A DNA stretch of 64,000 nt. It comes from Pleurocapsa minor HA4230-MV1. Lineage in GTDB: Bacteria > Cyanobacteriota > Cyanobacteriia > Cyanobacteriales > Xenococcaceae. The stretch covers positions 62,001 to 126,000 of the forward strand of contig JAHHHZ010000017.1 in assembly GCA_019359095.1 (NCBI GenBank), read 5' to 3'. This document shows positions 1-64,000 of this stretch, in pieces (the stretch's first letter is position 1; the number at the start of each line of letters is the position of its first letter). The notes below the pieces were generated by a model. The model did no database searches. It was not told the DNA's origin and was given only the letters and a program-made list of their open reading frames with translations. A program made the position numbers and the translations under genes.

Positions 1-695
1 ACGAAGCCCCAGGGGCTGATTATTGGTTTGGCACAACTCGCCAGGGTTATGATGTTTTTTCCCGTACCTTGTTTGGAACTCAGGCTGCTTTGAAAGTAGT
101 GGCGTTGGCAACTACTATGAGCCTGATTATTGGTGTTCCCTTGGGGTTGGTTAGTGGCTATTTAGGGGGCAAGATAGATCGGGTTTTGATCTTCTTTATG
201 GATACCATCTATACCCTGCCAGGATTACTGTTGTCCGTCACTCTAGCGTTTGTGGTGGGTCAAGGGGTCATCAATGCAGCGATCGCCCTCAGTATTGCCT
301 ATATTCCTCAGTACTACCGTATTGTACGCAACCATACCACTAGCGTTAAGACCGAACTATTTATTGAAGCAGCGCAGGCCATGGGCGCACCTACAACTAG
401 GATTTTAACCCGCTATCTGTTTTTTAACGTCATTCAAAGCGTTCCTGTGTTGTTCACCCTCAATGCTGCCGATGCCATTCTCATCTTGGGTGGTTTGGGC
501 TTTTTGGGTTTAGGACTCCCGCCTGAAGTACCAGAATGGGGTCACGATCTACGTTTAGCTTTAGATGCCTTACCGATCGGGATTTGGTGGTCTGCTACTT
601 TTCCTGGTTTGGCTATGACCATCTTAGTGACAGGCTTATCCTTAGTCGGGGAAGGATTAGGAGATATGTTGAATCCTGGCTTGAAAAATAAGTAA
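1..695 (+). CDS. ABC transporter permease, DppC/OppC type (5' end outside window)
   Basis: Inner-membrane permease subunit of a peptide/nickel-type (binding-protein-dependent) ABC importer. The reading frame is open from base 3, and upstream of the first possible internal start it encodes a WFGTTRQGYDVFSR stretch, close to the conserved 'HWFGTDRQGRDVFSR' that precedes the first core helix of DppC/OppC proteins, so the real start lies before the window. Several hydrophobic segments follow. The EAA cytoplasmic loop is seen as EAAQAMGAPTTRIL, the contact site for the ATPase. The C-terminus LGDMLNPGLKNK is typical and complete. The substrate cannot be told from this subunit alone. Its partner permease, ATPase and binding protein are not in the window downstream, so they must lie upstream or elsewhere. 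Confidence 0.9.
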   Translation, partial: EAPGADYWFGTTRQGYDVFSRTLFGTQAALKVVALATTMSLIIGVPLGLVSGYLGGKIDRVLIFFMDTIYTLPGLLLSVTLAFVVGQGVINAAIALSIAYIPQYYRIVRNHTTSVKTELFIEAAQAMGAPTTRILTRYLFFNVIQSVPVLFTLNAADAILILGGLGFLGLGLPPEVPEWGHDLRLALDALPIGIWWSATFPGLAMTILVTGLSLVGEGLGDMLNPGLKNK

Positions 696-748
696 GGATC
701 TATTTATTTATTGATTTTTTGTTTGGTTTAACTATCTTCCGTAAGAAG

Positions 749-769
749 TCCCTCGCTTCAGCGACGGGA
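749..769. repeat. Hairpin, probable left-end structure of the IS605-type element
   Basis: Near-perfect dyad: TCCCTCGCT, TC loop, AGCGA-C-GGGA. It lies about 230 bases before the tnpB start. The rest of 696-893 is A+T-rich with no gene that I can support. Confidence 0.45.
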
Positions 770-893
770 TAAATTACGGGCTGGGTCTTGCTTGCCCGTC
801 TACATATTTGCGTAACTGCTCTATAAGCTTTGTTATATTTAGTTTTCATCAAGTATTATTTGATTGTCGGTGACAATGATATAATTATCTCAT

Positions 894-981
894 CCTAAAG
901 GACTTGTCTACCGAACTAAGCGGCATATGCGGAGCAGTATCCTTTAGGACAAGTCGCATAGTTGGAGATACCGCTTCGCAT
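894..981. repeat. Small dispersed repeat cluster forming the tnpB leader
   Basis: Contains CCTAAAGGACTTGTC and, about 40 bases on, CCTTTAGGACAAGTC, so GACTTGTC/GACAAGTC pair as an inverted repeat. It then carries CCGCTTCGCATATG-like sequence. The CCTAAAGG core recurs at 9555, 33294, 47665, 47681 and (inverted) 59432. The open frame of tnpB extends back through it, but those codons are repeat sequence rather than protein-family sequence. Confidence 0.6.
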
Positions 982-2175
982 ATGAGAGGAGCAGCGAAAG
1001 TAAGACTATATCCAACCAAGGAACAAAAACAACTACTAGCTCAACAATTTGGCTGTAGCAGATTTTGGTGGAATAAAGCATTAGGATTACAGTACAAGCA
1101 TCGTTCTGAACAGGGAAGATGGTTAAAGCGTACTGAACTCAATGCTTTGCTTCCTAGTCTAAAAAAGGAATTGCCTTGGCTGTCTGATTGCTATTCTCAA
1201 GTTCTTCAGGCTACGACCAAGCATTTAGAGCAAGCAATGAAAAATTGGTTTGAGGGTAGAGCCAAGAAACCAAGATTCAAAGCTAAAAAGAACAATCAAT
1301 CAATTAGCTTTCCTCAAAATGTCAAAATACTAGGTAATCAACTTAAAGTTCCTAAAGTTGGTCTAATTGAAGCTAAATTCACTCAAGTAATCGAAGGAAT
1401 AATCAAAACTGTAACGATTAGTGTTACTCCTTCAGGCAAATACTATGCTGCGATTGGGTTAGATTTAGGAAACTCTGAAGTAGAGCAATCGACTGATGGC
1501 GTTATTACAGGGATTGACTTGGGACTAAAAGATTACGTAACCTGTCATAACGGAACGGATACCTACTCGCTCAAACACCCTAAGTGGCTCAAAAAACACG
1601 AACGCAATCTAAGATATCAACAAAAAAAATTATCCCGCAGGGAAAAAGGGAGTAACAGACATAACAGAGCGAGGCTTTTAGTGGCTAGGGTTCATGAGCG
1701 TCTAAGTAATGCTCGCCAAGATTTCTTGCACAAATTATCTAGAACTATAACCGACGAAAGCCAAGTCGTTGTAGTTGAGAATTTGAATATCAAAGGAATG
1801 GTCAAAAACCGTAAATTAAGCAAGGCTATTGCTCAGTCTGGGTGGGGGATGTTCCTAAATTTTCTCAGCTATAAACTAGAACAAAAAGGTGGTGTTTTAG
1901 TAGAGATAGATAGATTTTTCCCTTCTAGCAAAACGTGTAGTAATTGCGGTCATATTCATAAAGAATTAGAACTAAAAGATAGGGAGTGGACTTGTAGTCA
2001 ATGTTCCACTCATCACAAAAGAGACGACAACGCTAGCCGTAATATTCGCACAGAAGGAATGAAAATACTTGGGCTGGGACACAGTCTTCGTGGAGATGAT
2101 GTTAGACTCTTAGCTTGCTTTGAGCAATCGTCTGTGAAACGAGTACCATCTTTTGAGCAACTTAGTTTGTTCTAG
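982..2175 (+). CDS. tnpB: TnpB, RNA-guided nuclease of an IS605-type element
   Basis: 397-residue TnpB (OrfB) protein, the RuvC-type RNA-guided DNA endonuclease encoded by IS200/IS605 elements. I start it at ATG 982 because the family begins there (KVRLYPTKEQ); the 26 upstream in-frame codons are repeat sequence. N-terminal helix-turn-helix OrfB domain at 1-45. RuvC I Asp179 in GIDLGLKDY, RuvC II Glu266 in VVVENLNIKGM, RuvC III Asp348 in KRDDNAS. Zinc ribbon Cys319-x2-Cys322 and Cys338-x2-Cys341. All catalytic and zinc positions are present, so the protein looks functional. It ends 12 bases from the mrdA stop (convergent). Confidence 0.9.
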   Translation: MRGAAKVRLYPTKEQKQLLAQQFGCSRFWWNKALGLQYKHRSEQGRWLKRTELNALLPSLKKELPWLSDCYSQVLQATTKHLEQAMKNWFEGRAKKPRFKAKKNNQSISFPQNVKILGNQLKVPKVGLIEAKFTQVIEGIIKTVTISVTPSGKYYAAIGLDLGNSEVEQSTDGVITGIDLGLKDYVTCHNGTDTYSLKHPKWLKKHERNLRYQQKKLSRREKGSNRHNRARLLVARVHERLSNARQDFLHKLSRTITDESQVVVVENLNIKGMVKNRKLSKAIAQSGWGMFLNFLSYKLEQKGGVLVEIDRFFPSSKTCSNCGHIHKELELKDREWTCSQCSTHHKRDDNASRNIRTEGMKILGLGHSLRGDDVRLLACFEQSSVKRVPSFEQLSLF

Positions 2176-2178
2176 GAA

Positions 2179-2198
2179 TCTCTCAATTTATTGAGGGA
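2179..2198. repeat. Hairpin between tnpB and mrdA
   Basis: Stem of 8 pairs (2179-2186 with 2191-2198, one G-T) around a TTTA loop that contains part of the mrdA stop codon. It may be the right-end structure of the tnpB element, a bidirectional terminator for the two convergent genes, or both. No clear T-tract follows on either strand. Confidence 0.4.
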
Positions 2199-3981
2199 GG
2201 ATGTCAAAATAAGCTTCCATAACCTGCCTAACCAAAGGTGCAGCCAAAGAACCACCCCCACCACCAGAATGTTCGAGGAAAGCGACGACGACAACTTCTG
2301 GCTTTTCATAAGGGGCATAAGCGCCAAACCAAGTATGAGAGTCTCCTGGAGGAGCTTCCGCTGTTCCACTCTTGCCTGCTCCTGGAGGAATAGTCGGGGA
2401 GTTGAGTTTAGTTCCAGTACCACTGTCCACTACGGCCCTAAGTCCTTTGCTGATGGTGTCAATAGTGGTGGGTTTGAAATTGAGATTAACCTTTTCAGGC
2501 GGTTTTGCCGTTTGGACTAAATGAGGCTGTACTCGATAACCATCATTGGCGATCGCACTAAACATGACCGCGATCTGTAACGGTGTGGCGGTGGTAAAAC
2601 CTTGACCAATAGACATATTTACCGTATCCCCTACAGTCCAACCCCAGTCATCAAAATTAAGCCGTTTCCAGGCATCATCGGCAATTAAGCCTTTTGTTTC
2701 TCCGTCTAGCTCAATTCCCGTTGGTTGACCAAAGCCATACAGCTTGGCATATTTAATTAGGGTTTCGCCACCAGCACCCTGGCCAATTTGACCAAAGAAA
2801 GTATTACTACTCCAAGCAAGAGCTTGTACAAAGCCCAAGGGGCCAAAACCACTTTTATTCCATTCTCCAAATCTCGTACCACCCACAGATAAATAGGGAT
2901 AAGTCCCCAATATAGTATTAGGAGCGAATTTCCCGCTTTCCATCCCCGCAGTAGCGGTCACAATTTTGAAGGTAGAGGCGGGAGGAAAAGCCCGTAAAGC
3001 CATATTCAGAAAAGGATTTCCTTGAGACTGTAATTCTTGCCAGACTTCTGGAGTAACGTTACTGGAAAAGATATTGGGGTCAAAACTAGGATAGCTCGCC
3101 ATCGCGATGACAGCACCACTATGGGGATCTAGAGCAACTATTGCACCCTTTTTTGTGCCTAATGCTGTTTCCGCAGCTTTTTGAACTTTGGCATCAATGG
3201 TTAAAGTCAGATTTTCTCCTGATTCGGCTGGCTTTTCCCCTAACCAGCTAATTACCTGTCCAGAGCCATTTACTCCTAGTTTCAATCCACCCCATTGTCC
3301 TCTTAGTTGAGCTTCATAACTAGATTCTACGCCCATCTTACCCATGACATCTCCCAAACGATAGCCCCGCGACTTTCTCTCGTTTAGCTCTTCTTGGTTT
3401 AGCTCTCCTGTATAGCCTAAAATATGCGCTGCCAGTTTACCTTGAGGATAAAAGCGGACTTTATCAATATCTGTTTCTACCCACTTGAGCATCGGCTTAT
3501 ATTCTTCAAAGGCGGTTACTTGCTCTGGAGTTAAGTTACGACCAATAGGGATGAGGCTGGGATAGTTGTATCCTGCTGCTTCTACTGTTTGTTGAAGTTC
3601 TTTTGGGTTTATTTTGAGGATTCGGGCGATAATTTGCCGATTTGTGACCCAATTTTGCTCTTTTTGCGCTTTGGGCCAGAGATATGCGGAATAGGACTGT
3701 TTACTAGTCGCTAACATTTTGCCGTGGCGATCTGTAATATTACCCCTGACAGGTTGTTTGGGAACAATACGAGTCCGATTGTCCTCAGCTTTTTGCTGGT
3801 TGATTGCTCCTTGCTGTAACTGTAGATAACTTAAGCGCCAGCCAATACCCCCAAAAAAAATGATACTCAGAACTGTCATTATGGGAATGATCTGAAGTTG
3901 AGTACCAAATAGGCGATCGCGATATTTTCCTGAAGGGGAATCTTGATAATTTTGAAATTTATTTTTTACAATAGAACCCAT
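2188..3981 (-). CDS. mrdA: Penicillin-binding protein 2 (peptidoglycan transpeptidase)
   Basis: Class B penicillin-binding protein that cross-links peptidoglycan during cell elongation together with RodA; periplasmic enzyme held by one N-terminal membrane anchor. 597 residues, usual for PBP2. Anchor at about 31-50, pedestal domain with RGNITDRHG at 79-87, transpeptidase domain from about 255. Active-site motifs all present: STFK with nucleophile Ser336 and Lys339, SSN at 391-393, KSGT at 537-540. ATG start at 3981. It is convergent with tnpB, 12 bases away. rodA is not adjacent. No oddities. Confidence 0.95.
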   Translation of the reverse strand: MGSIVKNKFQNYQDSPSGKYRDRLFGTQLQIIPIMTVLSIIFFGGIGWRLSYLQLQQGAINQQKAEDNRTRIVPKQPVRGNITDRHGKMLATSKQSYSAYLWPKAQKEQNWVTNRQIIARILKINPKELQQTVEAAGYNYPSLIPIGRNLTPEQVTAFEEYKPMLKWVETDIDKVRFYPQGKLAAHILGYTGELNQEELNERKSRGYRLGDVMGKMGVESSYEAQLRGQWGGLKLGVNGSGQVISWLGEKPAESGENLTLTIDAKVQKAAETALGTKKGAIVALDPHSGAVIAMASYPSFDPNIFSSNVTPEVWQELQSQGNPFLNMALRAFPPASTFKIVTATAGMESGKFAPNTILGTYPYLSVGGTRFGEWNKSGFGPLGFVQALAWSSNTFFGQIGQGAGGETLIKYAKLYGFGQPTGIELDGETKGLIADDAWKRLNFDDWGWTVGDTVNMSIGQGFTTATPLQIAVMFSAIANDGYRVQPHLVQTAKPPEKVNLNFKPTTIDTISKGLRAVVDSGTGTKLNSPTIPPGAGKSGTAEAPPGDSHTWFGAYAPYEKPEVVVVAFLEHSGGGGGSLAAPLVRQVMEAYFDILPQ

Positions 3982-4063
3982 AATTATTGAGCAGTCGTTA
4001 ATAGATCTATTTTTATTGTTCCCTTTCTGACAATGATTCAGATCACCAAGATAACTGAGTCAT

Positions 4064-5221
4064 CTACTTAAGAGTGCTGGAAAAGTTTTCAAACCAGCCT
4101 CTGCGCCAAAAGAAATAAATTAAACCTCCCGCTGTAGCCAGCATGATTGCCCAACAAAAAACATAACCCCAATACCACTCAAGTTCGGGCATATTAAACG
4201 GAGAAATGTCGGGATTAAAGTTCATTCCATAGATTCCTGCGATAAAAGTTAAGGGAATAAAAATACTAGAAATCACCGTTAACAGCTTCATTACCTCGTT
4301 CATTTTGTTGCTAATTGCCGAAAGATAAATGTCTGTCAAACTAGAAGCAAGTTCGCGATAGGTTTCGATAATGTCAATAATTTGGACTGCATGGTCATAG
4401 CAGTCGCGCAAAAAGACTAAGATTTCTGGGTTGATTACAGTACTACCATCTCTAATTAAGGTGTTCAAAGCATTGCGTTGGGGCCAAATCGCTCGTCGCA
4501 GCGCTAGTAATTCCCTTTTGATTTGATATACTTTTGCCAAACTTTGATTACTAGGATTAAAAATCACTTCATCTTCCAGATTTTCAATCTTTTCGCCATA
4601 GATTTCTAGGATCGGAAAAAAACCATCAATAATCGCATCCCATAGGGCATAGGCTAAATAATCTGCGCCCATGTTTCTAATTGAACCCTTGTTAAACTTA
4701 ATCCGTCGGCGTACTGGTCGAAAACAGTCTTTGTCGGAATCTTCTTGTACCGTCAAAAGATAATTTTGACCAACGACTAAACTTACCTGTTCTAAAGAAA
4801 AGCCTGTTCCCGATGGCTTAGGCACTACCATTTGCGTAATAATCACCAGCTGCTGTGGGTAATCTTCTACTTTTGGTCTTTGAGGAACATTGACGATATC
4901 TTCTAATACCAAAGGGTGTAAGCCAAACACTGTTCCCAACCTCTGCAAGATCTTTTCGCTACCCAAACCCTTAACATCCACCCAAGAAACTGATTCCGTA
5001 GTCATGTGTTCTGCACAGGCTTCAGGAGTTAGGTTAATTGTCTGCTGAGCGCGATCGCGATTATAGTCAATCAACACTATATTTGTAATTTCGGCATCAT
5101 CTTCAATATTGAGCGTCCCTGGAATACTTCCTGGCTGTTCATAGGAATAGTCAAATAAATCTTCCTCTTCTTCGGCGGACAATACGGCTTTGTTTGAATC
5201 TAATTGCTGTTCATAACTCAT
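4064..5221 (-). CDS. corA: CorA-family magnesium/cobalt transporter
   Basis: Divalent-cation channel of the inner membrane that takes up Mg2+ (also Co2+ and Ni2+) as a homopentamer. A long cytoplasmic N-terminal alpha/beta and helical region is followed by two C-terminal membrane helices. The signature GMN filter motif lies between them (YGMNFNPD, about 50 residues from the end), and the protein ends with a basic tail after the second helix. About 385 residues, slightly longer at the N-terminus than E. coli CorA because of an acidic leader. I prefer ATG 5221 over the in-frame TTG at 5233, which sits too close to the AGGA upstream. Read in the same direction as the thiO-thiG gene but separated from it by a terminator. 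Confidence 0.93.
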   Translation of the reverse strand: MSYEQQLDSNKAVLSAEEEEDLFDYSYEQPGSIPGTLNIEDDAEITNIVLIDYNRDRAQQTINLTPEACAEHMTTESVSWVDVKGLGSEKILQRLGTVFGLHPLVLEDIVNVPQRPKVEDYPQQLVIITQMVVPKPSGTGFSLEQVSLVVGQNYLLTVQEDSDKDCFRPVRRRIKFNKGSIRNMGADYLAYALWDAIIDGFFPILEIYGEKIENLEDEVIFNPSNQSLAKVYQIKRELLALRRAIWPQRNALNTLIRDGSTVINPEILVFLRDCYDHAVQIIDIIETYRELASSLTDIYLSAISNKMNEVMKLLTVISSIFIPLTFIAGIYGMNFNPDISPFNMPELEWYWGYVFCWAIMLATAGGLIYFFWRRGWFENFSSTLK

Positions 5222-5262
5222 AAGATGATGCAAGTCCTAATATTACTAGACTAATTATGACC

Positions 5263-5293
5263 CAAAAAAAATACCAGCGATCGCGATCGCTGG
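5263..5293 (-). terminator. Rho-independent terminator whose stem is a double HIP1 palindrome
   Basis: Perfect 20-base palindrome at 5274-5293 made of two overlapping HIP1 sites. On the minus strand it is followed by TA and a run of eight T. It lies downstream of the thiO-thiG gene and before corA, so it should end the thiO-thiG transcript. Stem and T-tract are seen directly; activity is inferred. Confidence 0.6.
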
Positions 5294-5507
5294 CTAATTA
5301 AAATTGTTGTTGTTTAAGTCTGGAAAAATCTTTAGTTGTGCGTTCCCCAACGAGACAACTCTCAAAATCTCTTGACCCGATAAGAATTGTAACAGAATAT
5401 ACGCTATTTTTGTAAAAAAATAATAATTGTATTAACTGTTACACCAATTATACGCTAGTAAATTGTATGTGACTGTGACTTAGATCGAGTCACGGTGAGG
5501 CAGACAA

Positions 5508-7487
5508 TCAATTAATCGTCCCAGTTAAAGGAGAACTAGCCGTAGCATATTGCTTAACAGGGATTCTCCCCGATAGATAAGCGAGTCTTCCCGCAACCGC
5601 AGCTAAACCCATTGCCTGTCCCATAGCTACAGGATTTTGTGCCAAGGCGATCGCGCTATTAACCAGCAGTGCGTCTGCACCCATCTCCATCGCTAAAGCT
5701 GCCTCACTAGGAGTACCGATACCTGCATCTACTACTACGGGGACATTTGCTTCTTCAATAATAATGGCAATATTAGCAGCATTATTAATTCCCTGTCCCG
5801 AACCAATGGGCGAACCCAAGGGCATAACGGTGGCGCATCCTGCCTCCTCTAAGCGCTTTGCTAGTAACGGATCGGCATTGATATAAGGTAACACGGCAAA
5901 ACCTTCTTTAACAAGCTGTTCTGCTGCCTGTAGCGTCCCAATCGGGTCTGGTAAAAGATATTTGGCATCAGGAATCACCTCTAACTTAATAAAGTTGTTC
6001 TCTTCCTGTCCTAGCAGCTTTGCCATTTCTCTACCCAAACGAGCTACTCTAACGGCTTCCTCGGCAGTTTTACAACCTGCGGTATTGGGTAACATCCAGA
6101 TTTTGCTCCAGTCGATCGCCTCGGCTAATCCTTCGTGTCCTGGTGCTTTGGTTTGCACTCTGCGTACGGCAACAGTAATAATTTCACATCCACTGGCTGC
6201 TACGCTTGCTTGCATTACCTCCATACTGGGATACTTCCCTGTACCTGTCATCAGACGGGAGTTAAAGGTGCGTCCAGCGATGATTAGGGGTCGATCGTCT
6301 TCGATAGTGCGATCGTCTAATAAAGCAGTTGTAGCAGCAGATAAGGGAGCTTGAGGAGTAGATTCAATCTGTAGGGGTAGTCTGGGGTTGCTTAGGGTCA
6401 TATTTGCAGGTTGATGAAAACGTTGATAGCTAAATTCAGCTAATAAAGGATCGGACTTCTGTTCTAAAATTAAATCTGCCATCAGCGAAGCAGTAATCGG
6501 TGCTAGCAGAATTCCATTGCGATAATGCCCTGTAGCCAGGAATAAGTTATCACAGGCACTACGACCTAGTATAGGCAGTTCATCAGGTGTTCCAGGACGA
6601 AAACCCCACCAAAATTCTTCAATTTGCCAGTCTGCTGCTGCGGGGTATAGTTCTGTCGTTTTCGCCAATAAGCTTTGAATACCTTGAGGTGTATTAAACG
6701 GTGTCCAGTCTACTTCTTCTACTGTTGCGCCAACTATTAGCCTACCGTCTTGGCGCGGAACTAGATAGACCCCCTCGCCATATAAAATCCGCTGTAGAGG
6801 AAAAGGCTGGTGTAGCTTTTGGGGCATCTTCAGCGCTAGCATTTGCCCTTTTACTGGACGCACAGGCAAAGGCATTAACTGACTCGACCATGAGCCAGCC
6901 GCCAAAACATACTGCTGGGCTGTTAGCTGTCCAACATCGGTTAATACGCCGTCAACTCGACCCTGCTTTTGTTGAATAGCCTTGACGCTAACTCCTTCTT
7001 TTAACTCTATGCCTAATGTTTGAGCAGCCTGCAATAGCGATCGCATTAAAGAGCGATTATCCACCTGTCCATCTTCGGGATACCACCAACCACCAGCGAC
7101 GCGATCGCTTAATCCTGGTTCATAGAGTTTAATTGCTGCTCGATCTAACCATGCTGCACGATCGTCTGCGGCGATCGCTTGAGGCGCACTGTAGGTAGGG
7201 GCAAGAATTCCGCATGGTAAATAGCCAGTCTCGATCCCCGTCAATTCTTCCAGCTTTTGCGTCCATTCAGGATAAAGCCAACGCGATCGCAGACACAAAT
7301 CTAACATTGGTGCAGAAGCAAGTTTTTCTGCTAATGGTGCTAACATTCCTGCTGCGGCGTGGGATGCTGCTTGAGTAAAATCTTTGCTAACTACGGTGAC
7401 TTTTGCACCCTGACGTTTTAACTCGATGGCGATCGCTAAACCAACTACACCACCACCTATAATTAGAATATCTCTTGCTGCTTTCAT
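5508..7487 (-). CDS. thiO/thiG: Bifunctional glycine oxidase / thiazole synthase (ThiO-ThiG fusion)
   Basis: Makes the thiazole half of thiamine. The N-terminal FAD-dependent ThiO domain (about 1-350; dinucleotide-binding [10 protein letters not shown] at 11-20, C-terminal [11 protein letters not shown]) oxidises glycine to the imine. The C-terminal ThiG TIM barrel (about 395-650) condenses it with deoxyxylulose phosphate and ThiS-thiocarboxylate; visible ThiG features are [29 protein letters not shown] and the phosphate loops GSPIGSG and [11 protein letters not shown]. 659 residues equals the sum of the two enzymes. The same fusion is known in other cyanobacteria and channels the unstable imine. 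No thiS follows. I saw no thiamine-pyrophosphate riboswitch upstream. Confidence 0.93.
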
Positions 7488-7923
7488 ATTCCTTAAGCCA
7501 TTATCTTCATTACTCTAGCGTGAAAATAATCCTGGATAAAAAAACTTAATTTATAGCAAAGCAAGTATAACTTTAGACATCAATTGTTAAATGAGAATAG
7601 CCAAGTAACTTTTAGGTTGAAATTGGTTTTAGATCATTTGCCTTGATACTTTAATTGAATTTGCTCAACCCTTCTGCCTTCTGGCATTTCTTGGCAGGCA
7701 AACAATAGCGCTACCAGTAAAACAACCGTAAACAAACGATTGAACAGCAAAAATAAATCATTAGACACAACTTTAGTAATCTCCGTACACCCTATGCCTA
7801 TTATGGTGGTATAATTTCAGGAAATTTTTCTCCGTATTATTACAGGTATTCAATTGGCACAATAGAGTTTAAATCTTCCAGAAGTCATAACCAGCATAAA
7901 AAAATCAATTTGACAGAAGCGTT
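7488..7923. other. Intergenic spacer, no gene seen
   Basis: A+T-rich spacer upstream of the thiO-thiG start, presumably holding its promoter. No open frame with family features and no recognisable riboswitch. The remaining 7924-8089 holds the structured element listed separately. Confidence 0.5.
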
Positions 7924-7946
7924 TCACGAGCAATCGTGGCTCGTGA
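7924..7946. repeat. Perfect 8-bp hairpin beside the structured element
   Basis: TCACGAGC and GCTCGTGA separated by seven bases. No strong T-tract follows on either strand. It sits 7 bases from the long-stem element at 7954-8080 and may belong to it. Confidence 0.5.
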
Positions 7947-7953
7947 TGAATAA

Positions 7954-8080
7954 AAGAAACAACATCAGTCACAGAGGAGAAAACCCCTTAATATTAATGG
8001 TGGTCGCCTGACAGTCAAGACCGAACTCTCATTGGTGCGATTGCGCCCGTACAGAAGCGTGGTTCTAGATGTTGTTTCTT
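7954..8080. ncRNA. Candidate structured RNA or MITE, family unknown
   Basis: 127-base element closed by a perfect 13-bp inverted repeat (AAGAAACAACATC at 7954-7966, GATGTTGTTTCTT at 8068-8080). Inside are further local stems, for example GGTGC/GCGCC around GATT and GGTC/GACC. Read on the minus strand, the closing stem is followed by CTTTTATTC, and this strand runs with the upstream carotenoid oxygenase gene, whose stop is 10 bases away. I do not recognise it as tmRNA, 5S rRNA, RNase P RNA or a known riboswitch. 6S RNA could not be excluded. It could instead be a MITE with 13-bp terminal repeats; no target duplication is evident. Confidence 0.4.
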
Positions 8081-8089
8081 AGGAGAAAG

Positions 8090-9514
8090 TTAACTACTCT
8101 TCCAAGTGCCATGAAAACTAGGAGGAATGACACTAGGTAATGCCAAACGACAAATAGGCGGTTCTGACAATCGATCGCTTTGATAAATTCTGACTTCACT
8201 ACTATCGGTATTGCCATCGTAAACCACAGTTAATAACCAACCCTGTTCGGGATTATTCTGGCTGGGGACTAAAATCGGTTCGCTAGGATAGCAGTTTTCA
8301 CCTAGGTCGGCGATCGCCATTTTACCAGTTTCTCGATCGAAGCAGGCGATCGCATTAAATAATTCTGACCCATGAGTTACCCCATCCCGATGTATATTTA
8401 AGTAGGTATAACGCCAATTCTGACCAACTTTGGCAGGAGAGACTAAAGGAAATTCATCACAGGTAGCTAATATTTGCTGGTTACTGATTACTTGTGCTGT
8501 TTGTGGCTCGATAACTAGTGACCACAAAGTCCCTGGTGCGCTAGTTTCGCTATAGCCAGAAGCGATTTCTTTCAGGTACTGATTGGTAGCAAAATCTTCA
8601 TAGCGGGTAAATTCAGTCACAATCTTACCGTCTCGATCTACGTAACCATTGACAAAATGCCATTGAAACCAAGGATCGGTTTGACCACGACTGACTAAAG
8701 ATAGATCATCGCGATCGAAGATTAAAATTTCTGTACCTAATTCTGGTTTCCATTCCAGGGAATCACTATAACTTTTTTGTCCCAACATCACAGCAGGAAG
8801 ACTCACTCGTACTGGAGAAACCAAAAAGATTAAATATTGCCCTGCAAAGCAAAAGTCATGAATCAGAGGCAACCCCGTAAGAGTGTAGGAATTTTGTTGC
8901 TCAAGCCTACCTGTAGGATCGCAGCGATAAAGATTAAGGGTGCCGTTTACACCACCAACTACACCGAAATTAAAAATATTGCCTGTCACGGGGTCAACTT
9001 TAGGATGGGCGGAAAAAGGTTGCTTGTCTGTTAACGCAGATAGCTGATCGAGACCAATAGTTGCTAAAGTGTTTAAATCTAAAGCATGAGGCTGACCTCC
9101 TTCCCAAAGAGCTAGTAGACGGTCGGGTAAAGCTAAAACCGAAGTATTAGCTGCGTTTTTAATCGGTTTGAGCCAATTATTCCAAAACGCCCCCGCAGCC
9201 GTCATCCCGTAGTTGGGATAGATAAAGGCATCTGCTGATTGTTCGTCTGTATAGCCCTGAGTTTGTACGTAACGGTAAACCCCAGTTGCCCCTGTATCCG
9301 TAAAATGAATGCCCAAAATAGCACCATCACCGTCAAACCAATGTCCTGCCCGTTTTGCTCCTCTAGACAGCCTACCAGGGCCATTACGGTAGAGTGAGCC
9401 ACGCAAATCCGAGGGTATTGCACCAGAGATAATTGATAGCGGTGTTAAATCAAATTCTGTAGCGGGTTGGGCGATCGCTTTTGACCAGGCTTTCTGTTTA
9501 GATTTAGTTATCAT
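8090..9514 (-). CDS. Carotenoid cleavage oxygenase (RPE65/ACO family)
   Basis: Non-haem iron dioxygenase that cleaves carotenoids or apocarotenals (retinal-forming ACO/Diox1 type, or the NinaB/lignostilbene group). 474 residues fold as a seven-bladed propeller whose four His ligands are visible: SAHPKVDP, LIHDFCF, WHFVNGY and, near the C-terminus, SFHGTW. The N-terminal SLYRNGPGRL motif is typical. ATG at 9514. It faces ndhA divergently across an island, and its first 15 codons and upstream region are duplicated next to ndhA (14331-14518). Substrate not determined. Confidence 0.9.
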   Translation of the reverse strand: MITKSKQKAWSKAIAQPATEFDLTPLSIISGAIPSDLRGSLYRNGPGRLSRGAKRAGHWFDGDGAILGIHFTDTGATGVYRYVQTQGYTDEQSADAFIYPNYGMTAAGAFWNNWLKPIKNAANTSVLALPDRLLALWEGGQPHALDLNTLATIGLDQLSALTDKQPFSAHPKVDPVTGNIFNFGVVGGVNGTLNLYRCDPTGRLEQQNSYTLTGLPLIHDFCFAGQYLIFLVSPVRVSLPAVMLGQKSYSDSLEWKPELGTEILIFDRDDLSLVSRGQTDPWFQWHFVNGYVDRDGKIVTEFTRYEDFATNQYLKEIASGYSETSAPGTLWSLVIEPQTAQVISNQQILATCDEFPLVSPAKVGQNWRYTYLNIHRDGVTHGSELFNAIACFDRETGKMAIADLGENCYPSEPILVPSQNNPEQGWLLTVVYDGNTDSSEVRIYQSDRLSEPPICRLALPSVIPPSFHGTWKSS

Positions 9515-9720
9515 CAGACTCTTAATTGGTTTTTATAACTAATTCAAAATTTATCCTAAAGGACGACGCGAAGCTAGTGCTTTAGCATACACTTCGTTAT
9601 GGAACAGCGGACAACGAGATATTAGCAATGATAAGAAGTAAAAAATTGTCTAAACTCTAGCTATAGTTTTAGATTAGCTTAATCCAACTTCAATATTTAA
9701 TACAACATGCAAAATATAAA
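9471..9720. repeat. Duplicated promoter region, copy 1 (5' end of oxygenase gene to relic ndhA start)
   Basis: Aligns in direct orientation with 14331-14518. The first 85 bases, starting in the oxygenase coding region, differ at one position by eye; the remainder has scattered changes. Copy 1 has a 46-base insertion (9556-9601) and about 14 extra bases near 9690. Its right end reads AAAATATAAATTCAGCAG where copy 2 reads AAAATATGAATGCAGGAA at the true ndhA start, so copy 1 keeps a relic of the ndhA initiation region with ATG changed to ATA. Confidence 0.8.
9556..9601. repeat. 46-base small dispersed repeat, with empty site at 14417
   Basis: Starts CTAAAGGACGACGCGAAGC and ends CACTTCGTTATG, with CGAAG/CTTCG arms. 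It interrupts the sequence TTATC-GAACA, which is uninterrupted in the second copy of this region (14413-14422). The filled/empty pair defines the inserted length directly. Confidence 0.75.
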
Positions 9721-9730
9721 TTCAGCAGAA

Positions 9731-9811
9731 AGCGATCGCGCTTTTGGATGAGCAAAATAACTTCAGACAAACAAATAATCGTTTCAAGAATAGCTTGTTG
9801 CCTACCAAATT
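9731..9811. repeat. Inner flank repeat of the island, left copy
   Basis: About 80 bases resembling 14230-14311 in the same orientation (AGCGATCGC, then GAGCAAAATAA, ATCGTTT, TTGCCTA, CAAAT in both). The two copies lie just inside the duplicated promoter regions, at each edge of the island. A 21-codon frame is conserved in part, but the changes do not favour third positions, so I do not call it a gene. Confidence 0.6.
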
Positions 9812-9892
9812 AACCCACCGATTGCCTCCAGAATCTCCATCAAGTCTTACATGGATTAGCTTCGGAACGAGCGATCGTCAGGTTAGCGCAAT

Positions 9893-10589
9893 TCATTCAG
9901 ACGGCTGCGATCTCGTCCGTTCCCCAACGTGAGTGGTCATAAAGTTACGGATATGAGTGGTGATCGCCTCCCCATCTTCTTCCAAAGCAAAATGTCCCGT
10001 ATCGAGTAAATGAAACTCAATGTTTTTTAGGTCGCGCTTGTAGGGATAAGCACCTTCGGCAGGGAAAATGTAGTCGTTCTGACCCCAAACAATTAGGGTG
10101 GGGGGTTGATGTTTACGGAAATACTCCTGCCATTGCGGATATAACGTTGGATTCGTGCCATAGCTATAAAACAGCGCCAGTTGAATCTCATTATTTCCAG
10201 GGCGATCGAGTAAGGGTTGGTCTATATTCCAGTTATCAGGGCTAATTGCTTCGAGATTGCGAACGCCTTTGGTATATTGCCACTTGGTTGCGTCCAGTCC
10301 AAAAATGTATCTAAGCTTGTCGGCATTCTCAGGAGAACGCTCCTGCCTCAGCCAGGTGATCGAACGTGTAGTCAAACTCATTCACAGTTGGCATTGAACT
10401 ATTGCCATAGCCAGGATAATCGGGAGCAACGAGATGGAAGTAGTCGGCAAGCGCAGGCATTAGATTACGGAACATGTGAGATGAAGTTGGGAAGCCGTGT
10501 AATAACAGAATCGTCGGATTATCACGGGAGCCAGCTTCTCGGTAGAAGATATCTAAACCATCAATTGAGACTGTATGAAATGTGGTTAT
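9893..10589 (-). pseudogene. Alpha/beta hydrolase (haloalkane dehalogenase-like), internally deleted and frameshifted
   Basis: The N-terminal half (10589 to 10331) encodes family sequence with oxyanion motif [16 protein letters not shown] and APDYPGYG, and stops early. The C-terminal half, in another frame from about 10341 to 9893, encodes [38 protein letters not shown] and the catalytic-His segment [11 protein letters not shown]. Between DHLAE and RSPENA about 60-70 residues expected in this family are missing, including the nucleophile elbow, and the join shifts frame. The expected start codon, 7 bases after AAGGAG, is ATA (10589-10587) instead of ATG. Three lesions make a functional product very unlikely. 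Last gene of the island's minus-strand series. Confidence 0.85.
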
Positions 10590-10626
10590 TAGCTTACTCC
10601 TTGTAAATTAAAAAAGGGAAGACAAG

Positions 10627-11253
10627 TTATCGCTGGAAATAGTCGCGCCAACTTTGGGGCAAGGCTTCAAGTTGAGCAGCACGGTGAAGTAAATCTGGAT
10701 TGTCTTCCTTACGCACATAAAGTTGAGTGATATCTGCAACCGTGATGTGCTGATTATCTCGGCTCACCAACTCCAGAGTGTCTCCAACGACCACTTCGCC
10801 CTCTTGCAAAACACGGAAGTAAAACCCAGTTCTACGACTCGCCAAAAATCGATTCACCATATCGGGTCGTCCAAACCGAATTCCCAGTTTGTAGCAGGGC
10901 AGTCGCGGTTGCGTCACCATCAAGGTTAAATTGCCAATCCGAAAGCGATCGCCAATGTTCACGTCCTCCTCTTTCAGCCCAGTGGTTGTAAAATTTTCAC
11001 CAAAGATACCGAGCGACAGATCCATCTCAGGCAATTCACTTCGCCAGTAATCGTAATGCTCGAACGGATAGACATAGACTGCTTTATCTATCCCTCCATG
11101 AACAGTGAGATCGGCTTGTTCTTCGCCATCTAAATTGAGCGATCGCACCATCACCCTTTCACTGACTGACTCTTTAAATATTCCAGTACTAACTGTTCTC
11201 CCTTTCCAGATCACTTTGCGTGGAAGTCCTACATTGACAGAGATGAGTTGCAT
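10627..11253 (-). CDS. MOSC domain protein (YiiM-like)
   Basis: Member of the MOSC superfamily (molybdenum-cofactor sulfurase C-terminal domain), with a YiiM-type layout: MOSC core at about 35-150 including the conserved DLTVHGGIDKAVYVYPFEHY and GENFTT, then a short C-terminal 3-alpha segment (about 165-205). The cysteine of the MOSC active region is in QPRLPCYKLGIRFG. YiiM relatives use the molybdenum cofactor to reduce N-hydroxylated compounds; the substrate here is unknown. ATG 11253 preceded by GGAG at 6 bases is a better start than the TTG four codons upstream. The frame is intact although neighbours on both sides in the island are broken. Confidence 0.85.
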   Translation of the reverse strand: MQLISVNVGLPRKVIWKGRTVSTGIFKESVSERVMVRSLNLDGEEQADLTVHGGIDKAVYVYPFEHYDYWRSELPEMDLSLGIFGENFTTTGLKEEDVNIGDRFRIGNLTLMVTQPRLPCYKLGIRFGRPDMVNRFLASRRTGFYFRVLQEGEVVVGDTLELVSRDNQHITVADITQLYVRKEDNPDLLHRAAQLEALPQSWRDYFQR

Positions 11254-11350
11254 ATTTGGCTCCAAGTCTTGGATGACATTATTACTATTTAGATGGTGGA
11301 GGGACGATCTCGATACCGTTTTGTTACCATCGCTTGGGGTTTAAAGCCTT

Positions 11351-11456
11351 GTCCTTCTAGGACAACTTCTCGATAGCTTTTAGCCATTAGCTGCGGACGC
11401 TACCGCGTCCCAGTCGTCGTAAGACGACGATCTGCGCGAAGCGCTGCGCTTTTAGC
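11351..11456. repeat. Cluster of small palindromic repeats between catalase-like and MOSC genes
   Basis: Four short dyads in about 100 bases: GTCCT-TCT-AGGAC (11351-11363), GGACGC-TACC-GCGTCC (11395-11410), GTCGTC-GTAA-GACGAC (11413-11428), and a GCGCGAAGCGCTGCGC run to about 11450. These resemble the small dispersed repeats elsewhere in the window. The rest of 11254-11659 holds a GCTAAGA heptamer repeated near 11517 and no gene. Confidence 0.6.
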
Positions 11457-11659
11457 TTCAATCAATTTGCAAGGCTCAAGATTAGTCTAATTGCGTATTC
11501 TAAGCCGATTAAAAAAGCTAAGAGCTAAGAGCTAGAATCACCGATCGTTCACGACGGTGAGCAGTCAAAAGTTGCTGCTAAGTTCACTAACGTTAAAATG
11601 TGAGTCTATTGCTCCTGTTTTGGTCGATTTTCATCGTGTATTGCTCCAAAACTTGATCG

Positions 11660-12676
11660 CTATTGAGGATCGTCCGCAACTGAACTGTGGGCTTGTGGCT
11701 CTTGGCTGCGTTGCTGCATATACCCCCGTCGTGCTTTTGCCATCTCCTGATAAACATGCTTGCGAGCTAAATTGACACTACCCAAAGGTGCGTGTGCGTG
11801 AAGGGTATGCCAGGGATTGAACGACAAACCCTCATCCAAACGCTTCCGCTCGTCGAAGTCGAATTTCTGAGCGGGAATTTTGATGGTGGCGAGTTTGATA
11901 AATGGTGAATCTTCCTCTTGCCATTCCTGCATCGGATTTTCGCTCGGAGTTTTCTCCTCATCGACATAAAGCTGCACCAAGAAGTCGAAGGTGGCATCCT
12001 GATTCTTAACCGACAGATAATCGATTGCAGCTACCCGCAGATAATTTTCAACGTCGGGAATTACTGTCGGAGCTTCTTGCTGATGCGGTTTAATGGCATA
12101 CTTGATAGCTCGATCTCCCAACTGATAGGGAGTTGTACTCCAGTATTGAATTAGTAGCGGATTCGCCACCTTTTTACGGCTAATGGCTTGCAGGATTTCA
12201 AAAGTAGGTGCTAGCGATCGCAATTCTTCTTCATCTGCTTTGCCAACGGTGGCTTTCGTCAGAGTGGCAAAACCTTGGGCATCGCGCACCAAAAATACGG
12301 GATGATTGAGGAGCAGAAAATCTTGAGTTTCTAACTCGTCATCGATGACTTTTTCACCCTCTACTTCCAGAAGTTTGATCGCTACAGCCCGAATATCGGG
12401 TTCGAGATCCGACTTGAGTTTTCCCCGCTTTTCGGCATCGGAAGCGTTAGAAAAACGCACCCAAATTGGATAAGTTTTAGGCTGGGTAAAGATGCCGACC
12501 TTGAACGAGTCAGGCAAATTATCTTCAATAATGAATTCCCCCCAAACTAAGCCGTGACTTTTAGGATGATCTTTTCGCAGGTCTGGGCCTTTTTCGCCTT
12601 GAACGTTGAGATCGATTTCTAAAATGGTATTGGTCGCCGCTTCCTGGTCAGCAGGGGAGAGATTAGATTGGCTCAT
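11660..12676 (-). CDS. Catalase-like haem protein (small catalase / y4iL-like subfamily)
   Basis: 338-residue protein of the catalase superfamily, shorter than true catalases. Visible family features: KSHGLVWGEFIIED with the distal His (about 41), YPIWVRFSNAS, DIRAVAIKLL, the distal-Asn segment LLNHPVFLVRD, and a C-terminal FNPWHTLHAHAPLGSVNLAR followed by a Tyr that could be the proximal haem ligand. Relatives include the allene-oxide-synthase-like and peroxide-acting small catalases; the activity here is not known. A good AGGAG precedes ATG 12676. Frame intact. It lies in the minus-strand island series, directly downstream of a broken cupin gene. Confidence 0.8.
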   Translation of the reverse strand: MSQSNLSPADQEAATNTILEIDLNVQGEKGPDLRKDHPKSHGLVWGEFIIEDNLPDSFKVGIFTQPKTYPIWVRFSNASDAEKRGKLKSDLEPDIRAVAIKLLEVEGEKVIDDELETQDFLLLNHPVFLVRDAQGFATLTKATVGKADEEELRSLAPTFEILQAISRKKVANPLLIQYWSTTPYQLGDRAIKYAIKPHQQEAPTVIPDVENYLRVAAIDYLSVKNQDATFDFLVQLYVDEEKTPSENPMQEWQEEDSPFIKLATIKIPAQKFDFDERKRLDEGLSFNPWHTLHAHAPLGSVNLARKHVYQEMAKARRGYMQQRSQEPQAHSSVADDPQ

Positions 12677-12726
12677 TGTTTTTTTTCTCCTGAATTAGTG
12701 TTTTAATCTCTGAGGCATTCTCCTTG

Positions 12727-12975
12727 TTAATTGGCGATCGCTTTCTGTTCTTGCTGTGAAACACCACCTGCGGCTTTAATTAAATCTGCACCAGCCCAGA
12801 CCGTGAACTCCCCTTCCAGCGTGTAGAGTTGTTCGGAATAGCGCGTGTGGCGATGGAGTGGTGTTTGTGTACCTGGAGGGATATAACCCTCAATTAGATC
12901 GTATTGACCTCCAGTGGTGGTGGCATCGGCAATGATGGTGAGACGAGTGCTAAAAAGCCAGAGAGGTTGTGTTAT
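12727..12975 (-). pseudogene. Cupin-domain protein, internally deleted, ATA at the start position
   Basis: 82 codons. The first 62 match a small single-domain cupin: PLWLFSTRLTIIAD, then cupin motif 1 as PGTQTPLHRHTRYSEQLYTL and EGEFTVWAG. The second cupin motif, expected over the next 60 or so residues, is absent, and the frame jumps to a short tail ADLIKAAGGVSQ. The Shine-Dalgarno AGGAG is followed after 7 bases by ATA (12975-12973), not ATG. I read this as a decayed gene; translation from ATA cannot be excluded. No longer standard gene covers it. Confidence 0.7.
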
Positions 12976-13028
12976 GAGTTTGCTCCTGTTAATATAGAGA
13001 TCCTGAATGATTGAAACTAGCTGTGTAC

Positions 13029-13220
13029 CAGATGTAGTTGATAAAAGTTTTGACCTTTGACATTTCAGTGAGCATATTTGATTTGGGTTTTCAAATCGAT
13101 CGCCGTTGCTAAACTTTGATTTAATAGGGTATTCACTTGCGATCGGATTTCTGTGGGAATATCAATTCGGGTTGAGTAGACAAATAATTTAGTATTATTC
13201 CGAGTAGTAGTAGCAGCCAT
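13029..13220 (-). pseudogene. dps: Dps (ferritin-like DNA-protection protein), N-terminal remnant with nonsense codon
   Basis: From ATG 13220 the frame encodes a Dps N-terminus (TRIDIPTEIRSQVNTLLNQS, then TAIDLKTQIKYAH). The next codon, normally Trp of the conserved AHWNVKG motif, is TGA (13067-13065), and NVKGQNFYQLH continues in frame behind it before homology stops near 13029. About 100 C-terminal residues, including most of the four-helix bundle and the remaining ferroxidase ligands, are missing. It is therefore a relic of an iron-storing, peroxide-detoxifying protein. Confidence 0.8.
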
Positions 13221-13261
13221 AGGTTTTACTCTCAATATGTTGTTTTGTAACAAGTAAACGT

Positions 13262-13720
13262 TTAGGGAAACACTAGTTTGGGTTTGGGTGCATGACTCAA
13301 GTAAATGTGAGCCGATGCTTTCAGCACAATTTCGGAGTAGAGAATTTTTTGAATTTCTAAACTGGGTACTCGATTGGCAAGTGTTTGGTAAGCTATAATT
13401 TCTCCTTCAAGGCTAAAATCAGCACCCGCTATACAATGGAAATAGTCGTGAATTGCTAGAAAGGCAAAACCATAAAACGGATTCGGATAAATCTTACTAT
13501 CGTAACTATCAGCCGACACCCAGAGATGCTCTTGGGCAATATCCGCGCACATTTCCGCAGCATTACGGTAGCGCATATAGTCCGAGAAGATAGGATTAAT
13601 TGGAAGCTGTTGAAACTCACCCATGAGCCAGTCACAGAGTTCTTGTTGAGCTATGTCTGAGATTTCGACTGACTCTCCTTCTAGGTAGAGTTTGGCAAGG
13701 GTTTCTAATTTATGTGCCAT
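13262..13720 (-). CDS. Hypothetical protein with HDxxH and ExE motifs
   Basis: 152 residues, soluble, not recognised. Rich in helix-forming sequence, with three stretches that look conserved: PINPIFSDYMRYRNAAEMCA, FLAIHDYFHCIAGADFSLEG and EGEIIAYQTLANRVPSLEIQ. The His-Asp-x-x-His followed by Glu-x-Glu arrangement could bind a metal, but that is only a guess. ATG 13720 lies 7 bases after an AGAGGTAA Shine-Dalgarno. First gene of the minus-strand island series, 41 bases before the Dps remnant, so it may lead that operon. Confidence 0.6.
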   Translation of the reverse strand: MAHKLETLAKLYLEGESVEISDIAQQELCDWLMGEFQQLPINPIFSDYMRYRNAAEMCADIAQEHLWVSADSYDSKIYPNPFYGFAFLAIHDYFHCIAGADFSLEGEIIAYQTLANRVPSLEIQKILYSEIVLKASAHIYLSHAPKPKLVFP

Positions 13721-13784
13721 GAAATTACCTCTGAGGGTATGCGATCTGGGTCACCTAATTAAAGTTAGTCTTCTCGAACTAGAA

Positions 13785-13810
13785 TCCCTTTACCTTGACG
13801 GTAGTAGGGA
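13785..13810. promoter_or_regulatory. Candidate operator dyad upstream of the island operon (MerR-like spacing)
   Basis: Imperfect inverted repeat TCCCTTTACC - TTGAC - GGTAGTAGGGA, 65 bases upstream of the first island gene (start 13720). The arms and short central spacer resemble MerR-family operators, which sit between the -35 and -10 boxes. A direct repeat CTGTGAGGA is found twice at about 13812-13833. No MerR-type regulator gene is in the window. Confidence 0.3.
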
Positions 13811-13833
13811 ACTGTGAGGACTCTGTGAGGAAA

Positions 13834-14229
13834 CTATGGCGGTTTTGCTTGCTGACAAAAGTTTAAAGTGTATTCCAACTCTTTCGTAGGTAGCAATTCA
13901 GATAAAATTTGCTAGCTGAGCGCTCAAGCGATCGCTATCAATAAAGTCATGGTTTGCTAACTACTCCTCCAAAGATATTCAATGAAACAAGAAAGATCGA
14001 GAACTGCAATGCTTACAGGGTAAAAGATGATGAAACAGTTTCAACAACAAATGAGTGATCATTGAAAGTTGCGATCGCCATGACGACAGTAGTTAGGTGA
14101 TTGGTGGGTTTTCACCTTGGACTTAAATTGTCTCGCTAATCGCTCGATTTATTTCGGCTTGCCTCCACAAGCTGAAAATTTCAGCACAACCTTTCCCGAC
14201 AGATTCACTCACGAGCAAAATTTTTTAAC
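13834..14229. other. Intergenic stretch, no gene seen
   Basis: Contains HIP1 sites and no open frame that I can support. It separates the island operon from the right-hand copies of the flank repeats. No tRNA or terminator recognised. Confidence 0.5.
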
Positions 14230-14311
14230 AGCGATCGCATTTTTGGGTGAGCAAAATAATCTCAGATAAGCAAATCATCGTTTTAGGAATGACTTATTGC
14301 CTATCAAATAT
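14230..14311. repeat. Inner flank repeat of the island, right copy
   Basis: Direct repeat of 9731-9811, roughly four-fifths identical by eye. Confidence 0.6.
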
Positions 14312-14330
14312 ACCTAGTTCGATGTCCTCA

Positions 14331-14518
14331 TGGCGATCGCTTTTGACCAGGCTTTCTGTTTAGATGTAGTTATCATCAGACTCTTAATTGGTTTTTATAA
14401 CTAATTCAAAATTTATCGAACAACGGACAACGATATACTAGCAATGATAAGGAGAAAAAAATTGTCTAAACTCTATATATAGTTTGAGATTAGCTTAATC
14501 CAATACGACATACAAAAT
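14331..14518. repeat. Duplicated promoter region, copy 2, serving ndhA
   Basis: Second copy of 9471-9720. It begins with a 15-codon duplicate of the oxygenase 5' end (minus strand, ATG at 14376, now leading nowhere) and ends at the ndhA ATG. It lacks the 46-base insertion of copy 1. The ndhA promoter is presumably inside it. Confidence 0.8.
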
Positions 14519-15637
14519 ATGAATGCAGGAATCGACTTACAAGGAAGTTTTGTCCAAACTCTCCAAGATTTTGGGCTTCCCCACGGTTTAGCTAAAGCAA
14601 TTTGGCTACCGTTACCAATGTTATTGATGATTATTGGTGCAACCGTGGGAGTTTTGGTAGTAGTTTGGCTAGAGCGAAAAATCTCTGCTGCTGCTCAACA
14701 GCGTATCGGCCCAGAATATGCGGGCCCTTTAGGCGTATTACAGCCTGTTGCTGATGGTATTAAACTGGTTTTTAAAGAAGACGTTATCCCCGCTAAAGCT
14801 GATTCATGGTTGTTTACCATTGGCCCAGTCTTAGTGGTAGTTCCCGTATTTATGTCCTTTCTCATCGTACCTTTTGGACAAAACTTAGTAGTCACAGATT
14901 TAAACGTGGGGATTTTTATCTGGATTTCTCTATCTAGTATTGCTCCTATTGGTCTATTGATGTCGGGTTATGCTTCTAATAACAAATACTCGTTATTAGG
15001 TGGATTGAGAGCCGCTGCCCAGTCTATTAGCTATGAAATTCCCTTAGCATTATCAGTACTGGCGATCGTCATGATGTCTAATAGTCTTAGTACAATAGAT
15101 ATTGTCGAGCAACAGTCAGGCTATGGCATTTTAGGTTGGAATATTTGGCGACAACCCGTAGGTTTTATTATCTTTTGGATTGCAGCCCTAGCTGAATGTG
15201 AGCGCCTTCCCTTCGATTTACCTGAAGCAGAAGAAGAATTAGTTGCTGGTTATCAAACAGAGTATTCAGGAATGAAGTTTGCTTTGTTCTATCTTGGTTC
15301 TTATGTGAACTTAGTTTTATCAGCTTTAGTGTTTGCTGTTCTCTATTTAGGTGGTTGGGAATTCTTTATTCCTCTAGATCGTTTAGCCGATTGGATTGGC
15401 GTTGCTGATACGACTCCCTGGCTGCAAGTATTGACTGCTGCATTAGGCATCATTATGACTCTGGTAAAAGCTTATTTCCTCGTATTTATCGCCATCTTAT
15501 TACGTTGGACTGTTCCCCGTGTGCGGATCGACCAATTACTAGACTTAGGCTGGAAATTTCTCTTACCAGTTTCTCTAGCTAACTTATTGATTACTGCTGC
15601 CTTAAAACTATCTTTTCCCGTAGCTTTCGGTGGCTAA
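14519..15637 (+). CDS. ndhA: NDH-1 subunit NdhA
   Basis: Membrane subunit of the photosynthetic NAD(P)H dehydrogenase-like complex (NDH-1; ferredoxin:plastoquinone oxidoreductase), homologous to complex I subunit ND1/NuoH, which helps form the quinone channel at the base of the peripheral arm. 372 residues, usual length, with about eight membrane helices. Conserved segments seen: [40 protein letters not shown] and the C-terminal [18 protein letters not shown]. First gene of ndhA-ndhI-ndhG-ndhE, the usual cyanobacterial order. Its upstream region is a duplicated segment. Confidence 0.97.
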
Positions 15638-15682
15638 TTAGCGCAAAAAGTATTTAACTTAAAACAAAGCACAGCAAATATC

Positions 15683-16300
15683 ATGTTTAATATCCTCAAA
15701 CAAGTGCAGGACTATGCCCAAGAGAGTTGGCAAGCTGCTAAATACATTGGTCAAGGTCTTTCCGTCACCTTCGATCACATGTCTCGTCGTCCTGTCACAG
15801 TCCAGTATCCCTACGAAAAACTAGTTCCTTCTGAACGCTATCGCGGTAGAATTCACTACGAATTTGATAAGTGTATCTCCTGTGAAGTTTGCGTTCGCGT
15901 CTGTCCGATTAACTTACCCGTAGTTGATTGGGAATTTGACAAGGTAGCTAAAAAGAAAAAGCTGAAGCATTACAGTATTGACTTTGGGGTTTGTATCTTC
16001 TGTGGCAACTGCGTCGAATATTGTCCCACTAACTGTCTTTCCATGACTGAAGAATACGAACTAGCTTCCTACGATCGTCATGAGCTTAACTACGATAGCG
16101 TGGCGTTAGGACGCTTACCCTACAAAGTGACTCAAGATCCGATGGTGACACCGCTTAAAGAGTTTGCTTACCTACCTAAAGGCGAGGTTGAACCTCATGG
16201 TTTAGCCAAAGGAGTGCAACGTGCAGGAAAACGTCCAGAGGAAATCTTACAAGAGATTGAAGCTGCTAAACCCAAAGAAGAAGCTGTAAAGGAAGGATAA
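15683..16300 (+). CDS. ndhI: NDH-1 subunit NdhI (two 4Fe-4S ferredoxin-type subunit)
   Basis: Peripheral-arm subunit (homologue of NuoI/TYKY) that carries two [4Fe-4S] clusters passing electrons toward plastoquinone. Cluster motifs [12 protein letters not shown] and [12 protein letters not shown] are intact. 205 residues with a Glu/Lys-rich C-terminal tail, as in other cyanobacteria. It starts 45 bases after ndhA and is followed by a 110-base spacer before ndhG. Confidence 0.97.
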
Positions 16301-16410
16301 AGAATGAAGCATGAGGGATCGGTAACTTGTTAACTTGTTTGCTTTGCCCTTGTGTTTCTTAATTTGTCCTCAATTTTATCGATTAAGTAATTTAGCAAGA
16401 GGAGAAAAGA

Positions 16411-17025
16411 GTGAATTTAGCGGAAGGAGTACAGATAGTTTCTTTGGGTATTTTGGGGTTAATGATGATTGGAACAGCCTTGGGGGTTGTTCTACTCCCT
16501 AAAATTGTCCATTCTGCTTTTTTGTTGGCGGGAGTGTTTATCAGTATTGCTGGTTTATACATTCTACTCAACGCCGATTTTGTGGCAGCAGCTCAGATTT
16601 TGGTTTATGTCGGTGCGGTTAACGTACTAATTTTGTTTGCGATTATGTTGGTAAATAAGCAAGAAGATTATGTTGAACTTCCTGGACGTACGCTCCGTAG
16701 AGCGGCAACTGCGGTAGTCTGCTTCGGATTATTTGCCCTACTTGGAACAATGGTTTTAGCAACACCTTGGTCACTAGATACTACTTCTACCCCCGTAGAA
16801 AATACAATTGTGGCTTTGGGTGAGCATTTCTTTAGCGATTACCTCTTGCCGTTTGAACTGGCTTCCGTATTGCTTTTAATGGCGATGGTAGGCGCAATTA
16901 TCTTGGCACGTCGTGATTTAATTCCTGAATTTTTAGTTACTGACGATAGTATCAGCACCAAACTAACTTTACCTGAGCGTCCTCGGGAGTTAGCTACCTT
17001 AAGTAGCGATCGCGATCAACAATAG
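16411..17025 (+). CDS. ndhG: NDH-1 subunit NdhG
   Basis: Membrane subunit equivalent to ND6/NuoJ of complex I, with five predicted helices. Segments QILVYVGAVNVLILFAIML and LLLMAMVGAIILARRDLIPE are characteristic. 204 residues. It starts with GTG at 16411 behind a strong AGAGGAG, so initiation at GTG is well supported. The soluble C-terminal tail is usual for cyanobacteria. Confidence 0.95.
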   Translation: MNLAEGVQIVSLGILGLMMIGTALGVVLLPKIVHSAFLLAGVFISIAGLYILLNADFVAAAQILVYVGAVNVLILFAIMLVNKQEDYVELPGRTLRRAATAVVCFGLFALLGTMVLATPWSLDTTSTPVENTIVALGEHFFSDYLLPFELASVLLLMAMVGAIILARRDLIPEFLVTDDSISTKLTLPERPRELATLSSDRDQQ

Positions 17026-17070
17026 ATTTAGTCTGATTAATTATTCAGTAAATAAGGAGAGATAAACACA

Positions 17071-17376
17071 GTGCAGTTAGAATACTTTTTGTTGCTAGCA
17101 GCAGCACTATTCTGTATCGGCATCTATGGTCTAATTACTAGCCGTAATGCAGTACGAGTTTTAATGTCGATTGAGTTGATGCTTAATGCGGTTAATCTCA
17201 ATTTAGCAGGATTTTCTAATTATTTAGATCCAGAAAATATTAAAGGTCAGGTATTTACCGTATTTGTAATTACCGTAGCAGCAGCCGAAGCAGCAGTTGG
17301 TTTGGCAATTGTGCTGGCTATTTACCGTAACCGTAACACTATTGATATGGAGCAGTTTAATTTACTGAAATGGTAG
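17071..17376 (+). CDS. ndhE: NDH-1 subunit NdhE
   Basis: Small membrane subunit equivalent to ND4L/NuoK, three helices, 101 residues, exactly the family length. Conserved glutamates lie in the helices ([12 protein letters not shown] and [17 protein letters not shown]). GTG start at 17071 preceded by AAGGAGAG. Last gene of the operon; a terminator follows at 17473. Confidence 0.96.
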
Positions 17377-17472
17377 TCAAGGGCTTTGCCCTAGCTATAA
17401 GCTATTTACTTAAGTAATCGCGCATAAGCTAAAGGCTTTTTTTAGTCAATTAAGAGCAATAGCAATGATCAA

Positions 17473-17500
17473 AGCCGAGTTTATCCTCGGCTAATTTTTT
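17473..17500 (+). terminator. Rho-independent terminator of the ndhAIGE operon
   Basis: 7-bp stem AGCCGAG / CTCGGCT with a 6-base loop, followed by AATTTTTT. About 100 bases after the ndhE stop. A smaller hairpin (AGGGC-TTT-GCCCT) lies immediately after ndhE at about 17381. Confidence 0.85.
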
Positions 17501-17672
17501 GCTTTAATTAGAAAGCGAGAAGCGATCTCTGTTGTTGCCTATCAAAACTCTCATTTGCGACTATTGGAAGATAATTTAGTCGAGAGCAAATTTTCTGTAA
17601 CAGAAAACAATCATGACTAAAAATTTATTTTAAATTAACGTTGTGCAGATGTTGCTGATTTTTATGACGGCG

Positions 17673-17783
17673 TTACAGCAGTTTTCGATTGAGTAGACAC
17701 ATTAATTTATCGAAGTAATAGGTAATGGGTAATGGGTAATGGGTAATGGGTAATGGGTTCTATCCAACTGAAATTCGCTGTAA
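17673..17783. repeat. Heptamer-containing repeat (MITE-like), complete copy
   Basis: 111 bases bounded by imperfect terminal inverted repeats (TTACAGC...GCTGTAA; the arms continue as TTTTC-ATTGAGT and ACT-GAAA). Inside is a tandem array of the heptamer GGTAATG, about five units at 17721-17758. The same unit occurs at 36742-36838 (complete, inverted) and as halves at 28143-28184 and 40100-40161. The rest of the 17377-17972 spacer holds the ndh terminator and A+T-rich sequence with no gene. Confidence 0.75.
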
Positions 17784-17972
17784 GTTATTTAGTAGGTATC
17801 AATTAATAGTATAGGGATCATGGTCAAAAGTATTCTAATTAGGTTTAAAGCAATAGTAATTGATAAACCTTTGTTTTTAGATACTAAAAATATATCTAAA
17901 GTAATATTAATGTAAGGTAATAAATATGATTTATTAAATATAGTTCAAGATTTAGACAATTGTTCAAAAGTC

Positions 17973-18833
17973 ATGGTTGCAATTCAAGCAAAAAAAGATG
18001 ATTCAGAGGTAAATTCAGTTTCCATACCTCAGAAACATGGAGAGTTAATCATCATTGGCGGTGCAGAAGATAAGGAAAATGAATGTACGATCTTACGCGA
18101 GTTCATTCGTCGCTCTGGCGGTAGACGTGCCAAAATTGCGATTATGACTGCTGCTACTAGCTTGCCAGGAGAGGTGGGAGCAATGTATAGAAATATCTTT
18201 GAAAGATTTGAAGTAGAACAGGTAGATATTATCGATACAGAAAGAAGAGAAGATGCTAGTGATTCGAGAAACCTGGAAATAATTGAACAAGCGACTGGAG
18301 TATTTTTTTCGGGAGGAGATCAATCTCGGATCACTGATTTACTCAAAGATACTGAAATCGATCGCATATTACATGAAAGACTCAAGAGTGGATTAATAAT
18401 TGCTGGTACGAGTGCTGGTGCAGCCATGATGTCAGAAATTATGATTGTTGAAGGAGAAGCCGAAACACATCCGCGATTAGAAACTGTAACTTTAGAACCT
18501 GGAATGGGTTTTATACACCAAGTAGCAATCGATCAGCACTTTGCGCAACGAGGAAGATTAGGGAGGTTGGTATCAGCTTTAGTGCAACAACCTGCGGTTT
18601 TAGGAATTGGGATTGATGAGAATACAGCGATTATAGTCAATGGCGATCGCCTAGAAGTAATTGGTGAAGGTGGAGTAACTATTATCGATCTGGCAAATAT
18701 CTCTCACACTAACGTTGATGAGACTTTACATGATGAAGCTTTAGCTATTTGTGGGGCAAAACTGCATATCTTACCTGATGGTTATTATTTTGATCTTCAG
18801 CAACGGGTTTCCATGCCTGCAAGACACGATTAA
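17973..18833 (+). CDS. cphB: Cyanophycinase
   Basis: Cytoplasmic serine exopeptidase (family S51) that degrades the nitrogen reserve cyanophycin to beta-Asp-Arg dipeptides. 286 residues; nucleophile Ser147 in GTSAGAAMM, preceded by FFSGGDQSRI and followed by VAIDQHFAQRGRLGRL, all typical. ATG 17973 gives the usual short N-terminal extension before GELIIIGGAED. The cyanophycin synthetase gene cphA, often adjacent, is not in the window; the next gene is an M1 aminopeptidase read the same way. Confidence 0.95.
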   Translation: MVAIQAKKDDSEVNSVSIPQKHGELIIIGGAEDKENECTILREFIRRSGGRRAKIAIMTAATSLPGEVGAMYRNIFERFEVEQVDIIDTERREDASDSRNLEIIEQATGVFFSGGDQSRITDLLKDTEIDRILHERLKSGLIIAGTSAGAAMMSEIMIVEGEAETHPRLETVTLEPGMGFIHQVAIDQHFAQRGRLGRLVSALVQQPAVLGIGIDENTAIIVNGDRLEVIGEGGVTIIDLANISHTNVDETLHDEALAICGAKLHILPDGYYFDLQQRVSMPARHD

Positions 18834-18933
18834 TGAGCAATACAGACATAGAGACATTAGTTTTTGGCGGTTAAATTTTGCTGGATTAGATACCCTAATC
18901 AATAACGGTACATTGCAATTATTGAATTAATCT

Positions 18934-21525
18934 ATGTCTCATCTCTATTTTGATGACGAATCAACTGAACGCAAATCTTTTGAGCTTCCAGGGGCAAAAC
19001 CTCACTACAATCCAGATCGCCCTGGACAGGTAGAGCATATTTTTCTCGATTTGATTTTAGACATCCCTAATCAGAGTTTTCGAGGCACCTGTACGACGAC
19101 AATTATTCCCGTGCGATCGCCGATTAATCTTTTGACGATGGATGCAGTGGATCTAGAAATTGAATCTGTTTTGGTTGATAGTGTTAGTCAACAGTTTGAT
19201 TATGATGGCGAAAAAATTGAGATTTATTTACAGCAGGCTACCACCACTGAAGCAATTAAGGTAGAAATTGCCTACTCGGTAGATCATCCTCAACGTGGAC
19301 TTTATTTTATTCAACCCACAGCAGATTATCCTGATAAACCAACTCAAGTATGGACGCAGGGAGAAGATGAAGACTCACGCTTTTGGTTTCCTTGCTTTGA
19401 TTATCCTGGTCAACTGGCTACTTCTGAAATTAGAGTCCAAGTACCCACAGGTTTTAGGGCAATTTCTAATGGAGAGTTGCTAAAGACTGAATTAGTAAGT
19501 GAAGGCGTGGTTTATCATTGGTTGCAGCAGCAGGTACACCCCACCTATCTCATGACTTTAGCAGTAGGAGACTTTGCCGAAATCAAAGATGAGTGGCGCG
19601 GAAAACCCGTTAACTATTACGTTGAACAGGGAAGAGAAGCGGACGCTAAACGCAGTATGGGGAAGACTCCTCGCATGGTGGAGTTTTTATCCCAGAAATA
19701 TGGTTACGATTATCCCTATCCTAAGTACGCTCAAGTCTGCGTTGATGACTTTATTTTTGGCGGGATGGAGAATACCTCCACTACCCTGTTAACAGATCGC
19801 TGTTTGCTGGATGAACGAGCAGCCAAAGACAATATGCGTACTGAAAGTTTAGTCCTGCACGAACTAGCTCATCAATGGTTTGGGGATTTAGTTGTAATTA
19901 AACACTGGTCTCACGCCTGGATTAAAGAGGGAATGGCTTCTTATGCAGAGGTGTTTTGGACAGAAGCAGAATATGGCAAGGATGATGCAGCTTATTACCT
20001 GTTAAATGAGGCTCGCACCTATATTAATGAAGATAGTACTCGTTATCGTCGTCCGATTGTGACTAATGTATATCGAGAAGCGATCGAACTGTACGATCGC
20101 CATCTTTATGAAAAGGGTGCTTGTGTCTATCATATGATTCGAGCCATTTTAGGAGATCGACTATTCGATCGGGCAATTCAAACTTTTGTTCAGGATAATG
20201 CGCATAAGACAGTAGAAACGGTGGATTTATTACGAGCGATCGAGCGAGCGACGGGTTACAACCTCATGTTCTTATTCGATCAATATGTCTTCCGTGGTGG
20301 TCACCCTGATTATAAGGTGGAATATTCTTGGGAGGTCGAGAGTAAACTGGCTAAACTTACTATTACCCAAAAGCAAGCCAAAAAAGATAGTGAAAGCAAA
20401 GAGCTATTCGATTTGAAGATTCCTGTAGCATTTGGCTATATTTCCTCAGAGTCTTCATCGCCAGAATTGAAAACTGTTTCTGTGCGTATCCATCAGCCAG
20501 AACAAAGTTTTTACTTTCCCCTAGAGAAGAAGCCCGATTTTGTTAGTTTTGATGTTAATAATAATTTTCTCAAAACGGTGGTGCTGCAATATCCAGTAGC
20601 GGAACTCAAACAGCAGTTAAAACACGATCGCGATCCTGTCTCGCGCATTTATGCTGCTGCTGCACTGGCAAAAAAAGGTGGTTTGGAAGCAATTAAAGCT
20701 TTGGCTCAATCCTTAACTGATGACTCTTTTTGGGGAGTAAGGGTTGAAGTGGCGAAAAAACTAGGCAAAATTAAGCTCAATCAGGCGTTTGATGCTTTAA
20801 AAACTGGCTTGAAAGATGAAGATGCGAGAGTACGACTAGCGGTAATTACGGCGTTGAGTAACTTCAAAACCGATCTTAGCTATGAAACTATCGCCAACTG
20901 TCTTGAGCAAGGAGATTCCAGCTACTATACCGAAGCTGCTGCTGCTCGAAGTTTGGGATCTATGGTCTCAGGTAATCTTAAAGCTAAACAACCAGAGGCG
21001 ATCGCTTTACTCAAAAAAATTCTCCTAGAGCGTGCAGGGTGGAATGAAGTTGTCCGTAGTGGCGCGATTTCTGGCTTAAGTAAAATGAAAACTGCTGCTG
21101 AGGCGGTAGATATTATGATTGAATATACCAAGCCAGTCACACCACAGGCTTTAAGACTGACCTCAATCCGCTGTTTAGGCACTATTTCTACTGGTCAAAC
21201 TTCTGAAAAACTAGGGGAGATCCTCGAACAGTTAGAAGCGATCGCTGGGGAGTCTTTCTTCTTAACTCAGGTGGCGGTTGTAGGAGCATTAGGACAGATG
21301 CAAACTGCCCAGGCAATTCCTCTACTTAACGATTTGGCTGCTCAAACTGCCGATGGTAGAGTGCGTCGCAGTGCAGAAGAAGCCGTAGCTAAAGTGCAAA
21401 AAAACCTGGGTGCAGAGCAAGCAGTTAAGGAATTGCGCACCGAACTAGATCAGCTCAAACAGGCAAATCAAGACTTAACCAGTAGACTGGCTAAGTTAGA
21501 AGTGTCAGCTAAAACGGGGGAATAG
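18934..21525 (+). CDS. M1-family aminopeptidase with HEAT-repeat C-terminus
   Basis: Zinc aminopeptidase related to PepN/aminopeptidase N. Substrate N-terminus-binding motif GGMEN at 276-280; zinc site H309-E310-x-x-H313 (HELAHQWFGD) with third ligand E332 (WIKEGMASYAE). After about residue 570 come HEAT-like helical repeats (for example DPVSRIYAAAALAKKGG, DDSFWGVRVEVAKKLGK, DEDARVRLAVITALS) and a final coiled coil rich in Leu and Glu. 863 residues. It may degrade peptides released by other proteases, possibly including dipeptides from cyanophycin turnover given its neighbour cphB, though that link is only positional. Confidence 0.92.
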   Translation: MSHLYFDDESTERKSFELPGAKPHYNPDRPGQVEHIFLDLILDIPNQSFRGTCTTTIIPVRSPINLLTMDAVDLEIESVLVDSVSQQFDYDGEKIEIYLQQATTTEAIKVEIAYSVDHPQRGLYFIQPTADYPDKPTQVWTQGEDEDSRFWFPCFDYPGQLATSEIRVQVPTGFRAISNGELLKTELVSEGVVYHWLQQQVHPTYLMTLAVGDFAEIKDEWRGKPVNYYVEQGREADAKRSMGKTPRMVEFLSQKYGYDYPYPKYAQVCVDDFIFGGMENTSTTLLTDRCLLDERAAKDNMRTESLVLHELAHQWFGDLVVIKHWSHAWIKEGMASYAEVFWTEAEYGKDDAAYYLLNEARTYINEDSTRYRRPIVTNVYREAIELYDRHLYEKGACVYHMIRAILGDRLFDRAIQTFVQDNAHKTVETVDLLRAIERATGYNLMFLFDQYVFRGGHPDYKVEYSWEVESKLAKLTITQKQAKKDSESKELFDLKIPVAFGYISSESSSPELKTVSVRIHQPEQSFYFPLEKKPDFVSFDVNNNFLKTVVLQYPVAELKQQLKHDRDPVSRIYAAAALAKKGGLEAIKALAQSLTDDSFWGVRVEVAKKLGKIKLNQAFDALKTGLKDEDARVRLAVITALSNFKTDLSYETIANCLEQGDSSYYTEAAAARSLGSMVSGNLKAKQPEAIALLKKILLERAGWNEVVRSGAISGLSKMKTAAEAVDIMIEYTKPVTPQALRLTSIRCLGTISTGQTSEKLGEILEQLEAIAGESFFLTQVAVVGALGQMQTAQAIPLLNDLAAQTADGRVRRSAEEAVAKVQKNLGAEQAVKELRTELDQLKQANQDLTSRLAKLEVSAKTGE

Positions 21526-21576
21526 TTACAGAGTTACAGATTACTTTTCAGTTGATACTTTGAGGTAATCTGTAGC

Positions 21577-22680
21577 TTAACTGACTACGTTAGAATAGCT
21601 TTCCGATTCAGACTCAGACTGGGGTTTGGCAAAAATCATCCGTCCTGCGGAGGTTTGCAGAGAAGATGTGACTACTACCTGTAATTCTCCACCAACGCTG
21701 TCGCTACCTTCTTCCACCACCACCATCGTACCGTCTTCTAAATAGCCAATACCCTGCTCTGGTTCTTTACCCTGCTTAAGTATTTTCAACTCTAAATAAT
21801 CGCCTGGAAGATAAACAGGACGAAGCGCACGAGCTAAATCATTAATATTTAAAATCTGAACTTTTTGCAGGTTTGCTACTTTACTTAAGTTGTAGTCATT
21901 GGTTAATAGAGTCCCGCTTATTTCCTGTGCCAAATTCACCAACTTCGCATCAACAGTATCAATATCTTCATAATCTGCCTTGTTAATCACAATGCGATCG
22001 GGATAGTTTTCCTGCATCTGATTGAGAATATCTAGACCTCTCCTACCACGAATCCGCTTCTGAGAATTGCTGGCATCGGCTAGATTCTGTAATTCTTGCA
22101 GGACAAACTGAGGGATCAATACTTGCCCTTCAAGAAAGCCTGTTTTCAGCAGTTCTTCCACTCTACCGTCAATAATACAGCTAGTATCCAAAATTTTAGT
22201 AGGCATTGCTTCTAGCGTGCCTTCTGCCACCAACATCGACTCAATACTATTAGGATTAATTAGGCGTAAGAAAGTTCGCCCATGAGTATCCGCCAGACTA
22301 ATCCCCAAATAGGAAAACATGACGCTACCAAGTACGGCAAAAGCTGGTTTAAAAAAGCTCAACTCTTGGGGAATCGGCAGCAAAAAGACTGGTGCTAAAG
22401 TCAAATTAGCTACTAACAAACCCATCACCAGACCGATCGCTCTGGTAATAATAATTTCAATCTTAGTGTTACGGATCTGATTTTCTAAGCGACGATAGGT
22501 AGTTTGTACTACAACCCCCACCCCCAAACCGATAATGGCAGCGAATCCCGCAATTACAAAGCGCAAAGCTTCGATATTAGATACCCCTTCCAAGATATCT
22601 TTCGGTAGCAACTGTAACCCATCGAATCCGATGTTTACCGCTGCAATAATGCAAATGATAATTATGATGGCATCAACCAT
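21577..22680 (-). CDS. Membrane-anchored PIN-TRAM domain protein (YacL family)
   Basis: Four N-terminal membrane segments (about 1-130), a PIN nuclease-like domain (about 165-290; acidic residues in KILDTSCIIDGRV and LLTNDYNLSKVA) and a C-terminal TRAM RNA-binding domain (about 300-350; LEDGTMVVVEEG). 367 residues, usual for the family, which is nearly universal in cyanobacteria and Firmicutes but poorly characterised; a membrane-associated RNase role is likely from the domains. Convergent with the M1 aminopeptidase gene. Confidence 0.85.
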   Translation of the reverse strand: MVDAIIIIICIIAAVNIGFDGLQLLPKDILEGVSNIEALRFVIAGFAAIIGLGVGVVVQTTYRRLENQIRNTKIEIIITRAIGLVMGLLVANLTLAPVFLLPIPQELSFFKPAFAVLGSVMFSYLGISLADTHGRTFLRLINPNSIESMLVAEGTLEAMPTKILDTSCIIDGRVEELLKTGFLEGQVLIPQFVLQELQNLADASNSQKRIRGRRGLDILNQMQENYPDRIVINKADYEDIDTVDAKLVNLAQEISGTLLTNDYNLSKVANLQKVQILNINDLARALRPVYLPGDYLELKILKQGKEPEQGIGYLEDGTMVVVEEGSDSVGGELQVVVTSSLQTSAGRMIFAKPQSESESESYSNVVS

Positions 22681-23103
22681 TGTTTTAGTTGAATAAAATG
22701 ATATGAATATATTCTTCCTTTACTTTAGTAAATTCTCAAGGATTGTGTGAAAAATAACGGGAGTTCTTAATATTACTCTGGCAATTAGTCTAATTATGAT
22801 GAGCCAAAATTTCAGCCTGAGAAGATTAAGAATACATTTTTGCCATAAAATTAAACAGTTTTACGCAAAAAATTACCTAAGTTAATCTTTGCCAATTAAT
22901 CTTTGTTTGAGCTAAAAAAATTGCTGAATGACTATGGATATGTGCTATCAAGATTTAAGTTATACCATTTCTTCTTGAGGTTGCATTTAATATTTTCAGT
23001 TTAAATCTCGCGCAAAGTCGCAAAGACGCAAAGGGGTTAAATTTAATTTAGTGCATTGTTATAGAGAATTGGTATTCGTGCTTGAGTAGCAAATTGCTAA
23101 TAT
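22681..23103. other. Intergenic spacer with a short tandem repeat
   Basis: A+T-rich. At 23011-23033 the unit CGCAAAG occurs three times at 8-base spacing. The upstream part must hold the promoter of the PIN-TRAM gene. No gene or RNA recognised. Confidence 0.5.
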
Positions 23104-23520
23104 CTATTTAAATCTAGTAGTCTGAGCAATTTGTGCAATTATCTTCCAGCCAATTAATGCACCCAAAGCATAATGGGGAAAATCCCACCAATCAAAGCCA
23201 GCACCCAGCAACATGCGCCAAATAAATGAAGAACGTATACTGACTGGAACTAAATAAAACCAGATCTGGCTAACCTCAATGATGCAGGTTACAGCAAATA
23301 CCCACAGAGCAATTTGACCTAACTTGGTTGACTTTTTGCTGACAGGAGCAAACCAAAAGATTAATAAACACCAAAAAATCTCATACAAGACATCACCTGA
23401 ATAATCTTGAATCCATTCTTGTCCGATGCCTGCATAAACTTTAGAAAAAATGCCCAACGGGATAATCAGTAGCAGTGCAAGTAGAATTAGAACTCGTTTG
23501 CCTAATAATTTTTGAACCAT
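23104..23520 (-). CDS. DUF2809 family membrane protein
   Basis: 138-residue integral membrane protein with about four helices; recognised by the C-terminal GAGFDWWDFPHYALGALIGW segment typical of DUF2809. Function unknown in all members. ATG at 23520. Monocistronic by position, between an A+T-rich spacer and ssb. Confidence 0.75.
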   Translation of the reverse strand: MVQKLLGKRVLILLALLLIIPLGIFSKVYAGIGQEWIQDYSGDVLYEIFWCLLIFWFAPVSKKSTKLGQIALWVFAVTCIIEVSQIWFYLVPVSIRSSFIWRMLLGAGFDWWDFPHYALGALIGWKIIAQIAQTTRFK

Positions 23521-23643
23521 TAACTCTTAAAGATTGAAAAATTTAACAGTTCATCTAGCCTAATCTGTAACTACTTACACCGCCTTAAAGTTAGCAAATA
23601 ACTGGTGATTATCAATTAATTTAACTACATTGAACTATTGTCT

Positions 23644-24132
23644 TTAAAAAGGAATTTCATCCCAATCTTCATTACCACCACTTACAGGAGCAGGTTCAGG
23701 AGTCGGTGCAGGTTCGGGGGCGACATAGGCTGGTGCAGCCTGTGGTTTAGGAGTCGGGGCAAAATCAACTACGTTGTCTGGTTGTTGAACTTGATGCGGT
23801 TCAACCGTATAACTAGAGACCCCAGCACTAACTGAACCTAGAGGATAGATGCGCGAGGCAACTAATTTAGCCCGCTTTTCTTTATATCCTTCTGGCATCT
23901 CAAACAGATTCATTGATAAGCGACCTTCAATAATAACCCGATCTCCTGCGTTGTAGGTGCTTTTAATCTCTTCAGCTAGCTTGCCCCACCCTTCTACCTG
24001 CACTTTACCAGGGTCTTCTCCCTCTTTGGTAGATTCAAACTCAACCATCATAGTAGATACGCTCACTTGATCTTGAGTAGAGCGTAGTTCGGGATCGCTG
24101 ATGATCTGTGCCATCAAAATACAGCTATTCAT
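23644..24132 (-). CDS. ssb: Single-stranded DNA-binding protein
   Basis: OB-fold protein that coats ssDNA during replication, repair and recombination. The OB domain spans about 1-110 (MNSCILMAQIISDPELR, GDRVIIEGRL). A Pro/Ala/Gln-rich disordered linker follows, then the acidic tip EDWDEIPF that docks partner proteins such as RecQ, PriA or the Pol III chi-like site. 162 residues. The linker contains repeated PAP(T/A)PEP units. This is probably one of two cyanobacterial SSBs. Confidence 0.92.
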   Translation of the reverse strand: MNSCILMAQIISDPELRSTQDQVSVSTMMVEFESTKEGEDPGKVQVEGWGKLAEEIKSTYNAGDRVIIEGRLSMNLFEMPEGYKEKRAKLVASRIYPLGSVSAGVSSYTVEPHQVQQPDNVVDFAPTPKPQAAPAYVAPEPAPTPEPAPVSGGNEDWDEIPF

Positions 24133-24234
24133 GGGTTTGCTACTCCTTAAATATCTAAATTACTCGAAACTATGTGAACAATTGTACTATTTATTACTCT
24201 GACTTTGATCTCTCCGTAATGGTAACGGCAGTTT

Positions 24235-26751
24235 TTAATAATTTTGTTCGCGATCGATAAAATTTTGGACTCGCTGGCGATATTCTAACAGTTGTACATC
24301 GACCCAACAGCGATCGCCACTATTAGCATAGATATGTACCAGGGGTTCTCCTGCATCAGGTAAGATTAAAACCCAGTTGTCATTGTGCGGATTAATTATT
24401 TTTACCCCATCAATCAACTCAAGATTTTCTTTCGGGTGAGTTTCTAGCAAGTAGCGCATCAAAGAGCCTTTGACTTTCCAAGGACAGCGAACCGAGCAGG
24501 ATTTATGGTAGACATTAGGTAGATCCTGACGAATATCAGCTAGCGATCGCTCTTGAATAGTCAGCATTTCAATCAGTTTCGCAATACCAAACATGGCATC
24601 AAAACCAGGATGAAGTTCGGGAAAGATAAAGCCCATCTCGCTACTACCACCTAACACCACATGGGGATTATCTCTAGATGCCTCCATTAAGGCAGTGGGA
24701 TTAACTTTAGTCCGAATCACCATCCCATCATGACGACGGGCAATTTCTTCTACAGCACTTGAAGCATTGACGGGAACGACTACTGTACTGCGGGGATTAG
24801 CGGTAAAAATAGTGTTGACCATCAAGGCGGTTAAAGTTTCTCCGCGAATTGGCAATCCAGCCTCGTCTACTAAAATCAGCTGCTCTCCATTAGCAGATAC
24901 TTGAGCGCCAAAATTTGCTCTTAAAGCTTCTACTACTTGCCCCAACTGATCGAGTAACACTTCTCTTTGAGTGGTTGAAATAGATGTCTCTTGCAAACTA
25001 GCATTTAGCACCACTGCATCACAGCCAAATTTGGCTAATAACTGAGGTAAAATAGCTCCTGCCACTGCGTATACATAGTCGATCACAATTTTAGAACTAC
25101 TACTACGAACGGCGGCAATATTAATATACCTGGCAAAAGCACGACTATAGGTATCAAGAATTCCGCTAGGATAACTAACGCTGCCGATTTCTTGCACTGA
25201 GACTCGACGGATATCCTCTTTAAAATAGGCTCCTTCAATCTTCTTCTCTTGGGACTTAGAAATACTGATGCCCTGTCGATCAAAAAATTCAATCAGTAAA
25301 TAATCAGCTCGATTGGGTTCCAAACGAATATGAATTCCGCCTATTACATCAATCATCGTGGTCATCATCGTACGGGCAATCGGAATAGCGGTAGCTTCTA
25401 GATTCTGCACATTAATTCCTGTCGACATCAATCCAGAAATGATCGCTCGACCAACCATCCGTGAGACACTACGCTGATCGCGGGAAACAATTACCGTTGA
25501 ACCTAATTTTAAAGTAGAACCATAAGCAGCACCTAGCTTAACGACAAATTCAGGCGTGATGTCAATGTTGGCTAGTCCCGTTACTCCTCTTTGTCCAAAA
25601 AGGTTACGTTGGGCAGTATTACCCCAAATTAAATTAATATTGAGAATCGCCCCAGACTCGATTCTTTTACTGGGCCACACCCTAACCCCTGGAGCAATTT
25701 GAGCTTCTTCACCGACAATAGATAGGCTGCCGATTACCGAACCTTCCAAAGCTTGCGATCGCCGATCCATTCTAGTACCGCGAGAGATGGTGCAGGCACG
25801 CAAATGAGCTTCATCGCCAACGGTAGCACCATTCCAAATAATTGGTCGTTTGAGATTAGCATCAGAACCAATGGTTACATTATCACCAATGACAGTTCCT
25901 GCCTCTATTTTAACCCGCGCTCCAATCCGACAATTATCGCCAATCATTACGGGAGATTCAATCATAGCGCTAGGATCGATATAAGTATTGCTGCCAAGCC
26001 AAACGCCAGGAGACTTTTCAAGGTAGGGAAAATCTAGTTTAACTTTTTGCTCCAGTGCGTCATATTGAGCTTCACGATAAGCCTCTAGATGACCTATATC
26101 ACACCAGTAACCTTCGGCAACATAGCCATACATTGCTTCTCCCTGTTCCAAGAGAATAGGGAATAAATCATTAGAAAAGTCAGACTCTTCGTTTTCTGGC
26201 AGATAATCTAACACTTCTGGCTCTAGGATATAGGTGCCAGTATTCACCGTATCTGAGAAAATTTCACTCAAAGAAGGTTTTTCCAGGAAGCGATTAATTC
26301 TACCGTCTGAATCTGTAATTACCACCCCAAAATCGACGGGGTTAGGTACACGGGTCAAAATTAAAGTAGCTTTTGATTTCTTTTCTCGGTGGAAAGCGAT
26401 CGCCTCTTGTAAATTGAAGTCGGAGATCGCATCCCCACTAATGGTAATAAAAGTATCATCTAGCCAGGGCTGAATATTTTTAACACATCCTGCCGTTCCC
26501 AAAGGCTGTTCTTCCTCGACGGCATAGGTCATTTGTACCCCAAATTCACTACCATCTTGAAAATAATCCCGCATCACGTCGGGTAAGTAATAGAGTGTGG
26601 CAATAATCTCGATAATATTGTGACGTTTTAATAAATTAATAATATGTTCGGCGATGGGGCGATTGAGTATGGGAACCATCGGTTTAGGAAGATCGCAGGT
26701 CAAAGGACGTAATCTAGTGCCTGAACCACCCGCCATAAGAACTGCTCGCAT
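24235..26751 (-). CDS. Mannose-1-phosphate guanylyltransferase-like / phosphomutase-like fusion
   Basis: 838 residues with three parts: an N-terminal nucleotidyltransferase (1-235; [28 protein letters not shown]), a left-handed beta-helix of hexapeptide repeats (about 250-370) and a phosphoglucomutase/phosphomannomutase-like region (380-830). The first part should make GDP-mannose or another sugar nucleotide. In the mutase part the phospho-serine loop, normally TASHNP, reads IRLEPNR, and the DGDxDR metal loop reads [10 protein letters not shown], so mutase activity is probably lost and the domain may be regulatory. This architecture is common in cyanobacteria. A strong AAGGAGG precedes ATG 26751. 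Confidence 0.85.
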
Positions 26752-26925
26752 TAAAACCTCCTTGAATTATTGTTAAAGCTCAAATCTTAACTGGCTTTTT
26801 AGATACCTGTATCTTAGTACTAATAACTAGGTAACCTAAGTTGCGGGTTATAAAAAAAAAGCAAAGAGAGGACAGAGACAGCAGATTGATGATGGCGATC
26901 GCCTCAGTCTAATAGTATGGAATGA

Positions 26926-26961
26926 GTTGTTGGGTTTCGTTCCTTTCCTCAACCCAACAAC
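26926..26961. repeat. 11-bp inverted repeat in the 26752-27154 spacer
   Basis: GTTGTTGGGTT and AACCCAACAAC separated by 14 bases. Cyanobacterial spacers often carry such GTTGGGTTTCGTT palindromes, possibly transposon relics. The rest of 26752-27154 is A+T-rich and holds no gene that I can see. Confidence 0.6.
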
Positions 26962-27154
26962 GAAAACTGGAATATTGCCAATCTTAAGGTGACAAAACCG
27001 ACCCATGCTTTACGGGGTTGTAATGGATATAATCCACATTTGGTTAGTATAAAAGATTAGTCTTTATTGCCAATAAATTCTTCTATCTTTTGCCTTCGTT
27101 CAACAGTTGTTAGAATATAGCAACTACTAGTTTGTTTGGTTAGCGAGGGTAGAT

Positions 27155-27346
27155 ATGGGTTTTCTAGGATTTGTCTTGTTCGTCGTCTATGTCGGTGGGA
27201 TTTGGAAGTTTTTATCGGGCTATGGTAATACTAACTTTAATGCTAGTTTGCCAGGGCGGATCGGTCTTGCTGTATTATGGCCAGTTTTAATTGCTGGGAA
27301 TAAGTCCTATCGTCGCAATTTTAATAAGGCATTAAAGGGAAGATAA
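27155..27346 (+). CDS. Small conserved membrane protein
   Basis: 63 residues: a hydrophobic N-terminal helix (GFLGFVLFVVYVGGIWKFL), a Gly/Asn-rich turn, a second hydrophobic stretch (RIGLAVLWPVLIAG) and a basic tail (NKSYRRNFNKALKGR). Small proteins of this layout are widespread in cyanobacteria, without known function. Start ATG 27155 behind GAGGGTAG. It is followed 29 bases later by cobK on the same strand. Confidence 0.65.
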   Translation: MGFLGFVLFVVYVGGIWKFLSGYGNTNFNASLPGRIGLAVLWPVLIAGNKSYRRNFNKALKGR

Positions 27347-27375
27347 GTAATTAAATTATTGCCCTTAGATGGTAC

Positions 27376-28143
27376 ATGAATTCTAAAGTTTGGCTGATTG
27401 GGGGAACGAGCGACAGCGCAATTATAGCCAATATTCTGGTTGAGTCCAATATTCCCTCGATCATAACTGTGACGACAGCTACGGCTCAAGCTTTATATGG
27501 TGATAGGGCGAAGATAGTTGTCGGCTGTATGAATTTAACTGAAATGCGTTGTTTCTGCCAGCAGCATCAGATTGCGGTGGTGGTCGATGCCTCTCATCCC
27601 TACGCAACACAGGTTTCTCATCAGGCGATCGCCGTTACCCAACAATTAAATATTGCTTATCTGCGTTATGAAAGAACTCACTATCAACCCGCAATTAAAA
27701 AGGGTGTCATAGAACTAGATAGCTGGGAACGTCTTTTAACAGGTGATTATTTAACCGCTCAACGAGTACTTTTAACAGTAGGGTGCCAAGTTTTACCCAA
27801 GTTTCAATCATGGCAGAGTCGAGCTACTTTATTTGCCAGAGTTTTACCTCAAATAAAATCCTTAGAAACGGCGATCGCTTCTGGTTTTACTAGCGATCGC
27901 TTAATTGCTATCCGTCCTCCCATTAGCCTGGCGACAGAAACAGCTTTATGGCAACAGTGGCATATTTCTCTAGTAGTGACCAAAGCATCAGGTAAGGCTG
28001 GGGGAGAAGAGATAAAACGTCAAGTAGCAGCTAGCTTAGGAATTCCGCTAATTGTCATCACCCGTCCGCAAATTAGCTATCCTCGACAAACTTCGGAAAT
28101 TGCCAATGTCTTGGCTTTCTGTCAAAGAGCGATCGCCAATTAG
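27376..28143 (+). CDS. cobK: Precorrin-6A reductase (CobK/CbiJ)
   Basis: NAD(P)H-dependent reductase of the corrin ring pathway to (pseudo)cobalamin. 255 residues. The N-terminal WLIGGTSDSA nucleotide loop, VVDASHPYATQVS and the C-terminal VVTKASGKAGGEEIK with VITRP are diagnostic. No other cob gene is adjacent and no cobalamin riboswitch was seen upstream, so it probably rides with the small membrane protein gene. Confidence 0.9.
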   Translation: MNSKVWLIGGTSDSAIIANILVESNIPSIITVTTATAQALYGDRAKIVVGCMNLTEMRCFCQQHQIAVVVDASHPYATQVSHQAIAVTQQLNIAYLRYERTHYQPAIKKGVIELDSWERLLTGDYLTAQRVLLTVGCQVLPKFQSWQSRATLFARVLPQIKSLETAIASGFTSDRLIAIRPPISLATETALWQQWHISLVVTKASGKAGGEEIKRQVAASLGIPLIVITRPQISYPRQTSEIANVLAFCQRAIAN

Positions 28144-28184
28144 GAAATGGGAAATGGGGTCTATCCAACTGAAATTCGCTGTAA
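28143..28184. repeat. Heptamer-containing repeat, right half only
   Basis: GGAAATGGGAAATGGGGT followed by CTATCCAACTGAAATTCG and CTGTAA, matching the right end of the copy at 17673-17783. The left half is absent. It directly abuts the cobK stop. Confidence 0.65.
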
Positions 28185-28212
28185 ATATGCGATCGCACTC
28201 GGTGATATTTTA

Positions 28213-29523
28213 CTATAAAGGAATATAAACCCTATTTTTGGCGCGGGTTAAAGCGGTGTAGAGCATTTTTTGCAGATCGGGACAGCCTTGGAGATCTTCC
28301 GTGTCTAAAAACACATAATCGATACTCGAACCTTGAGCTTTATGTACCGTCAAACTGTAGGCGTAGGTAACATCATCAAAAGTTCTGGATAGGTCAAAAT
28401 ACTTGTTCCACTGTTTTTTGGCAACGTAATCTTTGATCATTTCGTCTCTCAGTCTTTCCCCTTGTTCAGTCAACACAGATAAATTTACTTCAAACCCAGC
28501 ATCAGTCTTGACGGGGAGCGAGTAATATTGATAGGCAATTTTATCAAAAGATAGCTGTTTAATCGTTGGCTGTTCGATCACCGAACATTCTTCGGAGTTA
28601 TTAATCAAAACTCCCCATCTATTTTTACCTTTTTGCCCTGGACGAACACGAAACAATGGTTTTCTGGCAATTAGTCGATCTCCTGGCACGAATATTGGCG
28701 CATCTTTACCCCATAAACGCGATCGCACAAATCGATTAGCATCACCAGCAGTTTTATTGCGCCACACTAGTAATCTGGCATAGTCGGGATTGGATTTACA
28801 ATCATTAGCCTGAAAATACTCAGTTACGGTTTCTAACCATTCTTTTCGCGGTTGACAAACAATTGTTCGATCTTCGCTGGTTTGGAAGGAATACATCCTG
28901 CGGGCATATAACTCATCGCTACGAATCTTCTCGGCTACGACGGCAATCTCCCCTTCATAGCGGATTATTTCATCTAACGTTGCCGTATCGTCGATCGCCT
29001 CAGAAATTGCTACCATTGGCTGCTGTTCTTTGACTGGCGGAAGTTGCGCTTCATCCCCAACAAAAATAACTTTAGTATTAATGGTAGTGGCGATCGCACT
29101 AACTATCTCTTCAAAATTGCTGCGATTAATCATGGAAAACTCATCAATGATCATCACATCGTAATCATCAAATTCAGCATCCCCAGCGGAAGTAAATTCC
29201 TCCTCTCCTGTCTCCTCATTCATTTCTGGCTGTTGACCTAAAAGTTGCGCCACAGTTTTAACGTCAATGTTAATCCCCAGAGAACTTCCCACTTGCATTA
29301 AGCTTTTAGCTGCTTTATTGGTGGGTGCAGCAATCACAAATTCAAAATCATGAGCATCTAGCCATTCGATCAAGTGACAGATTAAAAAGCTTTTTCCTGT
29401 TCCTGCATAGCCACTGAGGCGAAAGAAACTATGATTACTGCGTAAAAATGATTTTAATTTCTCTAAAGCTTGTTGTTGTGCCTTGGTTAACTTTTTGGCT
29501 GATTTTTTCGCAGTCTTACCCAT
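28213..29523 (-). CDS. ATP-dependent DNA helicase, RecD2/Dda/Pif1-like
   Basis: SF1 helicase of about 436 residues without the N-terminal helix-hairpin-helix domains of RecD2. Walker A in GYAGTGKSFLIC, Walker B DVMIIDEFSM, motif III VFVGDEAQLPPV, motif V/VI region TVHKAQGSSIDYVF and MLYTALTRAKNRVY. Likely a 5'-3' helicase in repair or recombination. ATG 29523 is chosen over the GTG one codon upstream. The 200-residue middle region may hold an SH3-like insert as in Dda. Confidence 0.88.
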   Translation of the reverse strand: MGKTAKKSAKKLTKAQQQALEKLKSFLRSNHSFFRLSGYAGTGKSFLICHLIEWLDAHDFEFVIAAPTNKAAKSLMQVGSSLGINIDVKTVAQLLGQQPEMNEETGEEEFTSAGDAEFDDYDVMIIDEFSMINRSNFEEIVSAIATTINTKVIFVGDEAQLPPVKEQQPMVAISEAIDDTATLDEIIRYEGEIAVVAEKIRSDELYARRMYSFQTSEDRTIVCQPRKEWLETVTEYFQANDCKSNPDYARLLVWRNKTAGDANRFVRSRLWGKDAPIFVPGDRLIARKPLFRVRPGQKGKNRWGVLINNSEECSVIEQPTIKQLSFDKIAYQYYSLPVKTDAGFEVNLSVLTEQGERLRDEMIKDYVAKKQWNKYFDLSRTFDDVTYAYSLTVHKAQGSSIDYVFLDTEDLQGCPDLQKMLYTALTRAKNRVYIPL

Positions 29524-29572
29524 CACTTACTTAATCGTTATTCCAATATGTTAAATCATAGGCAGTCCTATT

Positions 29573-30175
29573 TTATTCTCGAAACATAAACCAAATCTTG
29601 ACGCGATCCAAATTACTTGCTGACGAGACTTTATAACCAAGACGTTGGTAGTAAGCTACGTTTTCTTCTGTCTCTGTATCGAGAGCAACACAATTAGATT
29701 CAGGATGTCGATCTGACAGGAGGTGTATATGTTCTAACAGTGCGCTACCAATACCCATCCTTTGACTACGTGGATGTACCCCAAGAGCATTAACATAAAA
29801 ATGAGGCTGTGAAGGTTGGCGATCGCTCTTGAGCTTAAAATAAAGATCGAAAAATTCTGCTGCTTCTTTGCCGATCTCTTCAACCAGTCTTGCTTTAAGA
29901 TGAGCTATAGCGCTTTTATCTTGGTTTTTTTCGGTTTCTGGTGGGCTGGCAAAAATAACTCCTTGTAATTCGTCTCGAACCATAGCGCCTAAAAGCAACG
30001 AATTCTGAATTGGGGAGATATCGAAAATATACTGCCAAAGAGCTTTGATCGAGCGTTTGTAGCTATTACCAAAATATAAATTCATTAACGGATCGCCATC
30101 GAAAGCAGCGATAATGACCTCAATGGCATTTTCTTTATGCTTTGCTTCTAGAGGAATAATTTTGCTCGAATTCAT
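29573..30175 (-). CDS. GNAT-family N-acetyltransferase
   Basis: 200 residues. The acetyl-CoA pyrophosphate loop is RSQRMGIGSALLEHI, after the beta-strand VNALGVHP, and the C-terminal YYQRLGYKV is typical of GNAT enzymes. The substrate is unknown; the N-terminal half resembles the small-molecule acetyltransferase group with a helical insert. Read the same way as the cupin and RidA genes upstream of it, with a 120-base gap. Confidence 0.85.
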   Translation of the reverse strand: MNSSKIIPLEAKHKENAIEVIIAAFDGDPLMNLYFGNSYKRSIKALWQYIFDISPIQNSLLLGAMVRDELQGVIFASPPETEKNQDKSAIAHLKARLVEEIGKEAAEFFDLYFKLKSDRQPSQPHFYVNALGVHPRSQRMGIGSALLEHIHLLSDRHPESNCVALDTETEENVAYYQRLGYKVSSASNLDRVKIWFMFRE

Positions 30176-30293
30176 GGTTTTGAATTTAACTCATCATTAG
30201 TTTTTTCTTGGATAAATTGAGTAATTAATTCTGACATTCGATCGATATCAGTCAGAGAATTAGTTACATGCGGATCGAGAGCAAATATTTTAA

Positions 30294-30746
30294 TTATAAA
30301 ATTGGGTATTGGTCGAATTGTTGCATCAATTCCAGTAATTCTTCTTGACTGGGTTGTCGTCCATTTTTAGTCAGTTCCGCTAACCCTTCAAAATATTTTT
30401 CTCGTTCGTCAGCAGGACAAAACATGATTAAAAGTTTTGATCGCGTTTGTCCTGGATTAGAAAAACCATGAGGGGTATTTTCTGGAACAAGCATAAAACT
30501 TCCTGGCGTACCAAGGACTTTGCGATTATCCAACTCTAGTTCGACTTCACCTTCTACCACATAAAACATTTCTGTCAGTTGCTTGTGAATGTGTGGACTT
30601 GCACCTTTGCTTCCTGCTTCCAACACAAATTCAAATAAGCCAAAATTGCCCTGGGTATCTTTGCCAGTCGCTTTAAACGTGCAGGTACTTGTCCCAATTT
30701 GAACCGATCGCCCTTCTCCTGGTTGCAAAATAAGTGGTAACGACAT
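30294..30746 (-). CDS. Cupin-domain protein
   Basis: 150-residue single-domain cupin. Motif 1 is SPHIHKQLTEMFYVVEGEVE (metal-binding His and Glu) and motif 2 is PENTPHGFSNPG. Short and soluble; may be an enzyme or a ligand sensor, substrate unknown. It follows the RidA gene by 9 bases and is probably cotranscribed with it. ATG 30746 has GGAG at 7 bases. Confidence 0.85.
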   Translation of the reverse strand: MSLPLILQPGEGRSVQIGTSTCTFKATGKDTQGNFGLFEFVLEAGSKGASPHIHKQLTEMFYVVEGEVELELDNRKVLGTPGSFMLVPENTPHGFSNPGQTRSKLLIMFCPADEREKYFEGLAELTKNGRQPSQEELLELMQQFDQYPIL

Positions 30747-30755
30747 ATGAATCTC

Positions 30756-31175
30756 CTAGTTTAAAGAATTGGGAATGGCTACAACTGCATCAACTTCAAA
30801 CAACATACCATCTAGTGCTAATCTCGGTACTGGAATTAGCGTCTGTGTTGGCGTTTGTTCTCCCCAGATCTCCTTGACTTCAGCGCCTAACTGTTGCAGT
30901 TTAGACTCGTTATGTTCGACAATCAACGTAGTCAGCTTAACAACTTGTTGTGGATGTGCGCCAACAGCATCTAAAGCAATACGCAGATTGGCAAAAGCTT
31001 GCTTAAGTTGAACGGCAAAATCAGCCGATAGATTGCCATTTTCATCCTCGCCACCTTGTCCTGCAATATAAATTATCTTTGCTTCAGGTGGTGCGATCGC
31101 TATATGACTGTATCCATTTGGAGTTGGATCGTATAACCCATCAGGATTAATTAATTGAGGTAAATACTCTGACAT
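30756..31175 (-). CDS. RidA/YjgF family protein
   Basis: 139 residues, RidA fold. RidA proteins hydrolyse reactive enamine/imine intermediates (2-aminoacrylate). The key Arg lies in PVPRLALDGMLFEVDAVV, where the usual Glu region reads MLFEVDA. The N-terminal part lacks the common 'PVGPYSQA' and reads DPTPNGYSHIA, so it belongs to a divergent subgroup and its activity is uncertain. First of a two-gene unit with the cupin. Confidence 0.85.
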   Translation of the reverse strand: MSEYLPQLINPDGLYDPTPNGYSHIAIAPPEAKIIYIAGQGGEDENGNLSADFAVQLKQAFANLRIALDAVGAHPQQVVKLTTLIVEHNESKLQQLGAEVKEIWGEQTPTQTLIPVPRLALDGMLFEVDAVVAIPNSLN

Positions 31176-31312
31176 AATTTTAATTTCTTACTTCATTATC
31201 TAAATAATTATTCCTCAGATATCTCAAAAAAAATTAGCTCAAATGCAAGCCATTTTGAACGGCAATTTAAGCTAATCAAGCTAATCAATAAAATTAAAGT
31301 AATTTAGCTATT

Positions 31313-31783
31313 TTATAACACTTTATGAGTATGAGAATGCTGTTTAACGTTATCTTCTGTACTTACTATGCGAGGAGTATTTAATACTCTTTTTCTTTCC
31401 AAAGAATAATTAAAATCTTGTTTAACTACACCAAAAGGAATATGCGCTTGAGCTTCGGGACGACTCTTGTAAGTGCGGGTTGCTGCTGCTACTCTTTCCG
31501 CAAAGCGATCGCAGATATTAATTTCACCATCTGCCTGTAGTTCGCTAGGTATGTTAACAGTTTCGTCTTGAAAAATTTCACCTAAAGTTTTAGCACAGGC
31601 TGATTGATAGGAAGTAGGAACGCCTTTGATTAGAGCTTCTAAAGCAGCGGAAGGAATAGGTTCTAATACTGTTAGCTGTTCGATTTCTCCCTCATCTCGC
31701 ACAAAACAAGTTGCTACTCCCAAAACGCAATAATCATCGGCTGCTAAATCAGTTGCTTGAGAAAACAAAGCTGTATTATTCAT
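31313..31783 (-). CDS. Conserved hypothetical protein
   Basis: 156 residues, soluble, not recognised by domain. Contains a Cys-poor, acidic N-terminus and the segments YCVLGVATCFVRDEGEI, VLEPIPSAALEALIKGVPTS and AAATRTYKSRPEAQAHIPFG. The C-terminus is His-rich (KQHSHTHKVL). The even composition and length suggest a real gene. Function unknown. Confidence 0.6.
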   Translation of the reverse strand: MNNTALFSQATDLAADDYCVLGVATCFVRDEGEIEQLTVLEPIPSAALEALIKGVPTSYQSACAKTLGEIFQDETVNIPSELQADGEINICDRFAERVAAATRTYKSRPEAQAHIPFGVVKQDFNYSLERKRVLNTPRIVSTEDNVKQHSHTHKVL

Positions 31784-32162
31784 ATATTTTTTTTAAAAAT
31801 TAATCTAAATTTTGGTAACTTTTCCTAAAATACTTCTAGACCATGTTAAAAATAGTCACTACCTAAAGAAATTTAGTATAAAACCGTACTCAATTGAGCA
31901 AAATAAAGATTAATTGTGATGAAACCAAACATTTACTCTGGATCTTGATACAAAAATTAAAATTAATTTACGTAATTATGTCGAAGACGTTTGTGATTTT
32001 TTTCGTCATGATACTTTTGATCGAGTAGTTTTTATACAGTAATTGCCAGCTCAACCTAGGAATTAACAAAATCATGAGACAGTTCAAATAATGACACATG
32101 ATAATTCTCTAAGCTTTTGGACAAGATAGTAAAGTAATCTGGGACAATTTTTATTTAATGTT
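31784..32162. other. Divergent intergenic region
   Basis: A+T-rich spacer between the minus-strand hypothetical gene and the plus-strand TPR gene. It must hold promoters for both. No RNA, repeat or further gene identified. Confidence 0.5.
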
Positions 32163-32810
32163 ATGCAGAGCGATCGCAATCAACAACCTCAATTAACAAC
32201 AGTCAGTTTAACCACCGAACAGCGGCTCAAAAACTGTGTTAAGGCTAAAGCAAATCAAGGGGATTATGTTGTGGCGATCGCCCTGCTCGATCGGCTAATT
32301 GCTTTGCGCCCCAATCATGCCGTTAACTACAATAATCGAGGGCTGATGTATTTTCGCAATAATCAAATTATTGAAGCGCTTTGCGATCTGTCTTTGGCGT
32401 TAGAAATCAATCCTCATTTAGATAGTGCCTACAACAACCGAGCCAATTGCCATGCTGCCCAAGGAGATCTCCCAGAGGCGATCGCCGATTATGATTTAGC
32501 TTTAGATCTTAATCCTGGTAATATTCGCGCTTGGATTAATCAGGGTATTGCTTTTCGTGAATTAGAACTGTACGAACTAGGGCTAGAAAACTTCGATATT
32601 GCCCTCTTGATCGGTGATGCTCTAGAAGATAGAATTTATGCCGAAAGAGGCAGAACCTATCACTTGAGAGGCGATTGGAATTGCGCCATCTCAGATTACC
32701 AAACAGCACTTAATATTTTGACCAATAAACCCGATGAGGTTAATTATTTTTACAGGGTACAAAGTTGGTTCAATGAATTACTTAGTCCTTTAATGATTAG
32801 TCATTACTAA
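32163..32810 (+). CDS. Tetratricopeptide-repeat protein
   Basis: 215 residues made almost wholly of TPR units: AVNYNNRGLMYFRNNQ, DSAYNNRANCHAAQGD, IRAWINQGIAFRELE and RIYAERGRTYHLRGD. A protein-protein interaction scaffold; partners unknown. No signal peptide. 180 bases upstream of nblA on the same strand. Confidence 0.85.
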   Translation: MQSDRNQQPQLTTVSLTTEQRLKNCVKAKANQGDYVVAIALLDRLIALRPNHAVNYNNRGLMYFRNNQIIEALCDLSLALEINPHLDSAYNNRANCHAAQGDLPEAIADYDLALDLNPGNIRAWINQGIAFRELELYELGLENFDIALLIGDALEDRIYAERGRTYHLRGDWNCAISDYQTALNILTNKPDEVNYFYRVQSWFNELLSPLMISHY

Positions 32811-32871
32811 AGAATGTTACATATATGAATATTATTTGAAAATATATTGTTGTCTGGCAGCATAAATCTGC

Positions 32872-32954
32872 TATGATCCCCAGGAAAGTTGGATTTTACA
32901 CGCCCAACTAACTATTCACTCCTGAGCCAAAAACTTTTCTTTGGCTACGTTTTT
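32872..32954 (+). promoter_or_regulatory. nblA leader with -10 box and terminator-like hairpin
   Basis: TATGAT at 32872-32877 is a good -10 box. The transcript would then begin near 32884 and carry an approximately 105-base 5'UTR. It contains AGTTGG/CCAACT arms (about 32887-32907) and a 7-bp hairpin AGCCAAA / TTTGGCT (32925-32946) followed by ACGTTTTTA, which looks like an intrinsic terminator placed before the gene. A clear AGGAG lies 8 bases before the nblA ATG. Confidence 0.45.
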
Positions 32955-32990
32955 ATCACGCGCTTACTTCACACACTAGGAGCCTAAGCT

Positions 32991-33188
32991 ATGAATCTTG
33001 AGTCTAACCAATTATCTCTGGAGCAAGAATTTATGCACCAGGTATTTACGACAAAAATAAAAAATTTATCTTCTGAGGAAACTAAAGAATTATTAATTAA
33101 ATTTCATAAGCAAATGTTATTTAAAGATAACTTTTATCGTCAGCGATCGCATAAAAGCAAAAAAATTATCCAGCGAAATATTGGCTAA
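32991..33188 (+). CDS. nblA: Phycobilisome degradation protein NblA
   Basis: Small adaptor that triggers phycobilisome breakdown during nitrogen or sulfur starvation by binding phycobiliproteins and the ClpC chaperone. 65 residues, the family size. The core LSLEQEFMHQVFTTKIKNLS followed by SEETKELLIKFHKQMLFKDN matches NblA helices; the C-terminal end is unusually Lys/Arg-rich. Translation start ATG 32991 fits the AGGAG. No NtcA site of the form GTA-N8-TAC was found upstream by eye. Confidence 0.9.
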   Translation: MNLESNQLSLEQEFMHQVFTTKIKNLSSEETKELLIKFHKQMLFKDNFYRQRSHKSKKIIQRNIG

Positions 33189-33288
33189 TTAGGCTTGAGA
33201 TTGAATTAATGAAGATTAAATTGATTGGTGAGAATTAGAAACTGAGGCGATATATTTGATAATATGTCTCTCTTTCTAGATCAATAAC

Positions 33289-34476
33289 ATGAGCCCTAAA
33301 GGATTCCTAAAGGATACCGCTCCGCATATAGCTCCGCGTCACGATCGCCATTCTTTTATCCGTTCCGATCTAGCCCAGCTGGCAGCCTATACACCTCATC
33401 CAGGGGGTGAAAGTACTGCTATTGTCGATCATTTAGACACCAACGAAAGCCCCTTAGATCTACCCGCAGAAATCAAGTCTAAACTAGCATGGACATATCA
33501 GCAGGAAATTGAGGCTAATCGCTATCCTGATGGTAGTCATCATGAATTAAAGAGTTTAATTGCCGATTACGTTGTCGAGTCGGCTAAGTTAAGTGATTTA
33601 GATTTAACTAGCGCCAATATTTCGGTGGGGAATGGCTCAGATGAGCTGATTCGCTCCTTGCTGATTGCTACTTGTCTTGGGGGGGAAGGTTCGATCTTAG
33701 TATCTACCCCAACTTTTTCGATGTATGGCATCCTCGCCAGGACTTTGGGCATTCCTGTAATCACGGTTTCAAGACAAGAAGATTTTAGCTTAGATTGCAA
33801 TCTGGCTCAATTAGCGATCGCCGAAACTCAAGAACCCCCTATACGGGTAGTATTTATGGTACATCCCAATTCTCCTACGGGAAATGCCCTGACAAATCAG
33901 GAGCTAGAATGGTTAAAAAGCCTGCCTGAGAATATTTTAGTTGTAATTGATGAGGCGTACTTTGAGTTTAGCCAAACCTCGGCGGTTAGTGAGTTAGCCC
34001 AACGTAGTAACTGGATTGTCCTGCGTACCTTTTCCAAAGCCTTTCGTTTAGCAGCTCATCGTGTAGGATATGCGATCGCTAATCCCGATTTAATCAGTGT
34101 CTTAGAAAAAGTTCGTTTACCTTATAATCTTCCTAGCTTTTCTCAAGTAGCAGCCAAGGTAGCTCTCCAGCAACGCGAGCTATTACTACCCTTAGTTGAG
34201 CAAACTATTGTCGAAAGAGAAAGAGTCTATGGAATTTTGCAAGCAAACGATAGCTTTCAAGTATGGCAGAGTCAGGCTAATTTTCTGTATTTGCGCTTAC
34301 AAGATACTAGTCAACAGGAGCAGATTTTAGCCAATATTACCCAAAAGCTCAAAGCAGCAGGAACTCTAATTCGTCATACGGGGGGTGGTTTACGCATCAC
34401 CATTGGTACTGCCACAGAAAACGATCGCACTCTCCAAAGGCTAACTGAAATAGTGAACCTAGAGCTTAGAACTTAG
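33289..34476 (+). CDS. hisC: Histidinol-phosphate aminotransferase
   Basis: PLP enzyme of histidine synthesis (imidazole-acetol phosphate to histidinol phosphate). 395 residues. PLP Lys in [17 protein letters not shown], substrate phosphate region [19 protein letters not shown], all intact. The family N-terminus corresponds to [18 protein letters not shown] at about residue 23; the preceding residues are encoded by a small dispersed repeat. The only in-frame standard start before that point is ATG 33289, so the repeat now supplies the initiator and N-terminal extension. The last codons run into a heptamer repeat (TAGAGCC). Confidence 0.93.
33290..33342. repeat. Small dispersed repeat supplying the 5' end of hisC
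   Basis: GAGCCCTAAAGGATTCC, TAAAGGATACCGCTCCGC, then GCTCCGCGTCAC. The same element is at 47660-47720 (GAGTCCTAAAGG...CGCGTCAC). It contributes about the first 18 codons of hisC in frame. Confidence 0.7.
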
Positions 34477-34500
34477 AGCCTAGAGCCTAGAGCCTAGAGC
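34466..34500. repeat. Heptanucleotide tandem repeat TAGAGCC
   Basis: About four imperfect units overlapping the last codons of hisC and continuing past its stop. Confidence 0.7.
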
Positions 34501-34598
34501 TTTTAAACAATTTAAATTACTTAAAAACACAATAATCCTCAAAACTATGAGCATGAGATGAGAGAATAAAAAGCTATGATAACTGATTGCAGTAGGAT

Positions 34599-35783
34599 AT
34601 GAGTTTAGATTGGATTAATCGTGCCGAACGTTTAGATGCCCTGCCCCCTTACGTATTTGCTCGTTTAGACGAATTAAAAGCCCGCGCCAGGGAACAAGGA
34701 TTAGATTTAATTGATTTAGGGATGGGAAACCCCGACGGATCTGCCCCTCAGCCTGTAATTGAGGCGGCGATCGCTGCTTTGCAAAATCCTGATAATCATG
34801 GCTATCCACCCTTTGAGGGAACAGCGAGTTTTCGTCAGGCAATTACGACTTGGTATCAAAGATGTTATGGCGTGGAGCTAAATCCTGATAGTGAAGCTCT
34901 ACCCTTAATCGGCTCTAAAGAGGGTTTGGGGCATTTGGCTTTAGCCTATGTAAATCCAGGAGATGTTGTTTTAGTTCCCACTCCTTCTTATCCTGCTCAT
35001 TTTCGGGGCCCATTGATCGCAGGAGCAAAAATTCAGCCAATCCATCTTACGGCAGAACAAAACTGGTTAATTGACCTGAGTACGATTCCCGAAGATGTGG
35101 CGAGGCAAGCCAAAATTCTTTATTTTAATTATCCCAATAATCCAACTACCGCTACTGCACCACGGGAGTTTTACGAAGAGGTAGTTAAATTTGCCCGTCA
35201 CTATGAAATATTGCTAGTTCACGATCTTTGCTATGCGGAGTTAGCTTTTGATGGTTATCAACCCACATCGCTACTAGAAATACCAGGAGCAAAAGAAATT
35301 GGCGTTGAGTTTCATACTCTGTCCAAGACTTATAATATGGCTGGTTGGCGTGTTGGGTTTGTGGTTGGCAACTCAAATGTGATTCAGGGATTACGCACCC
35401 TCAAAACTAATCTAGATTACGGTATTTTCTCGGCGATCCAAAAGGCAGCGGAAACTGCTTTACAGTTACCAGATGAGTATATTAAAGAAGTACAGCACCG
35501 CTATCGTACTAGGAGAGATTTTCTGATTAAAGGCTTGGGTGAATTAGGGTGGGATATCCCAGTTTCTCAAGCAACTATGTATCTCTGGGTTAAAACGCCC
35601 GTGGGGCAAGGTTCAACGGAATTTGCCCTCGATGTGCTACAGCAGACAGGGGTGGTAATTACCCCAGGCAACGCCTTTGGTGAAGCGGGAGAAGGTTATG
35701 TGCGGATTAGTTTGATTGCCGATTGCGATCGCCTAGGAGAAGTACTACGAAGATTTAAACAAGCAGGTATCTGTTATCAGTAA
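34599..35783 (+). CDS. Class I/II aminotransferase, LL-diaminopimelate aminotransferase-like
   Basis: 394-residue PLP-dependent aminotransferase. PLP Lys in HTLSKTYNMAGWRVGF; DLCYAEL and FNYPNNPTTA are conserved. It resembles the DapL/aspartate aminotransferase group in cyanobacteria, which converts tetrahydrodipicolinate to LL-diaminopimelate for lysine and peptidoglycan. Exact substrate not certain. It follows hisC and precedes trpC on the same strand, an amino-acid synthesis neighbourhood, each gene separated by short heptamer repeats. Confidence 0.85.
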   Translation: MSLDWINRAERLDALPPYVFARLDELKARAREQGLDLIDLGMGNPDGSAPQPVIEAAIAALQNPDNHGYPPFEGTASFRQAITTWYQRCYGVELNPDSEALPLIGSKEGLGHLALAYVNPGDVVLVPTPSYPAHFRGPLIAGAKIQPIHLTAEQNWLIDLSTIPEDVARQAKILYFNYPNNPTTATAPREFYEEVVKFARHYEILLVHDLCYAELAFDGYQPTSLLEIPGAKEIGVEFHTLSKTYNMAGWRVGFVVGNSNVIQGLRTLKTNLDYGIFSAIQKAAETALQLPDEYIKEVQHRYRTRRDFLIKGLGELGWDIPVSQATMYLWVKTPVGQGSTEFALDVLQQTGVVITPGNAFGEAGEGYVRISLIADCDRLGEVLRRFKQAGICYQ

Positions 35784-35806
35784 TTAGTAATTAGTAATTA
35801 GTAATC
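35779..35806. repeat. Heptanucleotide tandem repeat TAATTAG
   Basis: Three to four units spanning the stop codon of the aminotransferase and the gap before trpC. Confidence 0.7.
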
Positions 35807-35810
35807 AATT

Positions 35811-36695
35811 ATGCAAATTAGACGTAGAAATCCTAATCCCAAAGTCAATTCGGGCGAAGTAGAATATCGCTCAAAAATTCCCAACACCGAACCGAATAAT
35901 ATCCTCGAAGAAATCATCTGGTACAAGGAAGTTGAGGTAGAAGGAATGCGCGATCGCTTGCCCTTATTACAGCTACGGGAGCAGGTACAGAAAGTTGCAC
36001 CACCTTTGGACTTTTTAGCTGCTTTGCGCGATGCTAAGACTCATCCTGCTTTGATTGCTGAAGTTAAAAAAGCTTCTCCTTCTAAGGGAGTCATTAAAGC
36101 CGACTTTAATCCTGTAGCGATCGCTAAAGCTTACGCTGACGGTGGTGCTAGCTGTTTATCGGTTTTGACTGATAGCAAATTTTTTCAAGGCAGTTTTGAT
36201 AATCTTGGTTTAATTAGAGCCGAGGTTGATTTACCCCTGCTGTGTAAGGAGTTTATTATTTACCCTTACCAAATTTATTATGCCCGCGCCAAGGGTGCAG
36301 ATGCGGTGTTGTTGATTGCTGCGGTACTGGAAAATAAAGATCTCAATTACTTCATCAAAATTACCAAGGCATTAGGCATGACTCCTCTAATTGAGGTGCA
36401 TACCCTAGAAGAATTAGATCGGGTGCTAGAAATCGCTGGAGTAGAGTTGATTGGCATTAACAATCGCAATTTAGAAGACTTTAGCGTTAATCTCCAAACT
36501 ACCACCGATATTTTGGCTGCGAGAAAAGAAATGCTAGAACAGCGAGACATTCTGATCGTCAGCGAATCTGGTTTACATACCGCCACTGATCTAAACACCG
36601 TAAAAGAAGCAGGAGCAAAAGCTGTTTTAATCGGCGAATCATTAATAAAACAAGATAATTTGGTACAGGCGATCCGAAGGCTACGCGAAGCGTAA
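35811..36695 (+). CDS. trpC: Indole-3-glycerol phosphate synthase
   Basis: TIM-barrel enzyme of tryptophan synthesis that closes the indole ring of CdRP. 294 residues, with the long N-terminal extension usual in cyanobacteria. Catalytic region [16 protein letters not shown] (Lys), [30 protein letters not shown] and SESGLH are intact. The last residues IRRLREA and the stop codon are encoded by a 23-base repeat inserted into a HIP1 site (36675-36697); without it the protein would end IANLFTV. The catalytic core is not affected. Confidence 0.95.
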
Positions 36696-36697
36696 TC
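36675..36697. repeat. 23-base small dispersed repeat inserted in a HIP1 site at the trpC 3' end
   Basis: Palindromic core TACGC-GAA-GCGTA. Removing the 23 bases restores GGCGATCGCT, a HIP1 site. A 3-base ATC flanks both sides of the insert in direct repeat. Confidence 0.7.
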
Positions 36698-36741
36698 GCT
36701 AATTTATTTACCGTTTAAATTTTGCTATTTAAATTCAAGAT

Positions 36742-36838
36742 TTACAGCGCATTTCAGTTGGACAGAACCCATTACCCATTACCCATTACCCATTACTTCG
36801 ATAAACTGATGTGTCTACTCAATTGAAAACTGCTGTAA
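36742..36838. repeat. Heptamer-containing repeat (MITE-like), complete inverted copy
   Basis: 97 bases from TTACAGC to GCTGTAA, with four units of CCCATTA between. Inverted relative to 17673-17783. It lies immediately upstream of the STAND NTPase gene. Confidence 0.75.
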
Positions 36839-36862
36839 GCAGTTAAACGTCTGATGTAAATT

Positions 36863-39232
36863 ATGAATGTTGAAGCAGCATTAATTTTGGTGGATCGTGA
36901 AGTTTATCGCTATACCAATAAGCATCTTACTGATATACAACATGCTGTAATTACCAATGTTTTATTCGGTCGTAAATATCTCGCTATTGCGGATCAATAT
37001 GGCTGTACTGAAGGACATGTTAAGGATACAGCCTACTTATTATGGAAACTGCTAGCTCAAGCTTGGGGAGAAAAAGTTACTAAAAGCAACTTGCGAAGTT
37101 TGGTTACAAAGCAGTTACAGTTACTTGAGAACGATCAAACTACTGTTGATTCGGCGGAGGCTGTAGTTAATTTAGTTATCCCAGCCAAACCAGGTTTTGT
37201 CGGTAGACAACGGGCGATCGCTAATCTGCAAAATTTAGTTGCTCAAGGTAATAAAATCATTGTCTTACAAGGAGAAGGCGGGATCGGCAAAACTACCCTG
37301 GCACAAAAGTTTCTTGCTAGTCAAAATTTGGCTTTGAACTTAGAAGTTTTGATGGCGAAGGAAACGACGAATATAGTAGCAGTGGCTTCTGTGGTGGAAG
37401 AATGGCTACAGCGCGATTTACACGAAGATTCAGGCAAAGAATTTGGCGTTACCCTGGCTCGCTTTAAAAGGTGTCTAGAACAACGTCCTGTTGGCATTTT
37501 GATTGATAATCTAGAGCCAGCTTTAGATAAAAACGGCAGATTTATTCCTCACCATCGAGACTATTTGGAACTGCTGCGGATCTTAGGTGATGCCAAAGTC
37601 CAATCCACTACCATTATTACTAGTCGCGATCGCCTTTGTGAAGCCGACTTGGATCTAGAACATTACCGTCTGGTTGGTTTGGATCTGGCAGCTTGGCAGG
37701 AATATTTTCAGGGGTATGCGATCGATTGTGGCAAGGTGCTAACTCAAATCCATCAAACCTATGGTGGTAATGCTAAAGCGATGGGAATACTCTGTGGTAT
37801 TGTCCAAGAAGACTATGATGGTGATTTGACCCAATATTGGCAAGAAAACGGTCACGATCCTTTAATGGAAACTGATTTAACTAATCTGGTAGCCAGTCAA
37901 TTCGATCGTCTTCAGCAACTAGATCCTCAAGCTTATAAACTACTGTGTCGTTTGGGTTGCTATCGCTATCAAGATTTAGCCACAGTATCCCTAGAGGGGT
38001 TGTTATGTCTGCTGTGGGACGTTCCGACAAAACCCCGACAGGTAATTAAATCCTTGCGTAATCGTTCCCTGTTAGAATTTGCCCAAGGTCAATACTGGCT
38101 ACATCCAATGGTACAGGCAGAGGCTAAATTAAGATTACAGTCCATCCCAAACGATTGGTTGCAGGCACATCAACAAATTGCCGATTTTCTCACCCAGAGC
38201 GTTACCAGAATCAATCAGATTCAAGATGGCTTAACTGCTTTGGAAGCCTACTATCACTATCTCGCCATTGCCGATTATGCTGCTGCTGCGAAGGTAATTC
38301 TGCGCAGTCGGGAAAACCAGTGGGGACAATACTTAACCCTAGGAACAACCCTCTATCGCCTGGGAATCATTGAGCCACTATCGATCGCTATTCATCAGAT
38401 TATCGATCGCATTGAACACACTCGCCATCGGAGTGAATTAAATAATATCCTGGGGGATTTATACTGGACAACGGGTAAAGTTCATCGAGCGATCGCTTTT
38501 CAACAACAAACGATCACCACCAGTCGCCACAATCAGCAACAGATCGAACCCAACCAAGAAAATCGCCACGATTTATACTATTGGCGCATGTTAGAAGTAG
38601 ATTCCCTGCTTAGTTTGGGACTATACAACATCGACCTCTGGGAACTGTCTACCGCAGCCGAATTATTTCAGCAAGCGATTAATTTAGCTCATAATACAAA
38701 GCATCATCCGTGGTCAGAAAAAGCTAGTTTAGGCTTATCTTTGGTTAATTCTTACCAACCCAAAAGTGCCTGCGATCCCAACACTTCCCGCCTCTACCGC
38801 CTGATTATTGAACTCGAAGATCCGACCTATAATACAGGACGTTTTGCCTACTTTATGCAGATGTTAGGACGAATATTCTGCAATCAACAACAGCTCGAAC
38901 CTGCGAGAAAAATATGGCAAAGAGCGATCGCTTTTTCCCAGTCTAGTCACTACACCCAAATTAAAGCCAAATCTTTTACTGGTTTGGGCAATATCGAGAG
39001 TCTCAGAGATAACTTTATTCAGGCTAATATCTATCATCAACAAGCAGTTGTGTTACTAGAAAAAATTGCTGCCAAATGTGACCTGGCAGAAGCTTATTTT
39101 CAGTGGGGAATTACACTACAAGCTAATAGTCAAGATCAGAGTAAAAAATGTTTTCACAAGGCGATCGCTATTTATCAAACTATTCCTGCACCCAAACAAG
39201 TTGCCAGAGTAGAAAAATACTTAACGACATAA
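36863..39232 (+). CDS. STAND NTPase with N-terminal HTH and C-terminal TPR-like repeats
   Basis: 789-residue signal-transduction ATPase. The N-terminus (about 1-90) is the helix-turn-helix domain seen in cyanobacterial vMAP/WD40-type STAND proteins (YTNKHLTDIQHAVITNVLFG, YGCTEGHVKDTAYLLWKLL). NB-ARC-like ATPase at about 110-350: Walker A GEGGIGKTTLAQKF, Walker B VGILIDNLEP, sensor TTIITSRDRL. From about 430 the chain is a series of TPR-like helical repeats, the usual ligand-sensing end. No obvious effector domain is fused. Such proteins act in regulation, programmed death or phage defence. An Anbu protease gene follows 66 bases downstream. Confidence 0.85.
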   Translation: MNVEAALILVDREVYRYTNKHLTDIQHAVITNVLFGRKYLAIADQYGCTEGHVKDTAYLLWKLLAQAWGEKVTKSNLRSLVTKQLQLLENDQTTVDSAEAVVNLVIPAKPGFVGRQRAIANLQNLVAQGNKIIVLQGEGGIGKTTLAQKFLASQNLALNLEVLMAKETTNIVAVASVVEEWLQRDLHEDSGKEFGVTLARFKRCLEQRPVGILIDNLEPALDKNGRFIPHHRDYLELLRILGDAKVQSTTIITSRDRLCEADLDLEHYRLVGLDLAAWQEYFQGYAIDCGKVLTQIHQTYGGNAKAMGILCGIVQEDYDGDLTQYWQENGHDPLMETDLTNLVASQFDRLQQLDPQAYKLLCRLGCYRYQDLATVSLEGLLCLLWDVPTKPRQVIKSLRNRSLLEFAQGQYWLHPMVQAEAKLRLQSIPNDWLQAHQQIADFLTQSVTRINQIQDGLTALEAYYHYLAIADYAAAAKVILRSRENQWGQYLTLGTTLYRLGIIEPLSIAIHQIIDRIEHTRHRSELNNILGDLYWTTGKVHRAIAFQQQTITTSRHNQQQIEPNQENRHDLYYWRMLEVDSLLSLGLYNIDLWELSTAAELFQQAINLAHNTKHHPWSEKASLGLSLVNSYQPKSACDPNTSRLYRLIIELEDPTYNTGRFAYFMQMLGRIFCNQQQLEPARKIWQRAIAFSQSSHYTQIKAKSFTGLGNIESLRDNFIQANIYHQQAVVLLEKIAAKCDLAEAYFQWGITLQANSQDQSKKCFHKAIAIYQTIPAPKQVARVEKYLTT

Positions 39233-39269
39233 AATATAGCAATACCAAACAATGTTATGACATTTTTTA

Positions 39270-39294
39270 CCTCCTACCTCCTACCTCCTACCTA
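39270..39294. repeat. Heptanucleotide tandem repeat CTCCTAC
   Basis: Three full units plus a partial, directly before the Anbu start codon. The open frame continues upstream through it but the family start is after it. Confidence 0.7.
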
Positions 39295-39298
39295 CGAA

Positions 39299-40072
39299 AT
39301 GACATATTGCCTGGGAATTATTAATAAATTTGGCATTGTAATGGCTGGCGATTCTCGCACTAATGCAGGAGTGGATAACATCTCTGCTTATAAAAAGCTA
39401 TTTGATTTATCTTTGCCTGGAGAAAGAGTCATTGTCATTTGTGCTTCAGGAAGTCTTTCCGTAACTCAAGGAGTATTAACTCGACTCAATCGTGATATTC
39501 AAAACCAAGCAGATAAAAATTTGCATACTCTACCTACCATGTATGACATTGCTGCCTATATAGGTAGTAAAAGTAGGGAAATCCAAGAACTAGACCGTCC
39601 TTGGTTAGAAAAAGACAATATTAGCTTTAGGTGTAATTTTTTATTGGGAGGGCAAATTATCGGCGAAGAACCACAGCTGTATCTAATTTATCCCCAAGGA
39701 AACTTCATTCAAGCAACTAAAGAAACTCCTTTTTTGCAAATTGGCGAGACTAAATACGGTAAACCCATTATCGATCGCACCATCACCTATGAAACTCCCC
39801 TAGAAGCTGCTGCCAAATGCGCCTTGCTGTCAATTGATTCCACTATGAAATCAAATATTTCAGTCGGGCCACCAATCAATCTGGTGATGTATAAAACCGA
39901 CAGCTTTGAACTACGCAATAGCCTAGAACTCCGTCTTGGTGCGCCTTATATCGCCAAAATTCGTAATCTTTGGGAAAATTCTGTTCGCCAAGCTTTTGAA
40001 GCGATGCCCGACATTGAATGGGAAAATGAAAATGCATTAGGTGAACCAAGGGAAAATATTTACTTGGATTAA
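39299..40072 (+). CDS. Anbu, proteasome-related peptidase (ancestral beta subunit)
   Basis: Proteasome-fold Ntn hydrolase of the Anbu group, 257 residues. I start it at ATG 39299, which gives MTYCLGIINKFGIVMAGDSR, the canonical Anbu N-terminus in which the residue after Met is the Thr nucleophile; an upstream in-frame ATG at 39257 would put repeat-encoded residues in front. Asp and Lys of the active site are in AGDSRTNAGVDN and YKKLFD, and Ser in ICASGSLSV. No Shine-Dalgarno is seen, so it may be translationally linked to the STAND gene. The usual Anbu companions (alpha-E, transglutaminase-like, ATP-grasp) are not next to it. Confidence 0.88.
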   Translation: MTYCLGIINKFGIVMAGDSRTNAGVDNISAYKKLFDLSLPGERVIVICASGSLSVTQGVLTRLNRDIQNQADKNLHTLPTMYDIAAYIGSKSREIQELDRPWLEKDNISFRCNFLLGGQIIGEEPQLYLIYPQGNFIQATKETPFLQIGETKYGKPIIDRTITYETPLEAAAKCALLSIDSTMKSNISVGPPINLVMYKTDSFELRNSLELRLGAPYIAKIRNLWENSVRQAFEAMPDIEWENENALGEPRENIYLD

Positions 40073-40099
40073 TAAACATCTAAATCTATAATTTGTCAC

Positions 40100-40161
40100 C
40101 AATGCCCATTACCCATTACTTTGATAAATTCATGTGTCTACTCAACTGAAAACTACTGTAA
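40100..40161. repeat. Heptamer-containing repeat, partial copy
   Basis: CCCATTACCCATTAC, then TTCATGTGTCTACTCAAC and GAAAACTACTGTAA: the same half and orientation as the right part of 36742-36838. The STAND-Anbu pair therefore lies between two copies in direct orientation. Confidence 0.65.
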
Positions 40162-40180
40162 TTCAGTCTTTTTTGCCACT

Positions 40181-41800
40181 CTAGTTTTTTTCTTTATAAG
40201 CTCGTCCGTAAAGAATATATGCTGCTTGAGTATGAACGATTGGTAAATCTAGATGGTGTGAGTCATCAGTCAAGAAATAATTAGACTGATACTTAGTCAT
40301 TAACTCTTGTACTTGTGCAGTATTAAGGTTGGAAAAACCTGCACTAATTGCTTTGACAGTCTTTCTTTGATCTAGCTCTTCATTGCCGAAATAAATTTGG
40401 GCTACAGCACCACCACTAAGATCATTTAAACGCTCATAATATTCGACGATCGCCTCTTTAGTTTGAGGAAAAAGCTTGAGCTTGGCAATAGTAGCTCTCT
40501 CAGTCATCCAAGTAAAATTAGCCAATTTCCAAGGGTGGGAAATAATTATGGCATCTTGAGCAGTATGATCGCGAATCCAATCGCTCATTAACTTCCATTG
40601 AGGATCGACATCTTGCTGTTTTGAAGGAAATGTGGGAACGGCGATCGCCTGTTGGGTAAAAAAAGCCACCTGAACAAATAAAATATAACTTAAACAAGCT
40701 ACCAGCCAAAAACGCAACTTAAGTTTCTGAGGCGAAAATTTTTCTAAATTACAGGCAAGTAGCAAACTGGTAGTTAAGGGTAACATCATGTCCCCGAAGC
40801 GAAAGGGATAGTATTGCAACCATGTTCCCTGATGGTCAAAAAAAGCGATCGCCACTCCAGCTACAAAAGGAATTAAACTGATCGAAGTAAATTCTGCTAG
40901 TTCAAAACGGGCATAATCTTCAGCTTTCCAACCTTTAACATCAGCATTTTTTTTCAAAGATACCAAGCATAACGTCAAGATAACCAGATAAATAATCAAT
41001 CTTAGCCATAAAATTGGATGCCAAGCGAAGGGATTTAAATGATGAGGAAGACGGAGAAAAACATAAATAAAAGCAGGAGAAATGTTGCCTAATGGCGGAG
41101 AAGTAAGTAACTGTTGTAAACTCCCTGGAATAGCCCCAGCACTAGCAATTAAATAAATTATTGGTAATAACCACCCCTTCTGTCCTAGTTGCAATAAGCG
41201 TTTTCGAGGACGCACACAAAACCAGCCCAATGTCGTCAAAAAAGCCCAACCGCCAACTAAAACATGAAAAGAGGTTGCCAAACCTAACAATAAGGTCATG
41301 AACCCATATTTTCTGTGTAACATCAGAGGAATAGCCAGCAAAATTAATCCATAAGCAACAGCTTTCGCTTCTAGTCCACCCACAAACCATTCCCCAGCGA
41401 TCGCTCCTTGCAGAGATCCTTGATAAGTAACTGCGATCGTTGCTAGTAAAAGATAGGACAAGCTTAAACCTAGTTTTTGTCCTAACAGCACTATACCCCA
41501 GGCTACCAGAGCGTAACAAATTAAACGACCAATAATCGACGTGGGTAAAAAACCTAAGTAAACTATCAACCAGCCAAAAATTATCTGAAACAGATATCTG
41601 TAGTTAGTTTCTGAACTTAAATACCAGTCATTATGTATCCAATTAGGATCGGCAAATTGTTTAGCTAATGGCAGCACGTCTACTTCATTCCAGACTAGAC
41701 CACTCATATTACTATCTAGTAATAATCTTAAGCAGAGAAAAATTAATACTATTGTCGTCTGTAATACAGTTTTGGAAAAATCAGACGAAATACGCACCAT
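40181..41800 (-). CDS. Polytopic membrane protein, possibly a GT-C-like glycosyltransferase
   Basis: About 539 residues with ten or more hydrophobic segments and a soluble C-terminal part (from about 425; KLMSDWIRDHTAQDAIIISH, then TERATIAKLKLFPQTK). The first loop after helix 1 holds acidic residues (WNEVDVLPLA), and the C-terminal part resembles the periplasmic region of polyprenol-dependent transferases, but I cannot place it in a family. Start is uncertain between ATG 41800 and TTG 41809. It is divergent from a GT4 gene and near a GT2-GtrA gene, so a role in cell-surface glycan assembly is plausible. Confidence 0.65.
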   Translation of the reverse strand: MVRISSDFSKTVLQTTIVLIFLCLRLLLDSNMSGLVWNEVDVLPLAKQFADPNWIHNDWYLSSETNYRYLFQIIFGWLIVYLGFLPTSIIGRLICYALVAWGIVLLGQKLGLSLSYLLLATIAVTYQGSLQGAIAGEWFVGGLEAKAVAYGLILLAIPLMLHRKYGFMTLLLGLATSFHVLVGGWAFLTTLGWFCVRPRKRLLQLGQKGWLLPIIYLIASAGAIPGSLQQLLTSPPLGNISPAFIYVFLRLPHHLNPFAWHPILWLRLIIYLVILTLCLVSLKKNADVKGWKAEDYARFELAEFTSISLIPFVAGVAIAFFDHQGTWLQYYPFRFGDMMLPLTTSLLLACNLEKFSPQKLKLRFWLVACLSYILFVQVAFFTQQAIAVPTFPSKQQDVDPQWKLMSDWIRDHTAQDAIIISHPWKLANFTWMTERATIAKLKLFPQTKEAIVEYYERLNDLSGGAVAQIYFGNEELDQRKTVKAISAGFSNLNTAQVQELMTKYQSNYFLTDDSHHLDLPIVHTQAAYILYGRAYKEKN

Positions 41801-42031
41801 TATCTTCAATTAACTCCTCATCCACTATGGTTGAGTTTAATCTTAGAAGTGAAAAAACTCAATTATTTACGATAAATTAATTGCTAATAATTTAAATACT
41901 TTATCCATAGTTAGTCCTTAGTAACGTCAACTTAACTATAAGTAAATTAATTCATAGTTAGAGCTTAAACTAATTTTTATCTATATTTTTTATGTTTGTA
42001 TTGTTTGTGTTTAACAAAATATAGTTCTCCA

Positions 42032-43303
42032 ATGAAAATTGCCATTATCACATCTTGCTTTTTGCCGATTATTGATGGTGTAACGGTAAGTGGGCTGCAA
42101 AGATTGAAATTATTAAGTAAATGGGGACATGAAGTTATTTTGTTTTGTCCTGACTATAGCAATTTAGCAACGGATTATCCTAATTGGCGAGATTATACAG
42201 GCCATATTTTACCTGGAGTTAAAGTTATTAATTTAGCTAGTAATTCTTTTGTCGGTTTGGATTATGAACCTAATGTTAATCGAAGTTCTTATCAAACAGT
42301 TTTAAAAAAATTAGCAGAATTTCAACCAGATATTATTCATGTTGATGAACCTGAAAGGCTTTATGTCGGTTTTTGGCGACTTGCAGGAGTTAATTATGCG
42401 AAGAAAGTCGGTATTCCCTGTGTAAGTTTTTTCCGTACCAATTTTTTAGATTATTTAGAAGATTATTTCCCTTTACCCAAACCAATCTTTTTACTGATTA
42501 AATTTTTAGTGAAAAAACTAATTATCTGGGTCTATAATTCTTATGATTTAACTTTAGTTGCCAGTAAAATTACATTTCCTAAAATTATAGACTTAGGAAT
42601 TAAAAATGCTCAATATGGTAATTTAGTTGGTTTTGATGCTGAAAGTTTTCAAAGTAGTTTTTCTCAGATAGATTTCTTCCAGTCTCAATATGGATTACCT
42701 CAAGTAGATCGACTTGTTAAAGTTGTTTTTCTCGGACGTTTATATCCTGATAAAGGTTGGGATTTTACTTTAGATGCTTTTCAAACTGTATCTCAGCAAA
42801 TAGATTTAACGAAAGTAGCAATTATCGTGGCGGGAGATGGGCCGATGCGAGAGGAAATAGCTGATAAATTAAAAACACTAGCACCCCATGTTTATTTGCT
42901 TGGTAGAATATCGCCAGAAAATATTCCAGCCTTACTCATGAATTGTGACCTGCACGTAACTACATCGGAAAAAGAAACTAGAGGTTTAACAATTTTAGAA
43001 GCCTTTGCAGCAGGTATTCCTGTGATTGCGCCTTGTTCTGGGGGAGTGGTAGAAAATATCGACGATGGTAATAATGGTTTTCTTTATACTCCAGGCGATC
43101 GCTATAATTTTACTAGTAAACTTAAGCTCTTGATCGAAAATTCTGCTTTAAGAAAGCAAATGGGAGAACGTGCCAAAATTTCTGTCCAAGGATATAGCTG
43201 GGAGCGAAGTATTCAGAATTTAGTTAATATTTGGCAAGAAGAAATTGATAAACAATCGATGATTAGTGAACAACAACTTTTAGTTAATCCCGAATATAAT
43301 TAA
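42032..43303 (+). CDS. Glycosyltransferase, GT4 family
   Basis: 423-residue GT-B fold enzyme. N-terminal MKIAIITSCFLPIIDGVTVS, donor-binding half with VFLGRLYPDKGWDF, VAGDGPMREEI and the E-x7-E motif in KETRGLTILEAFAAGIPVIA. It is close in layout to the SqdX/PimB-like group (sulfolipid or glycolipid synthesis), but identity is not settled. I use ATG 42032 because the Rossmann strand begins there; the upstream 12 codons are unlike the family. Confidence 0.85.
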   Translation: MKIAIITSCFLPIIDGVTVSGLQRLKLLSKWGHEVILFCPDYSNLATDYPNWRDYTGHILPGVKVINLASNSFVGLDYEPNVNRSSYQTVLKKLAEFQPDIIHVDEPERLYVGFWRLAGVNYAKKVGIPCVSFFRTNFLDYLEDYFPLPKPIFLLIKFLVKKLIIWVYNSYDLTLVASKITFPKIIDLGIKNAQYGNLVGFDAESFQSSFSQIDFFQSQYGLPQVDRLVKVVFLGRLYPDKGWDFTLDAFQTVSQQIDLTKVAIIVAGDGPMREEIADKLKTLAPHVYLLGRISPENIPALLMNCDLHVTTSEKETRGLTILEAFAAGIPVIAPCSGGVVENIDDGNNGFLYTPGDRYNFTSKLKLLIENSALRKQMGERAKISVQGYSWERSIQNLVNIWQEEIDKQSMISEQQLLVNPEYN

Positions 43304-43377
43304 AACCCAAAAATATTAAAGAAAATTTTATTTTGATCCGTGAACGGAAAAGGAACAAGCAGAACATCTCCAAAACT
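43300..43377 (-). pseudogene. MazF/PemK-type toxin, N-terminal remnant
   Basis: Directly after the stop of the antitoxin-like gene, in the next frame, the minus strand encodes SFGDVLLVPFPFTDQNK, the diagnostic N-terminus of MazF/PemK RNases, then loses family sequence and stops at 43302-43300. The expected ATG, overlapping the antitoxin stop as ATGA, is replaced by ATAG (one base short), so the toxin has no start. The remnant overlaps the 3' end of the GT4 gene. Confidence 0.65.
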
Positions 43378-43585
43378 ATAGTTGGTCATAATCTACATCT
43401 TCAGGATTATTCCAAACCTTGTTAAATACAGATTCAGACATTTTTGTAGATACAAGTGTCAATTGACTATCTAGTTTTTGTTCGTTTAACAAATCAATAA
43501 ATTGCTCGACTTGCTCGACTTGCTCAATTGACAAGCTTCTAACCTTCTCTACAACTCTATCTTCTAAATTACGATTTACCTTCAT
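43376..43585 (-). CDS. Orphan antitoxin-like small protein
   Basis: 69 residues (from ATG 43585): helical N-terminus VEKVRSLSIEQVEQVEQFID and an acidic C-terminal WNNPEDVDYDQL, the tail typical of antitoxins that wrap around MazF- or VapC-type toxins. The gene that follows is a broken MazF-type toxin. The antitoxin frame itself is intact. Family assignment (DUF2281-like) is tentative. Confidence 0.6.
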   Translation of the reverse strand: MKVNRNLEDRVVEKVRSLSIEQVEQVEQFIDLLNEQKLDSQLTLVSTKMSESVFNKVWNNPEDVDYDQL

Positions 43586-43688
43586 ACACAATTTAAATGT
43601 TTATCTCAATTCATTTTAACAAGTATACATAATTTTTTACATGACTGAAGATTTATTAGGTAGCAATCTCCTAATTCATACAAGAAGT

Positions 43689-44909
43689 TTATTTATTACT
43701 ATCTTGATTGTTAGTGTCAGTTATGCGCCAACTGAGTTTAAGATTAAACCAAAAATTCCAAAAAGTAACAGTAGCGATCGCGATAAGATTGGCAAGATAT
43801 TCATTTATATTCAGCAGATTATAGAGCAGATTTAATACTAAAATATTTAACACCAGACCTGAAAGACAAATCACATTGAACTTTAGAAATCTTCTAAATG
43901 TTTTAATCCTACCTTTTTGCTGTTCAGAAATATCTCTAAAAGTCCAGCGATCGTTCCAAAAAAAGTTATTAATTATTGCTACTTCTGCTGCCAAAATTGC
44001 ACTTCGAGTTAATCCTAAACCGATATATTCTCGCAATAAATACAGAATAAACATATTAACAAATACACCACTAAAACCTGAAATACCAAATCGAACAAAA
44101 CGTCTAATTTGCCATAAATCTAGGCGTAAACGGATTAAATGCTGAATATATTCTACGTATTGCTGAAACGTAACTTTACTATTTCCTATTTTTCTCTCTT
44201 GAAAAATATAACCAACTTCCCCAATCCAGCGAATTTTGCCTCTAGCTAAAACTTCAATTAAAATTTTGTAGCCTGACGGTTGAAGAGATCGATCGATTAA
44301 AGCCTCACGACGCACCATAAAATAACCACTCATTGGATCACTAAGGCGGCCGATCACTTCTGGAAGAATCAGCAAACCTAGTATCTGCGCCCCACGAGAG
44401 AGAAAACGACGAAGAATGTTCCACTCACTAACTCCACCATACTCGACGTTTCGACTAGCAACAGCCAAGTCAGCACCTTTTTCGATCTCTTGCCAAAGTT
44501 TTATTAAAGTTTGGGGAGGATGTTGTAAATCAGCATCAATTACCCCCAAGATTTCGCCTCTTGCTACTTGCCACCCTCGAATTACTGCCGTAGCCAGCCC
44601 TTTTTCTGCATCTCGGCGCATTACTTTTAATTGAGTATATGTTGAAGTTAGTTCTAGGGCTAATTTCCAGGTTTTATCGGGGCTATTGTCGTCAACAACA
44701 ATTAATTCATATTCTTCTAGAAGAATTTCATCTAAAAGTTGAACCAAAATAGTAATTAGCTGTTGTATATTTTCTTCCTCATTATAGGTAGGAATAATTA
44801 AGGAAAGTTTTAATGGTTTAATCTTTGATTTAAAATTTGCTGTAAAATTGGCAATTTTTAGTAATCCAATCGGTACAGGAATAAGATTTTCAGGTATTAT
44901 GTCCTGCAT
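43689..44909 (-). CDS. Glycosyltransferase family 2 (DPM1-like) fused to a GtrA membrane domain
   Basis: 406 residues. The N-terminal GT2 domain (about 30-270) has SLIIPTYNEEENI, the VVDDNSPD and GVIDADLQHPP acidic motifs and SGYFMVRREA, like dolichyl/polyprenyl-phosphate mannose synthases. The C-terminal GtrA-like domain (about 275-395) has four helices starting RRFVRFGISGFSGVFVNM. Likely transfers a sugar to a polyprenyl phosphate and helps flip it. It is in the same neighbourhood as the GT4 and the polytopic membrane protein. Confidence 0.9.
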   Translation of the reverse strand: MQDIIPENLIPVPIGLLKIANFTANFKSKIKPLKLSLIIPTYNEEENIQQLITILVQLLDEILLEEYELIVVDDNSPDKTWKLALELTSTYTQLKVMRRDAEKGLATAVIRGWQVARGEILGVIDADLQHPPQTLIKLWQEIEKGADLAVASRNVEYGGVSEWNILRRFLSRGAQILGLLILPEVIGRLSDPMSGYFMVRREALIDRSLQPSGYKILIEVLARGKIRWIGEVGYIFQERKIGNSKVTFQQYVEYIQHLIRLRLDLWQIRRFVRFGISGFSGVFVNMFILYLLREYIGLGLTRSAILAAEVAIINNFFWNDRWTFRDISEQQKGRIKTFRRFLKFNVICLSGLVLNILVLNLLYNLLNINEYLANLIAIATVTFWNFWFNLKLSWRITDTNNQDSNK

Positions 44910-44947
44910 TAGTCCAATATTTTTAATTATTTTTAATTGCTAACATG

Positions 44948-46258
44948 CTAACAATTTACACGAGCTAAATTAGGCATTACTTTCATCTCGATCGCTGAAT
45001 ATTCTACAGGTTCGCCATCAACTACTAAAATACCTTTGTCGGTTAGAGGCTCTAGCTTAAAAGCGCTAACTTTGTAATATTCCAGATGAGGTAGATCCAG
45101 GTGTTGTCCTTTGCCACAGCGTAACAGAGCTTGTAGTAATTCCCAGCGGGATGTTCCCTGGCGCATTACCAGAACATCGATCGCACCATCATTTATGCTG
45201 GCATAGGGCGTAACGTTCATATCATGGGCAGCCCAAGGGGTATTCATTGCCCAGAGAAAGATAAAATCGTCTTCTATTACCTGCCAACTTGGAGATGAGT
45301 TTTCCTTGATTTGGTTAAAATCGGCATGGGGAAGATAAGAAAATCTGCCTCTGTAGGTACGTAGTAAACTCATCAGGATTAAGGCATAAACATCGAATCT
45401 TAATGCCCCTAAAAACTTGAGCTTTTCTGACTCAACATCCACCTCACTAATTAAACCCCAGGCGAGGGATAGGCAACTGTAGTACTCCTGACCATTTTGG
45501 GTAACGGTAGCGAGATCCAAACTCTGTTGTCTACCTTTGGCAATCATAAAAGCAGCATTTAGCGGATCGTAACTTTCTCCAGCAGATTCTAATAAACTCT
45601 TAGCTAAACCATCTCCAGTCCCCCCAGGAATAGTACCCAACGGTAGTTTAATGGCAGTTTCACGATCGCGACGACTCATCAAACCAGCGATCGCATCATG
45701 AATCGTACCATCTCCCCCGACAATTACTAACCCGTCTGTTTCTTGAAGATCGAGATTAAGAACTAGGTTTTTAGTATCCGCAGCGCTGATAGTTTTGGTG
45801 ACGGTGTAGGTTAAATTACTGCGATCTAACAATGGACGTACCTGCTCAAATATCTTAACGCCTTGCTGCTTACCGCTATGGGGATTAATCACAACCTGTA
45901 GATGACGACACTTAATGTCTGCCTCGATCGCTTTACCGACTAAAGTATTATTAATTGCTGTTTGCCATTGCGATCGCTTTGCTAAATCTCCACAGGTAAA
46001 ATAATATTCCTGTAATACTCGGCGTTGCTTTTTAACGATCGGGCCAACTGTTTGCTGGGGATAAGCCGACACCAAAAGGCATGGCTGGCGATCATCTCCA
46101 CGATTAACTAGGGCAGTACCTACCACATCATCTAAACAAAGCTGCTGTTTAATTCCCCTCTGCTGCCAATACAAAAAATCTTTAGTTAAGATACCTACTT
46201 CAGTTGCCGTTTCGGGATAGCTAGCTAGCTTGCTCTTAAAAATGACGCAGTTTTCCAT
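44948..46258 (-). CDS. Diacylglycerol/sphingosine-kinase-like lipid kinase
   Basis: 436 residues. The catalytic DAGK domain starts at about 120 (LQVVINPHSGKQQGVKIFEQ) with nucleotide loop VGGDGTIHDAI and GTIPGGTGDGLAKS; the C-terminal beta-sandwich includes NDGAIDVLVMRQG and VDGEPVEYSAIE. The N-terminal 110 residues form a PH-like or family-specific extension as in eukaryotic sphingosine kinases. Probably phosphorylates a membrane lipid. Read in series with the GT2-GtrA gene, 38 bases apart. Confidence 0.85.
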   Translation of the reverse strand: MENCVIFKSKLASYPETATEVGILTKDFLYWQQRGIKQQLCLDDVVGTALVNRGDDRQPCLLVSAYPQQTVGPIVKKQRRVLQEYYFTCGDLAKRSQWQTAINNTLVGKAIEADIKCRHLQVVINPHSGKQQGVKIFEQVRPLLDRSNLTYTVTKTISAADTKNLVLNLDLQETDGLVIVGGDGTIHDAIAGLMSRRDRETAIKLPLGTIPGGTGDGLAKSLLESAGESYDPLNAAFMIAKGRQQSLDLATVTQNGQEYYSCLSLAWGLISEVDVESEKLKFLGALRFDVYALILMSLLRTYRGRFSYLPHADFNQIKENSSPSWQVIEDDFIFLWAMNTPWAAHDMNVTPYASINDGAIDVLVMRQGTSRWELLQALLRCGKGQHLDLPHLEYYKVSAFKLEPLTDKGILVVDGEPVEYSAIEMKVMPNLARVNC

Positions 46259-46336
46259 TCAAATCAACATTAATACCAAATTAAATTGTATTTCCTAAAT
46301 CACGTCTAATGTAAATTAGCTTCGTTCTAATTTACT

Positions 46337-46440
46337 AGCTGTTAGCTCTTAGCTGTTAGCTCTTAGCTAAAAATGAATCATTGTGATTTTTAATGCACAT
46401 TAGGCGTAAATCAGTAATCAGTAATCAGTAATTAGTAATC
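46337..46440. repeat. Two heptanucleotide repeat arrays before the hemF stop
   Basis: 46337-46368 holds imperfect units of TTAGCTC/TTAGCTG; 46411-46440 holds units of CAGTAAT/TAGTAAT that reach the hemF stop codon. Confidence 0.65.
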
Positions 46441-47467
46441 ACTCACCTTTCCAATTAATCCAATCTTGAGGCTTAAGAAATGTCTCGTATAATTCGGCTT
46501 CAGGACTATTGGGTTCTGGTCGATAATTATATTGCCAACGAACTAAAGGTGGTAAAGACATTAAGATCGATTCAGTCCGTCCATTAGTTTGTAAGCCAAA
46601 AATAGTACCACGGTCATAAACTAAATTAAATTCTACATAGCGTCCACGACGGTATAACTGAAAATTCCGCTCTCTTTCCCCATATTCCATATCTTTGCGT
46701 CTGGCGATAATTGGCAGATAAGCAGGCAAAAAGCTTTTGCCACAATCTTGCACAAAGTTAAAAATATCTGACCAACTGCGGTGATCGACTTCTCCTAACT
46801 TGTTACTATACTCTGCTGCTGCTTTATCTGGATGAGGCCCTTTATATAGTTGACCTGTACCATCTTGATAGTCAAAGAATAGTCCCCCCACACCTCTAGT
46901 TTCCTGACGGTGTTTGAGATAAAAATACTCGTCGCACCAGTACTTAAAGACAGAATGATATTCAGGATGATGGCGATCGCAAGTTTCTTTATATGTCCGA
47001 TGAAAATGGGCAGCGTCTTCGGCAAAAGGATAGTAAGGAGTTAGATCCGCACCACCACCAAACCACCAAACTGGCCCCGCCTCAAAATAACGATAGTTGA
47101 GGTGAACTGTTGGCAAATAAGGGCTGCGGGGATGCAACACCATTGATGTACCTGTAGCATAAAACCCGTGTCCTGCTGCTTCGGGACGCTGTTTAAGGAT
47201 TGAGGGAGGTAACTGACTACCCCATACTTCAGAGAAATTAACGCCACCCTGTTCTAAAATACCGCCATCTGCCAATACGCGCGATCGCCCGCCTCCTCCT
47301 TCTTCTCTCTCCCAGCTATCCTCTTGAAACTTACCACCATCGACTGATTCTAAGCCAGCACAAATTTCATCCTGTAACTGTTTCATAAACTGACTTACTC
47401 TTTCTTTTGAGTCAGTTGGGGGTTGGTCAGGTTGCTTTTTAGTGGGATTAGTATTAATGGCGGTCAT
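46439..47467 (-). CDS. hemF: Coproporphyrinogen III oxidase, oxygen-dependent
   Basis: Oxidative decarboxylation of coproporphyrinogen III to protoporphyrinogen IX in haem and chlorophyll synthesis, aerobic enzyme. 342 residues, usual length. Conserved [19 protein letters not shown], the catalytic-region [22 protein letters not shown] and the C-terminal [20 protein letters not shown] are complete. ATG 47467. A+T-rich spacer and small repeats lie upstream. Confidence 0.96.
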
Positions 47468-47659
47468 GAGGAGATTAAAATTAAGTTTAAAACTGCTTCA
47501 CTCAGACTATCTCGATCTGGTGTAATCGCACCACCACTAAGCAAAAGTAACCAGAATATCTTTACGAATTTGCAAAGTTTCTTAATAAATATCTAAAATA
47601 TTGTCTTTTGCCGTTTGTTCTGAGATTAATGTTTAAGCGATCGCTAATTATCAATGAGC

Positions 47660-47720
47660 AATGAGTCCTAAAGGATTAGCCCTAAAGGATTAGCTCGCAA
47701 GCTCGCGTCCTTCGCGTCAC
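47660..47720. repeat. Small dispersed repeat
   Basis: GAGTCCTAAAGGATTAGC, CCTAAAGGATTAGCTCGC, AAGCTCGCGTCCTTCGCG, TCAC: the same element as at the hisC start. The remaining part of 47468-47741 upstream of hemF contains a HIP1 site and no gene. Confidence 0.65.
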
Positions 47721-47741
47721 AATGAACATTGAACAATAATC

Positions 47742-47876
47742 CAGGGCTATTTCATTCTCATATATCCAGAGAATAAATTCTCTGTTTAAGTACCGTTAAG
47801 TCCGTTTAAACGGACTTTAATTTTAAGCCAAGAAATTTATTTCTTGGTTCACTACAGTTAGAACAAAATAACCCTG
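47742..47876. mobile_element. MITE, copy 1 (135 bases)
   Basis: Begins CAGGGCTATTTCATTCT and ends AGAACAAAATAACCCTG, imperfect terminal inverted repeats. Contains three perfect palindromes: 47768-47783 (AGAGAATAAATTCTCT), 47799-47816 and 47828-47847. More than 90 percent identical by eye to 57717-57850. Flanks on the minus strand read GATTATTCGT before and GATTATTGTT after, a likely decayed target duplication. It lies 8 bases beyond the stop of the antitoxin-like gene at 47885-48103. Confidence 0.85.
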
Positions 47877-47884
47877 ACGAATAA

Positions 47885-48103
47885 TCACTGCAATACTTCC
47901 CAATCCTCAGAAGAAACAGCAGGTTCAAAAGGGTCATCATAGTGAATAACTGTTCCCCTTAATGGATGAGAATTAGAGATAGTTTTTGATGAAATACATT
48001 CCAAAATGATTATTTCTACTTCATCACCTTTTTTGAAAGGCAAGTTTGGCAGTGATAGCTTCCCGTTTTCAGTAAAAGTAGCTTTGATACGGTGCGAATT
48101 CAT
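47885..48103 (-). CDS. Orphan antitoxin-like protein
   Basis: 72 residues from ATG 48103. The N-terminus IKATFTENGKLSLPNLPFKK is AbrB/SpoVT-like beta-hairpin sequence (GDEVEIIIL), and the C-terminal YDDPFEPAVSSEDWEVLQ is acidic, as in VapB-type antitoxins. The stop TGA overlaps a GTG (GTGA), followed by ATT ATT as in many VapC starts (Met-Ile-Ile), but the MITE begins at the next codon and no toxin follows. Family assignment tentative. Confidence 0.6.
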   Translation of the reverse strand: MNSHRIKATFTENGKLSLPNLPFKKGDEVEIIILECISSKTISNSHPLRGTVIHYDDPFEPAVSSEDWEVLQ

Positions 48104-48200
48104 TTTTCTGACCATAGATAATTAAATTAATTATCGCTTCCTAAATTAAACAATTGCTGAAGGGATTTTTGGACGCGATCGCGATCGCTTGTGGCTAACT

Positions 48201-48343
48201 TACCAATCTTTAAAAATAACTAAAGCGGGGCGTTTGCTTGGTGCGCGTGCGATATGCCGTGAGACGACATATCGGTCGCATCCGCTTTTCGTAGCGGAAC
48301 TGTCAGTAAAAGGAAAAGGTACAACTACCACCTCAAATGGGTT
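48201..48343 (-). pseudogene. MazF/PemK-type toxin remnant interrupted by a 54-base repeat
   Basis: Directly behind the stop of the AbrB-type antitoxin, in the same frame, the minus strand encodes NPFEVVVVPFPFTDSSATK, the MazF N-terminus. An 18-codon insert (48286-48233) follows, then RPALVIFKDW and a TAA. Joining the two pieces gives the classic SATK-RPALVI of MazF. The start codon is missing: the expected ATGA overlap reads ATAG. The downstream two-thirds of the gene is not recognisable. No active toxin can be made. Confidence 0.75.
48233..48286. repeat. 54-base small palindromic repeat inside the mazF remnant
   Basis: Contains CGATATG and CATATCG arms around 11 bases, flanked by GCG-rich sequence. 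It splits the toxin reading frame without shifting it. Confidence 0.6.
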
Positions 48344-48586
48344 CTATAAGTCACGATAAGCTTTCTCATCAGCTTCCGATGACCATTCCCCCAGAGTAGC
48401 GGAAATTGACTCTAGGTATTCCCAGTCTACGGTTGATACTTTTTTGAGAACTACTTTTTCATCTTCTATTTCAAAGATAATGCGATCGCCTTTTTCAATC
48501 TCTAGTTTCTCTCGTACTCCTCTGGGGATAGTTGCTTGATACTTTTGAGTTACCTTGGAGATTAATTTGCTTTTCGCGATCGCCAT
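48344..48586 (-). CDS. AbrB/MazE-family antitoxin
   Basis: 80 residues from ATG 48586. The AbrB swapped-hairpin DNA-binding domain is seen as KVTQKYQATIPRGVREKLEI with GDRIIFEI; the acidic C-terminal tail SSEADEKAYRDL would bind a MazF toxin. The toxin gene right behind it is broken, so it is an orphan, perhaps kept for repression or anti-addiction. The protein itself is complete. Confidence 0.8.
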   Translation of the reverse strand: MAIAKSKLISKVTQKYQATIPRGVREKLEIEKGDRIIFEIEDEKVVLKKVSTVDWEYLESISATLGEWSSEADEKAYRDL

Positions 48587-48658
48587 TACCAATCTTTACT
48601 TACTAAATATCTACTTTAGTTATACCGTATTACCGTATTACTTAAAGCCGATGGCTAA

Positions 48659-50338
48659 TTAAAAACTAAAAGTGGTTCGCAACGCACCAATAAATAAATC
48701 ATCATTGTCATCATTATTATCTGGTTTGTTAACGTAGATCACGCCTGGGGTAATGGCAATATTATCGTTGAGCTGATATTGATAAAAAGCTTCAGCATGT
48801 AAAGATTTTTCTTCATCTTCGTTAAACCCTTCGGCATCAATACTTGAGTCGCTAACCCAGGGTTCCATCCCGACAATAATTCCTCCCATACTGCCTTCTT
48901 TACCCAAATCAGGAAAGGCGAGAGTAGCTGCCCAGTTCCAGATATCTTGTGAGCCACGTTCCACAATTTGTCCATCGACGTTGACAGCATCTAGGGTTCT
49001 AACCTTACTTAAGCCACCCCAACCGCCAATGACAAGGCGATCGCTCAAAGCATAAGAAAACTGTGCGCCATAGGAATTACTTGATGTTGGGACACCACCC
49101 TCGAACACTCCTGGAAGTAAAGGATCGGCGTCTTCCCCTGGTTCGGTAAGAGATTTGATATTGGCTAAATCACTCCCAACACCAGTATCGCTCTGGTTGT
49201 AACCATTAACGTAAGTTAGAGCAATACCTAGCTTTTCAAAAGGAGTAATAGTTAACTGTCCCAGCGCACTATAAGAACCATTAAATAAACCCGCTCCCTG
49301 ATTGGGATCGCTGGCTTCCCCTGCTAAATATCCCGCACTTAACTCCAGCTTGTCACCAAAACTGTGAATTATGCCTAAACCCGTCTCTCCTGGAGGAGAA
49401 TAAATTGGACTACGAGTACCAAAAGCCGAAATTGCTCCCGATCCGCCATCCCCGTCTAACACGCTCAGCGTATTGGCAATATCATCCGCAGCCAGTCCAA
49501 ATGCACCAATCAGTACATTAGTATTTTCGCCAATCGGGCGATCGTAAAATAAAACTTCTAAATTTAAATTATTATCATCAGGTTGCGCAAAAGCAAGTTC
49601 TCCCTGAAATGTACCCGTGGTTTCGGAAAACTCAGGAAAGTTACCCGTAGATAAGCGAGTAAACAGTAAATCATCTCCTGTAAAGCTAGTTTCTAATTCG
49701 AGGCGAGTGCGATAGCCAAAAACAGGCACGCGATCGATGTCGTCATCATCTGTGTCTTGGTTTAATTCTGTGTTTGAACCACTAATCACACTAGCGACTC
49801 CAAAAACTGCTTCTCCAACTAACTTAGTGGTAGTGGAAAATTGACTATCTTCTAATACGGCAGTTCTGCCTTCAAGTTCGTCAACTCTACCACCTAGAGT
49901 AGCTAATTCTGCTTGAAATTCTTGGTTTAATTGATTAATCGCTTCTAGATCTTCTTGGCTAACAGAATCGGAAGAAGCAATTAGGCGTTCAATTTGATTT
50001 AAGCAAGAGTTTAAACCCGCAGCAAATTCATAACGAGTTAGGGATCGATCGCCTCGATAGGTTTGATTGGGAAATCCTGCAATACAGCCATAGCGATCGA
50101 CTAAGCTTCTTAACGCTTCATAAGCCCAGTCTGTAGGCGAGACATCTCGTAACTGATTGACATTGGTTACTTGCCCAAGATTATTATTTGGATTATTTTG
50201 ACCTTCTTGTCCGTATTCTTCTACTTGATTAAGTAGTTCGCTGGATTCTGTTTGAGCCTGGGCTGGACAAGTATATAAACCTGCAACTAAAGCAATAACA
50301 ATAATTGCAGCATTTTTACCCAAAGAAACCTTAGTCAT
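48659..50338 (-). CDS. SLH-domain porin (cyanobacterial OprB/Som family)
   Basis: Outer-membrane channel for small solutes or ions. From ATG 50338 it has a signal peptide (cleavage near AQAQTES), an SLH domain (about 50-110; VSPTDWAYEALRSLVDRYG, GDRSLTRYEFAAGLNSC), which binds peptidoglycan, a short coiled coil (about 120-160), and a C-terminal beta-barrel ending in Phe (ALRTTFSF). About 559 residues. Segments FPDLGKEGSMGGIIVGMEP and YQLNDNIAITPGVIYV are typical of the family, some members of which take up iron. An A+T-rich promoter region lies upstream. Confidence 0.9.
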   Translation of the reverse strand: MTKVSLGKNAAIIVIALVAGLYTCPAQAQTESSELLNQVEEYGQEGQNNPNNNLGQVTNVNQLRDVSPTDWAYEALRSLVDRYGCIAGFPNQTYRGDRSLTRYEFAAGLNSCLNQIERLIASSDSVSQEDLEAINQLNQEFQAELATLGGRVDELEGRTAVLEDSQFSTTTKLVGEAVFGVASVISGSNTELNQDTDDDDIDRVPVFGYRTRLELETSFTGDDLLFTRLSTGNFPEFSETTGTFQGELAFAQPDDNNLNLEVLFYDRPIGENTNVLIGAFGLAADDIANTLSVLDGDGGSGAISAFGTRSPIYSPPGETGLGIIHSFGDKLELSAGYLAGEASDPNQGAGLFNGSYSALGQLTITPFEKLGIALTYVNGYNQSDTGVGSDLANIKSLTEPGEDADPLLPGVFEGGVPTSSNSYGAQFSYALSDRLVIGGWGGLSKVRTLDAVNVDGQIVERGSQDIWNWAATLAFPDLGKEGSMGGIIVGMEPWVSDSSIDAEGFNEDEEKSLHAEAFYQYQLNDNIAITPGVIYVNKPDNNDDNDDLFIGALRTTFSF

Positions 50339-50422
50339 AATAATCCTCACACACAAATTCTAACGGTAATGATAATAATGATTATACTTTTCAAGCAATA
50401 CCCAACTTATTTAGATCTTGTT

Positions 50423-51163
50423 TTATAGTTCTGCCCATTCTTCAGGGAGCATATTAGCCATAACTTCAAATCCACCATCACCATCAGGTTTGAGGATATA
50501 AGCCATACCTTGAGGATCGGGATAGATTCCCGTTGCTGATTCAAAAATATCATCATGACCCACAATGATGTCGTTAGTGCCGCTTTCAGGTACAGCCGTG
50601 AGTAAGGGTGTGACGTTAGCTTTCATTTGCTCGACTTGCTCATCGGTATAATCTTCAAAAGGCAGAAAGTTTAAAGCAGGATCTTTTTCATAATCGCCAA
50701 ATGCTAAGGCTGCGGTAGTCCAGGCACGGCAGTATTCACTGGTAGTAACTTTGCCCACGGGAATTTCAGCGGTAGCAAAAGCATCTCCAATTGCTAGTGC
50801 TTGTTGCAAACCATCTTCACTTAGGACTCTTTGAGTTGAGCAATCATCTACATTTGCCGTTACCTGATCGGCATAATCTTTTTCGGTTTGAGCGTGTCTA
50901 AAGTAGATCACGTAACCGCCTTTTTGCAGTTCACTTAATAATTCTGCCTCAGTCATTTTATCTTGAAAGTCAGCGTTTGCTTGCTCGCCTGGGCTTAACT
51001 GCTCACCTTCTCCCCCTTCTTCTCCACCTTGAGCCATGATTGAGGTGTTAGCACGATCTCTTTCGGCGATCGCCAATGAGTATTCACCCGCATCAACTGT
51101 ATTGCCAGTTAGACTAACTGCTGTCGCTAATCCGAGTACTACAAATAATTCTACTGATTTCAT
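50423..51163 (-). CDS. Exported histidine phosphatase family protein
   Basis: 246 residues. N-terminal signal-peptide-like segment (MKSVELFVVLGLATAVSLTG) with an acidic, Gly-rich linker (GGEEGGEGEQLSPGEQ), then a phosphoglycerate-mutase-fold domain. The catalytic His motif reads YFRHAQTEKD, and the second His lies in IIVGHDDIF. Arg of the pocket is in SEYCRAW. Presumably a periplasmic phosphatase, substrate unknown. It lies 84 bases upstream of the porin gene on the same strand. Confidence 0.8.
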   Translation of the reverse strand: MKSVELFVVLGLATAVSLTGNTVDAGEYSLAIAERDRANTSIMAQGGEEGGEGEQLSPGEQANADFQDKMTEAELLSELQKGGYVIYFRHAQTEKDYADQVTANVDDCSTQRVLSEDGLQQALAIGDAFATAEIPVGKVTTSEYCRAWTTAALAFGDYEKDPALNFLPFEDYTDEQVEQMKANVTPLLTAVPESGTNDIIVGHDDIFESATGIYPDPQGMAYILKPDGDGGFEVMANMLPEEWAEL

Positions 51164-51236
51164 CTTGATAAGTATTCTGATTAATCCTAGAACTTTTGAG
51201 AATACATTTAATGAGAACTTATGTCAAATAGTGGAC

Positions 51237-52568
51237 TTAAAAAATGAATTTTAGCTCGATACTCCAAGACTTAGATTCATGTTCAGGAGGAATAATTACT
51301 ATTTGCTGAATAAATTCGCGAAAATAAAACCGCCTTTCTGCTTCGGATAAGTCTAGCCAGAATTGTGGTAAAGAAACGGCTTGGGCGATCGCTTTTAAAT
51401 TACCTGGAGGCAGTTGCGCCATGTTGATTTCTAGCTGGGCAATTTCGGTACGGAGTTTATAGGTGCGTAAAGCGACAGTTTCTTGGTCTAAGATCCCCTG
51501 TTCTTCTAAATCGAGTAATTGTTGGAGTATAGCTTGCTGCTTAAGAATTTTTTGCTCACCAGATTTCTTAATCGCCGAGTCAGGAGGAAGTTCTAATTGG
51601 GCAACTGCTAAAGGTAGCTCAAGGCAAATTTTAGTAATGGTTTGAGTTAAAACTTGAGCATAGGCGATCGCTTTGCACTTAGGTTTTTTTGGGCATTTAG
51701 GGCAACGCAGATACAAGTATTCAGTTTGTTTGTGATGTTGCGTCACGCGAGTAATATTCATCCCTAACTGACACTGCTGACAGACAACTAAACCCGCCAA
51801 AGATCGAGGTGCGCTAGCGGTACGACTGGGTAGAGAGCGATTGCGACGCAGTAGACGATCTATTTGCGCTGCTTCTTCGGAGTTAATAATTGCCGTGTGG
51901 GTATGAGAAATTATTGACTGATTTTTAGATTGTTTTTGATATTGTAAACTGCCTCGATAGACAGGATTAGTCAGCCAATTGCGTCCTGTAGTGGGGGAAA
52001 TCTTTTTCCCATAACGCTTTTCGAGATAACGAACTGCACCCCGCAAAGAACCAAATAAAATAAACCTTTCAAAAAAATCTTTAACTACTGGAGCTGTACT
52101 TTTATCCACCAAATAACGATCTTGTCCCCGACGATATCCGTAGGGCGCTTTACCAGGTGGAGGCAGCATTTTTAAACGATTACGGGCATGACCCTGTTCG
52201 AGGCGCTGACGTTGCTTATTAGTTTGTATTTCTTGCAGTAAATTACTTAATTTAAGCTTTAATTGTTCGCGTTTTAACTGACCCCATTGGGGCGAACTAT
52301 AATCTTGTTCTGTAGCAATAATCTCCACTCCTAAAGACTCTAATTGATTAAGGCGATCGCAAATTATCTCCAGATTGTCTCCCAATTCTTCAAGCCGACG
52401 AACTAATAAATACTTAGGCGTTTCTAAGGCGCAATCTGCAATTAGTTTTTGTAGCTGTTGATGTCCTCCTATATCTTGATAGACGCGATCGACTTCTAAA
52501 CCCCAAATGTCTCGATCGGGAGCAATTTCTAATAAAGGATCGCTATATAAATAAGCAATAATTTTCAT
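51237..52568 (-). CDS. Serine recombinase, XisF-like
   Basis: 443-residue large serine recombinase related to XisF, which excises the fdxN element in heterocysts of Anabaena. Resolvase-type catalytic domain at 1-130 with Ser9 (AYLYSD) and RRLEELGDN; recombinase domain at about 150-250 (PYGYRRGQDRYLVDKSTAPV, NPVYRGSLQYQK); zinc-ribbon Cys pairs (CQQCQLG, CPKCPKKPKC); C-terminal coiled coil. Such genes are often present as stand-alone genes in cyanobacteria lacking the element. No attachment-site pair was recognised nearby. Confidence 0.85.
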   Translation of the reverse strand: MKIIAYLYSDPLLEIAPDRDIWGLEVDRVYQDIGGHQQLQKLIADCALETPKYLLVRRLEELGDNLEIICDRLNQLESLGVEIIATEQDYSSPQWGQLKREQLKLKLSNLLQEIQTNKQRQRLEQGHARNRLKMLPPPGKAPYGYRRGQDRYLVDKSTAPVVKDFFERFILFGSLRGAVRYLEKRYGKKISPTTGRNWLTNPVYRGSLQYQKQSKNQSIISHTHTAIINSEEAAQIDRLLRRNRSLPSRTASAPRSLAGLVVCQQCQLGMNITRVTQHHKQTEYLYLRCPKCPKKPKCKAIAYAQVLTQTITKICLELPLAVAQLELPPDSAIKKSGEQKILKQQAILQQLLDLEEQGILDQETVALRTYKLRTEIAQLEINMAQLPPGNLKAIAQAVSLPQFWLDLSEAERRFYFREFIQQIVIIPPEHESKSWSIELKFIF

Positions 52569-52931
52569 GGAGTAATCTTTAGTTGATAAATTTTAGCCAG
52601 AGATTATTCCGCTCATATTGATAGGTAATACCTTCATAGTCTATCAATTTTTATGTAACAGAGATCACATGCAAGTTAATTTTTTGGTAAGATATACAAC
52701 ATCTTTATATTTTTTAATAACTATTTTATAATTGCTGTAAATGCCTCTATTTTAAAGGATATAGCTAGATAATTATGGTTGGAAGAATAATATTTTAAGT
52801 AATTTTTAACTTAATAATATTGCTATGCTTGAAAAAAATATGTATGTTTACCTTAGTAGAAATAGTTGAAATTAAACTTTTTTTACGATCGCATTTCAAC
52901 CAAGTAAATTTATCATAGAGAGACAAAGATT
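52569..52931. other. A+T-rich promoter region of the peptide cassette
   Basis: Very A+T-rich (long T and A runs), no gene. It separates the divergent recombinase gene from the precursor-peptide gene and should contain promoters for both. Confidence 0.55.
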
Positions 52932-53126
52932 ATGTCAAACGAAAGACTTTTACAACAATCAGTAGAATTTACAGAAATAGCAGATTCAGAAATGGAGCAA
53001 ATTTCTGGGGGAGACAAAATTATTCAGATTTTTAACCCCTATTCCTTTGGTTACGATAATCGCGGTGGTGACGATTATTACGGTGGTCACGGTAAGGGTA
53101 AGGGTAAAGGTAAAGGTCACCACTAA
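52932..53126 (+). CDS. Double-glycine-leader precursor peptide (bacteriocin/RiPP-like)
   Basis: 64 residues. The N-terminal 27 form a leader ending EMEQISGG, the double-glycine signal cut by C39 peptidases. The predicted 37-residue core starts DKIIQIFNPYSFGYDN and ends in (GK)4-GHH. The core has no Cys and a single Ser, so it is not a classical lanthipeptide. It is rich in Gly, Tyr, Asp, His and Lys and may bind metals through the His/Asp-rich part. The Gly-Lys tail is written by a near-perfect hexanucleotide repeat (GGTAAG/GGTAAA). The C39-type ABC exporter and adaptor genes follow on the same strand. Confidence 0.8.
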   Translation: MSNERLLQQSVEFTEIADSEMEQISGGDKIIQIFNPYSFGYDNRGGDDYYGGHGKGKGKGKGHH

Positions 53127-53204
53127 GTAAGTTTCTGCTTGAAGAGCAACTAAATTATGGTTTACAAAAACTGTAAAAACTATAATTAGCTGCCCTAGAT
53201 TAAT

Positions 53205-53238
53205 AAGGTCGCATCACTGTCAAATTGAATGCGACCTT
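53205..53238 (+). promoter_or_regulatory. 10-bp inverted repeat between precursor and exporter genes
   Basis: AAGGTCGCAT and ATGCGACCTT around 14 bases, 79 bases after the precursor stop. No T-tract follows, so it is more likely a processing or attenuation hairpin giving more precursor than exporter than a full terminator. The rest of 53127-53440 holds no gene. Confidence 0.5.
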
Positions 53239-53440
53239 ATCTATATAAATAATATCAAAATCTTAAAACCCAGAAACTGTATCCTTAAGCAACTTTTAGA
53301 ATACTTTTTAAAAATCAATAACAATTATTAATCGTTGACGTGACTTAAACATTGCTGAATGCGGTTAACTACTGGAAACATAAAACATCATTCAACTTAA
53401 CCAAACCAAGATATTAATACAGCTTTAGGATGGATCGAAC

Positions 53441-55636
53441 GTGAAATATTCAGTTGTTTTACAGCATAGTGAAACAGACTGTGGTGCTGCTTGTCTGGGA
53501 GCAATATGTCAACATTATGGACGCACTTTAACTCTAAATACCCTGCGGGAGGCGGTAGGGACAGGGCAATTGGGAACGACAATGCTAGGGTTGAGGAGGG
53601 GTGCAACATCTCTTGGTTTAAATGCTCGTCCTGTTCGAGCTTCTCCTAATATTGTCGATCAGCTTAAATCTGCTTCCTTGCCTGCAATTATTCATTGGCA
53701 AGGTCATCACTGGGTAGTGTTACACGGTCAACGCCGTAATAAATATATTATTGCTGACCCCGCAATTGGCATTCGTTATGTTTCTCGTCAAGAACTAATT
53801 GAAGGTTGGCTCGATTGGGTCATGCTGTTATTAGAACCCGATCCAAGCCGATTTCACGACCAACCAGATGAAAAAACCGATCGCGGTTTGGGGAGATTTT
53901 TTCAGCAGCTATGGGCTTATCGGCGTACTCTAATTGGAGCTTTGATTTGCGCTCAGATAATTGGCTTACTTTCTCTAGCTTATCCCTTTTTGATTCAAAT
54001 TTTGACTGATGATGTCTTGATTCGGGGAGACAGGCAACTATTGACGGGATTGGCGATCGCCGTAATCGCTATGAATTTAGTCAGTGCCTGGTTAGAATTA
54101 GTTGAATATAACCTAATTACCCATTTTGCTCAGAAGCTAGAATTGGGGCTGGTTTTGGAATTTGCCAGAACCCTTTTGCGTTTGCCTCTAACTTATTTTG
54201 AAGCCCGTCGGAGTGGAGAAATAGTCAGCCGTTTAGAAGACGTGCAGGAGATTAATCAGCTAGTAGCCCAGACGGTAATTAGCATACCCAGTCGGCTTTT
54301 TATCGCCATTATTTCCTTTGGATTTATGGTGTTTTACAGTCAATCTCTAACTCTAGTAGTAATTGCGATCGCGATGGTTATGACCATTTCGACGACTATC
54401 TTGTTACCCACCCTCCAGCAAAAAGTCCGTCGAGTGATGGTTTTAGATTCAGAAAATCAAGGGGTATTGGTGGAAACTTTTAAAGGTGCTTTGACTCTTA
54501 AAACTACCGCTGCTGCACCGCAATTATGGGAAGAGATGCAGCTACGCTTTGGCAGCTTTGCCAATCAGACTTATCGTACTGCTCAAATTGGAATTTTTAA
54601 CTTTACCTTTTCTAAATTGGTATCGAGTATTGGCAGCATCACTTTGCTTTGGTATGGTAGCACTCTAGTTTTTAGCGATAAGTTAAGTATTGGGCAGCTA
54701 TTGGCTTTTAATAGCATGACCGCTAATTTTCTGGGTTTGATTAGCACCTTAATCCAGTTTGTCGATGAATGGACTCGTGTGCGTACTGCCATCGATCGCA
54801 TTACAGAGATTATCGAACATACTCCCGAAAGTCAAATAGATAAAAATAAGCCAGTAGTTAAGCTGGCAAACAAGGCAGATATTATTTGCGAAGATGTTAG
54901 CTTTAGCTATCCTGGCAGAGTCGAGTTACTGCAAGATTTTTCTTTAAATATTCCTGGGGGACAGGTAACTGCATTGATCGGTAAATCTGGCTGTGGTAAA
55001 AGTACCCTAACTAAGTTAATCGCCAATCTCTACTCAACTCAGACTGGAAACATTAGCATTGGTTTATATAATCAATCCGACATTGACTTAGATTGTTGGC
55101 GACAGCAGGTAGTTTTAATTCCGCAAGATGCCCATTTTTGGAGTCGTTCGATTATTGAAAACTTTACTCTCGGCAATCCTCAAGTCAGCTTTGAACAAAT
55201 TCTTCAAGCCTGTAATATTGCTGGTGCAGATGAGTTTATTCGCAAAATGCCCGACAAATACCAAACTATCTTAGGCGAATTTGGCGCAAATCTTTCTGGT
55301 GGTCAAAAACAACGGCTGGCGATCGCCAGAGCAATAGTCAACAATCCACCAGTTCTAATTTTAGATGAATCTACAGGCGCACTCGACCCCGTTAGCGAAC
55401 ATCAGGTTTTAGAACGACTGCTTTACCATCGACACAATAAAACAACAGTTATGATTAGCCATCGTCCCAAAGTGATTGAACGAGCCGATTGGATCGTGAT
55501 GTTAGACCAGGGAAAACTCCAGATTCAGGGAACTCCAGCCGAATTAAGTCATCTATCTGGAGAACACTTAGATTTTTTCGATCGACCTTTTGCTCAAGAC
55601 AACAGCAATGGTCAAAAAGCGATTCGCGGATTTTAA
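53441..55636 (+). CDS. Peptidase-containing ABC transporter (C39 PCAT)
   Basis: 731 residues combining cleavage and export of double-glycine peptides. N-terminal C39 peptidase: catalytic Cys14 (TDCGAACLG), His89 (GHHWVVLHG), Asp105 (IADPAIG). The membrane domain is at about 155-450 with six helices; the ATPase is at about 480-715 with Walker A GKSGCGKSTL, signature LSGGQKQRLA, Walker B VLILDEST and H-loop ISHRP. GTG start at 53441; no upstream ATG fits better. Complete and apparently active. It should process the peptide encoded at 52932 and export it through the adaptor encoded next. Confidence 0.93.
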   Translation: MKYSVVLQHSETDCGAACLGAICQHYGRTLTLNTLREAVGTGQLGTTMLGLRRGATSLGLNARPVRASPNIVDQLKSASLPAIIHWQGHHWVVLHGQRRNKYIIADPAIGIRYVSRQELIEGWLDWVMLLLEPDPSRFHDQPDEKTDRGLGRFFQQLWAYRRTLIGALICAQIIGLLSLAYPFLIQILTDDVLIRGDRQLLTGLAIAVIAMNLVSAWLELVEYNLITHFAQKLELGLVLEFARTLLRLPLTYFEARRSGEIVSRLEDVQEINQLVAQTVISIPSRLFIAIISFGFMVFYSQSLTLVVIAIAMVMTISTTILLPTLQQKVRRVMVLDSENQGVLVETFKGALTLKTTAAAPQLWEEMQLRFGSFANQTYRTAQIGIFNFTFSKLVSSIGSITLLWYGSTLVFSDKLSIGQLLAFNSMTANFLGLISTLIQFVDEWTRVRTAIDRITEIIEHTPESQIDKNKPVVKLANKADIICEDVSFSYPGRVELLQDFSLNIPGGQVTALIGKSGCGKSTLTKLIANLYSTQTGNISIGLYNQSDIDLDCWRQQVVLIPQDAHFWSRSIIENFTLGNPQVSFEQILQACNIAGADEFIRKMPDKYQTILGEFGANLSGGQKQRLAIARAIVNNPPVLILDESTGALDPVSEHQVLERLLYHRHNKTTVMISHRPKVIERADWIVMLDQGKLQIQGTPAELSHLSGEHLDFFDRPFAQDNSNGQKAIRGF

Positions 55637-55662
55637 TCAACAACAAGGTTAATTCATTCTCA

Positions 55663-57549
55663 ATGCATACCAATCAGGCTAATTCTCAATCTAGACAGCC
55701 TATTAGAAATATCCTCAAAGTTATTTTGGTTGATGACCAAAAGTTTGTTCAGCATAAGCTACAACAAATGCTATCTGAGGAAGTCGATTTGAAAATTGTC
55801 GGCGTTGCCAATGACGGTGAAACGGCGATCGCTTTGGTAGAGACTTTAGAACCTGACGTAGTATTAATTGATATTGAAATGCCAAAAATGAATGGCATTG
55901 AAGCAACTAAAATTATTGCCGAGCGTTTTCCTGACTGTAAAATTTTGATTTTGAGTAGCTACGAGCATCAGGAATATGTACAGAATATTATTGTGGCGGG
56001 GGCAGATGGCTATATTCTTAAAACCAGTTCAGCCGAAGATTTGGTAACGGCAATTCACTCAGTTTGTAATGGCTATGCTCACTTTGGTTCAGAATTATTC
56101 AAAAAAATTCAGTTAGCCCAGAATGCCGAGGGAATTTCTGGAATCGAAAGCTCAAAACCGATAGTAGCTAATGATTATGCTACTCTTAGCCCACAAAACA
56201 TTCCTCAACAACTAGCATCAAGACAAGCCGACGAACTATTGCCGCCTGTAAGTAGATGGCTGACTTGGGGTGGAATTTCTGTAGTTACGATAATTGCCCT
56301 AGCTATTCCAGCAACCGCTATTTTTCAATACAAAACAGTGGTCAAAGCTCAGGCGATCGCTCGTCCTGTAGAAGAATTACACTTAGTTCAAGCGGCAGTA
56401 GAAGGGCAAGTTGCTCAAATTTTAGTTAAAGAGGGTGAAGCTGTAGCGCAAGGAGAGGCGATCGCCACTATCGATCGTTCTCGCTTTCAAACTAAGCAAA
56501 ATCAATTGGAATCAGGCATCAAGCAACAAAAATTGCAGTTAGGGCAGCTTAATGCCCAGATTATTGGTTTACAAACTCAAATCATCGCTGAAACTGAACG
56601 TAATCAAGCTGAGATTGCAGCAGCCAGATCCGAATTGGCAGGGAGTCAACGCAACTATCAAGATAAAAGCACCGAGGTTACTACTCAAGTTGAAGAATCC
56701 GAGGCTCAAGTTAGAGCGGTTACAGCAGGCTTAAAGGCTGCCCAAGCTAAACATAATCGTTATCAATCGGTAGCAAAGGCGGGAGCAATCGGCAAAAATC
56801 AGTTGGCAGAAGCAGAACTAGAGGTTAGACAACAAGAACAAGAATTAGAAGCTGCACAAGCTAAACTAAAGCGAGGGATCTCTGCCCTCAATCCCTCAAC
56901 CGCAGAGATTGAAACCTATCAACAGCGTATCGAACAGGTAAAAAAATCTGGTCGAGCTACTATAGCTAGTTTAAACCGAGAAACAGAAGCTCTAATTCAG
57001 CAACGCATTGAGATCGATCGCCAGGTAGAACAAGATACAGCAGAATTAAATCAGGTTAATCAAGAGCTTACTAAGACTCAGATCGCTGCCACCGCTACTG
57101 GCACAATCTTTCAGCTTGGTTTGAATAATCAAGGACAAACTGTACAGCCTGGACAAGAAATCGCCCAAATTATTCCCGAAAACTTTCAGATTGAAATGAA
57201 AGCAGCAGTATCACCTCAAGATATTAGCAAGTTAAAAGTAGGACAGGGGGTTCAAATGCGCGTTTCTGCCTGCCCTTATCCCGATTACGGCACTCTTCAA
57301 GGTAGGGTAACTCAAATTGCTCAAGATACTACTAGTAAACCACCTAGCCAGTCAGAAAATGACTTTCAAGTCAAGAAAGCTACTGCTTTTTATGAGGTGG
57401 CGATCGCTCCTAATAGCAACACCTTTGGGAGACAAGAACACCAGTGTTCACTGCAACTGGGGATGGAAAGTCAGGCTGATATTATCTCCAGAGAAGAAAC
57501 GATGCTTCAGTTCATACTAAGAAAAGCCAGGCTTACTAGCAATCTTTAA
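55663..57549 (+). CDS. Response-regulator receiver / HlyD adaptor fusion
   Basis: 628 residues from ATG 55663 (upstream in-frame codons overlap the exporter gene). Residues 15-135 form a receiver domain: acidic pair Asp24-Asp25, phospho-acceptor Asp70 (VVLIDIEMPKMNG), Ser98/Ser99, Lys120 (GYILKTSS). One membrane helix at 198-222 follows, then an HlyD-type adaptor: lipoyl-like halves (AAVEGQVAQILVKEGEAV), a long coiled-coil hairpin and a beta-barrel (IPENFQIEMKAAVSPQDIS). The receiver would be cytoplasmic and the adaptor periplasmic, so phosphorylation could gate export. No histidine kinase is adjacent. It follows the exporter by 26 bases. Confidence 0.9.
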   Translation: MHTNQANSQSRQPIRNILKVILVDDQKFVQHKLQQMLSEEVDLKIVGVANDGETAIALVETLEPDVVLIDIEMPKMNGIEATKIIAERFPDCKILILSSYEHQEYVQNIIVAGADGYILKTSSAEDLVTAIHSVCNGYAHFGSELFKKIQLAQNAEGISGIESSKPIVANDYATLSPQNIPQQLASRQADELLPPVSRWLTWGGISVVTIIALAIPATAIFQYKTVVKAQAIARPVEELHLVQAAVEGQVAQILVKEGEAVAQGEAIATIDRSRFQTKQNQLESGIKQQKLQLGQLNAQIIGLQTQIIAETERNQAEIAAARSELAGSQRNYQDKSTEVTTQVEESEAQVRAVTAGLKAAQAKHNRYQSVAKAGAIGKNQLAEAELEVRQQEQELEAAQAKLKRGISALNPSTAEIETYQQRIEQVKKSGRATIASLNRETEALIQQRIEIDRQVEQDTAELNQVNQELTKTQIAATATGTIFQLGLNNQGQTVQPGQEIAQIIPENFQIEMKAAVSPQDISKLKVGQGVQMRVSACPYPDYGTLQGRVTQIAQDTTSKPPSQSENDFQVKKATAFYEVAIAPNSNTFGRQEHQCSLQLGMESQADIISREETMLQFILRKARLTSNL

Positions 57550-57716
57550 TTACTGAAAATTATAATTTGAAACAACAATTACGCTATTTCTAAGCGATCG
57601 CCAAAAAACCACAATCAAAATTATTTCTTGATGTAGATTGATGTAAATTAAATGATTTTAGTCATTGGCTTGACCTATTGATGAGTTTCAGACATTTTCA
57701 AGACTGAGTTTTCTTG

Positions 57717-57850
57717 CAGGGCTATTTCATTCTCATATATCCAGAGAATAAATTCTCTGTCTAATTACATTAAGTCCGTTTAAACGGACTTTAATTTTAA
57801 GCCAAGAAATTTATTTCTTGGTTCACTACAGTTAGAACGAAATAGCCCTG
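57717..57850. mobile_element. MITE, copy 2 (134 bases) with 9-bp target duplication
   Basis: Terminal repeats CAGGGCTATTTCATTCT and AGAACGAAATAGCCCTG match at 16 of 17 positions. Perfect direct repeats GTTTTCTTG flank it at 57708-57716 and 57851-57859, a clear target-site duplication. The same three internal palindromes as copy 1 at 47742. No transposase is encoded. It lies in the 57550-57896 spacer, which holds no gene. Confidence 0.9.
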
Positions 57851-57896
57851 GTTTTCTTGAAGCAAGAGTTAAATAAAAATTAAATTTACTTAGCTA

Positions 57897-58523
57897 ATGC
57901 AATCTACTGCTAAATTTTATAATGGCAACAGTGATTTAGCAATTATGGAATTACATCAAAAAACTTTATTAGAAAAAAGAAGCTTTTATTTATTATCAAA
58001 TCAACTTAAGCTCTATTTGAAAGATCTAGAAGGTGAGCATGAAAATTATATCAACTATGAAAGCCTCAAAGGAGAAGCCAAAATTAGCTGTCACCGAAGC
58101 CCAAAATTGCTGTTTATAAACATAGTAATATTTACTTTCTCAATCTGTATCTTGCTCCAAAGCTTGATTACTAATCAAGGATTTATTTATAGTATTATCT
58201 GTTTAATTATTACTTTTTTATTGACTCTTTTGTATCAGTATCGGCAACAAAACTACATTCTTTTAGAAACTTGCGATCGCCAACAAATTATATTTTTAAG
58301 AGATAAACCAAATCGTCAAGCTGTAGAACAATTTTTAGCGCAACTATGGCTAGAGCGTAAGCGGTATTTAAGAGAAAAATATTTTTATATTAATTACAAT
58401 CACAATTTAAAACAACAAACAGAAAGGTTAAGCTGGTTGCTAGAGCAAAATGTGATTAGCAAGGCGGAATATCAGGTTGCTCAAGAAGACTGGATTATCG
58501 ATCGCAGTTATCAGACAAGTTAG
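57897..58523 (+). CDS. Hypothetical membrane protein
   Basis: 208 residues with two adjacent membrane helices (about 76-98 and 104-124), a soluble N-terminal part and a C-terminal part rich in Arg, Tyr and Gln that ends in a short helical segment (RLSWLLEQNVISKAEYQVAQ) like the SHOCT motif. Not assigned to a family. It is read in the direction of the peptide cassette but after a MITE and a 350-base gap, so cotranscription is doubtful. Confidence 0.6.
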   Translation: MQSTAKFYNGNSDLAIMELHQKTLLEKRSFYLLSNQLKLYLKDLEGEHENYINYESLKGEAKISCHRSPKLLFINIVIFTFSICILLQSLITNQGFIYSIICLIITFLLTLLYQYRQQNYILLETCDRQQIIFLRDKPNRQAVEQFLAQLWLERKRYLREKYFYINYNHNLKQQTERLSWLLEQNVISKAEYQVAQEDWIIDRSYQTS

Positions 58524-58580
58524 GGGTGTAGTGTCTTGATTGTCTAAAAAGTCTAAAGTTGTTACAGTATAGGGCAAATT

Positions 58581-59408
58581 ATGAAGTTGGCGATTATTGG
58601 TTGTGGGTATGTAGGTAGTGCGGTAGCGCGTTTATGGCACACAGCAGGAAATGAAGTAACGGTGACTACCACTACAGCCGAGAGAGTAGAAGAATTACAG
58701 GCGATCGCTTCTCAAGTAGTTGTGGTGACGGGGGACGATTTATCAGGCTTGAAACAAGTGGTTGCTAACCAAGATGTCGTCTTATTTAGTATTGGCTCAA
58801 AGCAACGTACTCTTGAAGTTTATCGTCAGACGTATTTAGAGACAGCCAAAAATTTAGTAGCTGCAATCAAGGCTAATTCTGGAGTTGGGCAACTTATTTA
58901 TACTGGTAGTTACGGGATTATTAACGATCAAAGTGGTCAGGCGATCGATGAAACTGTCACCGTAAATCCTAAAGACGAATTTGGGGAAATTCTCGCTCAG
59001 ACAGAGCAAGTATTACTTGGCGCATCAGCAGATTTTAAAACCTGTATTTTACGCTTGGCAGGTATATATGGGCCAGGAAGAGAGTTAATCAAGATCTTTA
59101 GACGGGTTGCTGGGACAACTCGCCCAGGATCGGGAGAAAGCTATACCAATTGGGTTCATTTAGAAGATATTGTGCGGGCGATCGATTTGGCTAAAGATCG
59201 GCAGCTAGAAGGTATTTATCACGTAAATAGTGATGAGGTGATGACGACTAAAGAGTTTCTCCAAAGATTATTTGTGGCTCACAATCTGCCTCCTGTTACC
59301 TGGGATAGTTCGCAGACTTCCCCTCGTACTTATAATATGAAACTGTCTAATCAAAAGATCAAAAGTGTCGGTTTTGAATTAGCTCATCCTAACATTGAGT
59401 TTATCTAG
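58581..59408 (+). CDS. NAD-dependent epimerase/dehydratase-like protein (YeeZ type)
   Basis: 275-residue Rossmann-fold protein of the extended SDR superfamily. NAD-binding loop IIGCGYVGSAVARLWHTAG at the N-terminus; segments IYTGSYGII, LRLAGIYGPGRELI and NWVHLEDIVRAID are typical. The usual catalytic Tyr-x3-Lys is not evident, so it may be an atypical reductase or a non-catalytic binder. Substrate unknown. Confidence 0.8.
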   Translation: MKLAIIGCGYVGSAVARLWHTAGNEVTVTTTTAERVEELQAIASQVVVVTGDDLSGLKQVVANQDVVLFSIGSKQRTLEVYRQTYLETAKNLVAAIKANSGVGQLIYTGSYGIINDQSGQAIDETVTVNPKDEFGEILAQTEQVLLGASADFKTCILRLAGIYGPGRELIKIFRRVAGTTRPGSGESYTNWVHLEDIVRAIDLAKDRQLEGIYHVNSDEVMTTKEFLQRLFVAHNLPPVTWDSSQTSPRTYNMKLSNQKIKSVGFELAHPNIEFI

Positions 59409-59415
59409 GGAAAAA

Positions 59416-59453
59416 CCGCGACGCAAAGCTAGTCCTTTAGGGCTGTTCGCCCT
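59416..59453. repeat. Small dispersed repeat (inverted orientation)
   Basis: CGCGACGCAAAGCTAGTCC, TTTAGGGCTGTTCGCCC. The TCCTTTAGGG core is the complement of the CCTAAAGGA found in the other copies. In the 84-base gap before the HAD gene. Confidence 0.6.
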
Positions 59454-59492
59454 GACAAATAAAACTGACTTAAGTATTTAATTAAATTAATT

Positions 59493-60269
59493 ATGTCTCG
59501 ACTTCCAGATATTTTGGCGTTAGATTTCGATGGTGTAGTTTGCGATGGTTTACTAGAATATTTTGCTACTACTAAACAAGCTTACAAGCTAATATGGTCG
59601 GCAGAGATTGACGATAGTTTTGCCCCCAGCTTTTATCGTCTGCGCCCCGTGATCGAGACGGGTTGGGAAATGCCAATATTACTCAGGGCATTAGTAACAG
59701 GGATATCTGAAGCAGAGATTTTAACTAGTTTCCAGGCGATCGCCCTCCAAATTACTGAGGCAGAAGGACTATCAAAACAGGAGGTAGTGCAAAAATTAGA
59801 CGGGGTTAGAGATGACTGGATTAAACACAATTTAGCCGATTGGTTGAGCCTACATCGCTTTTATCCTGGGATGATCGAGCAATTAAAACAGATACTTAAT
59901 TCAGCAGTAAAACTCTATATTGTCACTACCAAAGAAGGACGTTTTGTTAAGCAGCTACTCCAGCAGCAGGGAATAGATTTGCCCGCAGCACAAATTATTG
60001 GCAAGGAAAGTAAACGTCCCAAATACGAAACCCTAAGAATTATCAGGGATAGACACCAGCAGCCAGGTGAAAATATCCAGATTACCTTTGTCGAAGATCG
60101 TCTTCCCGCTTTACAGCAGGTGGCACAACAAGAAGATCTCAAGTTTGTCGAGTTATTTTTAGCCGACTGGGGCTATAACCTAGAAGGCGATCGCGCGATC
60201 GCAACTCAAGATAAACGGATCAAACTGTTATCTTTAGAGCGTTTTCAACAAGATTTAACTAGCTGGTAG
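59493..60269 (+). CDS. HAD-superfamily hydrolase
   Basis: 258 residues. Motif I DILALDFDGVVCDG (nucleophile Asp, DxD), motif II VTTKEGRF, Lys near SKRPKYETL, and motif III/IV ITFVEDRLPALQQV. A helical cap lies between motifs I and II (about 30-150). Probably a phosphatase of small phosphorylated metabolites; cyanobacterial relatives are annotated only as HAD hydrolases. Confidence 0.82.
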   Translation: MSRLPDILALDFDGVVCDGLLEYFATTKQAYKLIWSAEIDDSFAPSFYRLRPVIETGWEMPILLRALVTGISEAEILTSFQAIALQITEAEGLSKQEVVQKLDGVRDDWIKHNLADWLSLHRFYPGMIEQLKQILNSAVKLYIVTTKEGRFVKQLLQQQGIDLPAAQIIGKESKRPKYETLRIIRDRHQQPGENIQITFVEDRLPALQQVAQQEDLKFVELFLADWGYNLEGDRAIATQDKRIKLLSLERFQQDLTSW

Positions 60270-60483
60270 ATTGTCTCTATGTGTTGAGTTGTTAATCATA
60301 TTATGATCGGGATTAGCGATCGCAACACCAATAACATTACCATCGTTATTAACAAACTTATTCAAAACTCTACTGAAATTATTTCCAGTAAGTTGTTAGC
60401 TATATTGCACCACAACAATCTCTCTTTACCGAAAATGATAAAGTATTATAATAATCTGTTACTCATCGCCAAACTGTAAACTT

Positions 60484-60771
60484 ATGTCTACCGCTACTGA
60501 CATTGGCACATTAGTCACCTCTTCCCCAGATATTGGTAATGGTCGTCCAATTATTGCGGGAACAAAAACTTCTGTTCGTCGAGTGGTTGTTCTATATAAA
60601 CAAGGTGCAAATGCTGAAGAGATTGCTCGCCGTATGAGCCATCTTAACCTTGCACAAGTTTATGCTGCTTTAGCTTACTATCATGTTAATCGTGATGAAA
60701 TTGAAGCAGATTTGGCTGAGGAGGATGCGGAATACTCAAAGCTAGCATCATTACATAGCCAGAAGGCTTAA
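60484..60771 (+). CDS. DUF433 antitoxin
   Basis: 95 residues. DUF433 helix-turn-helix proteins serve as antitoxins and autoregulators for DUF5615 PIN-like toxins. Recognised by GNGRPIIAGTKTSVRRVVVL and NLAQVYAALAYYHVNRDEIE. An 11-base gap separates it from the toxin gene. Intact. Confidence 0.88.
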   Translation: MSTATDIGTLVTSSPDIGNGRPIIAGTKTSVRRVVVLYKQGANAEEIARRMSHLNLAQVYAALAYYHVNRDEIEADLAEEDAEYSKLASLHSQKA

Positions 60772-60782
60772 CAGTTTTTTAG

Positions 60783-61148
60783 GTGAGCAAAATACTTTTG
60801 TATATTGACGAAGACTCGATGGATGGGGACTTTGTATACGCTTTGAGATCTCGCAATGTGGATGTATTAACAGTTGCGGACGTAGGAATGCTCCATAAAT
60901 CTGATGAGGAGCAGCTAGATTGGGCAAATCAAAACGGTCGAGTCATTTTTAGTTTCAATACCAGAGACTTTTACCGATTACACACTACTCTAATCGAGCA
61001 AGGCTTATCTCATGCAGGAATTATTTTAGCTCCACAGCAACGATACGGGATTGGTGACCTAATGCGTGGAGTGCTGAGACTGATCAATACAATACCTTCA
61101 GTTGAAATGCAGGGACAACTAGAGTTTTTGAGTAACTGGATTTCATAA
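60783..61148 (+). CDS. DUF5615 PIN-like toxin
   Basis: 121 residues starting with GTG at 60783. Acidic positions of the PIN-like (Mut7-C related) RNase fold are seen in LLYIDEDSMDGDFV, VLTVADVGMLHKSDEEQLDW and NTRDFYRL. Forms the toxin of a type II pair with the DUF433 protein before it. In contrast to other systems in this window, this pair looks complete. Confidence 0.85.
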   Translation: MSKILLYIDEDSMDGDFVYALRSRNVDVLTVADVGMLHKSDEEQLDWANQNGRVIFSFNTRDFYRLHTTLIEQGLSHAGIILAPQQRYGIGDLMRGVLRLINTIPSVEMQGQLEFLSNWIS

Positions 61149-61281
61149 GTCAGAGTCATCTAGCTTACCAGGGTCGACTTTGTAAATTTTAAAATAGTAG
61201 ATAGAAGCATATCAATAGTGTTGCACTTCGTTCCTTGACCAACCCTAGTTAGAAAATGCAAAAATACTGATAAAAACTTAT

Positions 61282-61542
61282 TTATTTTGCTGAACGAAGC
61301 TCTTCGAGTTCCTCTTGAATAACTCGGCGTAGTGTTTCTTCATCTACTGGCTGCTTCACTTTTTCTAAATACTGTCGCAAAGCTTCATTTATCATAGTTT
61401 GATAACCTTTGCCAGCAGATTCACTTCGCTCTCGGAAAGTTGCAAGCACATCGTCATCAATATAGATTGTAATACGAGTTTTACCAGTTTGGGGAATAAC
61501 AGCCCCCCGTTGAGCTTGACTAAAATCATATTCCGCTTTCAT
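61282..61542 (-). CDS. BrnA-like antitoxin, orphan
   Basis: 86 residues with a ribbon-helix-helix domain (KTRITIYIDDDVLATFRERS, GYQTMINEALRQYL) as in BrnA/CopG antitoxins and an acidic tail with EELEELRSAK. The BrnT toxin gene normally precedes brnA; none is found on either side (61149-61281 and 61543-61677 hold no toxin sequence). It may be an orphan regulator. Confidence 0.75.
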   Translation of the reverse strand: MKAEYDFSQAQRGAVIPQTGKTRITIYIDDDVLATFRERSESAGKGYQTMINEALRQYLEKVKQPVDEETLRRVIQEELEELRSAK

Positions 61543-61677
61543 ACTGAGGTATGTTTGATGTAGGTTTTGATTTGTTTTATATCTGTAGCATAAAAGATTT
61601 ATCTTTCATACTCGACTTAATTTGAGTAATAAATATTGAGCTTATCCCTACATCTAGCCACTTAAGCCAAAGAATCA

Positions 61678-62337
61678 CTACCAGTGAATTTGGCTCAAAA
61701 TATAGCGCAGGCGATCGTAATCATCTTTCAGCAGAGTACTGAGGGTACGTCCTACATTCACCAGCCAATCTCGATTTGCCTGACGCTGACGATAAACATC
61801 TCTGACTGAAGCTGCGACCAAAGATTCGACAGGAATATCTTTTGCTGATAGTAAAGTTCTCAAAAAGTCTAGTTTTTCCGTAAAGTGAACCACTTCCTCG
61901 ACATCGCAATGATATACCGACTGATGAATCTGAGGTGGGCGAGGAGGTAAGTACTGATATACTTGACCTAAATTATTACTGTTCAAATTATTAGGTGTTT
62001 CAAACCCGACGATCGCCGCTTTAAATTCGGTTTTCAGCATGGCAAAAATCTGAGGCTGTTGTTCCCTTAATTCTTCTAAAGACAAGCCTAATGCGCGCGC
62101 ACGGTGGACTGAATCAATCGGACTAGTCGTGACATAGGTAACAACGGCAAAAATTTTATTGCCTGACTCTTCATCAAAAGATTTAATCCAGCTGCCAAAA
62201 GGAGGCATTACAGGAAACTTCAGATCTTCGGGTTCAAGACATTGAGCTAGATATTGAGTAGTGGAAGTTTCGATCACCTCTCCAATATGCTTGGGGTTGC
62301 GACCATCGACTGTAAATTGAGGCAGGGGAAGACGCAT
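61678..62337 (-). CDS. HAS-barrel-like conserved protein
   Basis: 219 residues. The N-terminal half (RNPKHIGEVIETSTTQYLAQ, then PPFGSWIKS and AVVTYVTTSPID) resembles the HAS beta-barrel found in HerA and ATP-synthase-type proteins; the C-terminal half is helical (LLSAKDIPVESLVAASVRDV). Common in cyanobacteria, no known function. Gene upstream of it on the same strand is ndhS, 86 bases away. Confidence 0.6.
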   Translation of the reverse strand: MRLPLPQFTVDGRNPKHIGEVIETSTTQYLAQCLEPEDLKFPVMPPFGSWIKSFDEESGNKIFAVVTYVTTSPIDSVHRARALGLSLEELREQQPQIFAMLKTEFKAAIVGFETPNNLNSNNLGQVYQYLPPRPPQIHQSVYHCDVEEVVHFTEKLDFLRTLLSAKDIPVESLVAASVRDVYRQRQANRDWLVNVGRTLSTLLKDDYDRLRYILSQIHW

Positions 62338-62423
62338 TGTTAAAGACTGGGAGGGATAAAGAGTAAAGGATGAGAAGATAATGCTTTTTGCTCTTGACTA
62401 TCCTAATCTTGGCTAGAGTAACC

Positions 62424-62615
62424 TTATTTTTTCTTCTTGGTTAAATCTACCGCTGCCAATTCCGATAGATTAAAGGTCACTAATTTGTCCCAGTTGCCAC
62501 CTTCAAATAGCACTGCTACTTTAGCATCATCAATCCGCTGTACCAATCCCTGATAGTTGAAGTAGATATCGTCAGAATTGGTAACTTTAACCGTTGCGCC
62601 AGGTAAAATAATCAT
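62424..62615 (-). CDS. ndhS: NDH-1 subunit NdhS
   Basis: 63 residues; SH3-like small subunit of the photosynthetic NDH-1 complex that forms the docking site for ferredoxin. Recognised by [11 protein letters not shown] near the start and [20 protein letters not shown]. The usual length is 60-70 residues with a basic tail (LTKKKK here). Encoded away from the ndhAIGE operon, as is normal. ATG 62615. Confidence 0.85.
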
Positions 62616-62707
62616 TTGCTTAAAAATTTACTTAAGATGCGATCGCTATTTAGGGATATTCTATTTTACCTAAGTTTACCAAGTAAACCTAGATTTAGTA
62701 AAAGGAA

Positions 62708-63397
62708 TCAATCCTTAATCGCATCAAGTATTTCATCGGTAGTTGGCTTGTAGTTGGGTTCAACTAGCTCAATGTTCTCCTTCCAAATGTAATAAACCTG
62801 CTCAATTGTCCCATCATGGTGACTCCATGAACCCGTGTAATCAATAAAATTTAGTCTGACTAAGAGCCATTCTTGGTTAGGAGAATCTAATGGTTTGGTA
62901 GCAAAAATAAACCCCGCCTCATTATCCTGATATTCATATAATTCAAGAGCATACAAAGAACCTTGCCAGCCATATTCTCCTGAAATTGTCGCTTCGATCG
63001 CTGCTCTTTCAGTATTATTTTTAGGAGTAAAAATAAACGCTTGTTCTGGAATATCTCTATAAATTACTGGCGACCAGCTAAATTTACTCAGCATAAATTC
63101 AGCTAATTTCTGTAAAGCTATTTTATCTTTAGTCATCAGCCAAACTTCTGACTCTAGACGATTACTAATTGTCCATTGAATTTCGTTTCTAAATTTGTAT
63201 GCTACAGCAGCAAAAGCCTGATCGTAAACTAACTTGTGATCGATACCAATATACCCTTCGTTAAGTAATTGTTCAATAGTTTTTTGTGAAGGAAAAGGTT
63301 TTTTATAAGAGAAGTCATAATGTATTGGTCTAGCTTGTAAATCAAACTCTATATAGATATTATTTTGCCGTAGCTTATTTAGCTTATTCTGTTTCAT
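62708..63397 (-). CDS. Hypothetical protein
   Basis: 229 residues from ATG 63397 (MKQNKLNKLRQNN). Soluble, rich in aromatic residues (Trp, Tyr, Phe), with segments GYIGIDHKLVYDQAFAAVAY, EVWLMTKDKIALQKLAEFML and NQEWLLVRLNFIDYTGSWSH. It does not match a family that I recognise. The upstream in-frame ATG at 63451 is possible but the extra 18 residues look like non-coding A+T-rich sequence. Confidence 0.55.
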   Translation of the reverse strand: MKQNKLNKLRQNNIYIEFDLQARPIHYDFSYKKPFPSQKTIEQLLNEGYIGIDHKLVYDQAFAAVAYKFRNEIQWTISNRLESEVWLMTKDKIALQKLAEFMLSKFSWSPVIYRDIPEQAFIFTPKNNTERAAIEATISGEYGWQGSLYALELYEYQDNEAGFIFATKPLDSPNQEWLLVRLNFIDYTGSWSHHDGTIEQVYYIWKENIELVEPNYKPTTDEILDAIKD

Positions 63398-63719
63398 GAT
63401 AAATATTATCTTTATTACGAACCGCTCGTTTATTGTTCCCCAAACAAACATTAAACATATAGTTAGTACTTTAAATCGGTTAATCTAAGATCTGAATAAT
63501 CTAAATAGTGAGATTGTCGAGCTAGTAATTAATAGCTACATTGTTTAAAACACAAGAAAACTAATTAGAATTCTCAAAAAAATTCAGCTCTCAAATTAGT
63601 TTTAAAAAAGGCGATCGCCAGAATTAAATTTTTGTAATCATCAATAATTAAAAAATCATGCTTGTATTTGACCAGGAATAGATAAAATAAGGCTTGTGCC
63701 AAGAGTGAAAAGATTATCT
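63398..63719. other. Divergent intergenic region
   Basis: A+T-rich, with one HIP1 site near 63611. It should contain the promoters of the hypothetical gene and of purL. No other feature is seen. Confidence 0.5.
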
Positions 63720-64000
63720 ATGTCTGCCATGTCTGAGATTGGGTCTACCCCCTTTAGTGCTGAAGAAATTGCCTCAGAAGGTATCAAACCAGAGGAATAT
63801 CAAGAAATTGTCAAGCGTCTAGGTCGCCATCCCAATAAAGCAGAGTTAGGTATGTTTGGGGTAATGTGGTCAGAACACTGCTGTTACAAAAACTCTCGAC
63901 CTCTTTTAAGCCAGTTTCCCACTACAGGCGATCGCGTATTAGTTGGGCCAGGAGAAAACGCTGGCGTAGTCGATTTAGGTAACGGTTTACAGCTAGCATT
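63720..64000 (+). CDS. purL: Phosphoribosylformylglycinamidine synthase subunit PurL (3' end outside window)
   Basis: ATP-dependent step 4 of purine synthesis; the small-type PurL that works with PurQ and PurS. Only the first 93 codons are in the window. The conserved [20 protein letters not shown] and [10 protein letters not shown], with [15 protein letters not shown], are diagnostic. Start ATG 63720, with a second in-frame ATG at 63729. The frame runs off the end of the window. Confidence 0.93.

Follow-up and report, generated by a model that had tools for sequence, protein, structure and literature searches.

A three-gene peptide-export cassette with a receiver-bearing HlyD adaptor, and related receiver fusions in a cyanobacterial family

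A receiver domain fused to an HlyD membrane fusion protein is the most unusual feature of a compact peptide-export cassette in the 64,000-nucleotide stretch of cyanobacterial DNA analysed here (the window), and it is part of a wide pattern. Including the window's own protein, we collected 57 proteins of at least 430 residues, chosen for an N-terminal receiver, in which that receiver sits on a long export-type tail. Stripped of its receiver the cassette is of a known kind; it is the receiver-bearing adaptor that sets it apart, with a recurrent pattern behind it. We tentatively propose, at somewhat less than even confidence, that in one cyanobacterial family two-component signalling may act directly on trans-envelope export machines. 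In this proposal receivers would have been attached repeatedly to the cytoplasmic ends of adaptors that serve peptide exporters and efflux pumps, as well as to chain-length-determinant-like proteins, so that phosphorylation would gate secretion and transcription would be bypassed. The window's cassette would then be a compact example with its own peptide cargo.

The cassette and its surroundings

The window (G000:C17:62001-126000) belongs to a cyanobacterial genome of 5.64 Mb in 36 contigs. A first-pass annotation made from the letters alone had described a precursor, an exporter and an adaptor in a row on one strand, and we confirm that this cassette is real, with all three genes on the plus strand where it had placed them (Table 1).

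Table 1. Features of the export cassette, in window coordinates
Feature	Position	Strand	Evidence
GG-leader precursor, 64 aa	52932..53126	+	ORF; bacteriocin_sig 14.7 bits, below cut-off
Leader, residues 1-27, cleavage expected after GG	52932..53012	+	leader pattern test; similar leaders elsewhere
Core peptide, residues 28-64	53013..53123	+	composition; no relative found
RNA hairpin between precursor and exporter genes	53203..53240	+	fold of region 53180-53280
C39 peptidase/ABC exporter, 731 aa, GTG start, short type	53441..55636	+	Pfam, NCBIfam, structure alignment
C39 peptidase domain, C14, H90, D106	53444..53842	+	PF03412 1.1e-34
ABC transmembrane domain	53933..54733	+	PF00664 9.1e-33
ATPase domain; Walker A/B, signature and H-loop motifs in protein	54929..55375	+	PF00005 1.1e-30
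Receiver-HlyD fusion adaptor, 628 aa	55663..57549	+	Pfam, NCBIfam
NarL-type receiver; D24/D25, D70, S98, K120	55720..56055	+	PF00072 5.8e-27; conservation
Hydrophobic stretch, residues 203-221, likely transmembrane helix between receiver and adaptor	56269..56325	+	hydropathy
HlyD membrane fusion part	56284..57519	+	TIGR01843 4.5e-48 (under cut-off); PF13437 1.7e-16 (over)

The exporter carries the Pfam domains Peptidase_C39, ABC_membrane and ABC_tran, and the intact catalytic triad and full ATPase that had been read from its sequence are both present. Its residues 2-710 align with a solved bacteriocin transporter (4ry2), and its score of 451 against the NHLM_micro_ABC1 cut-off of 853 places it outside the NHLM family. 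The adaptor most likely starts at the ATG at 55663, 26 bases past the exporter stop, in preference to a TTG at 55489. The receiver-HlyD fusion had appeared only in the title of the first-pass annotation, undiscussed; it holds up, with Response_reg at residues 20-131 followed by HlyD domains. A broken or mis-called fusion was rejected, since the gene reads as one uninterrupted frame and proteins from other genomes have their domains in the same order. The receiver, which has the full phosphorylation quartet, is probably cytoplasmic and the HlyD part periplasmic. In sequence and catalytic residues this receiver resembles NarL/FixJ response regulators, but the protein has no GerE DNA-binding domain by Pfam, and an export adaptor follows the receiver instead.

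A domain scan of the 12 flanking proteins (43689-63451, small ORFs aside) found no maturase, in agreement with the earlier claim that none is encoded in or near the cassette, and a Pfam/NCBIfam-type scan of the same 12 found no second ABC exporter. Upstream, on the opposite strand, lies a serine-recombinase-type protein (51237-52568, minus), a possible sign of mobility. Downstream come a 208-residue protein and then epimerase-like and HAD-like proteins; the eight further flanking proteins, on both sides, comprise a glycosyltransferase, a diacylglycerol-kinase-like protein, a coproporphyrinogen oxidase, an OprB porin, a histidine phosphatase, DUF5615 and HAS-barrel proteins and one without a match. 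The 208-residue frame (57897-58523) starts 347 bases 3' of the cassette, shows hydrophobic stretches when read by eye and matches no Pfam or NCBIfam family over cut-off; since it has no relative in the collected loci, the idea that it belongs to the cassette as a conserved component was rejected. In the gap that separates the precursor gene from the exporter gene, the folded region reaches -17.3 kcal/mol (z -3.1; 2 of 200 shuffles equally good). The hairpin has no T run and no terminator was called, so it is not a classical terminator, and it might uncouple expression of the peptide from that of the exporter. In the genome as a whole C39 matches number nine, one of them weak, and two clear outer membrane efflux (OEP) genes lie outside the cassette, which itself encodes no outer membrane channel.

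The cargo and its known relatives

The 64-residue peptide has the EMEQISGG leader end reported for it, the leader closing at residue 27 with hydrophobic residues at -4, -7, -12 and -15 and a glutamate at -8. A strict leader pattern, composed after inspection of this leader, picks out the precursor alone from the window's 255 small ORFs (35-150 aa). It has no match in 40 order-3 Markov versions of that sequence, which contain about 386 small ORFs each. The same pattern is satisfied by nine of 22 GG peptides picked by eye from other loci. Pfam finds no match on the precursor, and the NCBIfam bacteriocin_sig model falls just under its cut-off of 15.7 bits. The 37-residue core, with 10 Gly, 5 Lys, 4 Asp, 4 Tyr and 3 His, contains no Cys, as had been noted. 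A search for core homologues, proposed earlier as a check, came back empty: across 100 genomes at E<=0.01 it returned the precursor itself and no relative in the other 99, and the motif HGKGKGKG occurs in one of 291 genomes of the order, the window's own. A conserved core peptide was accordingly rejected for the genomes searched.

The arrangement around the core has a closer counterpart. In another genus (G023, locus L127), a pair of GG peptides is followed on the same strand by a C39 exporter and then by a receiver-HlyD protein; the exporter is 65, 58 and 69% like the window's in three parts, and the receiver-HlyD protein 39 and 42%. The L127 leaders FTELSDRAAEQISGG and the window leader FTEIADSEMEQISGG have 10 of 15 residues in common, while the cores differ; taken alone this leader match has an E of 0.063, and these nearest peptides fail the strict pattern for want of an acid at -8. 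The export reading gains support from L127, since the same gene order recurs there with similar leaders in another genus. At locus L126 (G019) a receiver-HlyD gene lies on one strand and several GG peptides, together with C39 pieces, on the other; further short C39 exporters adjoin GG peptides with different cores, some longer than 100 residues. From such differing cores beside similar exporters, it seems that many cargoes leave by a single export scheme. At L121, L137, L138 and L153, GG-leader proteins of about 117-144 residues, which look as if they may be crystallin-like, lie upstream of C39 and HlyD genes without a receiver.

Among described systems, the group III cyanobacterial bacteriocin clusters combine a short C39 exporter, HlyD and a GG precursor (Wang et al. 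2011, PMC3140520). The window likewise has a short-type C39 exporter, HlyD and a GG precursor with no second ABC exporter nearby; it differs in that HlyD is single-domain in the clusters as described there, whereas the window's carries a receiver, and that paper's main text uses neither the term "response regulator" nor the term "receiver". A tested relative of the cassette type is the EbfG/PteB set of biofilm proteins of Synechococcus elongatus (PMC4997328). According to the main text of that paper, EbfG1-4 are likewise small GG-motif proteins whose efficient secretion is C39-dependent, and their mature parts, like the window core, lack homologues in other cyanobacteria, although the cores themselves differ; "HlyD" and "response regulator" are absent from that text. 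The NHLM export system (TIGR03794/03796/03797) also occurs with a receiver-fused HlyD, accompanied by both exporters, in the window's genome. Our search of the open-licence PMC literature by titles and abstract starts found no report in which HlyD or any other adaptor carries a fused receiver, and two-component control is treated as transcriptional in what we cite of a review on tripartite systems (PMC8277102).

A different secretion route offers a partial parallel. The PorX response regulator acts on the type IX secretion machine itself and thus ties a receiver protein to secretion; PorX is a separate protein, and the type IX machine is unrelated to the window exporter. The NCBIfam PorX model gives only a weak, generic receiver match here.

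Receiver fusions across export-type proteins

Most of the 57 fusions come from a receiver search of 27 genomes of the family, which gave at least 70 rows with frames of 562-789 residues; 51 were used and 19 left out, all of the latter with frames of 738-789 residues. The remaining six are L127, L128, L139, L041 and two proteins from G362. The phosphorylation quartet is complete in 55 of the 57. In L133 (ORF 6413-8416) the phosphoacceptor Asp of a receiver-HlyD protein has become Gly, making it a natural pseudo-receiver, and in L225 the called start removes the acidic pair. In 51 of 57 the segment from residue 157 to residue 314 includes a hydrophobic stretch.

The tails are of several kinds. 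Six fusions, including the window's, have a short HlyD tail (no C39 exporter was seen in the L128 and L210 stretches examined), 14 have a long HlyD tail beside C39 exporters of 907-1048 residues, four an NHLM HlyD tail and six a 715-764-residue HlyD form. A MacA-like tail beside MacB-like genes accounts for two, a tail type first seen in Hydrococcus for three, a chain-length-determinant-like tail for 11 and other tails for the last 11 (among them HlyD_3 in L197 and a lipoyl domain in L201). Pfam recovers Response_reg in all 22 fusions with chain-length-like or other tails and in 14 of 14 in another subset; HlyD_3 is found in 10 of the 22 and again in all 14. The HlyD fusions sit beside three kinds of C39 exporter, one of them an over-cut-off NHLM system. 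This last (L122, G000:C19:215000-228000) lies in the window's genome and consists of a receiver fused to NHLM HlyD (4671-6800) followed by both NHLM exporters; it exceeds the cut-offs of TIGR03794, 03796 and 03797, with 407 bits against 156 for TIGR03794, and the other three NHLM tails are 63-66% like its own.

The same genome also encodes a receiver on a chain-length-determinant-like protein (L190, ORF 4926-6884, minus, G000:C11:34500-45000), whose Wzz and TIGR03007 matches are below cut-offs, so that the chain-length label is a weak one. Its neighbours, by reading, resemble sugar transferases; the other ten tails of this type, found in relatives, are 29-68% like its own, and nine of the 11 fusions have two hydrophobic stretches. 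At L040/L129 and L191 a receiver is joined to a MacA-like adaptor adjoining a MacB-like gene, with an outer membrane channel gene also present at L040/L129, and a signal-gated efflux pump is possible for these loci. A 353-residue protein (L231, 99-1160) with an N-terminal receiver and, read by eye, a hydrophobic stretch near its C-terminus is possibly another membrane-bound receiver type. HlyD adaptors can carry other N-terminal domains: at L018, L020, L140 and L141 the domain is an NB-ARC/AAA ATPase, and these genes have short C39 exporters as neighbours, along with GG peptides of which some contain Cys.

All 27 family genomes have a receiver match whose frame is 562 residues or longer, and at least one long-frame protein was collected from 25 of them (none from G001 or G026). 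In 244 genomes of the phylum searched at E<=1e-33, with 3 to 16 candidates scored per genome, the matches listed place receivers in 16 genomes; two are family genomes with long and short frames, and the other 14, which belong to different families, have, among those matches, only frames of 216-336 residues. A profile built from 13 receiver-HlyD proteins and run against 386 genomes, under the same limit on candidates, gave receiver-inclusive matches, among those listed, only in G000, G011 and G362. The last comes from a different family and encodes two receiver-HlyD proteins next to C39 exporters; the fusion is therefore not confined to the family, and outside it a receiver-adaptor fusion is rare in the samples searched. 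Matches to the receiver itself also occur in other phyla.

The history of the fusions was followed in two unrooted trees, which do not distinguish gain, loss and swap. The HlyD tree contains 23 chosen tails, six with a receiver and 17 without (two of these NB-ARC), incomplete L142 and L153 being excluded. On it the six receiver-bearing tails need four changes, three of them forced by starred branches; uniting the six short-HlyD fusion tails is rejected (AU p 8.8e-7), and the window tail groups with receiver-less tails (support 95/97). In the receiver tree, a quick one of 126 columns and 93 rows with many forks unresolved, uniting the receivers of the same six fusions is also rejected (AU p 0.0016), and the window receiver clusters with two MacA-like fusion receivers (SH-aLRT 99, identity at most 67% over 122 columns). 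The two placements together indicate that the window receiver and its HlyD part differ in history, and both trees reject a single ancestral short-type receiver-HlyD protein. The rejection of one origin for the short-HlyD fusions suggests repeated selection.

The canonical NarL regulators of the family form a group apart from the fusion receivers. The latter are intermixed with 20 shorter receiver proteins of 182-361 residues; on the quick receiver tree the fusion label needs nine changes, and one clean clade of fusion receivers is unsupported. At L138 (G010) a C39 gene, an HlyD gene and a separate NarL-type regulator stand in a row. This regulator is an unlikely source of the fusion as its unfused ancestor, as it carries GerE and its receiver groups with the canonical regulators.

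A possible switch on the adaptor

The first-pass interpretation is partly supported overall; its reading of the cassette as an export unit is supported by the GG peptide, the C39 exporter, HlyD, the lack of a local maturase and the gene order at L127. We give even chances to the fuller model, in which the peptide leaves by a type I route with the receiver as a phosphorylation switch on the adaptor. The cassette would produce and export one small, probably unmodified peptide by type I secretion: the C39 domain would cleave after GG, the ABC exporter would power transport, the HlyD part would span the periplasm, and the route would be completed by an outer membrane channel whose gene lies elsewhere. 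Type I export of a processed, unmodified peptide is the best supported element of the model. It is plausible that an unlinked histidine kinase phosphorylates D70, whereupon the receiver would change shape or pair with those next to it in the ring of adaptors, after which the adaptor would engage or release the exporter. Secretion would thereby follow the signal directly, bypassing transcription. Most likely, phosphorylation by an unlinked kinase would gate export. In favour of the model stand the complete C39, ATPase and HlyD parts, the canonical leader, the quartet kept in 55 of 57 fusions, the rejection of one origin for the short-HlyD fusions, the receiver on the NHLM adaptor at L122 and, elsewhere in the genome, the two efflux genes and 71 HATPase_c matches, not all necessarily kinases. 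Against it, every HATPase_c match is more than 18 kb from each of the six long receiver fusions identified in this genome, and the nearest to the window fusion is about 30 kb away.

For export as such the receiver appears dispensable, because receiver-less HlyD relatives adjoin closely related exporters, one of them in the same genome (L121). Such relatives, with the same exporter type and an HlyD, would also fit an ordinary group III bacteriocin-type cassette whose receiver fusion has no special role, as would the rarity of the fusion outside the family in the samples searched. We regard this as decidedly unlikely given the conserved quartet, the several adaptor types concerned and the at least three changes that the starred branches force on the HlyD tree. 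The persistence of the L133 fusion despite loss of its phosphoacceptor counts against gating, and would fit a receiver that works as a module for docking or dimerisation and so positions the exporter or gathers it into clusters, with phosphorylation not controlling secretion. Receivers can serve as protein-protein modules and HlyD-like adaptors function as oligomers, which also speaks for docking. Yet docking alone would not keep the quartet complete, as it is in 55 of the 57 fusions, which include adaptors of several types; we consider docking unlikely. Signalling might also run in reverse, the state of the exporter altering the receiver, which would report to a kinase or drain phosphate from it. 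A receiver on an envelope-spanning protein without a DNA-binding output would suit that arrangement, but no kinase-type match lies near the cassette, and the separate regulator beside HlyD at L138 has GerE and groups with canonical regulators, leaving this the least probable of the explanations considered.

What the peptide does is independent of the receiver question. We put only a little below even the chance that it is a surface or matrix component, acting in biofilm formation or in binding of metal or anionic polymers, and not an antibiotic. The Gly/Lys/His-rich tail of the core is compatible with this, as is the occurrence in the same genome of a receiver on the chain-length-determinant-like protein among sugar-transferase-like genes; EbfG1-4, efficiently secreted through the C39 exporter PteB, serve biofilm formation in the account given in PMC4997328. 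Against this, the core has no homologue of known function, an antimicrobial role is a candidate on the same footing, and the 208-residue protein downstream may act as a partner specific to the strain, for instance by providing immunity.

If receivers on adaptors do gate export, as we tentatively propose, the path from sensor to secreted product would be direct and could be tested by single-residue changes. The family supplies natural pairs for such work, with and without a receiver on similar exporters and even within one genome (the window and L121). If true, the model hints at how these cyanobacteria may coordinate the export of peptides, efflux and possibly the export of polysaccharides.
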